The notes under the pieces: model-generated
The model's database searches: none
Told to the model about the DNA's origin: nothing
Seen by the model: the letters and a program-made list of their open reading frames with translations, nothing else
In this document: one piece after another, positions 1-42,688 of the stretch
Layout: each line of letters begins with the position of its first letter
How positions within the stretch are numbered: the stretch's first letter is position 1
Source: a virus
Virus record (IMG/VR): IMGVR_UViG_3300032770_000043
Span: 1-42,688 of that record
Strand: one strand, 5' to 3'
Length of the DNA: 42,688 nt
Translations under genes and position numbers: made by a program

Positions 1-117
1 GGCCAGCGCCTCAAGCTGCGCCTTGTGCTGAATCATTTCTTCGATATGTGCCGCGCCATCCTCCATCCGTACCCGGTGCGCGTGGGCTAATTGCTGTTGC
101 AGCGCCTCGACCTGCGC
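1..117. repeat. Terminal overlap identical to 42572-42688
   Basis: The first 117 bases are repeated without mismatch as the last 117 bases. The reading frame of one minus-strand gene continues through the join, which is what a circular assembly with k-mer overlap looks like. The real virion DNA could be circularly permuted or carry longer terminal repeats; the sequence does not decide. Confidence 0.95.
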
Positions 118-258
118 CCGCGCGGCGTCCCAAAAGTCAGCGTTCTCGGCGGCGTTCGGGTCGCCCATCTTTGCGGCGATTCGCGCGCGAAACGATTCCA
201 GTTCCATGCGCGCGATTAGTGAAGGGAGCGCGTCCCCGTCGCTCGGCTGGGTGCTCAT
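1..258 (-). CDS. Hypothetical helical protein, N-terminal part (gene wraps to 42407)
   Basis: ATG at 258 overlaps the stop of the upstream gene (ATGA). Eighty-six codons run to base 1 and continue in frame at 42571 down to the stop at 42407, giving about 140 residues. The protein starts MSTQPSDGD, is rich in Ala, Glu and Gln, and looks wholly helical, probably coiled coil (for example RAQVEALQQQLAHAHRVRM). No family is recognised. It is the last gene of the minus-strand operon. Its first codons are nearly copied at the 3' end of the gene at 512-913, which suggests cassette rearrangement. Confidence 0.8.
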   Translation of the reverse strand, partial: MSTQPSDGDALPSLIARMELESFRARIAAKMGDPNAAENADFWDAARAQVEALQQQLAHAHRVRMEDGAAHIEEMIQHKAQLEALA

Positions 259-515
259 AGCTCCTCTGTGGGTACAAAGGATTTCCAGACAACGGGGCCG
301 CTCGTTGCTTCGTTTTTGTCGTTCCACCGTCGGATGATCGCTTTGTCTGACTCCAGGGGCGCACCGAGGAGAATCTCGCGCGCACGATCGATCCACCACG
401 CCTGATGCTCATCGCCCGCCAACTCCCATTCCGGATGCCATGACTCGTCACTGTTGACACGCGCACATTCGTAGGCCCATGCGGCGGCCCGATCAGCGTA
501 AATCTCGTAACTCAT
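255..515 (-). CDS. Hypothetical acidic small protein (86 aa)
   Basis: ATG at 515 overlaps the upstream stop (TCA at 512-514 on the plus strand), and its own stop overlaps the next start. The sequence is Trp-rich and acidic (MSYEIYADRAAAWAYECARV near the start) with no membrane segment or metal motif. No function is recognised. Tight overlaps on both sides are the main support that it is translated. Confidence 0.75.
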   Translation of the reverse strand: MSYEIYADRAAAWAYECARVNSDESWHPEWELAGDEHQAWWIDRAREILLGAPLESDKAIIRRWNDKNEATSGPVVWKSFVPTEEL

Positions 516-913
516 GTTCTGCTCCCGTCGCTCGGCTGGGTCATGGCTGGTCCTCCCGCAGCGTATACTCGGCAGATCAAGTTGCGGGCAACGCTGTCGT
601 AGAACTTCGGGTAGTACGTCTCCGTAAAGTGAGGATCGTATGGCTCTGGCGGATTCTTGCCGCTCGGGTTATGGCGACCAGCAAGTTCGCCAAAATACTC
701 GTAGAGTCCTTGGCGCACGCTCTCAACCACAGCATCGCTCAGTTCAGCAGCCGGTGCGGGCGCCTCGTCGGCGGCGAGCGCGGCCCTCAGTCGCTCGTTG
801 GCTTCGAGCAAATCCTCAATGGCGGCGCGCAGCATCGGAAACTTCGTCTCGTGATGCGCCTCGATGTTGTCCACGATTCGGAGCACGTCTAGGGGCTGGC
901 GGGTCGCGCTCAT
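512..913 (-). CDS. Hypothetical protein (133 aa), possibly with a fused remnant at its end
   Basis: ATG at 913 starts inside a 25-base boundary repeat shared exactly with the start of the gene at 1083, so both proteins begin MSATRQP. The body is helical (HHETKFPMLRAAIEDLLEAN) followed by a Tyr/Pro-rich stretch (YDPHFTETYYPKFYD). The last ten residues, MTQPSDGSRT, read like the start of another gene of this operon (compare MSTQPSDGD at 258). A neighbouring gene may have been lost by recombination, fusing its first codons here. Function unknown. Confidence 0.7.
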   Translation of the reverse strand: MSATRQPLDVLRIVDNIEAHHETKFPMLRAAIEDLLEANERLRAALAADEAPAPAAELSDAVVESVRQGLYEYFGELAGRHNPSGKNPPEPYDPHFTETYYPKFYDSVARNLICRVYAAGGPAMTQPSDGSRT

Positions 914-1083
914 GGCTGCCCGCGCTTTCGTCCTGCGGAATTGATCGTGCATCCCACCACGCCGTACTGCCATTGACAGTTTTTCGTCGGGCAATAGTGT
1001 CCAATGGAATCCCGCTTGAGCGTCGCACCACAATACTTGCACCGATTTGGGCACTCACACCGGGGCTGGCGGGTCGCGCTCAT
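910..1083 (-). CDS. Small zinc-ribbon protein (57 aa)
   Basis: ATG at 1083. The sequence carries CxxxCxxC (CPNRCKYCG) and a second CxxxxC set (HYCPTKNCQW), a likely zinc ribbon. The gene is bounded at both ends by the same 25-base sequence (892-916 and 1062-1086), so it sits like an excisable cassette. Overlaps are ATGA at the downstream end. No specific function is known; DNA or RNA binding is possible. Confidence 0.75.
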   Translation of the reverse strand: MSATRQPRCECPNRCKYCGATLKRDSIGHYCPTKNCQWQYGVVGCTINSAGRKRGQP

Positions 1084-1331
1084 GGCCGCCATCCCCAAAC
1101 GAAGCTCAAGACTTCAGCGACCGCGCGCGCAGTTTCAGCCGTGCGGTAGCGGAACACTGGTTTATCGTGACCTTTGAACGCGCAGCCGCATCGTCTCATT
1201 ACCAACCACCAGCCATCGCGCTGCTCAAAGTAAAACTCTCCATCCTGCACGTCATGATTGTGTGGCGTTTCTACGCCGCATGCAGGGCACATATAGGTGC
1301 CGTTTAGCTGCTCTTGTGGCGTCGCACTCAT
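1080..1331 (-). CDS. Small zinc-ribbon protein (83 aa)
   Basis: ATG at 1331. It contains CPACG near the start and MRRCGC further on, a plausible four-Cys metal site, with aromatic residues between (DGEFYFEQRDGWWLV). The stop overlaps the start of the next gene. It begins MSATPQEQ, resembling the MSATRQP starts of its two downstream neighbours. Function unknown. Confidence 0.7.
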   Translation of the reverse strand: MSATPQEQLNGTYMCPACGVETPHNHDVQDGEFYFEQRDGWWLVMRRCGCAFKGHDKPVFRYRTAETARAVAEVLSFVWGWRP

Positions 1332-1483
1332 GGGCGATCCTCGCGGTCGGCGTTGCACTCCAATTCGGTGTGGAAATCGTAGCAGTCCGCACAGAAGGGC
1401 CGCCTGCAACAGGTCCGCACCACGCCTACGATGTCGGCACCGCATCGTGCGCACTTTGCCTCCGGCGGGGGCTGGCGGGTCAT
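1328..1483 (-). CDS. Cys-rich small zinc-binding protein (51 aa)
   Basis: ATG at 1483 overlaps the upstream stop. The sequence has CARCG, CC and CADC in 30 residues, as in a B-box or ribbon-type zinc fold. It begins MTRQPPP, another variant of the boundary sequence used at 913 and 1083. Function is unknown. Confidence 0.7.
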   Translation of the reverse strand: MTRQPPPEAKCARCGADIVGVVRTCCRRPFCADCYDFHTELECNADREDRP

Positions 1484-1797
1484 GGCTGCGCCCCGCGCGA
1501 GCGCATGAGCGCGTGAATCAGTTCCGTCCGAAACCCAGCTTGATCTACTTGCTGGCCGCCGTTCGTGAATCGCACGGTGTTCCACACGAGCCTCAGTATC
1601 TCATCGTCGCTGACTCCTCGGACGCACTTTTCGATGTACCCGACGCTATCGAACCGCGACGGCACGCGATATTGACGGCTCTCGCGACGCGGCGTCATGC
1701 AAATGAACGCGACGCCAGGCTCCGTTACTGGCGCTCCGCACTCCGGACATTCGATGCGCGACGCTTCTATCGGCTCGCTCGCTTTTTTGTCGCTCAT
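1480..1797 (-). CDS. Hypothetical protein with CPECG motif (105 aa)
   Basis: ATG at 1797 overlaps the upstream stop. A CPECGAPV ribbon half-site near residue 17 and later single cysteines suggest metal binding. The C-terminal half is helical (SDDEILRLVWNTVRF). No family recognised. Confidence 0.7.
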   Translation of the reverse strand: MSDKKASEPIEASRIECPECGAPVTEPGVAFICMTPRRESRQYRVPSRFDSVGYIEKCVRGVSDDEILRLVWNTVRFTNGGQQVDQAGFRTELIHALMRSRGAQP

Positions 1798-1985
1798 TGT
1801 GGGGGCTGCTCCGTTCTCGCGCCCGGCTCGCAGAAGCAACAATCGCATCCCGGTACGACTTTGCCGCGGTCGTAGTGCGCTAGGCCGATCAGCACGCGGC
1901 GGTGCGTTTGAATCGCCCGTTTCGCGGACGCCATAACGCGCTCCACGTCCTCCGGGCTATGACACTGGCTGAAATCGAGCTTCAT
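1794..1985 (-). CDS. Small Cys-cluster protein (63 aa)
   Basis: ATG at 1985. An N-terminal helix (SPEDVERVMASAKRAIQTH) is followed by CDCCFCEPG, a tight cysteine cluster. The end, ARTEQPPQ, is nearly the same as the end of the upstream gene (ARTEQPE); the two are encoded by an identical 18-base sequence at 1804-1821 and 1989-2006. The gene thus lies between direct repeats and could have been inserted as a cassette. Function unknown. Confidence 0.7.
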   Translation of the reverse strand: MKLDFSQCHSPEDVERVMASAKRAIQTHRRVLIGLAHYDRGKVVPGCDCCFCEPGARTEQPPQ

Positions 1986-2179
1986 TCCGGCTGCTCCGTT
2001 CTCGCGTCGGGGGCCCGCGCGTCGGGTCGTTCAATCTCCCAAGTCGCTTCGTGGATCAGCGATACGAGATCTTCACGACACAAGTCGATCAGCTCGGCAT
2101 CGGCCATTCCCGCAATTTCCTCGTCGGTTGCCCATAACTCGGTAAGCGGGCATCGCAAGACCACGACCGTGCGGCTCAC
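1982..2179 (-). CDS. Hypothetical small acidic protein (65 aa)
   Basis: GTG at 2179 overlaps the stop of the methyltransferase gene (GTGA), which supports this start. The protein is acidic and helical (DEEIAGMADAELIDLCREDL) and ends ARTEQPE. Function unknown; translation is probably coupled to the methyltransferase. Confidence 0.7.
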   Translation of the reverse strand: MSRTVVVLRCPLTELWATDEEIAGMADAELIDLCREDLVSLIHEATWEIERPDARAPDARTEQPE

Positions 2180-2862
2180 GCGGACGGCTCTCCGGTGGCG
2201 GCGTCGGGGGCCGGGGACGCGGGGGCGAGATCCAAAACGCCTTGCTCTAGGCGACTGGCGGCAATCTCACAGTACCGTTCCTCGATCTCGATACCGATGG
2301 CGCGACGGCCTAGGTCCTTCGCCGCTACGAGCGTCGTCCCGGTGCCTGCGAACGGGTCGAGGATCATGTCGCCTACATCGCTCCACCATTGGACTACCCA
2401 ATCAGCGTGGCGCCGATTACGAGCTGCCGGATGGGGTTGTCGCTTGGAGGAGTCGCTCGTCACACGGCACTCTCCGGGGAGAACGCGGCGTCCTTCTTGA
2501 CTCTTGGGCCACGAGCCGAAGGCGTACAACACGTCGCCCGTCACGAGCGCGCGTCCGTTGTAGGACGGCACCGCGCGACTGAGATAGCACGAGCGGAGAA
2601 ACGGCCAGCGAGAATCCACGGCGCCGAGGAAGCGCGGGTCGCTCTGGCAACCGAGCCATATTATCAGGCGTTGTACGGCTGGCGTGACCTGGAGCATTTC
2701 CTCGAAAAGCGCATACGGGTCTTCGCTGCCGATTAGATCGGGATGGGCGTTCGGCCATACGGGGTCCGTGATGAGCACGTCAGCCGTCAGATCCGGCAGC
2801 ACGTCGCGGCAATCCCCGTGATATATCACGATGCCATCGGCCTCATAGTACGGGCGGCTCAC
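2176..2862 (-). CDS. DNA amino-methyltransferase (N6-adenine or N4-cytosine type), DPVW variant
   Basis: GTG at 2862 gives 228 residues; no in-frame ATG lies nearby and the reading frame upstream is the shadow of the neighbouring gene. It would transfer a methyl group from S-adenosylmethionine to an exocyclic amine in DNA. Visible motifs: IYHGDCRDVL at residues 14-23, the catalytic motif IV as DPVW at 33-36 (usually DPPY/F/W), and near the C-terminus DPFAGTGTT, the SAM-binding loop, then IGIEIEERYCEIAASRL. Motif IV preceding motif I is the beta-class order. No nuclease partner lies nearby, so it is probably an orphan enzyme giving protection or regulation. The Val in DPVW is unusual but the surrounding fold motifs are intact. 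Confidence 0.85.
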   Translation of the reverse strand: MSRPYYEADGIVIYHGDCRDVLPDLTADVLITDPVWPNAHPDLIGSEDPYALFEEMLQVTPAVQRLIIWLGCQSDPRFLGAVDSRWPFLRSCYLSRAVPSYNGRALVTGDVLYAFGSWPKSQEGRRVLPGECRVTSDSSKRQPHPAARNRRHADWVVQWWSDVGDMILDPFAGTGTTLVAAKDLGRRAIGIEIEERYCEIAASRLEQGVLDLAPASPAPDAATGEPSA

Positions 2863-2902
2863 GGCTGGGCATCCGCCGGGGGCGCAGCCCCACGGGACTT
2901 GA

Positions 2903-3472
2903 TCACGGATTGGCCTCCCGAAATGCGCGGGCGAATCCGGCCGGCGTGACGCTCCGCAAGGCCTGGCGCTCCGGGGATGGGGGCAGGCGCCACATCTTCG
3001 AGCCTTCCGTCGCAGCGACCGCGGCTTCCGTGGCGATCGGTGCCGCGAACTTGCCCCACAGCAGCGTGCGCTTCGTGTACGGATCGCCGTACTCGTTCGG
3101 CTGAAACGAGAACTGCGGCGGCCCGAGCCAGCGGCGCAGCTTGCCCACCGGATTCTCAAGGGCCCACCACTGCGGCCGACACACGGCCACGAGGCGCAGA
3201 CAGGCGTCCACGATCGACAGGGCGTCGCGCAGCTCAGCCTCGGTGCGCGTCCAGCGTGCCCCGGAGTTCGCGAATACGGTACAGGGCGGCGCGGCGAGTA
3301 TCCCGTGGACTTGGCCCGGGTAGTCGAGTAGCCGCACGTCGGTAGGCAGGTCGATGCGGCGCACATCGTAGCCCACCTCCGCGTAGGGCGCGCTCCATGA
3401 GCCGGAGCCGGCGCACAAGTCGAGAATGACCCGGGCGTGCGGCTCAGCACGGGAACTCACGGGGCCGCTCAC
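2903..3472 (-). CDS. Cytosine-C5 DNA methyltransferase (compact)
   Basis: GTG at 3472 overlaps the upstream stop (GTGA), giving 189 residues. It is predicted to form 5-methylcytosine in DNA. Motif I is DLCAGSGSWS at 18-27. The catalytic motif IV is APPCT with Cys at residue 64. Motif VI is ENP at 106-108, followed by YTKRTLLWG at 132-140 and a C-terminal TPAGFARAF resembling motif X. Bacterial enzymes of this family are usually over 300 residues with a target-recognition domain; here only about 40 residues separate the last motifs, so recognition is probably of a very short site. With the TET-like dioxygenase at 8610-9452 and the glycosyltransferase at 7424-8200 it would start a cytosine hypermodification pathway. 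Confidence 0.87.
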   Translation of the reverse strand: MSGPVSSRAEPHARVILDLCAGSGSWSAPYAEVGYDVRRIDLPTDVRLLDYPGQVHGILAAPPCTVFANSGARWTRTEAELRDALSIVDACLRLVAVCRPQWWALENPVGKLRRWLGPPQFSFQPNEYGDPYTKRTLLWGKFAAPIATEAAVAATEGSKMWRLPPSPERQALRSVTPAGFARAFREANP

Positions 3473-4215
3473 TCGCCTGCCCTGCCTGCCAACTCGGTGT
3501 CGATCTCTTCCACCTTCGTCGCCCATTTTACGGGGTCCGTCTTGACGCACCATTTCCGCAATTCCACCAGCTCGTCGCTCGGCTTGTCCTTGAGCGGCTT
3601 GCCCTTCCACATGGCCACGGCCGGCAACACGGGCTCAGGCTGTTGAATCGCGGCAGGCACGTCCTTGAGGTCCAACGCCGCTACGGCTTTCTGCACCGCG
3701 GCCTTCACGCTGCTCGCCAGCGGGCCCTTCGCGGGCCGCTCGTCGGGGATTTCCTCTGCGGGCGTCACTTCGTAGCCGCTCAGGGCCATAACCCACGAGA
3801 ACGCCAAGCGACACGCCTTGGCGGTGGCTCGAGTGAGGGCCATGGAGCGGCGTGCGTACTTTGCCCGCTTAGCCCATGTCGGCTCGTCAGGGCCGCATTC
3901 CGCTGAGGCCCGACTGACGACCTGCTGGTCTGTGAGGCGGCACAGTTCTACCACGGCGGTATAGGTGCCTTCGTGTTCGGTGCAGGAGACTTCCCGGGGT
4001 GTCACGCCCATCATGGCCGCGAGCGTCGTCCAGCCCTCGCACTTCACGAACTTCTTACCCTGAATATTCGAGTACAGGTTGCGGTCGGCAATCACCTTGG
4101 CGAGGGCCGTCGCCGCTTCCGTGGCCAGCGCCACCAGTTGCGCCGGCCGATCAGCGCGGATCACCCCGAGCTCGACGCTTCGCACTTCGGGAACCAATGC
4201 CATGGCTTCAGTCAC
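3469..4215 (-). CDS. Conserved phage protein, possible recombination/ssDNA-annealing role
   Basis: GTG at 4215 overlaps the upstream stop by 8 bases; an ATG at 4203 is the alternative start. The 248-residue protein has the conserved blocks LYSNIQGKKFVKCEGWTTLA, MGVTPRE and YARRSMALTRATAKACRLAF followed by MALSGYEVTPAEE. I recognise these from a widespread family in phages and environmental bacteria that is mostly annotated as hypothetical. Position among DNA-metabolism genes and the basic YARRSMA-RAT segment suggest a recombination or annealing role, which is inference. The C-terminal third is a low-complexity helical tail. Confidence 0.7.
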   Translation of the reverse strand: MTEAMALVPEVRSVELGVIRADRPAQLVALATEAATALAKVIADRNLYSNIQGKKFVKCEGWTTLAAMMGVTPREVSCTEHEGTYTAVVELCRLTDQQVVSRASAECGPDEPTWAKRAKYARRSMALTRATAKACRLAFSWVMALSGYEVTPAEEIPDERPAKGPLASSVKAAVQKAVAALDLKDVPAAIQQPEPVLPAVAMWKGKPLKDKPSDELVELRKWCVKTDPVKWATKVEEIDTELAGRAGE

Positions 4216-4687
4216 GCTTCAGATCCTCCGCCAGAAGTTTGCCGCAACTATTACACAGCCCATCAAGGTGCGTCCGGACCACCGCCTCGAGCGGGACGCG
4301 GATTTCGGTGCATGGCGCGCCGTCCGGGGGCACGTAGCCGCACCGGGGCTGGAAGCCGCCCACATGCCAAGCGCCGAATGAACGCCCGTGGCCCTTCCAT
4401 GCGGTGAGCAGCACGGGGCGGAACACACTGTGCGCGTTGTCGTCCGAGCCGCGCCCCTCGGTCACTGCTGGCACTGCCAGCATGGGGTCCCGTAGGGCAT
4501 CCCGTGTATGCAGCGCGGATTCAGAAGGCATCACCCCGTCTTTCGTGGTTGGTGCATCACATAGCCATCGGTCATGGTCTATCTCATAGTGGTCGGCGAT
4601 GCTCTCGCCGGGCTCCGGTGGCCGGCGGCAATGCGGGCACCGGGGGCGCAGGGCGTTCAGCGCGGCGACGGAGTTTCGGTAGGTCAT
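4208..4687 (-). CDS. Multi-zinc-site hypothetical protein (159 aa)
   Basis: ATG at 4687 overlaps the upstream stop. Three cysteine pairs are seen: CPHC at residues 17-20, a central CGY with GAPC, and CNSCG near the end, with a HYEIDHDRWLC segment that recalls HNH-like His/Asp spacing but lacks a clear catalytic triad. It could be a zinc-dependent DNA-binding protein. No family is recognised. Confidence 0.7.
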   Translation of the reverse strand: MTYRNSVAALNALRPRCPHCRRPPEPGESIADHYEIDHDRWLCDAPTTKDGVMPSESALHTRDALRDPMLAVPAVTEGRGSDDNAHSVFRPVLLTAWKGHGRSFGAWHVGGFQPRCGYVPPDGAPCTEIRVPLEAVVRTHLDGLCNSCGKLLAEDLKRD

Positions 4688-4857
4688 GGATTCGCCTTGA
4701 GCACGGCCCGCGCGCGGTCCACAATGAGTCCAATATTCATACGCGGCTGGTCCCACCAATTGATTAGGGCTTCCAGCGCGGCGCGGACTTCTTTGTACGA
4801 GACTTGGAGCTGCTCGTAGTCCGCCAGCGCCGCGTGATCGTCGTCTCGTTGGCTCAT
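4684..4857 (-). CDS. Hypothetical helical small protein (57 aa)
   Basis: ATG at 4857 with ATGA overlaps at both ends. Helical throughout (ADYEQLQVSYKEVRAALEAL), no metal site or membrane segment. Function unknown. Confidence 0.65.
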   Translation of the reverse strand: MSQRDDDHAALADYEQLQVSYKEVRAALEALINWWDQPRMNIGLIVDRARAVLKANP

Positions 4858-5327
4858 GGCTTGGCTCCTGACAGATCGAGCGTCGGGTAAAGCGGGTGCT
4901 TCGATTTCATGTGCTGCGCGAGTTGTGCGAACGTGCGATTGCAGCACGGGCACACGCCTGCCGCAACGCGCTTCCTTACCCGCGTGAGATGCCCGCGAAT
5001 GGCGCGCGCGCTGCGCTCCAGTGTTTCCGTCTGTTTCCACGCGGCATCCCGAGAGGCGCGCGTCTGATCGTGCGCGGCGCGTCCGCGCGTCAACTGATCG
5101 CGGAGCATTTCGGCATCCGTCTGCTGCAAATAGAACTGCTCGTGCCCGTTCGGGCAGTAGAAACCCGCGTGCGATTTGCGGAGGTGCGCCATGTGGCCCG
5201 CTTCCAACCCGAACAGCACGCCGCACAGGTAGAGGTGCGCCATGTGGCCCGCTTCCAACCCGAACAGCACGCCGCACAGGTAGCAGCTCACGTGATTCAG
5301 TGTTGCGAAAACGGTCGTGTCGCTCAT
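4854..5327 (-). CDS. C2H2 zinc-finger phage protein with duplicated finger (157 aa)
   Basis: ATG at 5327 overlaps the upstream stop. The N-terminus has a CxxC finger half (CYLCGVLFGLEAGHMAHL) duplicated exactly as a 17-residue unit, then RKSHAGFYCPNGHEQFY. A helical or coiled-coil middle follows (residues about 60-120), and the protein ends with a classic C2H2 finger, CPCCNRTFAQLAQHMKSKH. I recognise the family, without the duplication, as common in phages of environmental bacteria. Nucleic-acid binding is likely; the target is unknown. The duplication corresponds to a perfect 51-base tandem repeat. Confidence 0.8.
   Translation of the reverse strand: MSDTTVFATLNHVSCYLCGVLFGLEAGHMAHLYLCGVLFGLEAGHMAHLRKSHAGFYCPNGHEQFYLQQTDAEMLRDQLTRGRAAHDQTRASRDAAWKQTETLERSARAIRGHLTRVRKRVAAGVCPCCNRTFAQLAQHMKSKHPLYPTLDLSGAKP
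5181..5282. repeat. Perfect tandem repeat, two 51-base units, inside a zinc-finger gene
   Basis: 5181-5231 and 5232-5282 are identical. Each encodes the 17 residues YLCGVLFGLEAGHMAHL, so frame is kept. The absence of any mismatch means the duplication is recent or is an assembly artefact. Confidence 0.95.
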
Positions 5328-5434
5328 GGCTTCCCTCTCTGGGACGCATCGGTCCCGCCACAGAAGGCTTTCCAGACGATCCAGCACGCCACGCTCCACG
5401 CGACGCCGTACACGATCACTGTGTGCAGCGTCAT
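5324..5434 (-). CDS. Single-pass membrane micro-protein (36 aa)
   Basis: ATG at 5434 and stop at 5324 overlap both neighbours by 4 bases. About 20 hydrophobic residues (VIVYGVAWSVACWIVWKAF) form one predicted membrane helix followed by a polar tail. Such micro-proteins in early phage operons often bind host membrane enzymes, but no specific role can be read here. Confidence 0.6.
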   Translation of the reverse strand: MTLHTVIVYGVAWSVACWIVWKAFCGGTDASQRGKP

Positions 5435-5640
5435 GGCTTCGGCGCCACGAATTGTTTGGCGAGCCACTTGGTGGCGCATTTGACAGAGCACAGCGCCGCG
5501 CCCATCGAGCCGGTATTCTCGTTGCGAAGGAAGCGCCAGCCCAGTTTGTACATGTCGGCGCTGCTTGCATCGCGCTTCGGCACGTCGTGCGTCACATGAC
5601 AGACGTCGCACGCGAACCGCGTTATTGTGTGCGCGCTCAT
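5431..5640 (-). CDS. Zinc-ribbon protein (69 aa)
   Basis: ATG at 5640. Two separated cysteine pairs, CDVCH near residue 10 and CSVKC near residue 51, suggest a zinc ribbon around a short beta region. Overlaps both neighbours. Function unknown. Confidence 0.7.
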   Translation of the reverse strand: MSAHTITRFACDVCHVTHDVPKRDASSADMYKLGWRFLRNENTGSMGAALCSVKCATKWLAKQFVAPKP

Positions 5641-5795
5641 CCGACCTTCTCCGTATCCTGGGAGGCCCCGACTGTGGAGCGCAGCAGCCGCTCCAGTGCG
5701 TTGCGTTCGGCGCGCGCCCGCTGGAGTCCCTGATCGGCGCAGCACAGCGCGCACCCAACGAAACTGGCCCCGTAGATCACGAGCAGGGCCGTCAT
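5637..5795 (-). CDS. Small membrane-anchored protein (52 aa)
   Basis: ATG at 5795. The N-terminal hydrophobic segment (LLVIYGASFVGCALCC) is followed by a charged helix (QRARAERNALERLL). One-pass topology is likely. Overlaps of 4 bases on both sides support the call. Function unknown. Confidence 0.6.
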   Translation of the reverse strand: MTALLVIYGASFVGCALCCADQGLQRARAERNALERLLRSTVGASQDTEKVG

Positions 5796-6073
5796 GCGTC
5801 CGCCTGCCGCAGGGCTGCTTCCACCGCATCGGCGGGGAAGTTCTCCGGCGTGTCGGCCGTCTCCCACCAGCCCTGCACTAGGCACAGCGCCGCGTACATG
5901 GCGGGCACGCTGGCCCACAAGGGCTCTTTCTCCAGTTCTTCCCCGATGGCCAAGGCGTAGCGGTCAGTGCTCGACAGCGTTTTCCCGCACAGCCGGGTAT
6001 CCGTGCGCCGCACGGCGCGCAGCAGGGCCTCACGCAGCTCGTGCGGGGCAATGGTCGTCTTGATGGTGGTCAT
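5792..6073 (-). CDS. Hypothetical protein (93 aa)
   Basis: ATG at 6073 overlaps the upstream stop. The sequence is helical with no metal motif (APHELREALLRAVRRTDTRL near the start, ENFPADAVEAALRQADA at the end). No family recognised. Confidence 0.65.
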   Translation of the reverse strand: MTTIKTTIAPHELREALLRAVRRTDTRLCGKTLSSTDRYALAIGEELEKEPLWASVPAMYAALCLVQGWWETADTPENFPADAVEAALRQADA

Positions 6074-6264
6074 CGGCGTAGTCGCTCCGCGTAGGCGAGC
6101 CCGCTATCGAGCCGCTGGAGGATGCGCTCAAGGCGGGACACGTAGGTGGGCACTTCGTCGGGCAGGCCGCCGTCGCGCTCCAAGGCCAAGAGGTCGCGGA
6201 GCGCGGTCCGGAGGTCCGTCCCTTCGTCGTGCGTGAGGTCCAGCGCAAAGCGGCGCCTAGGCAT
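6070..6264 (-). CDS. Hypothetical helical protein (64 aa)
   Basis: ATG at 6264 overlaps the stop of the first operon gene by 8 bases. Protein begins MPRRRFALDLTHDEGTDL and is mostly helical (VPTYVSRLERILQRLDSGL). The acidic and basic patches could form a small DNA- or protein-binding bundle. Function unknown. Confidence 0.65.
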   Translation of the reverse strand: MPRRRFALDLTHDEGTDLRTALRDLLALERDGGLPDEVPTYVSRLERILQRLDSGLAYAERLRR

Positions 6265-6430
6265 GGCGCGCAGCCCTCCGGCCAGCCTTCTCAATCCGCA
6301 ACCGGGCTTTTCGATGTGCCCACGCGGCGGTGAACTTTAGGCCAGCTTTCCGCCAGCGATAGCGGCGCTTGGCTTTGGCATTCGTGAGGCGCGGCTTGCG
6401 AAGTGCTGCGGGGTATTCGGAGCGTCTCAT
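6257..6430 (-). CDS. Very basic small protein, first gene of the minus-strand operon (57 aa)
   Basis: ATG at 6430 is chosen because AAGGG lies 9 bases upstream; an ATG at 6439 would sit directly on that ribosome-binding site. The protein is dominated by Arg, Lys and Ala (KAKRRYRWRKAGL), so nucleic-acid binding is likely. It is the promoter-proximal gene behind the promoter at 6490-6519, with a leader of about 50 bases. No family recognised. Confidence 0.6.
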   Translation of the reverse strand: MRRSEYPAALRKPRLTNAKAKRRYRWRKAGLKFTAAWAHRKARLRIEKAGRRAARHA

Positions 6431-6445
6431 CGGGTCCATCCCTTC

Positions 6446-6458
6446 TGGCCAGTGGCCA
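6446..6458. promoter_or_regulatory. Operator-like palindrome in the leader of the minus-strand operon
   Basis: TGGCCA-g-TGGCCA forms a 13-base palindrome about 25 bases downstream of the expected start of transcription and just before the first ribosome-binding site. It could be an operator or a short mRNA hairpin. Inference from position only. Confidence 0.35.
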
Positions 6459-6489
6459 CTCGGGTCCGGGGTGCTGCGGGAACGCCCCT

Positions 6490-6519
6490 AATATGCACCG
6501 CTCTCCCGAAAAGCGAAAG
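6490..6519 (-). promoter_or_regulatory. Predicted phage promoter (minus strand), CTTTCG-N18-CATATT
   Basis: On the minus strand CTTTCG (6519-6514) and CATATT (6495-6490) are separated by exactly 18 bases, the same geometry as four other sites in the genome. Start of transcription would fall near 6483, about 50 bases ahead of the first gene of the minus operon. Confidence 0.75.
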
Positions 6520-6525
6520 GGGGCC

Positions 6526-6549
6526 AAAGCCCGACTATCCACGGGCTTT
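6526..6549. promoter_or_regulatory. Inverted repeat between the divergent promoters
   Basis: AAAGCCC-N10-GGGCTTT lies centrally between the -35-like boxes of the divergent promoters at 6490-6519 and 6560-6589. A symmetric site here is well placed for a regulator of both transcription units. Its role is inferred. Confidence 0.45.
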
Positions 6550-6559
6550 TCGCGTGCCC

Positions 6560-6589
6560 CTTTCGTAACCTCTCCTTTGCTTGCATGTT
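6560..6589 (+). promoter_or_regulatory. Predicted phage promoter, CTTTCG-N18-CATGTT
   Basis: CTTTCG at 6560-6565 and CATGTT at 6584-6589 with an 18-base spacer. The second box differs from the common CATATT at one base. The ATG of the next gene is 7 bases beyond the box, so the transcript would begin at or next to the start codon (leaderless). Confidence 0.65.
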
Positions 6590-6595
6590 TCCGCC

Positions 6596-6748
6596 ATGAT
6601 TAACGCGCGTTGCGGCGTGTGCGGCAAGCGGATCTTGATCCGCCGCGTGACTGGACGGCCCCCGAAATATTGCTCGCAGGTCTGCCGTCGTGTGGCGGCG
6701 CGGCTCCGGGATGCGGATCGCCGGGGGCTTTCGCGAACTGGTAAGTAG
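6596..6748 (+). CDS. Small zinc-finger protein, probably leaderless (50 aa)
   Basis: ATG at 6596. The protein has CGVCG at residues 6-10 and CSQVC at 26-30 joined by a basic strand (KRILIRRVTGRPPKY), followed by a basic helix (RRVAARLRDADRR). This is a treble-clef or ribbon-type nucleic-acid-binding fold. There is no Shine-Dalgarno sequence; the promoter at 6560-6589 ends 7 bases before the start. It is the first plus-strand gene and could act as an early regulator, which is inference. The third promoter's -35 box (6728-6733) lies inside its 3' end. Confidence 0.75.
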   Translation: MINARCGVCGKRILIRRVTGRPPKYCSQVCRRVAARLRDADRRGLSRTGK

Positions 6749-6757
6749 TTGCATATT
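6728..6757 (+). promoter_or_regulatory. Predicted phage promoter, CTTTCG-N18-CATATT
   Basis: CTTTCG at 6728-6733 and CATATT at 6752-6757, exact 18-base spacer. Transcription would start near 6764 and enter a non-coding leader of about 240 bases before the GTG at 7008. It probably drives the DNA-modification genes. Confidence 0.75.
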
Positions 6758-6763
6758 GTTCCT

Positions 6764-7007
6764 GCGGGCGGACCGATCGCTGCGGACCGACCCACCTGCA
6801 CGACATGACAGCCCTGACACCGGAGAGTCACTTATCCCCGGGTGTTTTGGTTCCCCACGTCTCGCCTCGTCAGGGCGGCGGGCTGGGACAGCGAGCCAAG
6901 CACCCGGGGATTTTCCGTTCAATCCCCACCACGTGGCGCTGCACCAAAACTGATACCCGAGACGTCCCACAGCCCCGGCTCGCGTCGGGGACACCGGAGG
7001 TGTGCGC
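6764..7007 (+). promoter_or_regulatory. Long structured 5' leader with competing hairpins
   Basis: I see no convincing gene in this stretch. ATCCCCGGGTG (6834-6844) pairs perfectly with CACCCGGGGAT (6901-6911). The helix can extend inward through TTTGG/CCAAG (6846-6850 with 6896-6900) and CTCGC/GCGAG (6861-6865 with 6891-6895). The GGGGATT arm (6906-6912) can instead pair with AATCCCC at 6921-6927, so the two helices exclude each other. TTTT follows the first helix. A further CCCCG/CGGGG hairpin precedes the GGAGGT ribosome-binding site at 6996-7001. This could be an RNA switch, an attenuator or a stabilising leader; the ligand, if any, is unknown. Confidence 0.5.
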
Positions 7008-7427
7008 GTGTCTGACGATCTCCGTCGGTTGGAGCGAAGCGACAACCGCAAGAATCCGAGCGACAGCGAGGATAAGCGAGCGCAGCGAGCTTTAGGTTTA
7101 GACTTGAGGCCTCTGGCTCGTGAAGCACCGAAACAGCAGCATCGGAACCAGCTCAGTCCTTTAGGGCGGGCGTGGCGCGATGTATACCCGGATGCGGAGC
7201 CGCCATGGGGCCTGCTCGCGCGGTATTGCGCCCCACTGCTGAAGGCGCATCCCGTCGAGCGGGTGGTGATGGAGTTACGCGGGTACCTGAAGGCGACGCC
7301 CCGGGATTTCCTCAACCTCAGTAAGTTCTCCTATACGTTCGGGACCTGGACGCCGAGGGTCACGCCTTCCGGGCGCCGATATCAGAGCGCCGATGAGGCT
7401 GACCGGGCGGCAGGGATCCTCCCGTGA
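7008..7427 (+). CDS. Hypothetical protein, possible replication-linked helical protein (139 aa)
   Basis: GTG at 7008 is chosen because GGAGGT ends 6 bases upstream; the GTG at 7002 would leave no spacing. The N-terminal half is charged and probably disordered (RSDNRKNPSDSEDKRAQRA). The C-terminal half is helical (WGLLARYCAPLLKAHPVERV, then LRGYLKATPRDFLNLSKFSY and FGTW). That pattern recalls the C-terminal domain of some phage replication organisers, but the match is weak. Its stop overlaps the GTG of the glycosyltransferase gene. Confidence 0.65.
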   Translation: MSDDLRRLERSDNRKNPSDSEDKRAQRALGLDLRPLAREAPKQQHRNQLSPLGRAWRDVYPDAEPPWGLLARYCAPLLKAHPVERVVMELRGYLKATPRDFLNLSKFSYTFGTWTPRVTPSGRRYQSADEADRAAGILP

Positions 7428-8200
7428 CAGCGTTGACCATCTGTATTCCCACTCGTGGCCGGAGCGAGCGGCAACTCACGTGGGCACAGCTGCCGTGGGA
7501 GTGGAAGCAGCGCACGTGGCTCGTAGTGGATGCAGACGAAGCGGCGGCTCACGCCCGATTTGGCCATTTGCTGGTCTACGCCGGTGGGCCCGGCATCGCG
7601 CGAAAGCGCCAGTGGATTCTAGAACATGCCCCCAGCCCGCATTGTCTCATGCTGGACGACGATTTAGATTTCGCTCAGCGTACCGACGGTAAGTTACATA
7701 AGGCCACGGCGACGGAGATCGACGCGGGACTGGAACGCCTCGAGGCGTGGCTCGAAGATGGGTGGGTGCAGGTGGGACTGGGGCCGCGGGCTGGCAATCA
7801 CACCGTCCCGGAACCGTGGGCCGAAGTGACTCGGCAATATGCAGCCCTCGGCTACGATGTGCCAGCCGTGCTGGCGAGCGGTGCGACGTTCGCCCCGGAG
7901 ACCGATCCGATGGAAGATTTCGACATGACCCTACAGCTTCTGGAGCGCGGATACCCCAACCGCGTCAGCTACGACTTCGTCATCGGCTCGGCCGGCGCGA
8001 ATGCCCGTGGCGGCTGCTCGGCGTACCGGACGGCCGAGCGGATGCACCGCGCGGCCACGACGTTGGCGGCGCGGCATCCAGGGGTCGTGACCCTCGTGAC
8101 CAAACGGAGTACTACGTGGGCCAAGCTGCCCGAACGTACAGACGTGGAAGTCGCCTGGAAGCGGGCATACCGCCAGCGGCATCAGGGCAGTCTCTTGTGA
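7424..8200 (+). CDS. TET-associated-type glycosyltransferase (GT-A fold)
   Basis: GTG at 7424 overlaps the upstream stop (GTGA), giving 258 residues. It is predicted to move a sugar from a nucleotide sugar onto an acceptor, here most likely 5-hydroxymethylcytosine in phage DNA. The N-terminus LTICIPTRGR begins the Rossmann-like half; MLDDDLDF (76-83) carries the DxD metal-binding motif; MEDFDMTLQLLERGY further on matches the conserved ED of GT-A enzymes. Phage TET/JBP genes are known to sit beside such glycosyltransferases, and here the TET-like gene is one gene downstream. It could instead modify another hydroxylated base or protein. Confidence 0.85.
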   Translation: MTALTICIPTRGRSERQLTWAQLPWEWKQRTWLVVDADEAAAHARFGHLLVYAGGPGIARKRQWILEHAPSPHCLMLDDDLDFAQRTDGKLHKATATEIDAGLERLEAWLEDGWVQVGLGPRAGNHTVPEPWAEVTRQYAALGYDVPAVLASGATFAPETDPMEDFDMTLQLLERGYPNRVSYDFVIGSAGANARGGCSAYRTAERMHRAATTLAARHPGVVTLVTKRSTTWAKLPERTDVEVAWKRAYRQRHQGSLL

Positions 8201-8667
8201 GCGCACCCGTAATGGATACTCCCGAGGGCTGGGCGCAATGTCACGAATGTGGCCGGCGGGGGGTGACGGATTGTCCGGGACCCTTGGCGTGCCCGGCATT
8301 GGTGCACCCACCGGACCTGTTGGAGCAAATCGAGAGATGCGACGATGGCGTGCCCGCACCGGAGTTCGCGGGCCCCGATCAGGTAAATCTGTTCAACCTG
8401 GACAGTTTCACCCACGAATCGAACGCGGAGCGCATCCGCCGAGAGCTGGAAGAGGCGGGCCTCACGCCAGAGGCGCGCCTCAAAGTGTATGAGACCACCA
8501 CGATCCGCCAGATCGTGCTCCTGTTTCAGGCCCCAGAATATGCCCAAGTGCTCGACGACCTCGCCGAGCTCATGTCCGAAAGTGCCACCGAGAGCCATAC
8601 GGAGGCCGTATGCTGGCTGCTGCAGCAATGGAAATCCCGGATCGGCGCCTTCAGCGCCAACGCATAA
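8197..8667 (+). CDS. Zinc-ribbon protein between glycosyltransferase and dioxygenase (156 aa)
   Basis: GTG at 8197 overlaps the glycosyltransferase stop (GTGA); ATG at 8212 is an alternative. The N-terminus has a four-Cys cluster, CHECGRRGVTDCPGPLACP. The rest is helical (ESNAERIRRELEEAGLTPEA; TTIRQIVLLFQAPEYAQVL). Its 3' end overlaps the start of the dioxygenase gene by about 58 bases, so the three genes are almost certainly co-translated. It may be an accessory DNA-binding factor of the modification system, but I recognise no family. Confidence 0.7.
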   Translation: MSAPVMDTPEGWAQCHECGRRGVTDCPGPLACPALVHPPDLLEQIERCDDGVPAPEFAGPDQVNLFNLDSFTHESNAERIRRELEEAGLTPEARLKVYETTTIRQIVLLFQAPEYAQVLDDLAELMSESATESHTEAVCWLLQQWKSRIGAFSANA

Positions 8668-9452
8668 AGCCGGGGGATTACCGGCTCCGCACGGCCCAAA
8701 CAGCGGATTGTGCCGAACTGATCGACCAACCGTGCCGGATTCTCGATGGCGGGCAAGTGCGGATCGTCTATCTCCACTTAGCAGGCGTGGAAGATTGGCG
8801 TCCGCTCGTGACACAGTTGCGCGCCTTGCGCTACGACACCACGCAACGCACCAGCGGGATGACGAGCACGAGCCGCGTGTTCGGGTACGAGCCCCGGAAG
8901 GTGATGCGGAAAGATTACTGTTCGATGACGAGCCTGATTCAGGACGCGCCAGCGACGCTCCTGGGTCTGCAGGGCGCGGCTGAGCGGATCGAGCACTACT
9001 ATGAGCAGACGAATCCCCTGCTCTACGCGCGGCACGACGAAGTGGCGCGCAACAAGGTGCGGGCGGAGTGGCGGCTGAGTCGGCTGTTCACGAGCGGAAT
9101 CGTCAACTTCAACAACCCGCTGCCGTACCACTACGACGCTGGCAACTTCGCGGACGTGTGGAGTGCGATGCTGGTGTTCAAGGGCGCAGGAGTGGCTGGC
9201 GGCGAGCTCGCCGTACCCGAGTACGGGGCGCGCTTCGCGCTGCCCGATCACAGCCTGTTCTGTTTTGACGGTCAAGGGTTGCTGCACGGCGTGACCCCGA
9301 TCATCAAAACACAACCCGATTCGTATCGACTGAGCGTGGTGTTCTATTCGCTGAGGGCGATGTGGCAGTGTCTGCCGCCGAGCGCCGAGCTTCGGCGTAT
9401 CCGCACGGTCAAGACGGCGCGCGAGCGGCGCCGCGGAGGACACCTTGAGTAA
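8610..9452 (+). CDS. TET/JBP-family 2-oxoglutarate/Fe(II) dioxygenase
   Basis: ATG at 8610 has GGAGG 4 bases upstream; ATG at 8628 is the alternative. The 280-residue protein shows the family signature: SRVFGYEPRK at 88-97, DYCSM at 102-106, then the double-stranded beta-helix with HYD (His174, Asp176) as iron ligands, the distal His at 226 (LLHGVTP) and Arg240 in YRLSVVFYSL as the 2-oxoglutarate contact. The length is like single-domain phage TETs and far shorter than animal TET proteins. Phage TETs oxidise 5-methylcytosine to 5-hydroxymethylcytosine in DNA, preferring a Gp5mC context. The gene's partners here are the C5 methyltransferase at 2903-3472 and the glycosyltransferase at 7424-8200. 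Confidence 0.9.
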   Translation: MLAAAAMEIPDRRLQRQRIKPGDYRLRTAQTADCAELIDQPCRILDGGQVRIVYLHLAGVEDWRPLVTQLRALRYDTTQRTSGMTSTSRVFGYEPRKVMRKDYCSMTSLIQDAPATLLGLQGAAERIEHYYEQTNPLLYARHDEVARNKVRAEWRLSRLFTSGIVNFNNPLPYHYDAGNFADVWSAMLVFKGAGVAGGELAVPEYGARFALPDHSLFCFDGQGLLHGVTPIIKTQPDSYRLSVVFYSLRAMWQCLPPSAELRRIRTVKTARERRRGGHLE

Positions 9453-9732
9453 ACAAACGCAGCTGTTCGCGATCGAGCAGTTCACGGACTGGGCCCAGGT
9501 GTACGCGGAAGCCAGCGAGACGGATCGTCGGATCGTGGATTTCGTGGCAGCGCACCCGGGCTGTGTAAGGGGCGATATTCGGGCTGGCACGGGTCTCACG
9601 GGCGACACGCTGAATTTCCGGTTGTGGGAGTTGGCGGGCCGTGGAACGGGCGAGCATCAGGCCGACGGATTGCTGATCGCCGAACGCCGAGGGGATGGCC
9701 CATACCGCTACTACGCGCGGGAACGGCCGTGA
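9445..9732 (+). CDS. Winged-helix DNA-binding protein (95 aa)
   Basis: TTG at 9445 follows GGAGGA by 5 bases and overlaps the dioxygenase stop by 8 bases. The middle (DRRIVDFVAAHPGCVRGDIR ... LTGDTLNFRLWELAGRG) reads as the helix-turn-helix of a winged-helix domain. The end, LIAERRGDGPYRYYAR, is the wing strand pair. Likely a small regulator, or a DNA-recognition helper for the modification enzymes; this is inference. Confidence 0.7.
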   Translation: MSKQTQLFAIEQFTDWAQVYAEASETDRRIVDFVAAHPGCVRGDIRAGTGLTGDTLNFRLWELAGRGTGEHQADGLLIAERRGDGPYRYYARERP

Positions 9733-10013
9733 GCGGCCCCCGCAGCCGGAACCCGTACATCAACCGCTCCGTGGAAACCCTGCGGCCGCGCGGCTGGGTG
9801 CACCCGTACCTGAAAGCCCTACGCCATCTGGAAGCCACGCTAGCGGCCGAACCTGAAGCGACCCGTGGCCCGAAGCGGGAATGGATCTTGGCGGGGATCG
9901 AGCGGGAGCATGGGTACAAGTTTCGGAAGATGATTGAGTTTGCCCTGTGCGAGCGGGCGCAGCAGAACCTTGAGACCAAAGGGCGGCCGACCGTTGACAA
10001 GCGCCTTCGGTAG
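9729..10013 (+). CDS. Hypothetical basic protein (94 aa)
   Basis: GTG at 9729 overlaps the preceding stop (GTGA). The protein is basic and helical (HPYLKALRHLEATLAAEPEA; REWILAGIEREHGYKFRKMI). It may bind DNA. No family recognised. Confidence 0.65.
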   Translation: MSGPRSRNPYINRSVETLRPRGWVHPYLKALRHLEATLAAEPEATRGPKREWILAGIEREHGYKFRKMIEFALCERAQQNLETKGRPTVDKRLR

Positions 10014-10029
10014 TGGCCCAATCACTGAG

Positions 10030-10416
10030 ATGGGCGACGTGGAGCGCCGACTAGGCATCATGCCGGTCGAAGAACTGCTAGCCGAGCGCCATGCCCTCGT
10101 CAAACGCGTGGCGCGGTTGCGCGCGGCCTACGGTGCCTGGGGCACGTGGGATGCCCAGCGCAAGATCGTGCTGGCGTCGATCGCGCAGAAGCTCCGGGCG
10201 CAGGCCCTCGTCAACGGCGAGCGGCTGACGGAAGCGGCCATCGAGGATGCGGCCCATGCGGACGATGCGTATGCCGCGTTCGTGCAGCGGTGCACCGAGG
10301 AGCGGGCGCAGATGGCCGTGCTGGAGGACCAGATCGAGGGGCTGACGGCCCGGTTGAATCGAGGACAGGTGATTGCTCGCTACTTGGCGATGGAAGTGAG
10401 CCTCACGCCGCGCTAG
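10030..10416 (+). CDS. Hypothetical coiled-coil protein (128 aa)
   Basis: ATG at 10030 lies 16 bases after the previous stop. Nearly all helical with heptad-like spacing (VEELLAERHALVKRVARLRA; EERAQMAVLEDQIEGLTARL). No family recognised. The next phage promoter follows directly after its stop. Confidence 0.65.
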   Translation: MGDVERRLGIMPVEELLAERHALVKRVARLRAAYGAWGTWDAQRKIVLASIAQKLRAQALVNGERLTEAAIEDAAHADDAYAAFVQRCTEERAQMAVLEDQIEGLTARLNRGQVIARYLAMEVSLTPR

Positions 10417-10429
10417 CGCACTGCGGGGG

Positions 10430-10459
10430 CTTTCGGGAAGCGCGGTTGCGCCGCATATT
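10430..10459 (+). promoter_or_regulatory. Predicted phage promoter, CTTTCG-N18-CATATT
   Basis: CTTTCG at 10430-10435 and CATATT at 10454-10459 with an exact 18-base spacer. It stands in the 52-base gap between two genes. Transcription would start near 10466, a few bases before the GTG at 10469. It probably begins the packaging/head transcription unit. Confidence 0.75.
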
Positions 10460-10468
10460 GGAGCCCTT

Positions 10469-10771
10469 GTGAAGCCCCTGCCAGCCGCGCCCGGCCGGAC
10501 TCCCGGGGAGCGCTCGCGCACGGTCGCCGTGCAGCGGGCCGCGCGGCATCTCCGCAAGCTCGCCCACGCCCAGCTCGACGCGCACCTTGACGTCATCATG
10601 CCCGAACTGCTGGCGGACGTGAGCGTGGGTATGGGATTCACGGTCGGGATTCGGACGCTGCCCCCGGAGAACCCGGAAGCGCTGGACCCAAACGCGGAAG
10701 CGATCCTCGTGCAGCGGACGGGCGTGCTGGATGAGCACGGCACCGAAGTGCTCAGGTTTCCGAGCCCATGA
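10469..10771 (+). CDS. Hypothetical protein at the head of the packaging operon (100 aa)
   Basis: GTG at 10469 is about 3 bases after the predicted transcription start, so the mRNA may be nearly leaderless; no Shine-Dalgarno with proper spacing is seen. The N-terminus is basic (GRTPGERSRTVAVQRAARHL), followed by a helical segment and a beta-like tail. Its stop overlaps the next ATG. Function unknown. Confidence 0.6.
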   Translation: MKPLPAAPGRTPGERSRTVAVQRAARHLRKLAHAQLDAHLDVIMPELLADVSVGMGFTVGIRTLPPENPEALDPNAEAILVQRTGVLDEHGTEVLRFPSP

Positions 10772-11154
10772 GCGCGGGAAATGGTAGCAAGGGCACGTCC
10801 CATGCCAAAGAGGCGCTTGCGGTTGTGGAAATAATGGGCGAACCAGGACGGCGCTCAACTGCTTACAAAGCATGGCTTTCGCGCCTGCTGTCTGAGAAAA
10901 CCCATCAAGCTGCATTCCGCCGCGCCATCACCAAGGACAAACACCCGCACTTCATGGCTGCCACGAAGCACGCCGCCGCGTATGCGGAAGGCCTGCCTGT
11001 GCAGCCCACGGTGGATCTCACCCCGAAAGAACCCGCGCACTTGGCCGCCCAGCAGCTCGCGGAAGCCCTGCCGCGGCTCGTGGCCCTGCTCGGCGGTGGG
11101 GACCGCGTGAGGGTGCTGCAGGCGCTTGAGGTGGACGGGAGTGTGGTGGAATGA
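10768..11154 (+). CDS. Candidate small terminase subunit (128 aa)
   Basis: ATG at 10768 overlaps the preceding stop. The sequence HQAAFRRAITKDKHPHFMAA ... KHAAAYAEGLPVQ resembles the helical domain of small-terminase-like proteins that end in a Gly-x-Pro turn. The C-terminal LAAQQLAEALPRLVALLGGG would be the oligomerisation helix. Two genes downstream lie the nuclease and large terminase, where a small terminase would be expected. The family assignment rests mostly on position and helix pattern. Confidence 0.5.
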   Translation: MSAGNGSKGTSHAKEALAVVEIMGEPGRRSTAYKAWLSRLLSEKTHQAAFRRAITKDKHPHFMAATKHAAAYAEGLPVQPTVDLTPKEPAHLAAQQLAEALPRLVALLGGGDRVRVLQALEVDGSVVE

Positions 11155-11297
11155 GCCATCGGACCCTCGCAGCATTGGTCGCGATCGCCCGCCGGCGGGA
11201 GTGGTGGACGAAATGGTCCCGCGCGCGCACCGCGGCCTACCTCGCCCGAGGCGACCGGAAGCTACAGCGGCGGCTCTACCGGGCCCTGGCTGGGTGA
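11151..11297 (+). CDS. Very basic micro-protein (48 aa)
   Basis: ATG at 11151 overlaps the preceding stop, and the stop at 11297 overlaps the GTG of the nuclease gene. Reads MSHRTLAALVAIARRREWW, then arginine-rich helix. Nucleic-acid binding is plausible. Support is the pair of 4-base overlaps. Confidence 0.55.
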   Translation: MSHRTLAALVAIARRREWWTKWSRARTAAYLARGDRKLQRRLYRALAG

Positions 11298-11641
11298 GCC
11301 CGAAGACCTACGATTTCTCGCGCGAGCCCGATATCCAGCGGGCGGTGGTCAACATCTACCGCGCCTTCGGCTGCACCGTGCTGCCGTTCTCGGACTACGG
11401 CACGGGCCCCAAGCGCACGCCACCCGGCTGGCCGGACCTCATCGTCTGTTGTCCACAAAAGCGCCGGCTGTGGGCGCATGAAGTGAAAACCGCCTCGGGC
11501 GTGCAATCGACGGCGCAGCAAGATGTGGAAACCCTGCTCGCGGTGTGCGGGGTGGAGTACGTGCTCGGCGGAGTGCATGAGGCGCAGGCGCAGCTCGCGC
11601 ATCTTGATCTGCTGGCGGGCGCCACGTCCGGGTGTCCGTGA
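11294..11641 (+). CDS. VRR-NUC nuclease (115 aa)
   Basis: GTG at 11294 overlaps the micro-protein stop. The core PD-(D/E)xK-type motifs are clear: an N-terminal Glu helix (REPDIQRAVVNIYRAFG), GWPDLIV with the catalytic Asp, then HEVKTASG with Glu and Lys, and the conserved Gln in TAQQD. The size fits stand-alone VRR-NUC proteins of phages, which act as Holliday-junction or flap nucleases. Lying directly before the large terminase, it may clear branches from replicating DNA before packaging. Confidence 0.85.
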   Translation: MSPKTYDFSREPDIQRAVVNIYRAFGCTVLPFSDYGTGPKRTPPGWPDLIVCCPQKRRLWAHEVKTASGVQSTAQQDVETLLAVCGVEYVLGGVHEAQAQLAHLDLLAGATSGCP

Positions 11642-11687
11642 GGCCCCGGCGAGCCATCCCCTGGCTTGGTGGGGCGTGGCGTTCCGT

Positions 11688-13283
11688 ATGACGGCCCTCG
11701 CGCCGCTCGAGACGCCCGAACAGGTTGCCGCCGCGGTCCAGCGGCTCTGGTACCCAACCTTCCCGTGGCATCACCAGCAACTCATCGGCCTCCACGCCCG
11801 GACGGATATCGTCATGGTGCTGGGCGGCTCGCAAAGCGGGAAAAGTACGCTCGGCGCCGGGATCGTCGGTCGCTTCATCCGGCGCGAAGGCCCGATGTAC
11901 CAGCGGCTCCGCAACCCGAAACGCCCGCTCAAGGTCTGGGTCGCCCCGCTCACGCTCGAGAAGTGGCGCTCGAACTGGGAGCAGCGGCTCCTGGCCGACG
12001 TGTTCACGGGCCTTGGGGCCAGCTACTCGCAAAGCCCGCACCCCGTTATTTCGTGGGCGGATGAATACGGTATGAATACGCTGTGGGGCAAGTCGCAGGA
12101 CCAGGGCTTCATGGCGTTCGAGTCGGATGCGGTCGATCTCATCGTGCTGGACGAGGAGCCGGCCGACGTGCGGCTCTACGGCGCCTGTATGCAGCGGTTC
12201 GCCACGACGGGTGGTGCCCTGGTGCTCGCGTTCACCCCGCTCCTCGGCATGGACTGGACCTACGCGCGGCTGTACGAGCCCGTGGCGAAGCCCGAATACC
12301 AGCGCTCGGACCGCGTGTGGAAAAGCACGCCCAAGGGGGACAACGCCGGCGTCACGATCATCCAGATGGGGATGGCGGACAACCCCGCTGCGGCGGACGC
12401 GGCCAAGAAGCTCGCCGCCGATCCCGTCATCTCGGAGCAGGAGAAGCGCACTCGGCTCTATGGCGAGTACGGGTTCGTCGAAGGCTTGATCTTCCCGCAG
12501 TTCCAGGATTGGAAGCGCTACTACCTGCCGAGCTTGCCGCTGGGCCGGCCGTATTCGTGGGTGCTGGCGATCGACCCGAACAAGCGCCACGCGGGCGTGT
12601 TGTTCGCGCTCGACCATGAGGGCAACTGGTACGCGGTGGCCGAGCATTACGAGGTCGGCAAGCCGGACAGTTACCACGCGGGCAAGTACGCCGAGCTCCT
12701 CGCGCGGCACCACTGCCCGAATGCGTACATCGTGGCCGATCCCGGCGGCTCGGGCGCGCAGTCGATCTTGAACATGGCCGAGGAGGGCATCTTCGCCGCG
12801 GCGGTGCCGAAGGACGCGGGCTCGGTGAAGGCCTCGATTGATGTGGTGGCCCGGATGGCGTGGGTCGATCCCAGCCACTGGCATCCGACGGCCATGGACG
12901 AGCGCGGGAAGCGGCAGTTCGGCGCGCCGCGGCTGTACTTCGTGGGCTCGCTCTGGACGTCGAATTGGGAAGGCCACACGAATGATTCGCGGCTCGTGTG
13001 GGAGCTGCAGCGCTACCGCTGGCAGCAGAATGTGCCGTTCAAGCCCATTAAGCAGGACGACGACTGCACCGATTGCCTGCGGTACCTGGCCTTGGTGCGG
13101 CCATTTCAGCCGGACGAGCCGAACATGGTGCAAGAGCGGCTGCGCGAGCGGCTGGACCCGCTGTCATTCCGCGAGGCGAAGGACTCGAAAGAGGTCATGG
13201 GGAAAGCCGCGAGCGGGCGGTACTCGCGGCAGCGGGCGGACAAGGACCTGGACTTCGCGATGCCGGAGGTCGATCTCACATGA
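11688..13283 (+). CDS. terL: Terminase large subunit
   Basis: ATG at 11688 (531 residues); an in-frame GTG lies at 11676. It is the ATP-driven motor and nuclease that packages DNA into the prohead. Walker A is GGSQSGKST at 46-54; Walker B with the catalytic Glu is LIVLDEEP at 151-158. The nuclease half is expected to begin near LAIDPNKRHAGV, with IVADPGGSG further on as the next acidic strand. The C-terminal tail is basic (SGRYSRQRADKD), as is usual for portal-contacting ends. Length is typical of large terminases. Confidence 0.93.
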   Translation: MTALAPLETPEQVAAAVQRLWYPTFPWHHQQLIGLHARTDIVMVLGGSQSGKSTLGAGIVGRFIRREGPMYQRLRNPKRPLKVWVAPLTLEKWRSNWEQRLLADVFTGLGASYSQSPHPVISWADEYGMNTLWGKSQDQGFMAFESDAVDLIVLDEEPADVRLYGACMQRFATTGGALVLAFTPLLGMDWTYARLYEPVAKPEYQRSDRVWKSTPKGDNAGVTIIQMGMADNPAAADAAKKLAADPVISEQEKRTRLYGEYGFVEGLIFPQFQDWKRYYLPSLPLGRPYSWVLAIDPNKRHAGVLFALDHEGNWYAVAEHYEVGKPDSYHAGKYAELLARHHCPNAYIVADPGGSGAQSILNMAEEGIFAAAVPKDAGSVKASIDVVARMAWVDPSHWHPTAMDERGKRQFGAPRLYFVGSLWTSNWEGHTNDSRLVWELQRYRWQQNVPFKPIKQDDDCTDCLRYLALVRPFQPDEPNMVQERLRERLDPLSFREAKDSKEVMGKAASGRYSRQRADKDLDFAMPEVDLT

Positions 13284-13387
13284 CAGCGCGTGCGGTGGAG
13301 TACCTGGCATGGGGCGTCGGGATCGGCGCGGGCTGTATGCTCGTGCTGATGCTCGCGCACTACGTCCCGGTGTGGGCCTGCCGGTGA
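13280..13387 (+). CDS. Membrane micro-protein (35 aa)
   Basis: ATG at 13280 overlaps the terminase stop and the stop overlaps the next GTG. It is almost one hydrophobic helix (YLAWGVGIGAGCMLVLMLAH). Unknown role. Confidence 0.5.
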   Translation: MTARAVEYLAWGVGIGAGCMLVLMLAHYVPVWACR

Positions 13388-13548
13388 TCCACTGGCTGCT
13401 ACGGCACACCCTCTGCCGCTGGTTCGGCCATGTGCCATCGGTGTTTCAGGTCGGCTTCGTGCGATGTGCGCGCTGTGCCCAAATCGCCCCGTGGCACTGG
13501 GCGCTGGGGGCCGACGGCCAGCGGCTCGAGATCGACTGGCCCGCCTGA
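13384..13548 (+). CDS. Small Cys/His protein (54 aa)
   Basis: GTG at 13384 overlaps the preceding stop. CRWFGH and CARCAQ provide Cys and His residues for one possible zinc site, with Trp-rich flanks. It ends at the ATG of the phosphatase gene. Function unknown. Confidence 0.55.
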   Translation: MIHWLLRHTLCRWFGHVPSVFQVGFVRCARCAQIAPWHWALGADGQRLEIDWPA

Positions 13549-14156
13549 TGGCCCTCTACGTCATGCGCCACGCCCCCACAGGGCTGAACAAGGAAACCGC
13601 AGGCCCCGAGCGGATTCGCGGCTGGGGCCCGGCCGGGCTCGGCCCGGAAGGCCAGCAGGTGGCGAAGGATGCGGCCGCGAGCCTGCAGGTGCACAAACCT
13701 AGTGTGGTGTTCACGAGCGACTTGCCGCGGGCGAAGCAGACGGCCGAAATCATGGCGAAGCAGTTGGGCGGCGTGCCCGTGATTCCCGCGCGCGAGCTCC
13801 GGACGTGGAATGTCGGGAACTTGACGGGCCAGCTCGTCTCGAAAGCAAAGCCGATGCTGGACGAGCTGCAGAACCACAAGCTCACGGACAAAGCCCCGGG
13901 CGGCGAGTCGTACATGGACTTCTACCGGCGCTGGGGCAAGGTCGTGCAGCAGCTCCAGCACGCGGCCGAGGGCGAAGATGTGCTCGTCGTGGTCCACGGG
14001 CGGCAGGTGTATTCGCTGCCATTCGTGCTGGCGGGGAAGCCGCCGCGTGGCATCCCGACGCACGGCGCGCCGGACCCGGGCGATATCCTGCGGGTGGATG
14101 GGGAGAAGCTGCGGTACGCGCACCAAGCGGGCGCGGCTGCGGCGGCGACAGCATGA
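13548..14156 (+). CDS. Histidine phosphatase (phosphoglycerate-mutase-like)
   Basis: ATG at 13548 shares one base with the preceding stop (TGATG); 202 residues. The signature is MRHAPTG with Arg7 and the phosphate-accepting His8, then the conserved Arg61 (FTSDLPRAKQTA), GGESYMDFYRRW (119-130) and the second catalytic His150 in VLVVVHGRQ. All catalytic residues are present, so it should be active. The family dephosphorylates sugars, nucleotides or proteins. It lies between terminase and portal, which is not a usual place; it could serve nucleotide or nucleotide-sugar metabolism for DNA modification. The substrate is not readable from sequence. Confidence 0.88.
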   Translation: MALYVMRHAPTGLNKETAGPERIRGWGPAGLGPEGQQVAKDAAASLQVHKPSVVFTSDLPRAKQTAEIMAKQLGGVPVIPARELRTWNVGNLTGQLVSKAKPMLDELQNHKLTDKAPGGESYMDFYRRWGKVVQQLQHAAEGEDVLVVVHGRQVYSLPFVLAGKPPRGIPTHGAPDPGDILRVDGEKLRYAHQAGAAAAATA

Positions 14157-14479
14157 GGTTGCGTCTGCCGTGGGTTTCACGGGAAACCTACGAGGAGGCG
14201 CTGCGCCGCGCGCAGGTGGCGGAGGACCGGCTCTACGCGGCCTGGAAGGATGGCTATACCGTGCCCGCCCGGGAAACCGTCGTGCCCAAGGAACCGGTCC
14301 TCATCCGCGCGCTGCCCGAGAAGGTGCACGCCGAGATTCAGAACTGGGAGAGCCCCGAAGTGCGGGCGGACTTGGAGCGCGAGGCGCGGAAGCTGCTCTA
14401 CGACCTGAACTTTCCGGAGGAGCGCGTGCTGCAACTGTGGGCGGATCGCTCCGGCCGCACGCCGGTTGAGGCGGCGTAA
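14153..14479 (+). CDS. Hypothetical helical protein before portal (108 aa)
   Basis: ATG at 14153 overlaps the phosphatase stop. Helical and acidic (RETYEEALRRAQVAEDRLYA; LEREARKLLYDL). Its last base is the A of the portal start codon (TAATG). Function unknown. Confidence 0.65.
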   Translation: MRLRLPWVSRETYEEALRRAQVAEDRLYAAWKDGYTVPARETVVPKEPVLIRALPEKVHAEIQNWESPEVRADLEREARKLLYDLNFPEERVLQLWADRSGRTPVEAA

Positions 14480-17181
14480 TGGCCACGACCGTCGCGCCCG
14501 AGCCCCAGCAGCAGGCCGACCCGAACCAGCCGGGGACGCTTGCCTACGCGCGCACGCCGGACTACCCAGACCTCACGGCCGATAACCGGAAGAAAGCCGA
14601 TTACGTCCAGCGGCTCATCAATGACGGGCAGTTCGACGCGATCGGCCGCTACAAGCTCGCCACGCAGCACCTGTTGTTCATCGACGGCCGGCAGCACATC
14701 GACTGGGCCCTCCGCGAGAAGGTCTGGATGGACGCGCCCAACGTCGATCAAAAGGTGCGCGTCACGTACAACTACATTCGGCCGATTCTCCGGGCCCGGA
14801 TGCAGCGGTTGCTCAGCCCGAGCATGGCCTGGCGGGCGACGCCGAAGTCGAACGACTACGAGGAGCGGGACCGCGCGACGGTCGGCTCGAACCTGCTGCA
14901 GGACCGCTGGCGCAAGTGTGACCTCGATGGGAAAACCCGCGCGGCGCTGTGGCTCGCGTTCGGCTGCGGGGCGGCGTGGCTCAAGAGCTTCTGGAACCCG
15001 AAGATCGGCAGCCTGCGGCCCGCGACGGTGATGGCGCCGCACCCCGCGACGGGCGCGATGACCGAGTACCCGGTGGACGAGAACGGGAACCTGCTGGCGG
15101 ACCAGCAAGGAAACCCGGAGGAGGAGGGGGCGTTTCGCTATCGGCCGGGCGACGTGGATACGGCGGTGCGCTCGATTTTCAATATCCGCATCAACCGGGA
15201 CGCCATGGGCCTCGATGTGGCGGAGGGGTTCCGCTGGCTCGTCGATACCGAAGTGGTGCCCATTTCGGTCGTCAAGGAGAAATATGGCGCGGCGGCGAAA
15301 AACGTCAGCACAGTCGCTGGCATCACGACCATTAGAAATTACGAAGCCATTGTGCGGAGCATTACTGCCCCATACGGCACTGTCACTGGAAACGATCTAC
15401 TTACTGGACGGGATGGGGGGCGGATTCCTGATCGCGAACTCACCCTGCTCTCTGAATATTGGGAAGCGCCTAGCGAAGCGCTGCCGAACGGTCGCCTCCT
15501 GGTTATTGCCGGGAACGAGCTGATCTATCCGCAGGACCCCGAGCAGGATCGCTTGGGCCTGCCGCAGGGCCTCGTCCCCTACACGGCCCTGTACGACGAG
15601 CGCCGCCCCTACGATCCCTACGGCCGCGCCATGTGCCGCGATCTCGTCTCGCCGCAGAAGGTCATCAACACGCAGTGGGGCCTCGCGATTCAGGAGCAGG
15701 CCTTGTCCGGCATCGGCCAGTGGGTGGGCTTCGATGTGCCGGGCGTGTTCGACCAGATCACCAATACCGCGGGCGGCCACATCAAGGTCCCGCTGCACTC
15801 GGCGGTCATGAACAAGTCGCTCGAGGAAATCATCCACAAGGTGGGGCCGGTGAATGTGTCCGCCGACCGCTGGCGGATGATCGACGAGTCGCTCAAGGCC
15901 ATGTTCGACATCGGCAGCTTCCACGAAATCCAGCGCGGCCAGGTGCCCCCGGGCGTGGACTCCGGCATCGCCGTGCAGCTCCTCCAGGAGAGCGAAGCGG
16001 GGCAGTTGGCCGATTCGGTGCAGGACCTGAAAACGTCGTTCATCCAGTGGGGCCGCCAGCAGCTCGCGATCGCGAAGTGGGGCTACGACGGCGATGAGGA
16101 ACGGTGGCTCCCCGTGCACCGGCCCGACCTAGACTTCATGATCGAGAGCATCACGGGCGACGACTTGCCGGACCCGGACGACATCGACATCGACCTCGAG
16201 GGGTTCAAGCCCCAGAGCCAAGCCGCCATGCGGGCGGATATCAAGGACTTCACCGAGAAGGGCTGGATGACGCCGCAGAAGGGGCTCGCGCTCATGGATT
16301 TGGGCCGTGGCGTCGAAGGGGCGTTTGCCTCGCAGACGCGGCACTACGCCAAGGCGCGCAAAGAGAACCTGAACTTCGAGAAGGGGCTGATCCAGATGCA
16401 GGCGGGGCCGCCGAGTATCGGGCCCGACGGCCAGCCCACGGGCCAGCCGCAGGTGGTGTTCACGAATGCCGATGGCTCGGACGTGTTCCTGCCCGCCGAT
16501 GACGACCACGCGATCCACATCGACGTGCACGAGGAAATCATCCTCGACGACGCAAAGCCGTGGAAGATTCGGCAGATGCTGATCGAGCACGTGGAGGACC
16601 ACCGGCAGGCGATGACGCCGCCGAACACACTGATGCAACCGGCTCCAGGCGGGCCGCCTCCGGCTGGCGCGGGAGGGGCACCGCCACCGGCAGGGCATGG
16701 GGCCCCGCCGCCCGTTCCCGCACCCGCGTCCGCGCCACCGCCTCCGGAGGTGATGCCCCCTGTTCCTCCATCCGGACCCGTTCCGGGACCAGTAGCGCCG
16801 GGGGCCCCTGTGCTGCCGCCGGGTGCGCCCCCGAACCCTGAAGTGCTGGCGCTGATCGACCAGCTCGGCCAGGAACGGCAAGCTGGGCTGGCGCACGGTG
16901 CCCTGCAATTAGAGCACACGAAAGCCGCCTTAGCCGATGAAGCGCACAAGCGCGAAGTGGCCGCGAATGTGGAAGCCGAGCGCATCCGCGCGCAGGCGGC
17001 CGTGGAAGCGGTGAAGACCACGCCGCCCCCATCGGCCCCGGCGAAGAACGTCAAACTGCGGCTCACGAAGAACCCGAAAGAGAAAGGTGCCATCCATGTG
17101 GAAATTGATCGAGGAGAAGGAACGCCCCAATCCGGCTCACCACGAATTGTCCATGTGGAAATCGACCGAAGGGAGGGCTAA
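14479..17181 (+). CDS. Portal protein (900 aa)
   Basis: ATG at 14479 shares one base with the preceding stop. Portal proteins form the 12-fold ring through which DNA is packaged. Features fitting a large P22-type portal: NYIRPILRARMQRLL (about 95-109), WLAFGCGAAWLKSFWNP, GRAMCRDLVSPQKVINTQWG and FHEIQRGQVPPGVDSGIAVQ in the crown/stem regions. It lies directly downstream of the terminase genes. Residues about 715-790 are a Pro/Gly/Ala linker, followed by a coiled coil (HTKAALADEAHKREVAANVE) and a short duplicated tail (HVEIDR twice). A patch at about 15330-15480 looks lower in GC than the rest, possibly a recombined segment. Confidence 0.85.
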   Translation: MATTVAPEPQQQADPNQPGTLAYARTPDYPDLTADNRKKADYVQRLINDGQFDAIGRYKLATQHLLFIDGRQHIDWALREKVWMDAPNVDQKVRVTYNYIRPILRARMQRLLSPSMAWRATPKSNDYEERDRATVGSNLLQDRWRKCDLDGKTRAALWLAFGCGAAWLKSFWNPKIGSLRPATVMAPHPATGAMTEYPVDENGNLLADQQGNPEEEGAFRYRPGDVDTAVRSIFNIRINRDAMGLDVAEGFRWLVDTEVVPISVVKEKYGAAAKNVSTVAGITTIRNYEAIVRSITAPYGTVTGNDLLTGRDGGRIPDRELTLLSEYWEAPSEALPNGRLLVIAGNELIYPQDPEQDRLGLPQGLVPYTALYDERRPYDPYGRAMCRDLVSPQKVINTQWGLAIQEQALSGIGQWVGFDVPGVFDQITNTAGGHIKVPLHSAVMNKSLEEIIHKVGPVNVSADRWRMIDESLKAMFDIGSFHEIQRGQVPPGVDSGIAVQLLQESEAGQLADSVQDLKTSFIQWGRQQLAIAKWGYDGDEERWLPVHRPDLDFMIESITGDDLPDPDDIDIDLEGFKPQSQAAMRADIKDFTEKGWMTPQKGLALMDLGRGVEGAFASQTRHYAKARKENLNFEKGLIQMQAGPPSIGPDGQPTGQPQVVFTNADGSDVFLPADDDHAIHIDVHEEIILDDAKPWKIRQMLIEHVEDHRQAMTPPNTLMQPAPGGPPPAGAGGAPPPAGHGAPPPVPAPASAPPPPEVMPPVPPSGPVPGPVAPGAPVLPPGAPPNPEVLALIDQLGQERQAGLAHGALQLEHTKAALADEAHKREVAANVEAERIRAQAAVEAVKTTPPPSAPAKNVKLRLTKNPKEKGAIHVEIDRGEGTPQSGSPRIVHVEIDRREG

Positions 17182-17185
17182 GTGA
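17096..17185 (+). CDS. Possible nested small ORF at the portal 3' end (29 aa)
   Basis: ATG at 17096 in another frame of the portal end. AAGGTG lies about 8 bases upstream and the stop at 17183-17185 overlaps the GTG of the next gene (GTGA), as real genes here do. It reads MWKLIEEKERPNPAHHELSM and repeats MWK. It may only be a by-product of the repeat in the portal tail. Confidence 0.3.
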   Translation: MWKLIEEKERPNPAHHELSMWKSTEGRAK

Positions 17186-17760
17186 CGTACATCCAAAACG
17201 CGCACGGCCGGTATGTGCTGGATGACCTGGTGCGCGAACTGCACACGACCCGCCGGCCCCTCGTGCCGCTGTCGCCCGCGGTGCGGGCGGCCCTGTCGGT
17301 CTACGACACCGCCAGCACGTGGGCGTTCTACAACAATTTCCACCTCTGGGTTGCGGACGGCACGTTCGACCTCGACGGGGACACGTTCAAGATGGGGTTG
17401 TATCAATCGACCTCGAACTTCGCCACCGCCTCGAACGCGGTGCTCGCGGACCTGACGAATGAAGTCTCGAACGCGAACGGCTATACGACGGGCGGCGTGA
17501 CGCTGTCCGGCGTGACGTGGACGGTCGCGACGGCCACGGCGACGTTCACGATGTCGAGCCCGGCCTCCTGGACGGCTTCGGGCGGCAGCATCGTGTGCCG
17601 GGCGGCGGTGATCTACAAGAGCGGCACGGCGAACGGGCACGCGAACCCGCTCGTGTGCTACTCGATCCTCGACAACACGCCCGCCGACACGACGGTAGTG
17701 AACGGGAACACGCTCCAGGTCGCCGCGTCCGGGTCCGGGATCTTCACGCTCACGGGCTGA
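17182..17760 (+). CDS. Virion-associated beta-rich protein (192 aa)
   Basis: GTG at 17182 follows GGGAGGG by 4 bases. Phrases such as WVADGTFDLDGDTFKMGLYQ, NGYTTGGVTLSGVTW and SGTANGHANPLVCYSILDN belong to a family I have seen in many phage structural clusters, where it is annotated as hypothetical or head decoration. Probably a capsid-surface or tail-associated jelly roll. Exact role unknown. Confidence 0.65.
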   Translation: MTYIQNAHGRYVLDDLVRELHTTRRPLVPLSPAVRAALSVYDTASTWAFYNNFHLWVADGTFDLDGDTFKMGLYQSTSNFATASNAVLADLTNEVSNANGYTTGGVTLSGVTWTVATATATFTMSSPASWTASGGSIVCRAAVIYKSGTANGHANPLVCYSILDNTPADTTVVNGNTLQVAASGSGIFTLTG

Positions 17761-18653
17761 TGCGGCCCTACGCGGGAACGGGGCTGGTCGCGCCCGGGGC
17801 GCTCAGCCCCGGGCCGCACGGCGCGACGCTCCTGGGCGCGGCGGCCGACCCGCCGGCGTGGTTCAAGGAGGATTTCTCCAGCTACGCGAGCACGGCCAAC
17901 CTGCTCGCGAACCCGAACGGCTGGTACTCGACCGGAGAAGACGTGTGCGGCAACAGCGCGCCGAACGGGACCTGTCCCACGTCGGACGTGGGCACCATCT
18001 GGCTCGACACGGGCGTCGGCCTGAACGTCGGCGGCCACAGCCTCACGCAGTCGATGCGTTACGACCAGGTGGACGGCGGTATTTGCTCCGGTCCCTCGGT
18101 GGGCCGCAACATCACGCTGCCATCGTCCGTCACCGAAGTCTGGGTGTCCGTCTGGCTCAAGTGGTCGGTGGGCTGGACGGCGGCGGACAGCCGCGCGGGC
18201 GGCGGCTGCGATCCCGACTACAAGCTGCTCTTCGGGCGCATCACGGGCGCCGGGGATCGCTGGTCGCTTGGCATCGAGGGCGGCGAAGGCTCCGCCGACG
18301 AGTATTTCATCGCGTCCTATCCGCCGACCGGCAGCTCGAACCTCAACGTCAACTTCACGGGGAGCCCGGCCGCGGGCACGCTGGCCGTGGCAGGATTTAC
18401 GCCCGACTCGGGCGACGGCTGGCACCGTGTTCGAGGGCATTGGAAGATCGGCACGGGCGCGAACGACGGCGTGGACGCGTGGTGGTTCGACAACAACCTC
18501 TGCGTCAACCGCACGGGGATCAACCCGTCGGCCACCACGATCTACGGGCTGGCGCTGGGCCGGAACATGAACAGCGGCCCGCAGCACACGCCGCAAAGCT
18601 ATTGGTGGGGCCTCGTGGAAGCGTGGAACACCGATCCCGGATGGGGCGCGTGA
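17760..18653 (+). CDS. Lectin/glucanase-like surface protein (297 aa)
   Basis: ATG at 17760 shares one base with the preceding stop. After a Gly/Pro-rich N-terminus the protein is beta-rich with spaced Trp and Asn (WVSVWLKWSVGWTAADSRAG; GDGWHRVRGHWKIGTG; DAWWFDNNLCVN), the style of concanavalin-A-like sandwiches. A carbohydrate-binding or decorating role on the virion is likely but not proven. Six or more cysteines may form disulfides. Confidence 0.6.
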   Translation: MRPYAGTGLVAPGALSPGPHGATLLGAAADPPAWFKEDFSSYASTANLLANPNGWYSTGEDVCGNSAPNGTCPTSDVGTIWLDTGVGLNVGGHSLTQSMRYDQVDGGICSGPSVGRNITLPSSVTEVWVSVWLKWSVGWTAADSRAGGGCDPDYKLLFGRITGAGDRWSLGIEGGEGSADEYFIASYPPTGSSNLNVNFTGSPAAGTLAVAGFTPDSGDGWHRVRGHWKIGTGANDGVDAWWFDNNLCVNRTGINPSATTIYGLALGRNMNSGPQHTPQSYWWGLVEAWNTDPGWGA

Positions 18654-20506
18654 GCGCAGCCACCGCGACGCCGTGGTATCGGCGTGCGGAATACCTCCGC
18701 GAGCGGAAGCCGGGGCCGTCCTGCCGGTGGGCGCCGAGCCCCTGGGTTCCCGATCGCGTCCATCGGTCGTTCCGCGCCGGCTACCGGCTGCCGCGGGTCT
18801 GCGGCCCGCGCAAGCGCCGGCGGTTCCCGCGCGCCGCGGTCCGGTATGCGCCGCTGCTCGCCCCGACGCCGGTCCTGACCGGACTGCCGGTGTTCGCGCA
18901 ACTCTCCGTCGTCCTGCTCCAGATGCTCTCGGAGCAGCCGGGCACGCACGCGTTCTACCGCGTGCGGCGACCGACGGTCGCGCCGCCGTCCCGCTGGCAC
19001 ACCTGGATCGACTGGCTCGGCGAATGGCACGTCCTCCAGGGCGGCGTCAACACGCCGACGCTCGTGCAGTCCACCTGGGGGCCGCAGATCAACGCCTCCG
19101 GGATCACGTCCTACAACATCGGCCTGCCGAACGTCACCCTCGGCGGCAACCTCTTGCGCGTCGTCCTCTCGATCAGCAGCAGCGCGACGTCGATCGGCGT
19201 GACGGACGACCAGTCGAACAGCTACGCGACGGGGCCGAACAACGTCGGTGCCAACGCGCAGGCGCTCCGCATGTACTACTGCTCCGGCGCGACCGGGGGC
19301 GCCACGCAGGTCAACATCACCTGGACGACGGGCGTCACCGGGATCGCGGCGCGGTTCGACGAGTGGTACAACGTCGCCGCGTCGAGCGCGAACGACACGG
19401 CGGGGAACGCCACGCACGGCTCCGGCACCACGACCATCAGCGCCGGGGCGATGACCACCACCGTGGACGGCGACCTGATCGTGCTCGACATGACGGACGA
19501 GGGCGGCGGCGAGCCGTGGACGATCAACGCGGCGGCGGGCACCGGCACCCTCCTCTACGCCAACGGCGCGGACGTCCTGAACGGCGGCCTCGCGGGCCAG
19601 TTCCAGGTTCAGGGCACGCACGGGGCGGTCACGCCGACGATGCAGACGAGCAAGAACGTGACCTTCATCGCGGTGACGCAGGCGTTTTTCTCGGCGGCGC
19701 ACGGGACCGCCCCATCCGGCATCTACGTGCGGAGCCTCCATCCCTACGCGGTGAGCGACAACACCACGAGCCTCACCGTCCAAATCCCGTGCGGCGGCAA
19801 CTGCATCGCGGTGCTCTCGCACAGCTCGCCGAACGCCATGAACGTCTCGGGCACGGACAGCAACGGGAACAGCTACAGCCTCGCGACGTCGGTCGAGAGC
19901 GTCAACGGACCGAACAACATCTGGTCGCGCATCCATCTCACGGTCAACGCCGTGACGTCGGCGAACCAGACGATCACGCTCACCTGGGCCGCCGCGACCA
20001 TCGGCCTCGCAGTCGCAATCTTTGACGTGGCGGGCGCGGACACGGTGGCGCCGCAGGTGGACACGGACACGGACACCGGCAACCAGACCGTCTCGAGCAG
20101 CACCCTGACGACGTTCAGCAACTTGAACCCGACCGCCGCCGGGCAATTGGTGCTGGCGGTCGGCGATCAGGACTCGGCGACCTGTCTCGACGCGTCGCCC
20201 GGCAATTTCGCGCTGTCGTGGTGGACCGGGCAGGACGAAGGCGGTGCGGGGGGCGGGGCGGGCGAGCAGTTCACCGACGACGCGATGCTCATGACGGCGA
20301 TCACGACCGGCAGCGCGCAGTTCTCGGTGACGTGGACGTTCTCGGCGCAAGCCTTGGTCAATCCGGGCGTGGGCAACTGGTCGGCGGCGGCGATCGTCCT
20401 GACGGCGCCGCCTCCCGTGAGCGCCCTCGGGGGCGTGCGGGCCAATCCAACGAGCGACCGCGTAGGCGGCGCGCTCCAACATCCGCTCATCGGCGGCCTC
20501 TTTTAA
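18650..20506 (+). CDS. Large beta-sandwich virion protein with internal repeat (618 aa)
   Basis: GTG at 18650 overlaps the preceding stop (GTGA); an in-frame ATG is at 18641. The first 90 residues are Arg/Pro/Trp-rich, then a short hydrophobic stretch (LTGLPVFAQLSVVLLQML). Two homologous beta domains follow, one around IGVTDDQSNSYATGPNN and one around NVSGTDSNGNSYSLATS, each ending in a Trp-threonine strand (NITWTTGVTGIAA and TLTWAAATIGLAV). Probably a tail or capsid surface protein; receptor binding is possible. Confidence 0.6.
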   Translation: MSAATATPWYRRAEYLRERKPGPSCRWAPSPWVPDRVHRSFRAGYRLPRVCGPRKRRRFPRAAVRYAPLLAPTPVLTGLPVFAQLSVVLLQMLSEQPGTHAFYRVRRPTVAPPSRWHTWIDWLGEWHVLQGGVNTPTLVQSTWGPQINASGITSYNIGLPNVTLGGNLLRVVLSISSSATSIGVTDDQSNSYATGPNNVGANAQALRMYYCSGATGGATQVNITWTTGVTGIAARFDEWYNVAASSANDTAGNATHGSGTTTISAGAMTTTVDGDLIVLDMTDEGGGEPWTINAAAGTGTLLYANGADVLNGGLAGQFQVQGTHGAVTPTMQTSKNVTFIAVTQAFFSAAHGTAPSGIYVRSLHPYAVSDNTTSLTVQIPCGGNCIAVLSHSSPNAMNVSGTDSNGNSYSLATSVESVNGPNNIWSRIHLTVNAVTSANQTITLTWAAATIGLAVAIFDVAGADTVAPQVDTDTDTGNQTVSSSTLTTFSNLNPTAAGQLVLAVGDQDSATCLDASPGNFALSWWTGQDEGGAGGGAGEQFTDDAMLMTAITTGSAQFSVTWTFSAQALVNPGVGNWSAAAIVLTAPPPVSALGGVRANPTSDRVGGALQHPLIGGLF

Positions 20507-20520
20507 GGAGGAGGAGATTT

Positions 20521-21357
20521 ATGTACAAGGTTCTCGACGTCTGGAGCGGAGACACGGTCTGGCACCGCGGCCAGCGGTACTTCGAGATCAACGGTGTGCT
20601 GATCCCGGCCGACGTGGCGGTGTCGCGCCGCCTGTCGTGGCGCGAGCGGATGTGGCGGATGTGGAATCCGCCGCTCTCGATGGCAGCGCAGTTACAGCGG
20701 ATCGACGAACAGCGCTCGATCGCCGATCGGCTGCGGGACGCGGCCCAGCCGTTCCGCCCGAGCCGGGCGATGCTCGCCTACCAGGGCGTGCAGATGGGCA
20801 ACCAGGGCTGGCAGGAAGTCCTCGATACGACCGTGGCGGATGGCACGCAAATCTCGAACAGCACCAGCGAAACGATCGCGTGCCCGGATTTCAATATCCC
20901 CGCCTACTACATGGCCGTGGGTCGGACGCTCCGGATTTGGGCGTTCGGCGTGAACTCGAATGTCGTGACCACGCCGGGCACGTTGACCGCGCGCGTGCGC
21001 TGGGGCGGCGTCGGCGGCACGGCGCTCCTCCAATCGGCGGCGCAGAGCATGGACACCGCGGCGCATACGAACGCGCTGTGGTACTTGCTCGCCTATATCA
21101 CCTGCCGGGCGACGGGCTCGAGCGGGTCGTTCATGTGCGGCGGCATCTTCGCGCAGTTCAACCTGCTCGCCTCGACGGCGGCGAACCTGCTGCCTGCGCT
21201 GCTCGGCTCGGCGGGCGCGCCCGGGGCGTCCGGCAACGTGGTCACCACCGTGGACACGACCAGCGCGAAGCTCCTGAGCCTGACCGACCAGTTCTCCGTC
21301 TCCACGAGCCCGACGAACCTGACGTGCCAGCAGCGGATCATCGAGGCGCTCAACTGA
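20521..21357 (+). CDS. Hypothetical virion protein (278 aa)
   Basis: ATG at 20521 is preceded by AAGGAGGAGGAG, the strongest ribosome-binding site in the window, so high expression is likely. The N-terminal 90 residues are helical with aromatic residues (YFEINGVLIPADVAVSRRLS). The rest is a Thr/Ser/Gly-rich beta domain resembling phage head-decoration or fibre sandwiches (LRIWAFGVNSNVVTTPGTLT). Function unknown. Confidence 0.65.
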   Translation: MYKVLDVWSGDTVWHRGQRYFEINGVLIPADVAVSRRLSWRERMWRMWNPPLSMAAQLQRIDEQRSIADRLRDAAQPFRPSRAMLAYQGVQMGNQGWQEVLDTTVADGTQISNSTSETIACPDFNIPAYYMAVGRTLRIWAFGVNSNVVTTPGTLTARVRWGGVGGTALLQSAAQSMDTAAHTNALWYLLAYITCRATGSSGSFMCGGIFAQFNLLASTAANLLPALLGSAGAPGASGNVVTTVDTTSAKLLSLTDQFSVSTSPTNLTCQQRIIEALN

Positions 21358-21364
21358 GCGGGCA

Positions 21365-22102
21365 GTGCGGAAAACCGTCTACACCCTGAACGTCGGGGAC
21401 TACGCCCCGGAGATCCGTGCCCTCACGTATCCGCTGCTCCGGGGCTACGCCGCGAAGATCGGGGCCGAGTTCGTCGAGCTGACGGGCCGCTGCTTTCCCG
21501 AGTGGCCCGTCAACTACGAGAAGTTCCAGGTGTTCCGCTACGCGCAGGAGCACCCGGCCGACTGGCATTTCTTTTTCGACGCCGACACGCTCATCCATCC
21601 CGAGACGCCGGACTGGAGCGAGCTGCTCTCGAAGGACACCGTCGCGCACAACGGCGCGGACGTCGCCCCGATCCGGTGGATTCATTCGGACCCGTACTTC
21701 CGGCGCGACGGGCGGCACATCGGCTCCTGCACGTGGTGCGTGATCTGGTCGGACTGGTGCCATGACCTGTGGCAGCCGCTCCGGGACCTCACGCTCGAGC
21801 AGGCGCTCGCGAACATTCAGCCGCGCATCGGGGAGCAGCTCGCCGGCCTCGACCGCGCGCATTTGCTCGATGACTACCTGCTGTCGCGCAACATCGCGCG
21901 CTTTGGGCTCAAGTTCACCACACTGCTCGACCTGCAGCAGCGGCTCAAGCTCGACGGCTCGGATTTCTTCCGGCACTTCTACATGACACCCACGGCGACC
22001 AAGGTGGCGGAATTGGAAGCCACGCTGGTCGGGTGGGGCCTCGCGCGGCCGGATCCCGCGCCCTGGACGGCGTTCCACGGCGACTACCCGGTGAGCGGCT
22101 GA
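21365..22102 (+). CDS. Second glycosyltransferase (GT-A type)
   Basis: GTG at 21365 (245 residues). YTLNVGDYAPEIRALTYP starts the fold, NYEKFQVFRY follows, and FFFDADTLIHPE holds the DxD motif for the sugar-nucleotide metal. The C-terminal half has HLLDDYLLSRNIARFG. It looks unrelated in detail to the enzyme at 7424-8200. Placed among virion surface genes it may glycosylate a capsid or tail protein; adding a further sugar to modified DNA is the other option. Confidence 0.8.
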   Translation: MRKTVYTLNVGDYAPEIRALTYPLLRGYAAKIGAEFVELTGRCFPEWPVNYEKFQVFRYAQEHPADWHFFFDADTLIHPETPDWSELLSKDTVAHNGADVAPIRWIHSDPYFRRDGRHIGSCTWCVIWSDWCHDLWQPLRDLTLEQALANIQPRIGEQLAGLDRAHLLDDYLLSRNIARFGLKFTTLLDLQQRLKLDGSDFFRHFYMTPTATKVAELEATLVGWGLARPDPAPWTAFHGDYPVSG

Positions 22103-22103
22103 G

Positions 22104-24269
22104 ATGGCGCAGCTCGTCTTTACGTTCACCGCGGTCGGCGCGTTCTCGCTCAAGGTCGGGGACGGCGTCACGACCGTGCAGGTCGAGTTGTGGGCGGGCG
22201 GCGGTGGGGGGGGCGCGAACAACCGCACCGGGAATAACGGCACGGGCGGCGGCGGCGGCGGCGTGTACGTCCGCTCGAACCTCGTCACCGCACCGGGCCA
22301 GACGGTCGCGGGCAACGTCGGCCAGGGCGGCGCGAACGGCAACAACAACAACAACGGCGCGAACGGCAACAATTCCAACCTGAGCGCGCCCAGCGCAATG
22401 GTCGCGCAGGGTGGCGGCGGCGGGTTCCTCAACGGCTCGGCGGGCCTTGCCGGGCTCTATTCCGCCAGCACGGGACAGGTCGGGTTCAACGGCGGCAACG
22501 GCGCGGGCAAGGTCGCCACCGGCATCGGCGGCGGCGCGGGCGCGGGCGCGGGCAGTGCCGCGGATGGGGCGAGTGCGTCCGGCCAGACGGGCGGCACGGG
22601 CGCGGGCGGCGGCGGCACGGGTGGCGGCGGCGGCGCGTCGAACGCGAACGGCGCGAACGGCACCGCGCCGGGTGGCGGCGGCGGCGGGGCGGGAAACAAC
22701 ACCGCCACTCCGGCGAAACACGGCGGCGTGGGCGCAAACGGGCAGGCGATCATCACCATCACGATCGACGCCCGGAGCGTGCTGCCGCAGTACCCGGGGT
22801 CCGATCCGTACCAACCGCCGCCGCCCTCGCGCGCGGGCGGCGTCTCGCCGCAGCCGGGCGGCCGGCCCTACCCGCGCGTTGGCCGTCCCGGCCCCGGCCT
22901 GCCGGGTCTCGCGCGCATGTGGTCCAACTGGACCGTGTTGCTGGACCGCACGATCATCACCGCCACCACCACGACGATCACGCCGCCCGCGGGGGCGCTC
23001 GTGTTCACCGGGTTCGCCCCGGTTGTCACTCTCAAGGCGGCACCAGCGGCTGGTGCTTTGGTACTCACGGGCAAAACGGGTCTACTGACGCTCAAGGTGT
23101 CGCCCGCCGCGGGATCGCTCGTGCTGTCTGGCAAGACGCCGCTCGACACGCTCAAGGCAACGCCCGGCGCAGGCGCGTTGCACCTCAACGGCCAAGCGGC
23201 GGCGGTCACTCAGAAGGTGACGCCCACCGCGGCGGCGCTCGTGCTGACCGGATATGCCCCGCTGGTACGGGTCGTGATCGCCTCGACAGCCGGTCAGCTC
23301 CATCTCACTGGACAGGCTCCGCTGGAAACGCTGACGGTCGTTCCTGGAGCGGGAGCGCTGTCACTCACCGGCCAGACGCCGACCGTCATCAACCAGGTGC
23401 CCGCGCCGGATGGGGTCCTGGTCGAACCCGTCGAGTACCGGCCGCCGCCGCCGGTGGGGCGCCCGGGCCCTGGACGTCCGGGGATCGCGCGGTTCCGCGA
23501 GTCGCTGACGTGGCTGCTCGATCGCTCGATCGCGACGGCGACGACGACGATTGCCCCGCCCGCAGGATCCTTGGTCCTCACGGCGTTCGCGCCTGCCGTC
23601 ACGGTCCGCGTGGCGCCCGCGCATGGCAGCCTCACGCTGACCGGCGTCGCGCCGCTCGCGACGGCGAAGGTGGCTCCGGCCGCTGGGGCGCTGGTGTTGA
23701 GCGGCAAAGCGGCGCTCATCCGCGCGACCGTCGGGCCCTCCGCCGGGGCCTTAGTGCTCACGGCGTTTGCCCCGGTCGTCACGCAGATCGGGACGATCAC
23801 GATCACGCCAGGGGCGGGGGCCCTGATGCTGACGGCCTTCGCCCCGACAGTCACCGGCGCCTCGGCCCCGGTGACCGAGGTGCGGGGCGGTGGGGGCTCA
23901 GGCCCCACGGTGACGAAGCCCAAGCGCGCGCGCCGGAGCCGAAAGCCGAAAGCTGTTCCTGAACCGGAAGCGCTCGTCGAGCGACCGCCCGAGTTTTCGA
24001 GCACGCCGTTTGTCTTTGCGAAGCCCAAACCGCCCGCACCACCCGCGCCGCCTGCCGCGGTTCCCGTGGTCACGCCGCGCGCGCCAGCGCCGATCCCGGT
24101 CGAGGCGATGCGGGTTGTTGAGGCCCCAGCGCCGCTGCCGGAGATCGCGCCGCTGGCCCCGCTGCGCCTGCCTGCGCTCACAGCATGGGCTCCCGCGGAA
24201 GCGGAACCGTGGGAGGATGGCGAGGTAGAGGCGATCGTGGCCGCGCTGCTGGCGGAGGGCGTCGTATGA
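22104..24269 (+). CDS. Glycine-rich virion protein with two arrays of 20-residue repeats (721 aa)
   Basis: ATG at 22104. Residues 1-220 form a Gly-rich domain of the type found in phage tail and appendage proteins (VELWAGGGGGGANN; NGTGGGGGGVYVRSNLV). Then two arrays of about 20 residues per unit, pattern PxAGALxLTGxAPxVTxK: about seven units, then, after a Pro/Gly linker, about five more. Each array is introduced by the same module (VGRPGPGxPGxAR ... LLDRxIxTATTT), so the arrays arose by duplication. The C-terminus is a basic patch (KPKRARRSRKPKA) and a Pro/Ala-rich tail. Probably a fibre or capsid appendage. Confidence 0.65.
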   Translation: MAQLVFTFTAVGAFSLKVGDGVTTVQVELWAGGGGGGANNRTGNNGTGGGGGGVYVRSNLVTAPGQTVAGNVGQGGANGNNNNNGANGNNSNLSAPSAMVAQGGGGGFLNGSAGLAGLYSASTGQVGFNGGNGAGKVATGIGGGAGAGAGSAADGASASGQTGGTGAGGGGTGGGGGASNANGANGTAPGGGGGGAGNNTATPAKHGGVGANGQAIITITIDARSVLPQYPGSDPYQPPPPSRAGGVSPQPGGRPYPRVGRPGPGLPGLARMWSNWTVLLDRTIITATTTTITPPAGALVFTGFAPVVTLKAAPAAGALVLTGKTGLLTLKVSPAAGSLVLSGKTPLDTLKATPGAGALHLNGQAAAVTQKVTPTAAALVLTGYAPLVRVVIASTAGQLHLTGQAPLETLTVVPGAGALSLTGQTPTVINQVPAPDGVLVEPVEYRPPPPVGRPGPGRPGIARFRESLTWLLDRSIATATTTIAPPAGSLVLTAFAPAVTVRVAPAHGSLTLTGVAPLATAKVAPAAGALVLSGKAALIRATVGPSAGALVLTAFAPVVTQIGTITITPGAGALMLTAFAPTVTGASAPVTEVRGGGGSGPTVTKPKRARRSRKPKAVPEPEALVERPPEFSSTPFVFAKPKPPAPPAPPAAVPVVTPRAPAPIPVEAMRVVEAPAPLPEIAPLAPLRLPALTAWAPAEAEPWEDGEVEAIVAALLAEGVV
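22972..23397 (+). repeat. First array of 60-base repeats (about 7 units)
   Basis: Translated units follow PxAGALxLTGxAPxVTxK with 20-residue period. DNA units have diverged, so the array is old. Boundaries are approximate. Confidence 0.75.
23545..23862 (+). repeat. Second array of 60-base repeats (about 5 units)
   Basis: Same 20-residue unit as the first array, separated by a duplicated linker module. The fourth unit carries a 4-residue insertion (QIGT). Boundaries are approximate. Confidence 0.7.
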
Positions 24270-24817
24270 TCGCCTACCAGCAGACCGACATCGCCGCCAC
24301 CTACACGGGCGCGGGGCTCACGGGCCAGCCGACGAATGTGGGCGGCACGGTGAACCTCGCGTGCATTGGCACGCCGGGCGTAGCCTTTCAGGTTGTGACC
24401 ATGGACGCCTACGCGCGGGACCTCTACGCGGTGAGCTTCGATATCCCGGTCCCGCCCTATACGCTCTGGCGCGCGGGCCCGTGGGTCGTGCGGCTGAATG
24501 TCCGGATGGCGAACCCGAGCGTGACGTGGAACCGCGTCTACGCCTACCGGCTGAACGCGAGCGGCCAGAACCAAGGGTTGATCGGCAGCCTGCTCCGGTT
24601 CGGGCAGGTGCTCGGCACGCCGGGCATGAAAACGGTGAGCTTCGCAGGCGAGGCGCAGCCGCTCCGCGCCTACGGGGACCGGGTGCTGATCGTATGCAAT
24701 TTCTCGAACCAGGGGACCTTGCCGCCCTACAACCTCGTCCTCAACAGCAATGTGCCGCAGGCGTTTACGTTCACGGCGGACCAGATGATCGACTCTCCTT
24801 TCACGACGGGAAACTGA
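24266..24817 (+). CDS. Hypothetical beta-rich virion protein (183 aa)
   Basis: ATG at 24266 overlaps the preceding stop (ATGA). Sequence alternates beta strands (FQVVTMDAYARDLYAVSFDI; LRAYGDRVLIVCNFSNQG), like a jelly roll. No family recognised. Likely structural given its neighbours. Confidence 0.6.
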   Translation: MIAYQQTDIAATYTGAGLTGQPTNVGGTVNLACIGTPGVAFQVVTMDAYARDLYAVSFDIPVPPYTLWRAGPWVVRLNVRMANPSVTWNRVYAYRLNASGQNQGLIGSLLRFGQVLGTPGMKTVSFAGEAQPLRAYGDRVLIVCNFSNQGTLPPYNLVLNSNVPQAFTFTADQMIDSPFTTGN

Positions 24818-24818
24818 G

Positions 24819-25022
24819 ATGACCAAGGATGAGGCATTGAGCGCGGCGAAGGAACTTGTGGACGAAATCGAAGACATTCTCGGGGTTTGTCTTACTGAGC
24901 GAGCCAAGACCTCCATCATGGGTCGTGCCGCTTTCTGGACGCGCTGGCACCATAGCCACGGCTTCGCGCAAGGACTGGACTTGCGTGCTCAGGCAGCCGA
25001 GTCGCGAAAAGCGTCACAATGA
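24819..25022 (+). CDS. Hypothetical helical protein (67 aa)
   Basis: ATG at 24819, one base after the previous stop. Helical (MTKDEALSAAKELVDEIEDI) with an aromatic/His patch (FWTRWHHSHGF). It looks less GC-rich than its neighbours and unlike a structural protein, so it may be a later insertion. Function unknown. Confidence 0.6.
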   Translation: MTKDEALSAAKELVDEIEDILGVCLTERAKTSIMGRAAFWTRWHHSHGFAQGLDLRAQAAESRKASQ

Positions 25023-25567
25023 GTACACGTTATGCATGGCCCCTCCCCGGGGAAGGCGTGACGGCGACGGAACTCATGCGGGCGGAAGCGAAAACCGCCA
25101 TCGCCGGCCTCGCGGCGTATTCGAACGACGGCGCCCGCGATGCCTTGCTGGCGGAGATCATCGCCGCGCTGTTCAATGGCCAGCAGCTCGCGGCCTTGAG
25201 TGTGTCCGGCCTGACCGTGGGCACCGTGGCCCCAGGGGGCGGTCCCGTTTTCGACGGCTTTGCCCTCGGCTCGCCGCTACCGGACAATGGCAGCGCCACG
25301 ACGATCTACGTGCCGGGCGGCACGCGCATCCACCAGATCACGGTGCTCGGGCGCCTCGCCGCGGGCAGCTCGAATATCAGCTTCGTCGATGTGCTGGCAC
25401 TCGATACCAGCAACGCGACCTGGACCATGAGCGTCGTCTCGTCCACGACCATCGGCGGCCTCGGCAACCGCACCTACACGCAGAGCACGACGAACCTGCA
25501 GCTCGCCATCGCGGGCGCAGGCACACATAGCCAGAGCGTCACGGGCTCGGTCCTGAGGTTCGGATGA
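25019..25567 (+). CDS. Hypothetical virion protein (182 aa)
   Basis: ATG at 25019 overlaps the preceding stop. Helical first third (TATELMRAEAKTAIAGLAAY), then a Gly/Thr-rich beta domain (ATTIYVPGGTRIHQITVLGR) of decoration-protein style. Role unknown. Confidence 0.6.
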   Translation: MSTRYAWPLPGEGVTATELMRAEAKTAIAGLAAYSNDGARDALLAEIIAALFNGQQLAALSVSGLTVGTVAPGGGPVFDGFALGSPLPDNGSATTIYVPGGTRIHQITVLGRLAAGSSNISFVDVLALDTSNATWTMSVVSSTTIGGLGNRTYTQSTTNLQLAIAGAGTHSQSVTGSVLRFG

Positions 25568-25785
25568 ACGGCCCCATCAACGTGGCCCATATCGCCAATG
25601 GCGACGGCAAATGCCGCCGCTGCGGCGCGGGCCTCGGCTGCTTCGGAGAAGTCTCGGACGTGACGAACGAGTACCACGAGCGCCCGTGGCGGCTGGATGA
25701 GCGGGTGATCGAATACGAGTGCGCGGATGGCCGGACGCGCTTCGCGGATCTGGTGACCGGCTATACCCAAGACTGCATTCCCTAA
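25564..25785 (+). CDS. Small protein with CRRCG metal site (73 aa)
   Basis: ATG at 25564 overlaps the preceding stop. CRRCGAGLGC near the N-terminus and single cysteines later could bind zinc. Acidic and aromatic otherwise (VTNEYHERPWRLDERVIEYE). Function unknown. Confidence 0.6.
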   Translation: MNGPINVAHIANGDGKCRRCGAGLGCFGEVSDVTNEYHERPWRLDERVIEYECADGRTRFADLVTGYTQDCIP

Positions 25786-25797
25786 CGGAGCGAGCCC

Positions 25798-26931
25798 ATG
25801 CCTGAACCCAACATCAACACGCCCCCGGACGTCTCCGCGTGGGCCGCGCAGCGCACCGAAGCCGATACCGGCACCGCCACGGCGGTGGAAACGCCGCCCG
25901 TGCCGCCAGAGGTCGAACCCGCGGCGCCGGGCACTGAAGCCCCGCCGGTCACCGAGCCGGCCGCTGCGCCGAGCCCGGCTGAGCAGGTGGTGCAGGCGAT
26001 GGTGAAAGGCGGCTTGACGGCGGCCGACGCGCAGAAACTCGTGGACTCGATCAAGACGCCGCAGCCGATCAAGGACGCGCTCGAGGCGGTGCTCGACGGC
26101 AAGCCCTACCCCGTCCCCCGGAACCTGACCTTCAGCCTCAAAAGCGGCGGCCAGGTGTCGCAGCGCACGCTCGAGGACCTGTTCAAAGGCGGCCTCCGGG
26201 AGGCCGACTACACGCGGAACATGCAGCAGGTCGCCCAGCAGCGGCGGCAGCTTGAGCAGCGCATCGCGCAGGCGGATGCCCAGCTCGCCGCAGCGCAGGA
26301 GCGGGCGAATTGGATCAAGGAGCAAGAGCAGCAGATGCTCGAAGCCCAGAAGGACCCGAAGGCCTGGGAGGAATACCAGGAGATGATGCGCCTGCGGGCC
26401 TCGAGCCCCCGGATCGCGAAGCTGTTCGACGATGCCTTGGCTTCGCGAGAGATCGGCGCGCAGAACAAGGTGTTCGAGGAGCAGAACACCACCCGGCAGG
26501 TCGAGTACGAGGCAGATCAAGCGCGGCGCTGGATCAGCGAAATCGGCCGCGAGTTTCCCAGCGTGGACCCGGAGCGGGTGCGGGTGATCTACGGCACGGC
26601 CCTCAAGGCGGGCGATTTCCCCGAGAACACGCCCGACGCCGTGCGGACCGTCTACCAGTGGGAGGCAGAGAACGTGAAGAAAGCGGCCAGCCCGCTCGAG
26701 CAGGAGTTGACGGCCCTGAAGGCGCGGCTGGAGGAACTGGAAGCTGGGAAGCAGGTGGAGGCGCACAACGCCAAGACGGAGCGCGTGCTCCAGCGGGCCA
26801 AGGCCCCGAATACCGCCCCGGCAGGGGGGGGCCCGGCGGCGCCGGTGCGGGTGCAGGAGAAAAAGCCCATCCCGCCCGTGCGGCAGGCGATCGACAAGGC
26901 GATCTCTGATTGGGCAGCGGTGCGCGACTAG
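25798..26931 (+). CDS. Capsid scaffolding protein (377 aa)
   Basis: ATG at 25798. A Pro/Ala/Glu-rich disordered N-terminus (1-60) is followed by SGGQVSQRTLEDLFKGGLREADYTRNMQQ, which resembles the folding motif before the coiled coil in scaffolds that precede coat genes. A long coiled coil runs from about 140 to 220, and another helix near 290-330. The C-terminus is charged (VRQAIDKAISDWAAVRD), the usual coat-binding end. It lies directly before the coat gene. It guides prohead assembly and then leaves. Confidence 0.82.
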   Translation: MPEPNINTPPDVSAWAAQRTEADTGTATAVETPPVPPEVEPAAPGTEAPPVTEPAAAPSPAEQVVQAMVKGGLTAADAQKLVDSIKTPQPIKDALEAVLDGKPYPVPRNLTFSLKSGGQVSQRTLEDLFKGGLREADYTRNMQQVAQQRRQLEQRIAQADAQLAAAQERANWIKEQEQQMLEAQKDPKAWEEYQEMMRLRASSPRIAKLFDDALASREIGAQNKVFEEQNTTRQVEYEADQARRWISEIGREFPSVDPERVRVIYGTALKAGDFPENTPDAVRTVYQWEAENVKKAASPLEQELTALKARLEELEAGKQVEAHNAKTERVLQRAKAPNTAPAGGGPAAPVRVQEKKPIPPVRQAIDKAISDWAAVRD

Positions 26932-26937
26932 GGCGCG

Positions 26938-26967
26938 GGGGCCTTTCGCACTCCAGCGGGAGGCCCC
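26938..26967 (+). terminator. Inverted repeat after the scaffold gene, overlapping the coat promoter
   Basis: GGGGCCT (26938-26944) and AGGCCCC (26961-26967) form a 7-bp stem with a 16-base loop. It could slow or end upstream transcription or act on the promoter it overlaps. No U-tract follows, so a terminator role is uncertain. Confidence 0.3.
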
Positions 26968-26972
26968 ATATT
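26943..26972 (+). promoter_or_regulatory. Predicted phage promoter for the coat gene, CTTTCG-N18-CATATT
   Basis: CTTTCG at 26943-26948 and CATATT at 26967-26972, exact 18-base spacer. Start of transcription would be near 26979, leaving a 150-base leader before the coat GTG. A dedicated promoter fits the high demand for coat protein. Confidence 0.75.
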
Positions 26973-27105
26973 GCAGCCGTCGGGAGTCAGTACGCCGCGC
27001 GAGCGGACCTGCCACCATCCCGCTGGACTACCAGCCGACCTCACGGCCACCGTTTCGACGAGCCGCTGAGAGGCACCGTTCTGCTGCTAGAACTGTGACT
27101 TTCAG

Positions 27106-27120
27106 GCCCCCACCGGGGGC
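27106..27120 (+). promoter_or_regulatory. Hairpin abutting the coat ribosome-binding site
   Basis: GCCCCC-ACC-GGGGGC is a perfect 6-bp stem ending one base before GGAGG (27121-27125). It could keep the ribosome-binding site open or stabilise the mRNA 5' end. Confidence 0.5.
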
Positions 27121-27130
27121 GGAGGCTTTT

Positions 27131-28435
27131 GTGGCCGCGACACCGAACACCCTGACCGACCTGAACAACCTCGCCAAGGATTACTGGACGAACATCTACG
27201 TCCAGGCGGCGAACCCCGAAGTCCCGCTCAAAGCCCAATTCGGGCGCCTCGAAAATGCCCAGTTCACCGGCCGCGTCTGGATCTTCGGCGTCAAGACGAT
27301 GATCGGCGGCGGCTCGGCCAACGCGGGCGCCAACGCCAACCTGCCGGCGGCCTCGGTCGGCCAGTACGCGCAGGGGCAGATCAACATCGTTCGCACCTAC
27401 ACGCGGATGGCGCTCGACGCCTTGGCCGTCGAGGTGACGAAGAAGCAGAGCGGCAGCTTCCGGCCGGCCTTGGCGGAAGTGATGTCCGACCGGCTCCAGG
27501 CGCACGACCTCGAAGTGAACCGCCAGATGTTCTGCGGCTCGACGCTCGGCGTCTCGCAGGTGTCGAGCGGCGCCAACTCGACCACCCAGACGCTCACGAA
27601 CGGCGATTACGGGTTCGGCGGCGTCAGCTCAGCCCCCTCGAACGGCGGCACGGGCACGCGGCACCTGTACATCAACGACGTCGTGCAGTTCTACTCCTGC
27701 GTCTCGGGCGTGGCGAACACGATCCGCGCCGGTGGCCCGTTCACCGTCACAGCCGTCTCGCACAGCGCGCAGACGATCGTCGTGTCGGGCGGCACGCCGA
27801 ACACCACGACGGGCGATCTCGTCGTGCGGGCGACGAGCTCGACGGACAACACCGTGGCTGGCGAAGCCGGCGGGCTCTCCGTCGGCACGCTCGATTCGGG
27901 CACCTTCGAGACGATCAACCCGAGCACCGTGGGGCAGGCCTGGAAGGGCGTGCGGCTCACGAACTCGGGCACGCTGCGGGACATCTCGGATTCGCTCGTG
28001 ATGCAGACGATCGAGACGATCCGCGCGCGGGCGCGCATGACGCCGGACCTGCTGGTCTGCCGCCCGGGCATCGTGCTCAAGTATTCGGAAATCTTCCTGC
28101 CGCTGCGGCGGCTGGACGGGCAGGACGTCCAGCTCAAGGGCGGCTACAAGCCCATGGCGGCGGTGATCCACGCGGGCGGGGCCATCCCCGTGATCGGGGA
28201 CAACGACTGCCCCAACTCCCGGCTGTTCTTCATCAACACCTCGAGCATCAAGCTCGCGGACGTGGTGGGCACGGACTGGGCCGACATGGACGGGGCGGTG
28301 TTCGACCGCGTGGTGGACAAGGACGCGATCGAAGGCTACCTGCGGAAGTACTGGAACCTCGCGTGGATTCAGCGGAACGCGAACGGGGTCATCGAAGACT
28401 TGAACGACGTGAACACGATCGACAAGGTAGCGTAA
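27131..28435 (+). CDS. Major coat protein (434 aa)
   Basis: GTG at 27131 follows GGAGG by 5 bases; the upstream GTG at 27095 would place the hairpin and ribosome-binding site inside the gene. Sequence starts MAATPNTLTDLNNLAKDYW and contains QFGRLENAQFTGRVWIFGVK, IVRTYTRMALDALAVEVTKK, DRVVDKDAIEGYLRKYWNLA. These fit an HK97-fold capsid (N-arm, long helix, P-domain). An insertion-like beta region (about 135-235) may be a surface domain. Strong local signals (own promoter, hairpin, terminator) and the scaffold gene before it support the call. Confidence 0.85.
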   Translation: MAATPNTLTDLNNLAKDYWTNIYVQAANPEVPLKAQFGRLENAQFTGRVWIFGVKTMIGGGSANAGANANLPAASVGQYAQGQINIVRTYTRMALDALAVEVTKKQSGSFRPALAEVMSDRLQAHDLEVNRQMFCGSTLGVSQVSSGANSTTQTLTNGDYGFGGVSSAPSNGGTGTRHLYINDVVQFYSCVSGVANTIRAGGPFTVTAVSHSAQTIVVSGGTPNTTTGDLVVRATSSTDNTVAGEAGGLSVGTLDSGTFETINPSTVGQAWKGVRLTNSGTLRDISDSLVMQTIETIRARARMTPDLLVCRPGIVLKYSEIFLPLRRLDGQDVQLKGGYKPMAAVIHAGGAIPVIGDNDCPNSRLFFINTSSIKLADVVGTDWADMDGAVFDRVVDKDAIEGYLRKYWNLAWIQRNANGVIEDLNDVNTIDKVA

Positions 28436-28442
28436 CCTGAGC

Positions 28443-28464
28443 CGGGGGGCCTTCGGGCCCCCCG
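28443..28464 (+). terminator. Terminator-like hairpin with UUCG tetraloop after the coat gene
   Basis: C-GGGGGGCC-TTCG-GGCCCCCC-G is a perfect 9-bp stem closed by a C(UUCG)G tetraloop, seven bases after the coat stop. It is followed by CGTTCCTT, only a weak U-tract. It may act as a partial terminator or a 3' stabiliser that sets coat against downstream expression. Confidence 0.65.
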
Positions 28465-28489
28465 CGTTCCTTCGGAGGAGGCTGGCAGT

Positions 28490-29146
28490 ATGGCTCTGAG
28501 CACGCTACTGAAAACCGTTCCCGTGGTCCCGCAGGGCGCGCCGCTCGATTCGGGCGTCTGCGCGGCGGGGGCCGTGGCGGCCCCTGGGGCGGCCTCGGGG
28601 GTGAACGGCTACATCGCCGACGGCGCGGCGCTGAATGGCCGCCCGACGGGCGAAGGGGCCCTCATTCAATCCGTGAACGCCGAACTCATGTGCCGGCTGT
28701 GCATGGCGCTCTCGGCCGCGGGGAATGCGACGGCCACGACCACAAGCAAGGTCAAGACCGCCAACACCCTGACGTACCTCATCAACGGGGCGTTCAAGTC
28801 GAAGGGCGCCACGGACAACTTCTGGACGCTCACCGGCTCGGCGGTCACCGCTGGGGCGGGGGGCGCGACGATGCACTGGGCGCTCTGCATCGACGGGTCC
28901 GGCGCGGCCTCGGTGGTCCAAGGGCCGACGAACCAGGGCTCGACGACGGTCTGGACTCCGGCCCCGGCGAACCTGTTGCCGGCCGATCTGTGCATCGCCG
29001 GGATCGTGAAAGTCTCGCTCACGGCGACCACGGTGTTCACCCCGGGCACCACGCTACTGGGGGCCGCGGGCGTGACGACGACCTACGTGGATGGTATGGA
29101 TGCGACGCTGTGGGGGCCGTACCTCATGACGGCGCCGCTGATCTAG
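28490..29146 (+). CDS. Hypothetical virion protein after coat (218 aa)
   Basis: ATG at 28490 follows GGAGGAGG by 9 bases. Ala/Gly/Thr-rich beta protein (AGAVAAPGAASGVNGYIADG; SKVKTANTLTYLINGAFKSK). Position right after coat and the good ribosome-binding site suggest a capsid decoration protein. Family not recognised. Confidence 0.6.
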   Translation: MALSTLLKTVPVVPQGAPLDSGVCAAGAVAAPGAASGVNGYIADGAALNGRPTGEGALIQSVNAELMCRLCMALSAAGNATATTTSKVKTANTLTYLINGAFKSKGATDNFWTLTGSAVTAGAGGATMHWALCIDGSGAASVVQGPTNQGSTTVWTPAPANLLPADLCIAGIVKVSLTATTVFTPGTTLLGAAGVTTTYVDGMDATLWGPYLMTAPLI

Positions 29147-29967
29147 TGGCGGGCTTGGGCGGTGTGCACACGCGGCCCGGCTGGGGTAACGAGGCCGTGG
29201 CCAGCCTCGCGGGGCCCGAAGCCATCGGGTTCGCGAATATCGCGCTCTGGCTCGATGCGGACGCGATCGGCGTGCCCCTCGGGACGGCGAGCCCGGCCCG
29301 CGGGGGCAAGCTGGCCTCGTGGCCCGACCTGAGCACGAACAACACGCCGTTCGTGCAGAACACGGCGGCGAACCAGCCAACGTTTTCGGACCTCGGGGCG
29401 AACGGGCACGCGAAGGTCACGTTCGACGGCACGGCCAGCTTCATGACGGCCACTGTTGTCGCGGCCGCGCCATGCTCGATCTTCCTCGTGGCGAAGCTGC
29501 CCATCGCCCCGAGCGGGCAAAGCACGCTGTTCAATTCCACCGGCGCGTCGGTCATCCCCATCGGGTTCGTGGCCACGAACTCGAACGTCACCGTGGGCAA
29601 CACGGCGAACCTCGTGCCGGGGACCGTCACGCCGCAGGTGATCCCCTACGGGGGCTCGGGGGTCGTGGGTACGCAGTACCCGTCGGTCGTGGGGCTCGAT
29701 ATCACGGGCGCGGGCAACGCGGGCAACGACTATTTCAACTCGGTGACCGCCACGCACGCGAGCGGCGCGATCGGCGCGAATACCGGGTTCTCGGGCGTCA
29801 TGACGATCGGCGCGCAGAATGCCGGGGGCTCGAACTTCGCGGCCATCGACCTCTACGAGCTCATCATCTTCACGGTGAACCCGACGTTGGCGCAGCGCAC
29901 CACGCTGCTCACGTACTTCGCGCAGAAGTACAACCTGAGCGGCGCCAGCATCGCGGGGGCCTTCTAA
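29146..29967 (+). CDS. LamG/concanavalin-like domain protein (273 aa)
   Basis: GTG at 29146 shares one base with the preceding stop (TAGTG). The pattern IALWLDADAIG ... ASWPDLS ... QPTFSDLGANGHAKVTFDGT ... and the ending AAIDLYELIIFTVNPTLAQR ... LTYFAQKYNLSG is typical of laminin-G-like lectin domains in phage appendages. It probably binds carbohydrate on the virion surface. Confidence 0.7.
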   Translation: MAGLGGVHTRPGWGNEAVASLAGPEAIGFANIALWLDADAIGVPLGTASPARGGKLASWPDLSTNNTPFVQNTAANQPTFSDLGANGHAKVTFDGTASFMTATVVAAAPCSIFLVAKLPIAPSGQSTLFNSTGASVIPIGFVATNSNVTVGNTANLVPGTVTPQVIPYGGSGVVGTQYPSVVGLDITGAGNAGNDYFNSVTATHASGAIGANTGFSGVMTIGAQNAGGSNFAAIDLYELIIFTVNPTLAQRTTLLTYFAQKYNLSGASIAGAF

Positions 29968-30464
29968 TGCACGCGCCGAAGCCCGAATGGCTGGCAGCCC
30001 TCAAGGCCCTGGATGACAAGGCCGACTTGCGGTTCAACTATACGGTCGGCCGCTGGGAGTTTCTGCTCAGTGCGGCCGATGGCGTGGTGCGTTCGCAGTT
30101 CTGGTGCCACTTCACCGCCACACGGCAGGAGCGCTATACGGACCCCTACACGGGCCGGACCTACGAGCATACGGTGCCAGACCGCGACCCCGTGACGGGC
30201 CTCATGCCGTTTCGGGACCTGGACGACGCGGGGTTCACGGAAGCGCTGCGGAACCTGGAGCGCTCGTTCGTGGGGAACCCCTACGATGGCGCGGGGACGA
30301 CGCGGCGCGAGGTGCGGCGGCGCTACGAGTACAACGAGCGGCTGAAGCAGGCGCGCTGGAAGCAGCAGGGCGAGGACTACGCCGATTACATCTGGGACCA
30401 CCGCCGACAGATTCGCGATGCGGGGGCGGGCCCGTTGATCGCCGTCGCGAAGGCGCTGCGCTAA
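29967..30464 (+). CDS. Conserved phage hypothetical protein (165 aa)
   Basis: ATG at 29967 shares one base with the preceding stop (TAATG). Aromatic and charged (RFNYTVGRWEFLLSAADGVV; YTDPYTGRTYEHTVPDRDP), then a helical basic C-terminus (RREVRRRYEYNERLKQARWK). Lies in the capsid-completion region. No function known. Confidence 0.6.
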   Translation: MHAPKPEWLAALKALDDKADLRFNYTVGRWEFLLSAADGVVRSQFWCHFTATRQERYTDPYTGRTYEHTVPDRDPVTGLMPFRDLDDAGFTEALRNLERSFVGNPYDGAGTTRREVRRRYEYNERLKQARWKQQGEDYADYIWDHRRQIRDAGAGPLIAVAKALR

Positions 30465-30658
30465 TGGGCTGGCAGCGCGGGAACAACACGGCCGTGAACA
30501 GCACGACGCCCAAAAGCGGGACGACGATGCTGGCCATCTGGGACCCGGGCGCGGGCGATGATCTTGGCGTCACGTGGGTCCGCGAAGCGCAAAAGAGCAA
30601 AAACGCCCCGACGAGCACCTTGCTCAAGGGCTACACGGAGCATGTGGTGGTCCAATGA
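30464..30658 (+). CDS. Hypothetical small protein (64 aa)
   Basis: ATG at 30464 shares a base with the preceding stop. Low complexity N-terminus (NNTAVNSTTPKSGTTM) then LGVTWVREAQKSKNAPTS. Function unknown. Confidence 0.55.
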   Translation: MGWQRGNNTAVNSTTPKSGTTMLAIWDPGAGDDLGVTWVREAQKSKNAPTSTLLKGYTEHVVVQ

Positions 30659-30993
30659 GAATCAGCAGACACGATTGGGATGCCCAGCAGGAGGTCTATG
30701 ACGAGTACCCCGAGGTGCTGTTTCAGCCGCTCCTCGAGTACTTGCTGAACACGCAGGCGTGGATCGACGACCCGCGGCGCGTCGTGGACAAGGTGAACGC
30801 CTTGCGGAAGCGGCTGCTCGAGCACCGCTCACCGCCGGACTCGCACCGCGAAGCGCCGGACCCGCTCACGCCCGAGCAGGTGGCGGAGGCGGAGCGCAAG
30901 GAACGGATTCGGGCCACGAGCCGGGCGAACCTCGCCAAGGCGCGCGCGGCCCACAAGCGGAAATTGGAGGCCGCCCGTGCCGAAACACCGTAG
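30655..30993 (+). CDS. Hypothetical helical protein (112 aa)
   Basis: ATG at 30655 overlaps the preceding stop. N-terminal half is globular (EVYDEYPEVLFQPLLEYLLN); the C-terminal half is a long charged helix (EQVAEAERKERIRATSRANL). Function unknown. Confidence 0.6.
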   Translation: MRISRHDWDAQQEVYDEYPEVLFQPLLEYLLNTQAWIDDPRRVVDKVNALRKRLLEHRSPPDSHREAPDPLTPEQVAEAERKERIRATSRANLAKARAAHKRKLEAARAETP

Positions 30994-31384
30994 CTACCTC
31001 GGGGAAATCCCGAAAGTTGACAAGGGCCTCGGCAAGGCGGGGGCCTTCCAGGCGGACCACCGGATCACGAGCACCGAAGCGGGGCGCCATGTGATCCCCG
31101 AGCACGACCAGGCCATCGAGGCGGCCATGAAGCCGCTGTACGGCGGCCTCGCGGGGAGCCGCTGCGATCCCGTCGAGGAGTGGCCGGGCGACCACGACGA
31201 GGCGTATGGGATGCCGAAGGCCGTGCGCGGCGGCGTGGATGCCAGCAAGACGTATGGGGAGGCGGACCGCGATGACCAGGCCCGGATTGTGGCCGACAAA
31301 GCGGGGAAGCCGAACCGGCGCGTCGCGAACTCGGACCTGAGCGGCGTCGAGCCGGACGACGACAGCTTCAACACGCACCACTAG
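30977..31384 (+). CDS. Hypothetical His/Asp-rich protein, paralogue A (135 aa)
   Basis: GTG at 30977 follows GGAGG by about 5 bases and overlaps the upstream gene by 17 bases. It shares the block GxFQxDHxxxxxxxGRHVxxEHDxAI with the next gene (here GAFQADHRITSTEAGRHVIP). The His/Asp/Glu spacing could bind metal. Function unknown. Confidence 0.6.
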   Translation: MPKHRSYLGEIPKVDKGLGKAGAFQADHRITSTEAGRHVIPEHDQAIEAAMKPLYGGLAGSRCDPVEEWPGDHDEAYGMPKAVRGGVDASKTYGEADRDDQARIVADKAGKPNRRVANSDLSGVEPDDDSFNTHH

Positions 31385-31394
31385 GAGGCGGACC

Positions 31395-31670
31395 ATGGCA
31401 GGGATTGGCGGACTGAAGCGCGGCGAAGGGTCGGTCGGGCCGTTTCAGCTCGATCACCACTACGCGGACCTGAAGGAACCGGGCCGGCACGTGCACGATG
31501 AGCACGATGCGGCGATCGCGAAGGTGATCGGGCTCGAGCAGCGGAACAAGGGCCGCACCAGCAAGCAGGACTACGCGGACCAGCCGCCCACGCGGAGCCC
31601 GGGCGACCTCTCGACCGAGCAGCCGCAGCCGACGAGCAACGACCGCGCGGCGAAGATCAGTCGGCCCTAA
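31395..31670 (+). CDS. Hypothetical His/Asp-rich protein, paralogue B (91 aa)
   Basis: ATG at 31395 follows AGGAGG by 7 bases. GPFQLDHHYADLKEPGRHVH then DEHDAAIAKV matches the preceding protein, so the two are paralogues. Function unknown. Confidence 0.6.
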   Translation: MAGIGGLKRGEGSVGPFQLDHHYADLKEPGRHVHDEHDAAIAKVIGLEQRNKGRTSKQDYADQPPTRSPGDLSTEQPQPTSNDRAAKISRP

Positions 31671-31673
31671 CCG

Positions 31674-31853
31674 GTGCCCGGCTTCGCGCAGACGCTGCAT
31701 GAATGGGGCCAGGGGAAACTCCACTCTGGCTCCACGCAGGGCCCTGTCGTGAAGGACCAAAAACAGGCCCTCGCGATCGCGTTTTCCGAGCAGCGCAAGG
31801 GCAAGGAGAGCACCGCCAAGCGGGTCGGCGCCAAACTGCTCCAGGGGCGTTAG
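31674..31853 (+). CDS. DUF6496-like small protein (59 aa)
   Basis: GTG at 31674, three bases after the previous stop. The sequence LHEWGQGKLHSGSTQGPVVK then DQKQALAIAFSEQRKGK matches a small phage and bacterial family of unknown function whose hallmark is GKLHSGS-GPVVK-QAIAIA. It ends at the base before the next gene. Confidence 0.75.
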   Translation: MPGFAQTLHEWGQGKLHSGSTQGPVVKDQKQALAIAFSEQRKGKESTAKRVGAKLLQGR

Positions 31854-32540
31854 GTGTCGTCGCTCGCGGTCCTCCGCGCGCAGACGCTCGTGTTGCTCGC
31901 CACCTCGAGCGACGACCCGCTGTACACGCCGGCCGTGGTCAACGGGTTCCTGCGGGACGTGCACCACAGCCTCGTGGATGAGATCCACCGCACGAACCGC
32001 AATTACCTGTACCACGATGTGCTCCTGATTCCGGATGCGACGACCACGCAGCCGTGGAGCACGTCGCCCGTTCTGTCCTATACGCTGAACACGCAGACGC
32101 CGCCGATCACGGACTTTGCCTACTACATCGAGCTGCGGAAAACGAACGACGACGGCGACCTGCTGCGGGAATGCCCGCTCGATGCGATTCGCGATGCGGG
32201 GAACGGGTTCTTCGCGGTGAGCTACACGGATGATTCGGCGCAGATCCGGGTGAGCAAGGACACGGAAGCGGGCTTGAACGTCTACATGAAGTACGGCTAC
32301 TGGCCGGTGGACATGCAGGCGGATACGGACGCGCCGGGCGGCATCCCGCTGCAATTTCACGACGTCCTGCCGCTGGAGGCGTGCTTCAGCTTCGGCCTCG
32401 GCGGCGAGTCGGTGTTCCCGCCGGACCTGAAGCAGCGGTGGATCGACCGCAAGAGTGCCTTGATTGCCCACGTCGCGCAGCGCGGCACGCAGGTGAGCCG
32501 GACGCGCGTGGACCCCTTCGATGTCGAACAGTACGTCTAG
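31854..32540 (+). CDS. Candidate head-to-tail adaptor (228 aa)
   Basis: GTG at 31854 directly after the preceding stop. Helical N-terminus (LAVLRAQTLVLLATSSDDPL; VVNGFLRDVHHSLVDEIHR), a central beta domain (QIRVSKDTEAGLNVYMKYGY), then IPLQFHDVLPLEACFSFGL and a C-terminal helix. This helix-beta-helix plan is that of podovirus adaptor/gatekeeper proteins that bind the portal. Position between coat and tail genes agrees. Family match not certain. Confidence 0.5.
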   Translation: MSSLAVLRAQTLVLLATSSDDPLYTPAVVNGFLRDVHHSLVDEIHRTNRNYLYHDVLLIPDATTTQPWSTSPVLSYTLNTQTPPITDFAYYIELRKTNDDGDLLRECPLDAIRDAGNGFFAVSYTDDSAQIRVSKDTEAGLNVYMKYGYWPVDMQADTDAPGGIPLQFHDVLPLEACFSFGLGGESVFPPDLKQRWIDRKSALIAHVAQRGTQVSRTRVDPFDVEQYV

Positions 32541-32552
32541 CCTGGAGCGCGC

Positions 32553-33260
32553 ATGGATGCCTTAAGCGAAGCGAGGATGATTGCCCGCAGCCAAGGGCGG
32601 TGGGGCGCGAGCCAGGGCAGCTATTTCAAGGCCATGAACCCCACGCCCGGCACCGGCATCATCGGGCCCGGAGGCACCCAGGCGTTCTCCGCCACGAGCG
32701 CGCTGTTCGTCTGGCGCAACACCGCCCCGGCGACAAGCAACGTGTTCGTGTTCCCCGATTACGTGAAGCTCTTGGTCACCGTGGTGGACACGAGCGCCAC
32801 AGCGATGCACTACCTGTTCGCGCTCGACACGATCCCCCGGTTCAACTCGGGCGGCACGTCGCTCATGGCGGCGGCCAATGCCAACGGGCCCGTCAACGTG
32901 CTTCGCATGGCCTCCCCGCAAACGCTGCCGCAGTCGATCATCAATTTCGGCGCGGTGGTAGCCCTCGCCGAGGGCACGAACGTGCTCCGCGCCGCGCGGG
33001 GCATCATGAAAAGCGCCGCTGCGGCGCCCGTCTCCGTCGTGAATGACGAGTACCTGTGGACGTTCAACGCCTCGCTTGAATCGTTGGGCACCGGGGCGCA
33101 ATTGGGGACGACCGCAGCGAACTACCGGAAGAACGTCGGCCCGCTCTGCATCCCGCCTGGCGGCTCGCTCGTCGGGCATGTCTGGTATCCCGCCATCACG
33201 GTCGGCGCGACGTATGAAGTCGAAGCCGCGTGGTGGGAGCTCGCGGCGTACCCGGCCTAG
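32553..33260 (+). CDS. Hypothetical virion protein (235 aa)
   Basis: ATG at 32553. Beta-rich with Pro/Gly turns (SNVFVFPDYVKLLVTVVDTS; GSLVGHVWYPAITVGATYEV). Stop abuts the next ATG. Probably a tail or head-completion protein; no family recognised. Confidence 0.6.
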   Translation: MDALSEARMIARSQGRWGASQGSYFKAMNPTPGTGIIGPGGTQAFSATSALFVWRNTAPATSNVFVFPDYVKLLVTVVDTSATAMHYLFALDTIPRFNSGGTSLMAAANANGPVNVLRMASPQTLPQSIINFGAVVALAEGTNVLRAARGIMKSAAAAPVSVVNDEYLWTFNASLESLGTGAQLGTTAANYRKNVGPLCIPPGGSLVGHVWYPAITVGATYEVEAAWWELAAYPA

Positions 33261-35075
33261 ATGCCGCGCCTCAAGGACGACGAGACGCTCGAAATCCCTT
33301 CCTGGATCGGGGGGCTACAGAAGAACACGGCCATCGCCCTAAATGAGCCGGGCTCGCTCCTGGACGGCCAGAACCTCGTGCCTACGCAGGCGGGGCGCAT
33401 GGCTTCGCGCGGCGGCTCGCGCATCGTCAACACGCTGCACAACGACGGCGGCGGCGCCGAGGTCACGGCCCTCGCGTGGGTGCACCACTGGACCTCGATC
33501 GGCGCCATCGTGGTGGGCTACGATACGACGACGCACAAGTGCTACGCGTGGTACTGCACGCAGGACATGGCGTTCTTCTCGACGCCGGAAGCGAATAGCC
33601 GGGTAGACCTTTCTAATACCACGGGCGGCACGGTCGTCAAAACCCCCGCCTCGTGGGGCGACAGCGGCGGCCCGCCCATCCCCGTCGGGGAAGAACTGTT
33701 CGAGGGCATCTACCTGTGCGACGCGCAGACGAACTACGCGAACCGGCGCTACCTCGTCGCGCTGAACCAGCAGCCCATCCCCGTCTCGCAAGGTGCGGGG
33801 CCGGGCAACAGCACCAAGATTCCGCTGTTCGCCTTCGCCGGCGGTTCGGCCCAAGAACTCCGGCCCTACTGCCTCGAGGTCTACAACAACGTCCTATTCA
33901 TCGCGGGCTACGGCGATGAGGTGGCGAGCGATAGCCCGGAGCTCGTGCGGCACTCGTTCCTCGGGATCGCGCCGTCGAACAGTATCGCAGGCGGCGATGC
34001 GTCGGATGGGTTCGACAAGCTGGCATACAACATTCTCGGGGCGAAGGGCCAGCGGGTGACGGCCATGAAGCAGGGGCGCGGGTTCCTGCTCGTGGCGAAG
34101 GCGGACGAGCTGTACCGGATCAGCGGCGCCGGCCGTGCGTACCCTGGCTGGCAGTACGCCACCGAGATGGTGATGAACACGAGCGGCATGGGCTGCAGCA
34201 ACCCGTATGCCCTGTGCTTTGCGGAAGGCTACTGGTACGGCCTTGGGGCTGCAGGGGCGTTCCGGACGGATGGCTATAGCGTGGAGCCCATCTGGGGGCC
34301 GCGGGCCTTGGATTTCCAGTCGCTTGACAACCTGGACAAGGCGTGGATCGCCTACCACCCGAACCGGCGGCTCATCCTGTTCGGCGTGCACCCGCAGGGC
34401 ACGAGCCCGGCGAGCTACCCGTGGATCATCTGGGCATGGGACATCGAGCGCCAACGCTGGCAGCCGGATTGGGTGAATGCCGTGCCCACGGGCTACGCGC
34501 ATGGCGGCGAGGTCCCGACGACGACGATCATGGCCCCGAGCGCGCCGCCCTCGGCCCCGGTCACGTCGGCCATTACGTCGTCGGGCTATACGGCCTCGTG
34601 GACCAACGGCGACGCGAGCGCGCAGACGGAGTTCTGGTACAACGATGCGCTCACGGGGACGTGGATTCTGAACGCGACCGTGGCCGCAGGGATTACGACC
34701 GTCGCCCTGACGGGCCTGCTCGGGGGCGGCGAATACGACTGGAAAGTGCGCCATACGAAGAACGGGTTTCCCTCGGCCTATAGTGCGACCGCCGCCCCGG
34801 TCACGTTGATCGACCCGCCGCAACTGGCAGGCGACATCGGCTCCTTGTACGCAGCCGTGGGTGCTGAGGCGTTCCCATCGCTCTGGGAAGCGCCGAGCTT
34901 CTACGCCTACGTGAACCTGTTCAGCTCGCCCGATGGGATCACCTACAGCCCAGCGGGCACGATGCCGACGCAAGTGGCGACGGCCGTTACCGCGGGACTG
35001 TACTGGAAAGCCACACTGCCGGGCGGCGCCATCAGCCAGCCCGATTCCGACTATTCGAACGTGGCCACCTCATGA
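33261..35075 (+). CDS. Tail protein, beta-propeller-like with fibronectin-type domain (604 aa)
   Basis: ATG at 33261 directly after the preceding stop. The first 430 residues have the pattern of podovirus tail hub/stabilisation proteins: IGGLQKNTAIALNEPGSLLD, RGGSRIVNTL, GQRVTAMKQGRGFLLVAKAD, GAFRTDGYSVEPIWGPRAL, each fitting a propeller blade. From about residue 420 a fibronectin-III-like domain follows (APPSAPVTSAITSSGYTASW), then another beta segment. It probably forms the tail below the adaptor. I judge the propeller from pattern, not from a database match. Confidence 0.7.
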   Translation: MPRLKDDETLEIPSWIGGLQKNTAIALNEPGSLLDGQNLVPTQAGRMASRGGSRIVNTLHNDGGGAEVTALAWVHHWTSIGAIVVGYDTTTHKCYAWYCTQDMAFFSTPEANSRVDLSNTTGGTVVKTPASWGDSGGPPIPVGEELFEGIYLCDAQTNYANRRYLVALNQQPIPVSQGAGPGNSTKIPLFAFAGGSAQELRPYCLEVYNNVLFIAGYGDEVASDSPELVRHSFLGIAPSNSIAGGDASDGFDKLAYNILGAKGQRVTAMKQGRGFLLVAKADELYRISGAGRAYPGWQYATEMVMNTSGMGCSNPYALCFAEGYWYGLGAAGAFRTDGYSVEPIWGPRALDFQSLDNLDKAWIAYHPNRRLILFGVHPQGTSPASYPWIIWAWDIERQRWQPDWVNAVPTGYAHGGEVPTTTIMAPSAPPSAPVTSAITSSGYTASWTNGDASAQTEFWYNDALTGTWILNATVAAGITTVALTGLLGGGEYDWKVRHTKNGFPSAYSATAAPVTLIDPPQLAGDIGSLYAAVGAEAFPSLWEAPSFYAYVNLFSSPDGITYSPAGTMPTQVATAVTAGLYWKATLPGGAISQPDSDYSNVATS

Positions 35076-35596
35076 TCCCGTTTTACTGTGTGAGCGCGAG
35101 CGGCGGGAAGATCATCTCGCAGGATGACGCGGCGACGGTGAACGACCTCGCGGCGACCAACGGGACGGGCGGCACGGCCTTCAGCCCGTACCATCTGAGT
35201 ACGTTCTTCCCGCTCAAGCGGACGCTCGGCTATTACGACTTCCGCAAGTTCCGCCAGCGGGTCGATGCGCCCTCGGCGCTGACGATCAGCATCACGCCGT
35301 GGCGCGACGGGTTCGACACGGGCCAGACGATCCGCCGCACGTTCCCCATCTCGGGCGTCGATGTGACGAGCACGCCGCTCTGGGTCACGGGGGCGGACTT
35401 CCAGGTGAAGGTGCAGTACTCGGGCTACAGCCGGGCCTTCGAGGTCGTGAATGCCAGCGTGTCGTTCGTGCCGCGGCGTCGCTCGCGCGGAACGGGCGTG
35501 GGCGATAACCCAGCGTTGCCCGGCGGTGGAGGCTTCATTGCCGACGGTCGCGCCCTGGCCAATGGCAGCGAATTAGCAAATGGGATACTCATATGA
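35072..35596 (+). CDS. Hypothetical tail protein (174 aa)
   Basis: ATG at 35072 overlaps the preceding stop (ATGA). Beta-rich body (STFFPLKRTLGYYDFRKFRQ; DFQVKVQYSGYSRAFEVVNA), then a Gly-rich end (GGGGFIADGRALANGSELAN). The last 60 bases share the AT-richer composition of the next gene. Likely tail or fibre-anchoring. Confidence 0.6.
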   Translation: MIPFYCVSASGGKIISQDDAATVNDLAATNGTGGTAFSPYHLSTFFPLKRTLGYYDFRKFRQRVDAPSALTISITPWRDGFDTGQTIRRTFPISGVDVTSTPLWVTGADFQVKVQYSGYSRAFEVVNASVSFVPRRRSRGTGVGDNPALPGGGGFIADGRALANGSELANGILI

Positions 35597-36621
35597 GTTC
35601 TCCACTTCCCTACATCGCCGCGACGGATCAAGTGGTTGGGGCTAATCATCCGACCTTGCCGGATACGCTGAATCGCGCATTACGGCAAATCCTCGCGGAT
35701 TTGGGATTTGATCCCGACGCCGCACCGAATCCGCTCCTTGTGGCACTGACCTTTGGTGCTCATGGCGATACGAGTTATACGCTGGGCGACGGTACCGTTG
35801 GCGGACAAGCCCGCGTGTATTCGCAAATCAAGGCCTATGGAAGCGCTGGGTCGGATGGTGCCGACTTGGTATTGCTTGCCGCCAAGAGCCGTGGTGTGAG
35901 CGGGGATTTCGATGTGCATATCGGCAATGAACGCGCCGCCGGGGTGGACAGCACCGGCGTCCTGTTCATTGATACCAACATCAAGGTGGCAGATTTTCTG
36001 CAGTCTCCATTCCGAGGGCATGGACTGCAAATCCTTCAAGCAAATAACAGTGTCGTCTTCGAGTTTCCTATCAGCGGTGGCATCCTCCTCATGCCAGGGA
36101 AACTCCAAGGCCAGAATGGCGCGAACCTCGATCTCGTCGTCTTAATCGGGGGCGCGAGCGGCAGTTTTGTTGTCCAAAAACACGATGGGTCCGCCAATCT
36201 GTTGACGTTGGCGGAAAGTACTGGCAATCTTTCGGTCACCGGGAGCGTCACTGGCACTCTTGGGCTCGTCTCCAATACACGGGTCGTCGATACCGTCGTG
36301 GGGTTGACATGGGGGACGAACATCGCTGTGAACGCGGCGGCTGGCAACCAGCATCGGGTCTCTGCGAGCTCGAACATCGCGGCGACGTTTACGACGCCGA
36401 CGAACGCCCCCACAGGAAGCTTTTCCCAACGACTGTGGATTGAAGTCTACAATAGTTCTGGCGGTGCGTTGGGGACACCTCCGGCATTCGATTCTGGGTA
36501 CGTATTGAATGGCGCTGTTGGCAATCCTGCCAACAATACCGAGATCGTGTATCAGTTTTGCTGGAATAGCGGACGCGCCAAGTGGATCGAAGTGGGTACC
36601 CATAGCGCGACGGGACTCTAA
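35593..36621 (+). CDS. Tail fibre/spike candidate, foreign composition (342 aa)
   Basis: ATG at 35593 overlaps the preceding stop. N-terminal helix (LPDTLNRALRQILADLGFDP), then beta repeats typical of fibres (DFDVHIGNERAAGVDSTGVL; SGSFVVQKHDGSANLLTLAE; STGNLSVTGSVTGTLGLVSN). The DNA is visibly poorer in GC and uses other codons than all neighbours, so it was probably exchanged between phages recently. Host-recognition genes are the ones most often swapped. Confidence 0.65.
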   Translation: MSSPLPYIAATDQVVGANHPTLPDTLNRALRQILADLGFDPDAAPNPLLVALTFGAHGDTSYTLGDGTVGGQARVYSQIKAYGSAGSDGADLVLLAAKSRGVSGDFDVHIGNERAAGVDSTGVLFIDTNIKVADFLQSPFRGHGLQILQANNSVVFEFPISGGILLMPGKLQGQNGANLDLVVLIGGASGSFVVQKHDGSANLLTLAESTGNLSVTGSVTGTLGLVSNTRVVDTVVGLTWGTNIAVNAAAGNQHRVSASSNIAATFTTPTNAPTGSFSQRLWIEVYNSSGGALGTPPAFDSGYVLNGAVGNPANNTEIVYQFCWNSGRAKWIEVGTHSATGL

Positions 36622-37106
36622 TGACGCGCCCCCAGGTCATCACCTTCCAGTCGAACCCGACGGACCCACAGGTGCAGGTCCTCAAGGACGAGCTCCAGCG
36701 CACCGTCGGCCGGATCTCCTCGCTCGTGGATATCTGCTTGTTCTTCTCGGTCACGGGGCTCGTGGGGAATACCGTGGCAAGCGCGGCGACGATCGCGCCG
36801 CCCACGCAGCTCAAGGTGGACTTCGCGGATGCGGGGCTCGATTTCGTGCGGATTCTGGTCGTGGCCACGGGGACGGGCCACAACCCGAGCGCGAACATCT
36901 ACAACGTCACCACGGGGCAGGTAATCTGCTCCGTGCCCGTGGGCGGCTCCGCTGAAGCCCTGACGACGGGCCAGTGGGTGAGCTACACGCCCCACGGCGG
37001 GGATGAGACGATCGGGTTCTCGTTTACCAACGGCTCGGCGGGTAGCGAGTCGATCACCCTCTGGAGCGTGCACCTGCAGGCCGCCACGCTGAACGCGAAA
37101 CCCTGA
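36621..37106 (+). CDS. Hypothetical beta-rich virion protein (161 aa)
   Basis: ATG at 36621 shares a base with the preceding stop. The composition returns to the genome norm here. A short helix (QVLKDELQRTVGRISSLVDI) is followed by a jelly-roll-like domain (DFVRILVVATGTGHNPSANI). Could be the partner or trimer cap of the fibre. Function unknown. Confidence 0.6.
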   Translation: MTRPQVITFQSNPTDPQVQVLKDELQRTVGRISSLVDICLFFSVTGLVGNTVASAATIAPPTQLKVDFADAGLDFVRILVVATGTGHNPSANIYNVTTGQVICSVPVGGSAEALTTGQWVSYTPHGGDETIGFSFTNGSAGSESITLWSVHLQAATLNAKP

Positions 37107-37348
37107 TGGCCGGCGGCTTCGGGTTCACGTCTATGCCCGCGCGGGTCGCGCCTCCGGCCTCGGCCGTGGGGCAGGCGTTGTTGCAGCGCCGCATGGCGAC
37201 GAACCCAGCGAACGCGCAGCCCGGCTTCCCGCAGATGGTCGGGAATACGATGCAGGGCCAGTTGCCGCAGGTGGGGCGGCGCCTCTTGCAGGCGAGCCCG
37301 CAAACCATGCCCGTGCCCGCTGGCCAGCAATACGGAGGGATGCCGTGA
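37106..37348 (+). CDS. Hypothetical small virion protein (80 aa)
   Basis: ATG at 37106 shares a base with the preceding stop. Pro/Ala/Gln-rich, probably unfolded (QALLQRRMATNPANAQPGFP). Leads the block of likely ejection proteins. Confidence 0.55.
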   Translation: MAGGFGFTSMPARVAPPASAVGQALLQRRMATNPANAQPGFPQMVGNTMQGQLPQVGRRLLQASPQTMPVPAGQQYGGMP

Positions 37349-37725
37349 GTTCCCCATTCTCGAGCGGCGGGTACGTCGACCAGGCGCAAGCGGCGGCGGC
37401 GAAGGGCGTTCAAGGCGCCGGCGCGGCCGCGCAGCCGTACCTCATGCGGCAGGTCGGCACCACGCTCGGCGGCTTGAACAGCATCGGGGCGCTGCGCTCC
37501 GGAGCCGTGCCGCAGGCGTTGAACGACGTGGCAACGGATTACGGCCAGCAGATCGGCGCGGCGGCGCAGAAGGCGAGCGGCGAAGCCGTCGGGGCCGGGC
37601 TCGCGGCGAACGAGCAGGATATTCTCAAGCAGCAGCTCGACCTCCAGCGTAAGAGTTCGCTGCTCGGGGCTGTGGGCAGCTTGGTTGGGACGGGGCTTGG
37701 GTTTGCGATGCGCGGAGGTCTCTAG
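37345..37725 (+). CDS. Candidate ejection protein, Ala/Gly-rich (126 aa)
   Basis: GTG at 37345 overlaps the preceding stop (GTGA). Helical, Ala/Gly/Gln-rich, and ends with a hydrophobic segment (LLGAVGSLVGTGLGFAMRGG). This resembles short podovirus proteins carried inside the head and injected with DNA, such as the P22 gp7/gp20/gp16 type. Role inferred from location and composition. Confidence 0.5.
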   Translation: MSSPFSSGGYVDQAQAAAAKGVQGAGAAAQPYLMRQVGTTLGGLNSIGALRSGAVPQALNDVATDYGQQIGAAAQKASGEAVGAGLAANEQDILKQQLDLQRKSSLLGAVGSLVGTGLGFAMRGGL

Positions 37726-38985
37726 GTGGGGATCGGGTACGGGTTACCGTCCCAGAGCATCTTCCGGATGCCCTACCCGCTCCAGCGCTCGCTCTACGGG
37801 GGCGGGAGCGACGTGGACCCCGTGGCGGCGCTTGTGGGGAACGCGCTCGGCTCGTTCCAGGGCGTGCGGAACGCGCGGCAGCAGGAGGCTGATCGACAGC
37901 AGGCGTTGAAGCGGCAGGACACCGCCACGGCGAACGAGAACCAGTACCGGAACGCCGACCTGACGACGCGGCTGCTCGCGGCAGGCTACGCGCCGGGGGC
38001 TAGTCCCTCGGCCCTCGGGCCGGATGCCGGGAACTCGCTCAGTACCGGGCCGACCACGGGAGCGGTAGGTGCCCCGAGTACTCCGCCCGTGAGCATGGAC
38101 ACGCTGCGGAGCGACCGGTTGCCCGTGGGGCAGCCTGCGGCTCCATCAGCGGCCAGCAGCGACCTCACGATCCCCGGCCTCGGGCCATTCCACCGCGTGG
38201 GGCTCTCGACGGCGGACCAGAAAGCGGCCGATACGGACGCGCGGCTCCGCACGGTCCACCAGCGCGTTGGGCATGTGCTGGCGCAGCAGCTATTCGGGCA
38301 CGATGTGGATGACGATACCGCCGAAGGACTCGGCACGAACCCGCAAGCGTTCGTCGGGCTCGCAAACCACGAGCCGCGGAACATCGACCCGCTCTCCCCC
38401 GCGGGCATCGCTGCCCGGGCGCGGCTGGCGCAGATCGAGGCCAGCGAGAAGACGACGCCTGCCATGGCGGAACACGCCGAATACGGCGCGGGGGCGTTGG
38501 CCGCGTGGCAGCAGTTCAACAAGATCCGGCAGCAGAACCCGAACGTGGAAACCGAAGTGGGCGGCATCATGGCCAGCCCCGCGTTCGTCCAGGCCATTCC
38601 GGGCGTGCGCTCGAGCGCCGATATGGTGTCGCTGCTCAAACGGGCGGGGGCCTCGCCGGCCGCGCAGAACTACATGCGGGCGAAATGGAGCTTCCTCGAC
38701 AATGTGATCCGCACGCGGCAGCCGGGGGGCCGGATGAGCGGCGCCCTGTTCCAGCAGGTACAGAACGAGTTCATGCCGAGCCTCGACGCCCAAGCGAATG
38801 GGCAGTTGCGGACCAACGAACTGAATGCCATCGTCTCGGCCCAAGGGCTCGCGGGGTACGACGTGAACCCGGACGTGTGGAACCGCGCGACCAAGCGGCA
38901 CGGCGTGGGCAACCTCGACGTCTCGGCCCTGATGTCCGGCGGCACGGGCGATCCGCGGTTGGACGCGATCCGCAGGAAATACTAG
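37726..38985 (+). CDS. Candidate internal virion/ejection protein (419 aa)
   Basis: GTG at 37726 directly after the preceding stop. Helical with a coiled coil early (GVRNARQQEADRQQALKRQD) and a long helical middle (GALAAWQQFNKIRQQNPNVE; GVRSSADMVSLLKRAGASPA). No signal or membrane segment. Fits podovirus ejection proteins; family not recognised. Confidence 0.55.
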   Translation: MGIGYGLPSQSIFRMPYPLQRSLYGGGSDVDPVAALVGNALGSFQGVRNARQQEADRQQALKRQDTATANENQYRNADLTTRLLAAGYAPGASPSALGPDAGNSLSTGPTTGAVGAPSTPPVSMDTLRSDRLPVGQPAAPSAASSDLTIPGLGPFHRVGLSTADQKAADTDARLRTVHQRVGHVLAQQLFGHDVDDDTAEGLGTNPQAFVGLANHEPRNIDPLSPAGIAARARLAQIEASEKTTPAMAEHAEYGAGALAAWQQFNKIRQQNPNVETEVGGIMASPAFVQAIPGVRSSADMVSLLKRAGASPAAQNYMRAKWSFLDNVIRTRQPGGRMSGALFQQVQNEFMPSLDAQANGQLRTNELNAIVSAQGLAGYDVNPDVWNRATKRHGVGNLDVSALMSGGTGDPRLDAIRRKY

Positions 38986-38986
38986 C

Positions 38987-40516
38987 GTGGCGCCGCCGCT
39001 GGCCCCGCAGGACAGCTTCGCAGACCTGACCCAGCTCGCAAGCCGGATCACGCAGCACCTCCAGCAGCACCCCGGTGATACGCAGGCGCGGGACGATCTG
39101 CGGTACGTCACCGCGAAGCTCGGGACGTCGAACCAGCCCGGCAGCGCTGCGGCGGTGGCGGATGCCAACGATCCCGAGAATGCCGTCACCAATGATCCGC
39201 ACCCTGGCTGGTCCATTGCTTCTGGACTGGCCAGCGCAGCCATGGATATCCCCAAAGGCGTGGCCACGGCGGTGATGCACCCGGTCAAGACGCTGGGGCA
39301 GGTCACGGGCCTCGGGAACCTGAAGCACTATGCTGATGTGCTGGCGGACCCGGACGCGAGCACGGCCGAAGCCGCCGATGCGGCGTTCCGGGCCACACCC
39401 ACGAACGTGGGCTACGCGCCGGAGCGGGCCTTGATGCAGGCGACGGGGGCGACGGGTGAGCCTCCGGCGTCGCTCGAGGAGCAAGCGCATCGCGCGGGGA
39501 ACGTCGCGAGCCTCGCGCTACTTGGGGTGAAGCCCGGGGCCGTGGCGAAGGCCGTGGGCGGCCGCTTGATGGGACGCCTCGGCAGTGCGGTGCTCGATCG
39601 CTTCCTACCCGCTGGGGCCCGCAGCGGGGCCGAAGCCGCGGAAGCGGCCCCTGCCGCTCCGGCGGCGCCTGAATCCCCGCCCGCCATGGTCGGCAGCATG
39701 ACGGAGCAGGCCGTGCGGGCCAGCCTTGCGAAGCAGGGCATCGCCCCGGAGGTGATCGACCGTTTGGTGGCGGAGAATACGGCCCCGGCGGTACCGGAGC
39801 CGACGGTGCAGCCCTCGCGGCCCCCGGAGCCCACGCCCAGCGCCGTGGCCCCGACGGTGCCGAGCGAAGCGCCGCCCACGCTTGAGCCCATCCCCGGCCA
39901 GCCGAAGGGGTTCACGGCCGTTGGACGCCCGACGCCCCCGCCTCCCGACGCCCCGACGGTCACGGAGTTTCAGGACCGGCTCGCGGGCCGCTCGAACCTC
40001 ACGCTGTTGGGCAAGGGCCACACACTGCCCTACTATCCGCGCGGTGGGGCCGCCGAGCAGGCCACGCCTCCTGGCCCTGCGGAGAGCCCGCCCCTACCAG
40101 GGAGCATCCTGACCAAAGCGGCCGCGGTGAAACACCTGCTGGGCATGTCCGCGCAGGATTTCGAGACGGCGGCCCCGAGCCTCCTGCCTCCGGAACTACT
40201 GGAGCAGGTCCGCGCGTGGCGGGATGCGGGCAAGACCCCGGCGGACGTCGATGCGGTGATGCGGGATTTCGGCGGCTACGAGGCCGAGCCCAGCGGGGCC
40301 GGGGCTGCGGAGGCGATGCAGCACCCCGCGTACCAGAACGCCGATGTGCTGGCCCGGCAGGCGGTGCGGATCGCGCCGGAGTTCGCGAAGCTTTCCGTGG
40401 AGCAGGCGACGGTGCGGCTGCGCTCCATGATCCTCGACTACGCCCGGACCCATGGCGGGCAGGTGCCCGCCCTCACGACGCTGCCCAAGTTCCTCCAACG
40501 CCTGCGAGCGCCATGA
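38987..40516 (+). CDS. Candidate internal virion/ejection protein (509 aa)
   Basis: GTG at 38987, one base after the preceding stop. Modular helical protein: ADLTQLASRITQHLQQHPGD, a hydrophobic AGNVASLALLGVKPGAVAKAV, a Pro-rich linker (about 265-320), and a C-terminal helical domain (AVKHLLGMSAQDFETAAPSL; SVEQATVRLRSMILDYARTH). Plausible last-ejected protein crossing the host envelope. No lytic transglycosylase motif is seen. Confidence 0.55.
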   Translation: MAPPLAPQDSFADLTQLASRITQHLQQHPGDTQARDDLRYVTAKLGTSNQPGSAAAVADANDPENAVTNDPHPGWSIASGLASAAMDIPKGVATAVMHPVKTLGQVTGLGNLKHYADVLADPDASTAEAADAAFRATPTNVGYAPERALMQATGATGEPPASLEEQAHRAGNVASLALLGVKPGAVAKAVGGRLMGRLGSAVLDRFLPAGARSGAEAAEAAPAAPAAPESPPAMVGSMTEQAVRASLAKQGIAPEVIDRLVAENTAPAVPEPTVQPSRPPEPTPSAVAPTVPSEAPPTLEPIPGQPKGFTAVGRPTPPPPDAPTVTEFQDRLAGRSNLTLLGKGHTLPYYPRGGAAEQATPPGPAESPPLPGSILTKAAAVKHLLGMSAQDFETAAPSLLPPELLEQVRAWRDAGKTPADVDAVMRDFGGYEAEPSGAGAAEAMQHPAYQNADVLARQAVRIAPEFAKLSVEQATVRLRSMILDYARTHGGQVPALTTLPKFLQRLRAP

Positions 40517-40960
40517 ATGCGCCTGCCCAGCCGTCGGGTCCTGTGGGGGATCGCGCTGTACATGACGCTGCTCGTGCTCTCTCTGTGGGGACTCCTCGCC
40601 ATCCTCCACGCCCCGGTGACCATCAACGTGACGGGCGCGTTCGTCTCGACGCTCGCGGCCGATGGGGTGGTCACCGCATGGCTCACCGCCGTCTACATGC
40701 AGGGGCGGCGATTGGAGCGCCAGCAAGCGGGCTTCGTGGGACGCGCCGAGCTCGGGCCGATTCATGAACGGCTGACAGACCTCATGGCATTGCATGCCAC
40801 GACGCAGGCGCAAGTGGCCGCCGCGCACGCCCGCATGGATGACGTGGTGAGCCGGTTGACGGTGAGCGTGATCGACTCTGAGACCCGGATAACGGAGCGG
40901 ATCAGCGGCTCCGAGGAAACGCTGCGCGAGCTGCTGCTCCAGGGCCGGAAGGCCGGCTGA
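40517..40960 (+). CDS. Membrane protein with coiled-coil tail (147 aa)
   Basis: ATG at 40517 directly after the preceding stop. Two hydrophobic segments (VLWGIALYMTLLVLSLWGLL; GAFVSTLAADGVVTAWLTAV) then a long helix (AQVAAAHARMDDVVSRLTVS). It begins the lysis block. Could be a holin or anti-holin; charge and topology alone do not decide. Confidence 0.6.
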   Translation: MRLPSRRVLWGIALYMTLLVLSLWGLLAILHAPVTINVTGAFVSTLAADGVVTAWLTAVYMQGRRLERQQAGFVGRAELGPIHERLTDLMALHATTQAQVAAAHARMDDVVSRLTVSVIDSETRITERISGSEETLRELLLQGRKAG

Positions 40961-41205
40961 TGCGCGTGCCCCAGTGGTTCATCACCGCGGTGATCGTGGC
41001 CGCCGCGCTCATCGGCTTCGGGATGCACACGCAAGCTATCCTCAGCGATTTGCGGCAGGCCGACAAGGACGGGGCGACTGGGCGCGCGATGCTCGAAAAC
41101 ACCGTGCAGGACCTCGCGCGGCGGGTGTGCGTGCTTGAGACTCGCGGCGGGGCCGTGGATACCAAATGTCCGACCTACTTGTGGGAAGGAGACAGCCTAC
41201 CATGA
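40960..41205 (+). CDS. Single-pass membrane protein (81 aa)
   Basis: ATG at 40960 shares a base with the preceding stop (TGATG). N-terminal membrane helix (WFITAVIVAAALIGFGMH), then a short coiled coil (LSDLRQADKDGATGRAMLEN) and two cysteines. It resembles inner-membrane components of lysis cassettes. Exact role unknown. Confidence 0.6.
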   Translation: MRVPQWFITAVIVAAALIGFGMHTQAILSDLRQADKDGATGRAMLENTVQDLARRVCVLETRGGAVDTKCPTYLWEGDSLP

Positions 41206-41423
41206 CGTTGACCCAGAACCAGAAGAAGGTGCTGCACAGTGTGGCCAATGCGTTCATCATGGGTGCCTTGGCGGCGAGCCAGGAAGTGGTCCGCAGCGGG
41301 TTCACGAGCAAAGCCGCGCTCGTCGGCGGGGCGTCGGCCATCGTCGGCGGCGGCCTGTCCCGCGTGGCGGGCTGGCAACTGGCGCGCATGGAAACGGCCC
41401 AAACCCCCGCAGCCGCGAAGTGA
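41202..41423 (+). CDS. Holin candidate (73 aa)
   Basis: ATG at 41202 follows GAAGGAGA and overlaps the preceding stop. NAFIMGALAASQEVV and AALVGGASAIVGGGL are two moderately hydrophobic helices separated by a charged turn, with a charged C-terminus. Size and position just before the endolysin fit a holin, but the helices are weakly hydrophobic. Confidence 0.5.
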   Translation: MTLTQNQKKVLHSVANAFIMGALAASQEVVRSGFTSKAALVGGASAIVGGGLSRVAGWQLARMETAQTPAAAK

Positions 41424-41845
41424 CTCCGGAACAGTGGGCCACAATTCGGCACTTCGCGCCGTCCGAGTTTGGTCGGCCGGACGCCATGGACTACGAGTTC
41501 ATGGTCTTCCTAGACCAGGTGCGGGATGCCTGTGCGTTCCCGTTCGTGGTGACGAGCGATGCGCGCACGATCGCGGAGGAGCTGGCCCAGCCCGTCCATG
41601 CCATTCCGCCTGAGAGCGGGCTGCACGTGTTCGACCCCGCGCAGAACCTCTGGTGCCGGGCCGTGGACCTGCGGTGGCTCGCAGATCCTACGGAACGGGA
41701 CACGCTGGTGGCGGCGGTCTACCGGGTGCGAGGCCAGCGGCCCACGGAGCTAGAGCTCGTGCCGTTCACGGCCAACGCGCATACGCACTTGGGACTGTTC
41801 CGCACGGCGGACCACCCCGCGCGGTTGGAGTTCTCCGCCTCATGA
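41420..41845 (+). CDS. Endolysin, peptidase M15-like (141 aa)
   Basis: GTG at 41420 overlaps the preceding stop (GTGA). Zinc-peptidase residues of the M15 fold are seen: His69 in SGLH, Asp83 in CRAVDLRW and His123 in AHTHLGL. PFVVTSDART (41-50) matches the usual ITSGYR strand. The spacing between His69 and Asp83 is longer than usual (14 against about 7 residues), so a loop is inserted. It should cut peptide bridges in the cell wall at lysis. Confidence 0.75.
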   Translation: MTPEQWATIRHFAPSEFGRPDAMDYEFMVFLDQVRDACAFPFVVTSDARTIAEELAQPVHAIPPESGLHVFDPAQNLWCRAVDLRWLADPTERDTLVAAVYRVRGQRPTELELVPFTANAHTHLGLFRTADHPARLEFSAS

Positions 41846-42384
41846 CCGCCCCGCGGCTGCCCTACCAGTTGGCGCTCGCGGTGGCTTGCGGGCTGCTCGC
41901 CATGCACCTGTGGAACCAGGCGGGGCAGGCGAGCGAGGTCACCGAAGCGTCGAACGCGGCCTTGGCCTTGCACCCCAAGATTCTCCAGTGGGAAGCGAAG
42001 CTCCTAGCCGTCGAGACGTCTTGGCGCGGCAAATGGCAGGCGGCTGCGGCGCGGGCGGATTCGCTCGAGCGCACGGCCCCGGCGATTCCCCCGGAGCCCG
42101 TGGGGGCGGATACGGCGACGTGGGTAGCCGCGAACCAGTGGAAGGCCGTGGCCGAGGCCAAGGATACGGCCCTGAAGGCGTGCAGCGAAGTCGTCCTGTC
42201 CTGCGAGGCGCGGGCGAAGCTGGCAGAGGCGGAGGCGGATACGCTAATGAAGCGGCTGGCGGCGCAGGTGACGCTCGGGACCTGCCATATCAACTTGGGT
42301 GTGGTTCGGCTGGCGTGCCCATCGCGCACGGTGCTGTTTGTGGGTGGTGTCGTGGCGGGCTATGGACTGACGAAGGTGCCCTAG
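41842..42384 (+). CDS. Spanin-like lysis protein (180 aa)
   Basis: ATG at 41842 overlaps the endolysin stop. N-terminal membrane anchor (YQLALAVACGLLAMHLW), a long periplasmic coiled coil (about 30-145), then cysteines and a second hydrophobic segment at the end (TVLFVGGVVAGYGLTKV). Gene order and topology match inner-membrane spanins of Gram-negative phages, though the C-terminal hydrophobic segment is unusual. No separate outer spanin is seen. Confidence 0.6.
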   Translation: MTAPRLPYQLALAVACGLLAMHLWNQAGQASEVTEASNAALALHPKILQWEAKLLAVETSWRGKWQAAAARADSLERTAPAIPPEPVGADTATWVAANQWKAVAEAKDTALKACSEVVLSCEARAKLAEAEADTLMKRLAAQVTLGTCHINLGVVRLACPSRTVLFVGGVVAGYGLTKVP

Positions 42385-42406
42385 CGCTAACTGGGGCACC
42401 GCTCAC
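42385..42406. other. Convergent gap between the lysis block and the minus-strand operon
   Basis: Only 22 bases separate the two stop codons. GGGGC here and GGGGCCCC just inside the neighbouring gene can pair weakly, but no convincing bidirectional terminator is seen. Confidence 0.5.
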
Positions 42407-42688
42407 TCACGGGGCCCCCTCCTGCGGCCCGCTCGCCCGCTCGGCGGCTGCCCGCTCCGCTGCGTAGGCGGCACGCAGCGCATCGGCCATCAGATTGTTT
42501 TTTCCGAACAACTCACTCTCGGCGGCGCGAACCGCCATCTGGCTCGGTTCGCTCGGCAGTGCGGGGCGTGCGGCCAGCGCCTCAAGCTGCGCCTTGTGCT
42601 GAATCATTTCTTCGATATGTGCCGCGCCATCCTCCATCCGTACCCGGTGCGCGTGGGCTAATTGCTGTTGCAGCGCCTCGACCTGCGC
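42407..42688 (-). CDS. Hypothetical helical protein, C-terminal part (gene starts at 258 across the join)
   Basis: Continuation of the gene beginning at 258. From 42571 it adds 54 residues (ARPALPSEPSQMAVRAAESE and on) to the stop at 42407; 42572-42688 duplicates the part already at 1-117. The C-terminal segment is Ala/Glu helix (ADALRAAYAAERAAAERASG). Without circularisation the start codon is missing here. Confidence 0.8.
   Translation of the reverse strand, partial: AQVEALQQQLAHAHRVRMEDGAAHIEEMIQHKAQLEALAARPALPSEPSQMAVRAAESELFGKNNLMADALRAAYAAERAAAERASGPQEGAP
42572..42688. repeat. Terminal overlap identical to 1-117
   Basis: Exact second copy of the first 117 bases; the circular genome should contain it once. 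Confidence 0.95.

Follow-up and report, generated by a model that had tools for sequence, protein, structure and literature searches.

Metazoan TET and kinetoplastid JBP have been proposed to descend from phage TETs, which Burke et al. (2021) reportedly found to be active on 5-methylcytosine (5mC). In the base J pathway of kinetoplastids, the substrate is thymine and JBP is followed by a glucosyltransferase. Pathways of thymine hypermodification are known to involve enzymes of the ADDT (PF18724) and P-loop nucleotide kinase (PF18751) families. Phage clusters joining a TET to a C5 methyltransferase and a TET-associated glycosyltransferase (TAGT) are reportedly described by Burke et al. 2021 (PNAS 118:e2026742118), a study listed among the references of PMC11347163 and PMC12730594. 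T-even TAGTs put a second sugar on an already glucosylated base, the acceptor being glucosylated 5hmC made before replication and the added sugar a second glucose (PMC13216743).

We analyzed the whole of a viral IMG/VR record (IMGVR_UViG_3300032770_000043; 42,688 bases), hereafter the window. A leftward early arm on the minus strand (~250-6300) diverges near 6.3-7.0 kb from a rightward arm, where a small gene cassette is followed by the terminase, portal and head genes and then by more structural genes. The cassette consists of a GT-A type TAGT of 258 aa (7424-8200, plus strand), a small partner gene of 156 codons with a GTG start (8197-8667, plus strand) and a TET/JBP 2OG-Fe(II) dioxygenase of 280 aa (8610-9452, plus strand). 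Taking sequence and structural models together, we consider it highly probable that this is a post-replicative DNA base hypermodification cassette, whichever base it acts on. TET would hydroxylate pyrimidines of the phage DNA itself at the C5-methyl group, TAGT would then join a sugar to the new hydroxyl, and the glycosylated DNA would be shielded from host nucleases; the partner, a DNA-binding and probably ribbon-helix-helix remnant of a ParB-like protein, would probably hold TET on the DNA or aim it. The TET-TAGT cassette type is already known, and what is new in the window is the cut-down ParB-type partner together with a C5 methyltransferase that is not co-inherited.

According to the preliminary description, both arms start under a copy of the same promoter motif. 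This was not confirmed: the lone sigma-70-like site in positions 1-11500 (1.7 expected; only sites of this type were sought) lies upstream of neither arm, and the window contains no repeat spanning the starts of both. Three further features were observed along the genome: a 51-bp perfect tandem duplication at 5181-5282, inside an early-arm ORF; a gene between those for terminase and portal (13464-14156, plus strand) whose RHAPT motif gives it, on a reading of its sequence alone, a resemblance to histidine phosphatases (phosphoglycerate mutase-like); and a gene among the structural ones (21365-22102, plus strand) that resembles glycosyltransferases by its FFDADT motif and has no Pfam or PHROG match.

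The TAGT product carries the LDDDLDF and MEDFD motifs of the GT-A acidic type, by which it had already been recognized as a glycosyltransferase, and lies well above the cut-off of Pfam TAGT PF20691 (E 2.1e-16, 60.9 bits against 27.5), with a match to phrog_842 at E 1e-37. It is a TET-associated glycosyltransferase, predicted to transfer a sugar to hydroxymethylpyrimidine DNA. Since T-even TAGTs modify a glucosylated base, direct action on the hydroxymethyl group is deduced here from the gene pairing. To survey this pairing we used 91 non-redundant TET loci (TETs less than 90% identical) drawn from IMG/VR, three bacterial-genome contigs and four actinophages; a TAGT lies near TET in 39 of them.

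The dioxygenase contains all residues noted in the preliminary description, namely the F91-G-Y-E-P-R96 block, the HxD motif at H174/D176, the distal His at H226 and the 2OG-binding Arg at R240. Two alignments, one of 20 homologues and one of 54, show no substitution at H174, D176, H226 or R240. It exceeds the cut-off of Pfam Tet_JBP PF12851 (E 3.4e-10, 39.8 bits against 34.9) and matches no other family at E<=1. Structure prediction, proposed earlier as a check, returned a confident AF2 model with a TET-like fold (mean pLDDT 94.9, pTM 0.91), whose best 26 Foldseek matches in the PDB all belong to the TET family (CMD1, CcTet, NgTet1, TET2), with TM-scores by query of ~0.5-0.6; in a profile search of solved structures the meaningful matches were CMD1, TET2 and NgTet. 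On these grounds ORF 8610-9452 is a TET/JBP dioxygenase, and oxidation of a 5-methylpyrimidine in DNA is predicted. From comparison with the homologous locus L109, ATG 8628 is more likely to be its start than 8610. The name of the matching family phrog_6059, 'queuine tRNA-ribosyltransferase', was treated as wrong because Pfam, the PDB profile search and the fold all give TET. The same label occurs in phage annotations, such as that of Mycobacterium phage Acadian gene 2 (L059:813-1691), and hides many phage TETs. Scanning bacterial genomes with TET gave three loci, one in an Ignavibacteria MAG and two on Siphonobacter contigs (L236, L237) that are possibly prophages; with relatives at these three loci alone, the scan assigns no host to the window.

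The glycosyltransferase and TET genes had been described as overlapping. They do not overlap directly, but the partner gene between them, which had been missed, overlaps both: from the GTG at 8197 it shares 4 nt with the end of TAGT, stop included, and it terminates inside TET, at 8667. The product has a Cys-rich N-terminus and a C-terminal strand-helix-helix module. The identity of this module became clear from the survey, where a ParB-like gene is found on the same strand no more than 1.5 kb upstream of TET in 85 of the 91 loci, the six exceptions including contig edges and the window's own sister cassette, in which the ParB core is missing. These proteins combine a ParB_N-like core (Pfam E ~1e-4 to 1e-5, just below cut-off) with a C-terminal module of ~60 residues. 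An HMM built from them with the window and its sister left out matches the partner at E 5.7e-15, over profile positions 135-206 of 219 alone. The window therefore has the upstream position but only the C-terminal module, as does the sister cassette (L109/L037), and the partner is, judged by sequence, the C-terminal module of a ParB-like protein whose core is gone. Its AF2 model has a mean pLDDT of 72, reaching ~94-98 over residues 111-150 and poor outside the C-terminal module. The fold of this module is probably ribbon-helix-helix; as the Foldseek matches, nearly all to TCP DNA-binding domains, are not significant (E 1.3), we regard this as likely rather than demonstrated. The partner is probably the DNA-binding companion of TET, and the near-constant presence of a ParB-like gene before TET points to an unstudied cofactor. 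At three loci (L186:7715-9969, L113:3519-7309, L118:5243-7778) ParB-like genes sit both by a long C5 methyltransferase gene and close to TET, giving the impression that every modifying enzyme has a ParB-like companion of its own.

The sister cassette is carried by a 46-kb IMG/VR contig (3300005549_000004; G037), where TAGT, a C-terminal-only partner and TET overlap in the same order as in the window. Identity to the window proteins is 56% for TAGT, 43% over 84 aa for the partner and 59% for TET. A fourth shared protein, also 56% identical, is winged-helix (MarR-like; phrog_1687, E 5e-7); its gene overlaps the TET stop in the window (9445-9732, plus strand) and lies 5' of TAGT in the sister, and it is possibly a regulator travelling with the cassette. 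None of the other window proteins tested matched the sister at E<=1e-5, and no C5 methyltransferase was detected in this otherwise largely unrelated phage. With these four genes and no other tested one shared between the two genomes, the cassette moves as a unit. Together with the Pfam assignments, the structural matches and the 39 of 91 loci, this twin gives good support to the earlier proposal that TET and TAGT form a DNA hypermodification pair.

Which base they modify is less clear. We hold the prospects of 5mC, supplied by the phage's short methyltransferase or by the host, to be evenly balanced; thymine, which could lead to a base-J-like product, comes behind it as a serious contender, and a substrate that is both of these or something else is improbable. 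Hydroxylation very probably takes place on the DNA, since no thymidylate synthase-like gene (PF00303) occurs in 45 TET records, the window included, and pre-replicative hydroxymethylation by such an enzyme was rejected on the same evidence. The dinucleotide odds of the window (GC 1.12, CG 1.21) have no bearing on the substrate.

The reading we rank first, though short of an even likelihood, is the complete pathway of the preliminary description, in which the short phage C5 methyltransferase makes 5mC, TET converts it to 5hmC and TAGT glycosylates the product. The methyltransferase-like gene with PPC and ENP motifs is indeed present (2903-3472, minus strand). Its product matches phrog_757 strongly (E 2.6e-42), and Cys64 of motif IV (PPC) and E106-N107-P108 of motif VI are invariant in 14 relatives, so the catalytic Cys and ENP have been kept. 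Among the three proteins for which profile searches had been suggested, it is the only one to fall below its Pfam cut-off (PF00145, E 0.11, 12.4 bits against 22), which its relative L099 just reaches (22.6 bits). A target-recognition domain is not evident in this short protein, and a solved-structure search with its profile returned nothing informative. Directly downstream lies an amino-methyltransferase gene (2176-2925, minus strand; PF01555 N6_N4_Mtase, E 2.4e-18), and together the two resemble orphan methyltransferases of the anti-restriction kind.

The complete pathway is also favored by the 5mC activity reported for phage TETs (Burke et al. 2021), and by three loci (L113, L118, L186) that cluster a C5 methyltransferase with TET and whose TETs have the same active-site residues as those without one. 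With the window, these are the only four of the 91 loci to have a C5 methyltransferase within the flanks covered. The enzymes of the three loci are of the long PF00145 type, each beside a ParB-like gene and with no TAGT, whereas that of the window has neither the long form nor such a neighbor. Co-inheritance argues against the pathway in both directions. Bearing in mind that virus contigs may be fragments, no C5 methyltransferase (PF00145 or phrog_757) was found in any of 14 other TET+TAGT records of at least 34 kb (G016, G033, G037, G038, G039, G040, G041, G042, G046, G050, G059, G068, G076 and G077; the TAGT match of G016 is weak), and Pfam and PHROGs scans of the 46 ORFs of the twin, G037, revealed no DNA methyltransferase. 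Conversely, TET was absent from all 18 records with relatives of the window methyltransferase, a search without a positive control of its own, the same profile having detected TET elsewhere, in 12 of 13 records. Hidden C5 methyltransferases were sought in the relatives with PF00145, phrog_757 and three custom HMMs, with matches in L113, L118, L182/L186 and G043 alone, and in G043 the enzyme is encoded tens of kb from TET. The lack of co-inheritance in either direction makes the window methyltransferase look like an independent acquisition; it may supply 5mC to the cassette. As such an enzyme is missing from nearly every relative that carries this cassette, the earlier claim that it feeds TET found no support and is unproven, nor does co-inheritance support glycosylated 5hmC as the product.

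Somewhat less probable, yet still a credible alternative, is that TET acts on thymine like kinetoplastid JBP and TAGT glycosylates 5-hydroxymethyluracil to a base-J-like product, the C5 methyltransferase being an unrelated orphan anti-restriction enzyme. This would account for the other TET+TAGT records that have no C5 methyltransferase, and it draws on the genes for the second step. Over the 91 loci these are TAGT (39), an FkbM-type methyltransferase (23), a P-loop kinase (13), ADDT (10) and a GT-B-like enzyme (9), and they swap repeatedly over the TET tree. ADDT and kinase HMMs have no match in the window. Among the closest neighbors of its TET in the tree, several are of the ADDT/kinase type. 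The ADDT and kinase neighbors, together with the missing C5 methyltransferases, make thymine a serious candidate. The active site gives mixed signals: of Asn1387 and His1904, both cytosine contacts of TET2, the former is matched by Asn179, which speaks against thymine, and the latter position is occupied by Leu248, a Leu nearly invariant in the family, which speaks for it. Against thymine stand also the reported activity of phage TETs on 5mC (Burke et al. 2021) and locus L118, where ADDT and kinase are combined with a C5 methyltransferase and may thus serve cytosine as well. A broader and more tentative proposal, which we regard as rather unlikely in its entirety, is that TET-TAGT phages make base-J-like DNA from thymine, that TET is directed by a ribbon-helix-helix partner derived from ParB which serves nearly all phage TETs as a cofactor, and that the window cassette is a stripped form keeping the DNA-binding module of this partner alone.

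With considerably lower probability, TET and TAGT would convert host-made 5mC on phage DNA, for example against modification-dependent nucleases, and need no phage methyltransferase. This would explain the relatives devoid of phage C5 methyltransferases with the substrate unchanged, but it would depend on a C5 methyltransferase of the host. Finally, we reject as extremely improbable that the dioxygenase belongs to another 2OG family (prolyl hydroxylase, AlkB-like) instead of hydroxylating methylpyrimidines in DNA, an outcome that the preliminary description had named as refuting it. No support for this was found, and TET comes first in Pfam, PDB profile search and Foldseek; that FTO and the ALKBH/AlkB relatives rank next is to be expected of members of the same superfamily.

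Should a C5 methyltransferase be dispensable for most TET-TAGT phages, their substrate would be thymine, or else 5mC of some other origin. The repeated exchange of the second-step enzyme along the TET tree (TAGT, FkbM-type methyltransferase, GT-B, or ADDT with kinase) predicts various DNA bases that have yet to be described. An FkbM-type methyltransferase (PF05050) lies directly downstream of TET at L151:1491-2195 and at 22 other non-redundant loci, 21 of the 23 having no other detected decorating enzyme, which predicts a methylated hydroxymethylpyrimidine in DNA. The jumbo-sized virus record G043 (327,295 bases; locus L116) encodes TET and a C5 methyltransferase as well as ADDT, a kinase and ParB-like proteins; TET/JBP has been stated to be absent from the jumbo phages studied in PMC7824862.

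Compared with known systems, the window resembles the TET clusters reported by Burke et al. 2021 in pairing TET with TAGT and in having a C5 methyltransferase-like gene in the same genome. It departs from them in that this gene, a short one of the phrog_757 type, lies ~5 kb away on the other strand and is not co-inherited, and in that the TET partner is devoid of the ParB core. Cluster B mycobacteriophages (Acadian, Nigel), Microbacterium phage Terij and Rhodococcus phage Tonitrus have a ParB-like gene and then TET as genes 1-2, with TETs 38-43% identical to that of the window over the aligned part. The actinophage pair has a full-length ParB-like protein and an HRD motif where the window has the C-terminal part and HYD; its neighbors include P-loop kinases, and in Tonitrus also an ADDT-type gene, whereas a TAGT-family gene is found in Acadian alone, where the portions of the genome that were read have no C5 methyltransferase annotated. 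The beta-glucosyl-HMC-alpha-glucosyltransferase of T6 (PMC13216743) belongs to the same Pfam family (PF20691) and PHROG as the window TAGT, but our scans of the window detected neither a first glucosyltransferase nor a thymidylate synthase-like hydroxymethylase. The kinetoplastid base J pathway, although its organisms and architecture are unrelated to those of the window, follows the same logic as the cassette, hydroxylation and then a sugar.
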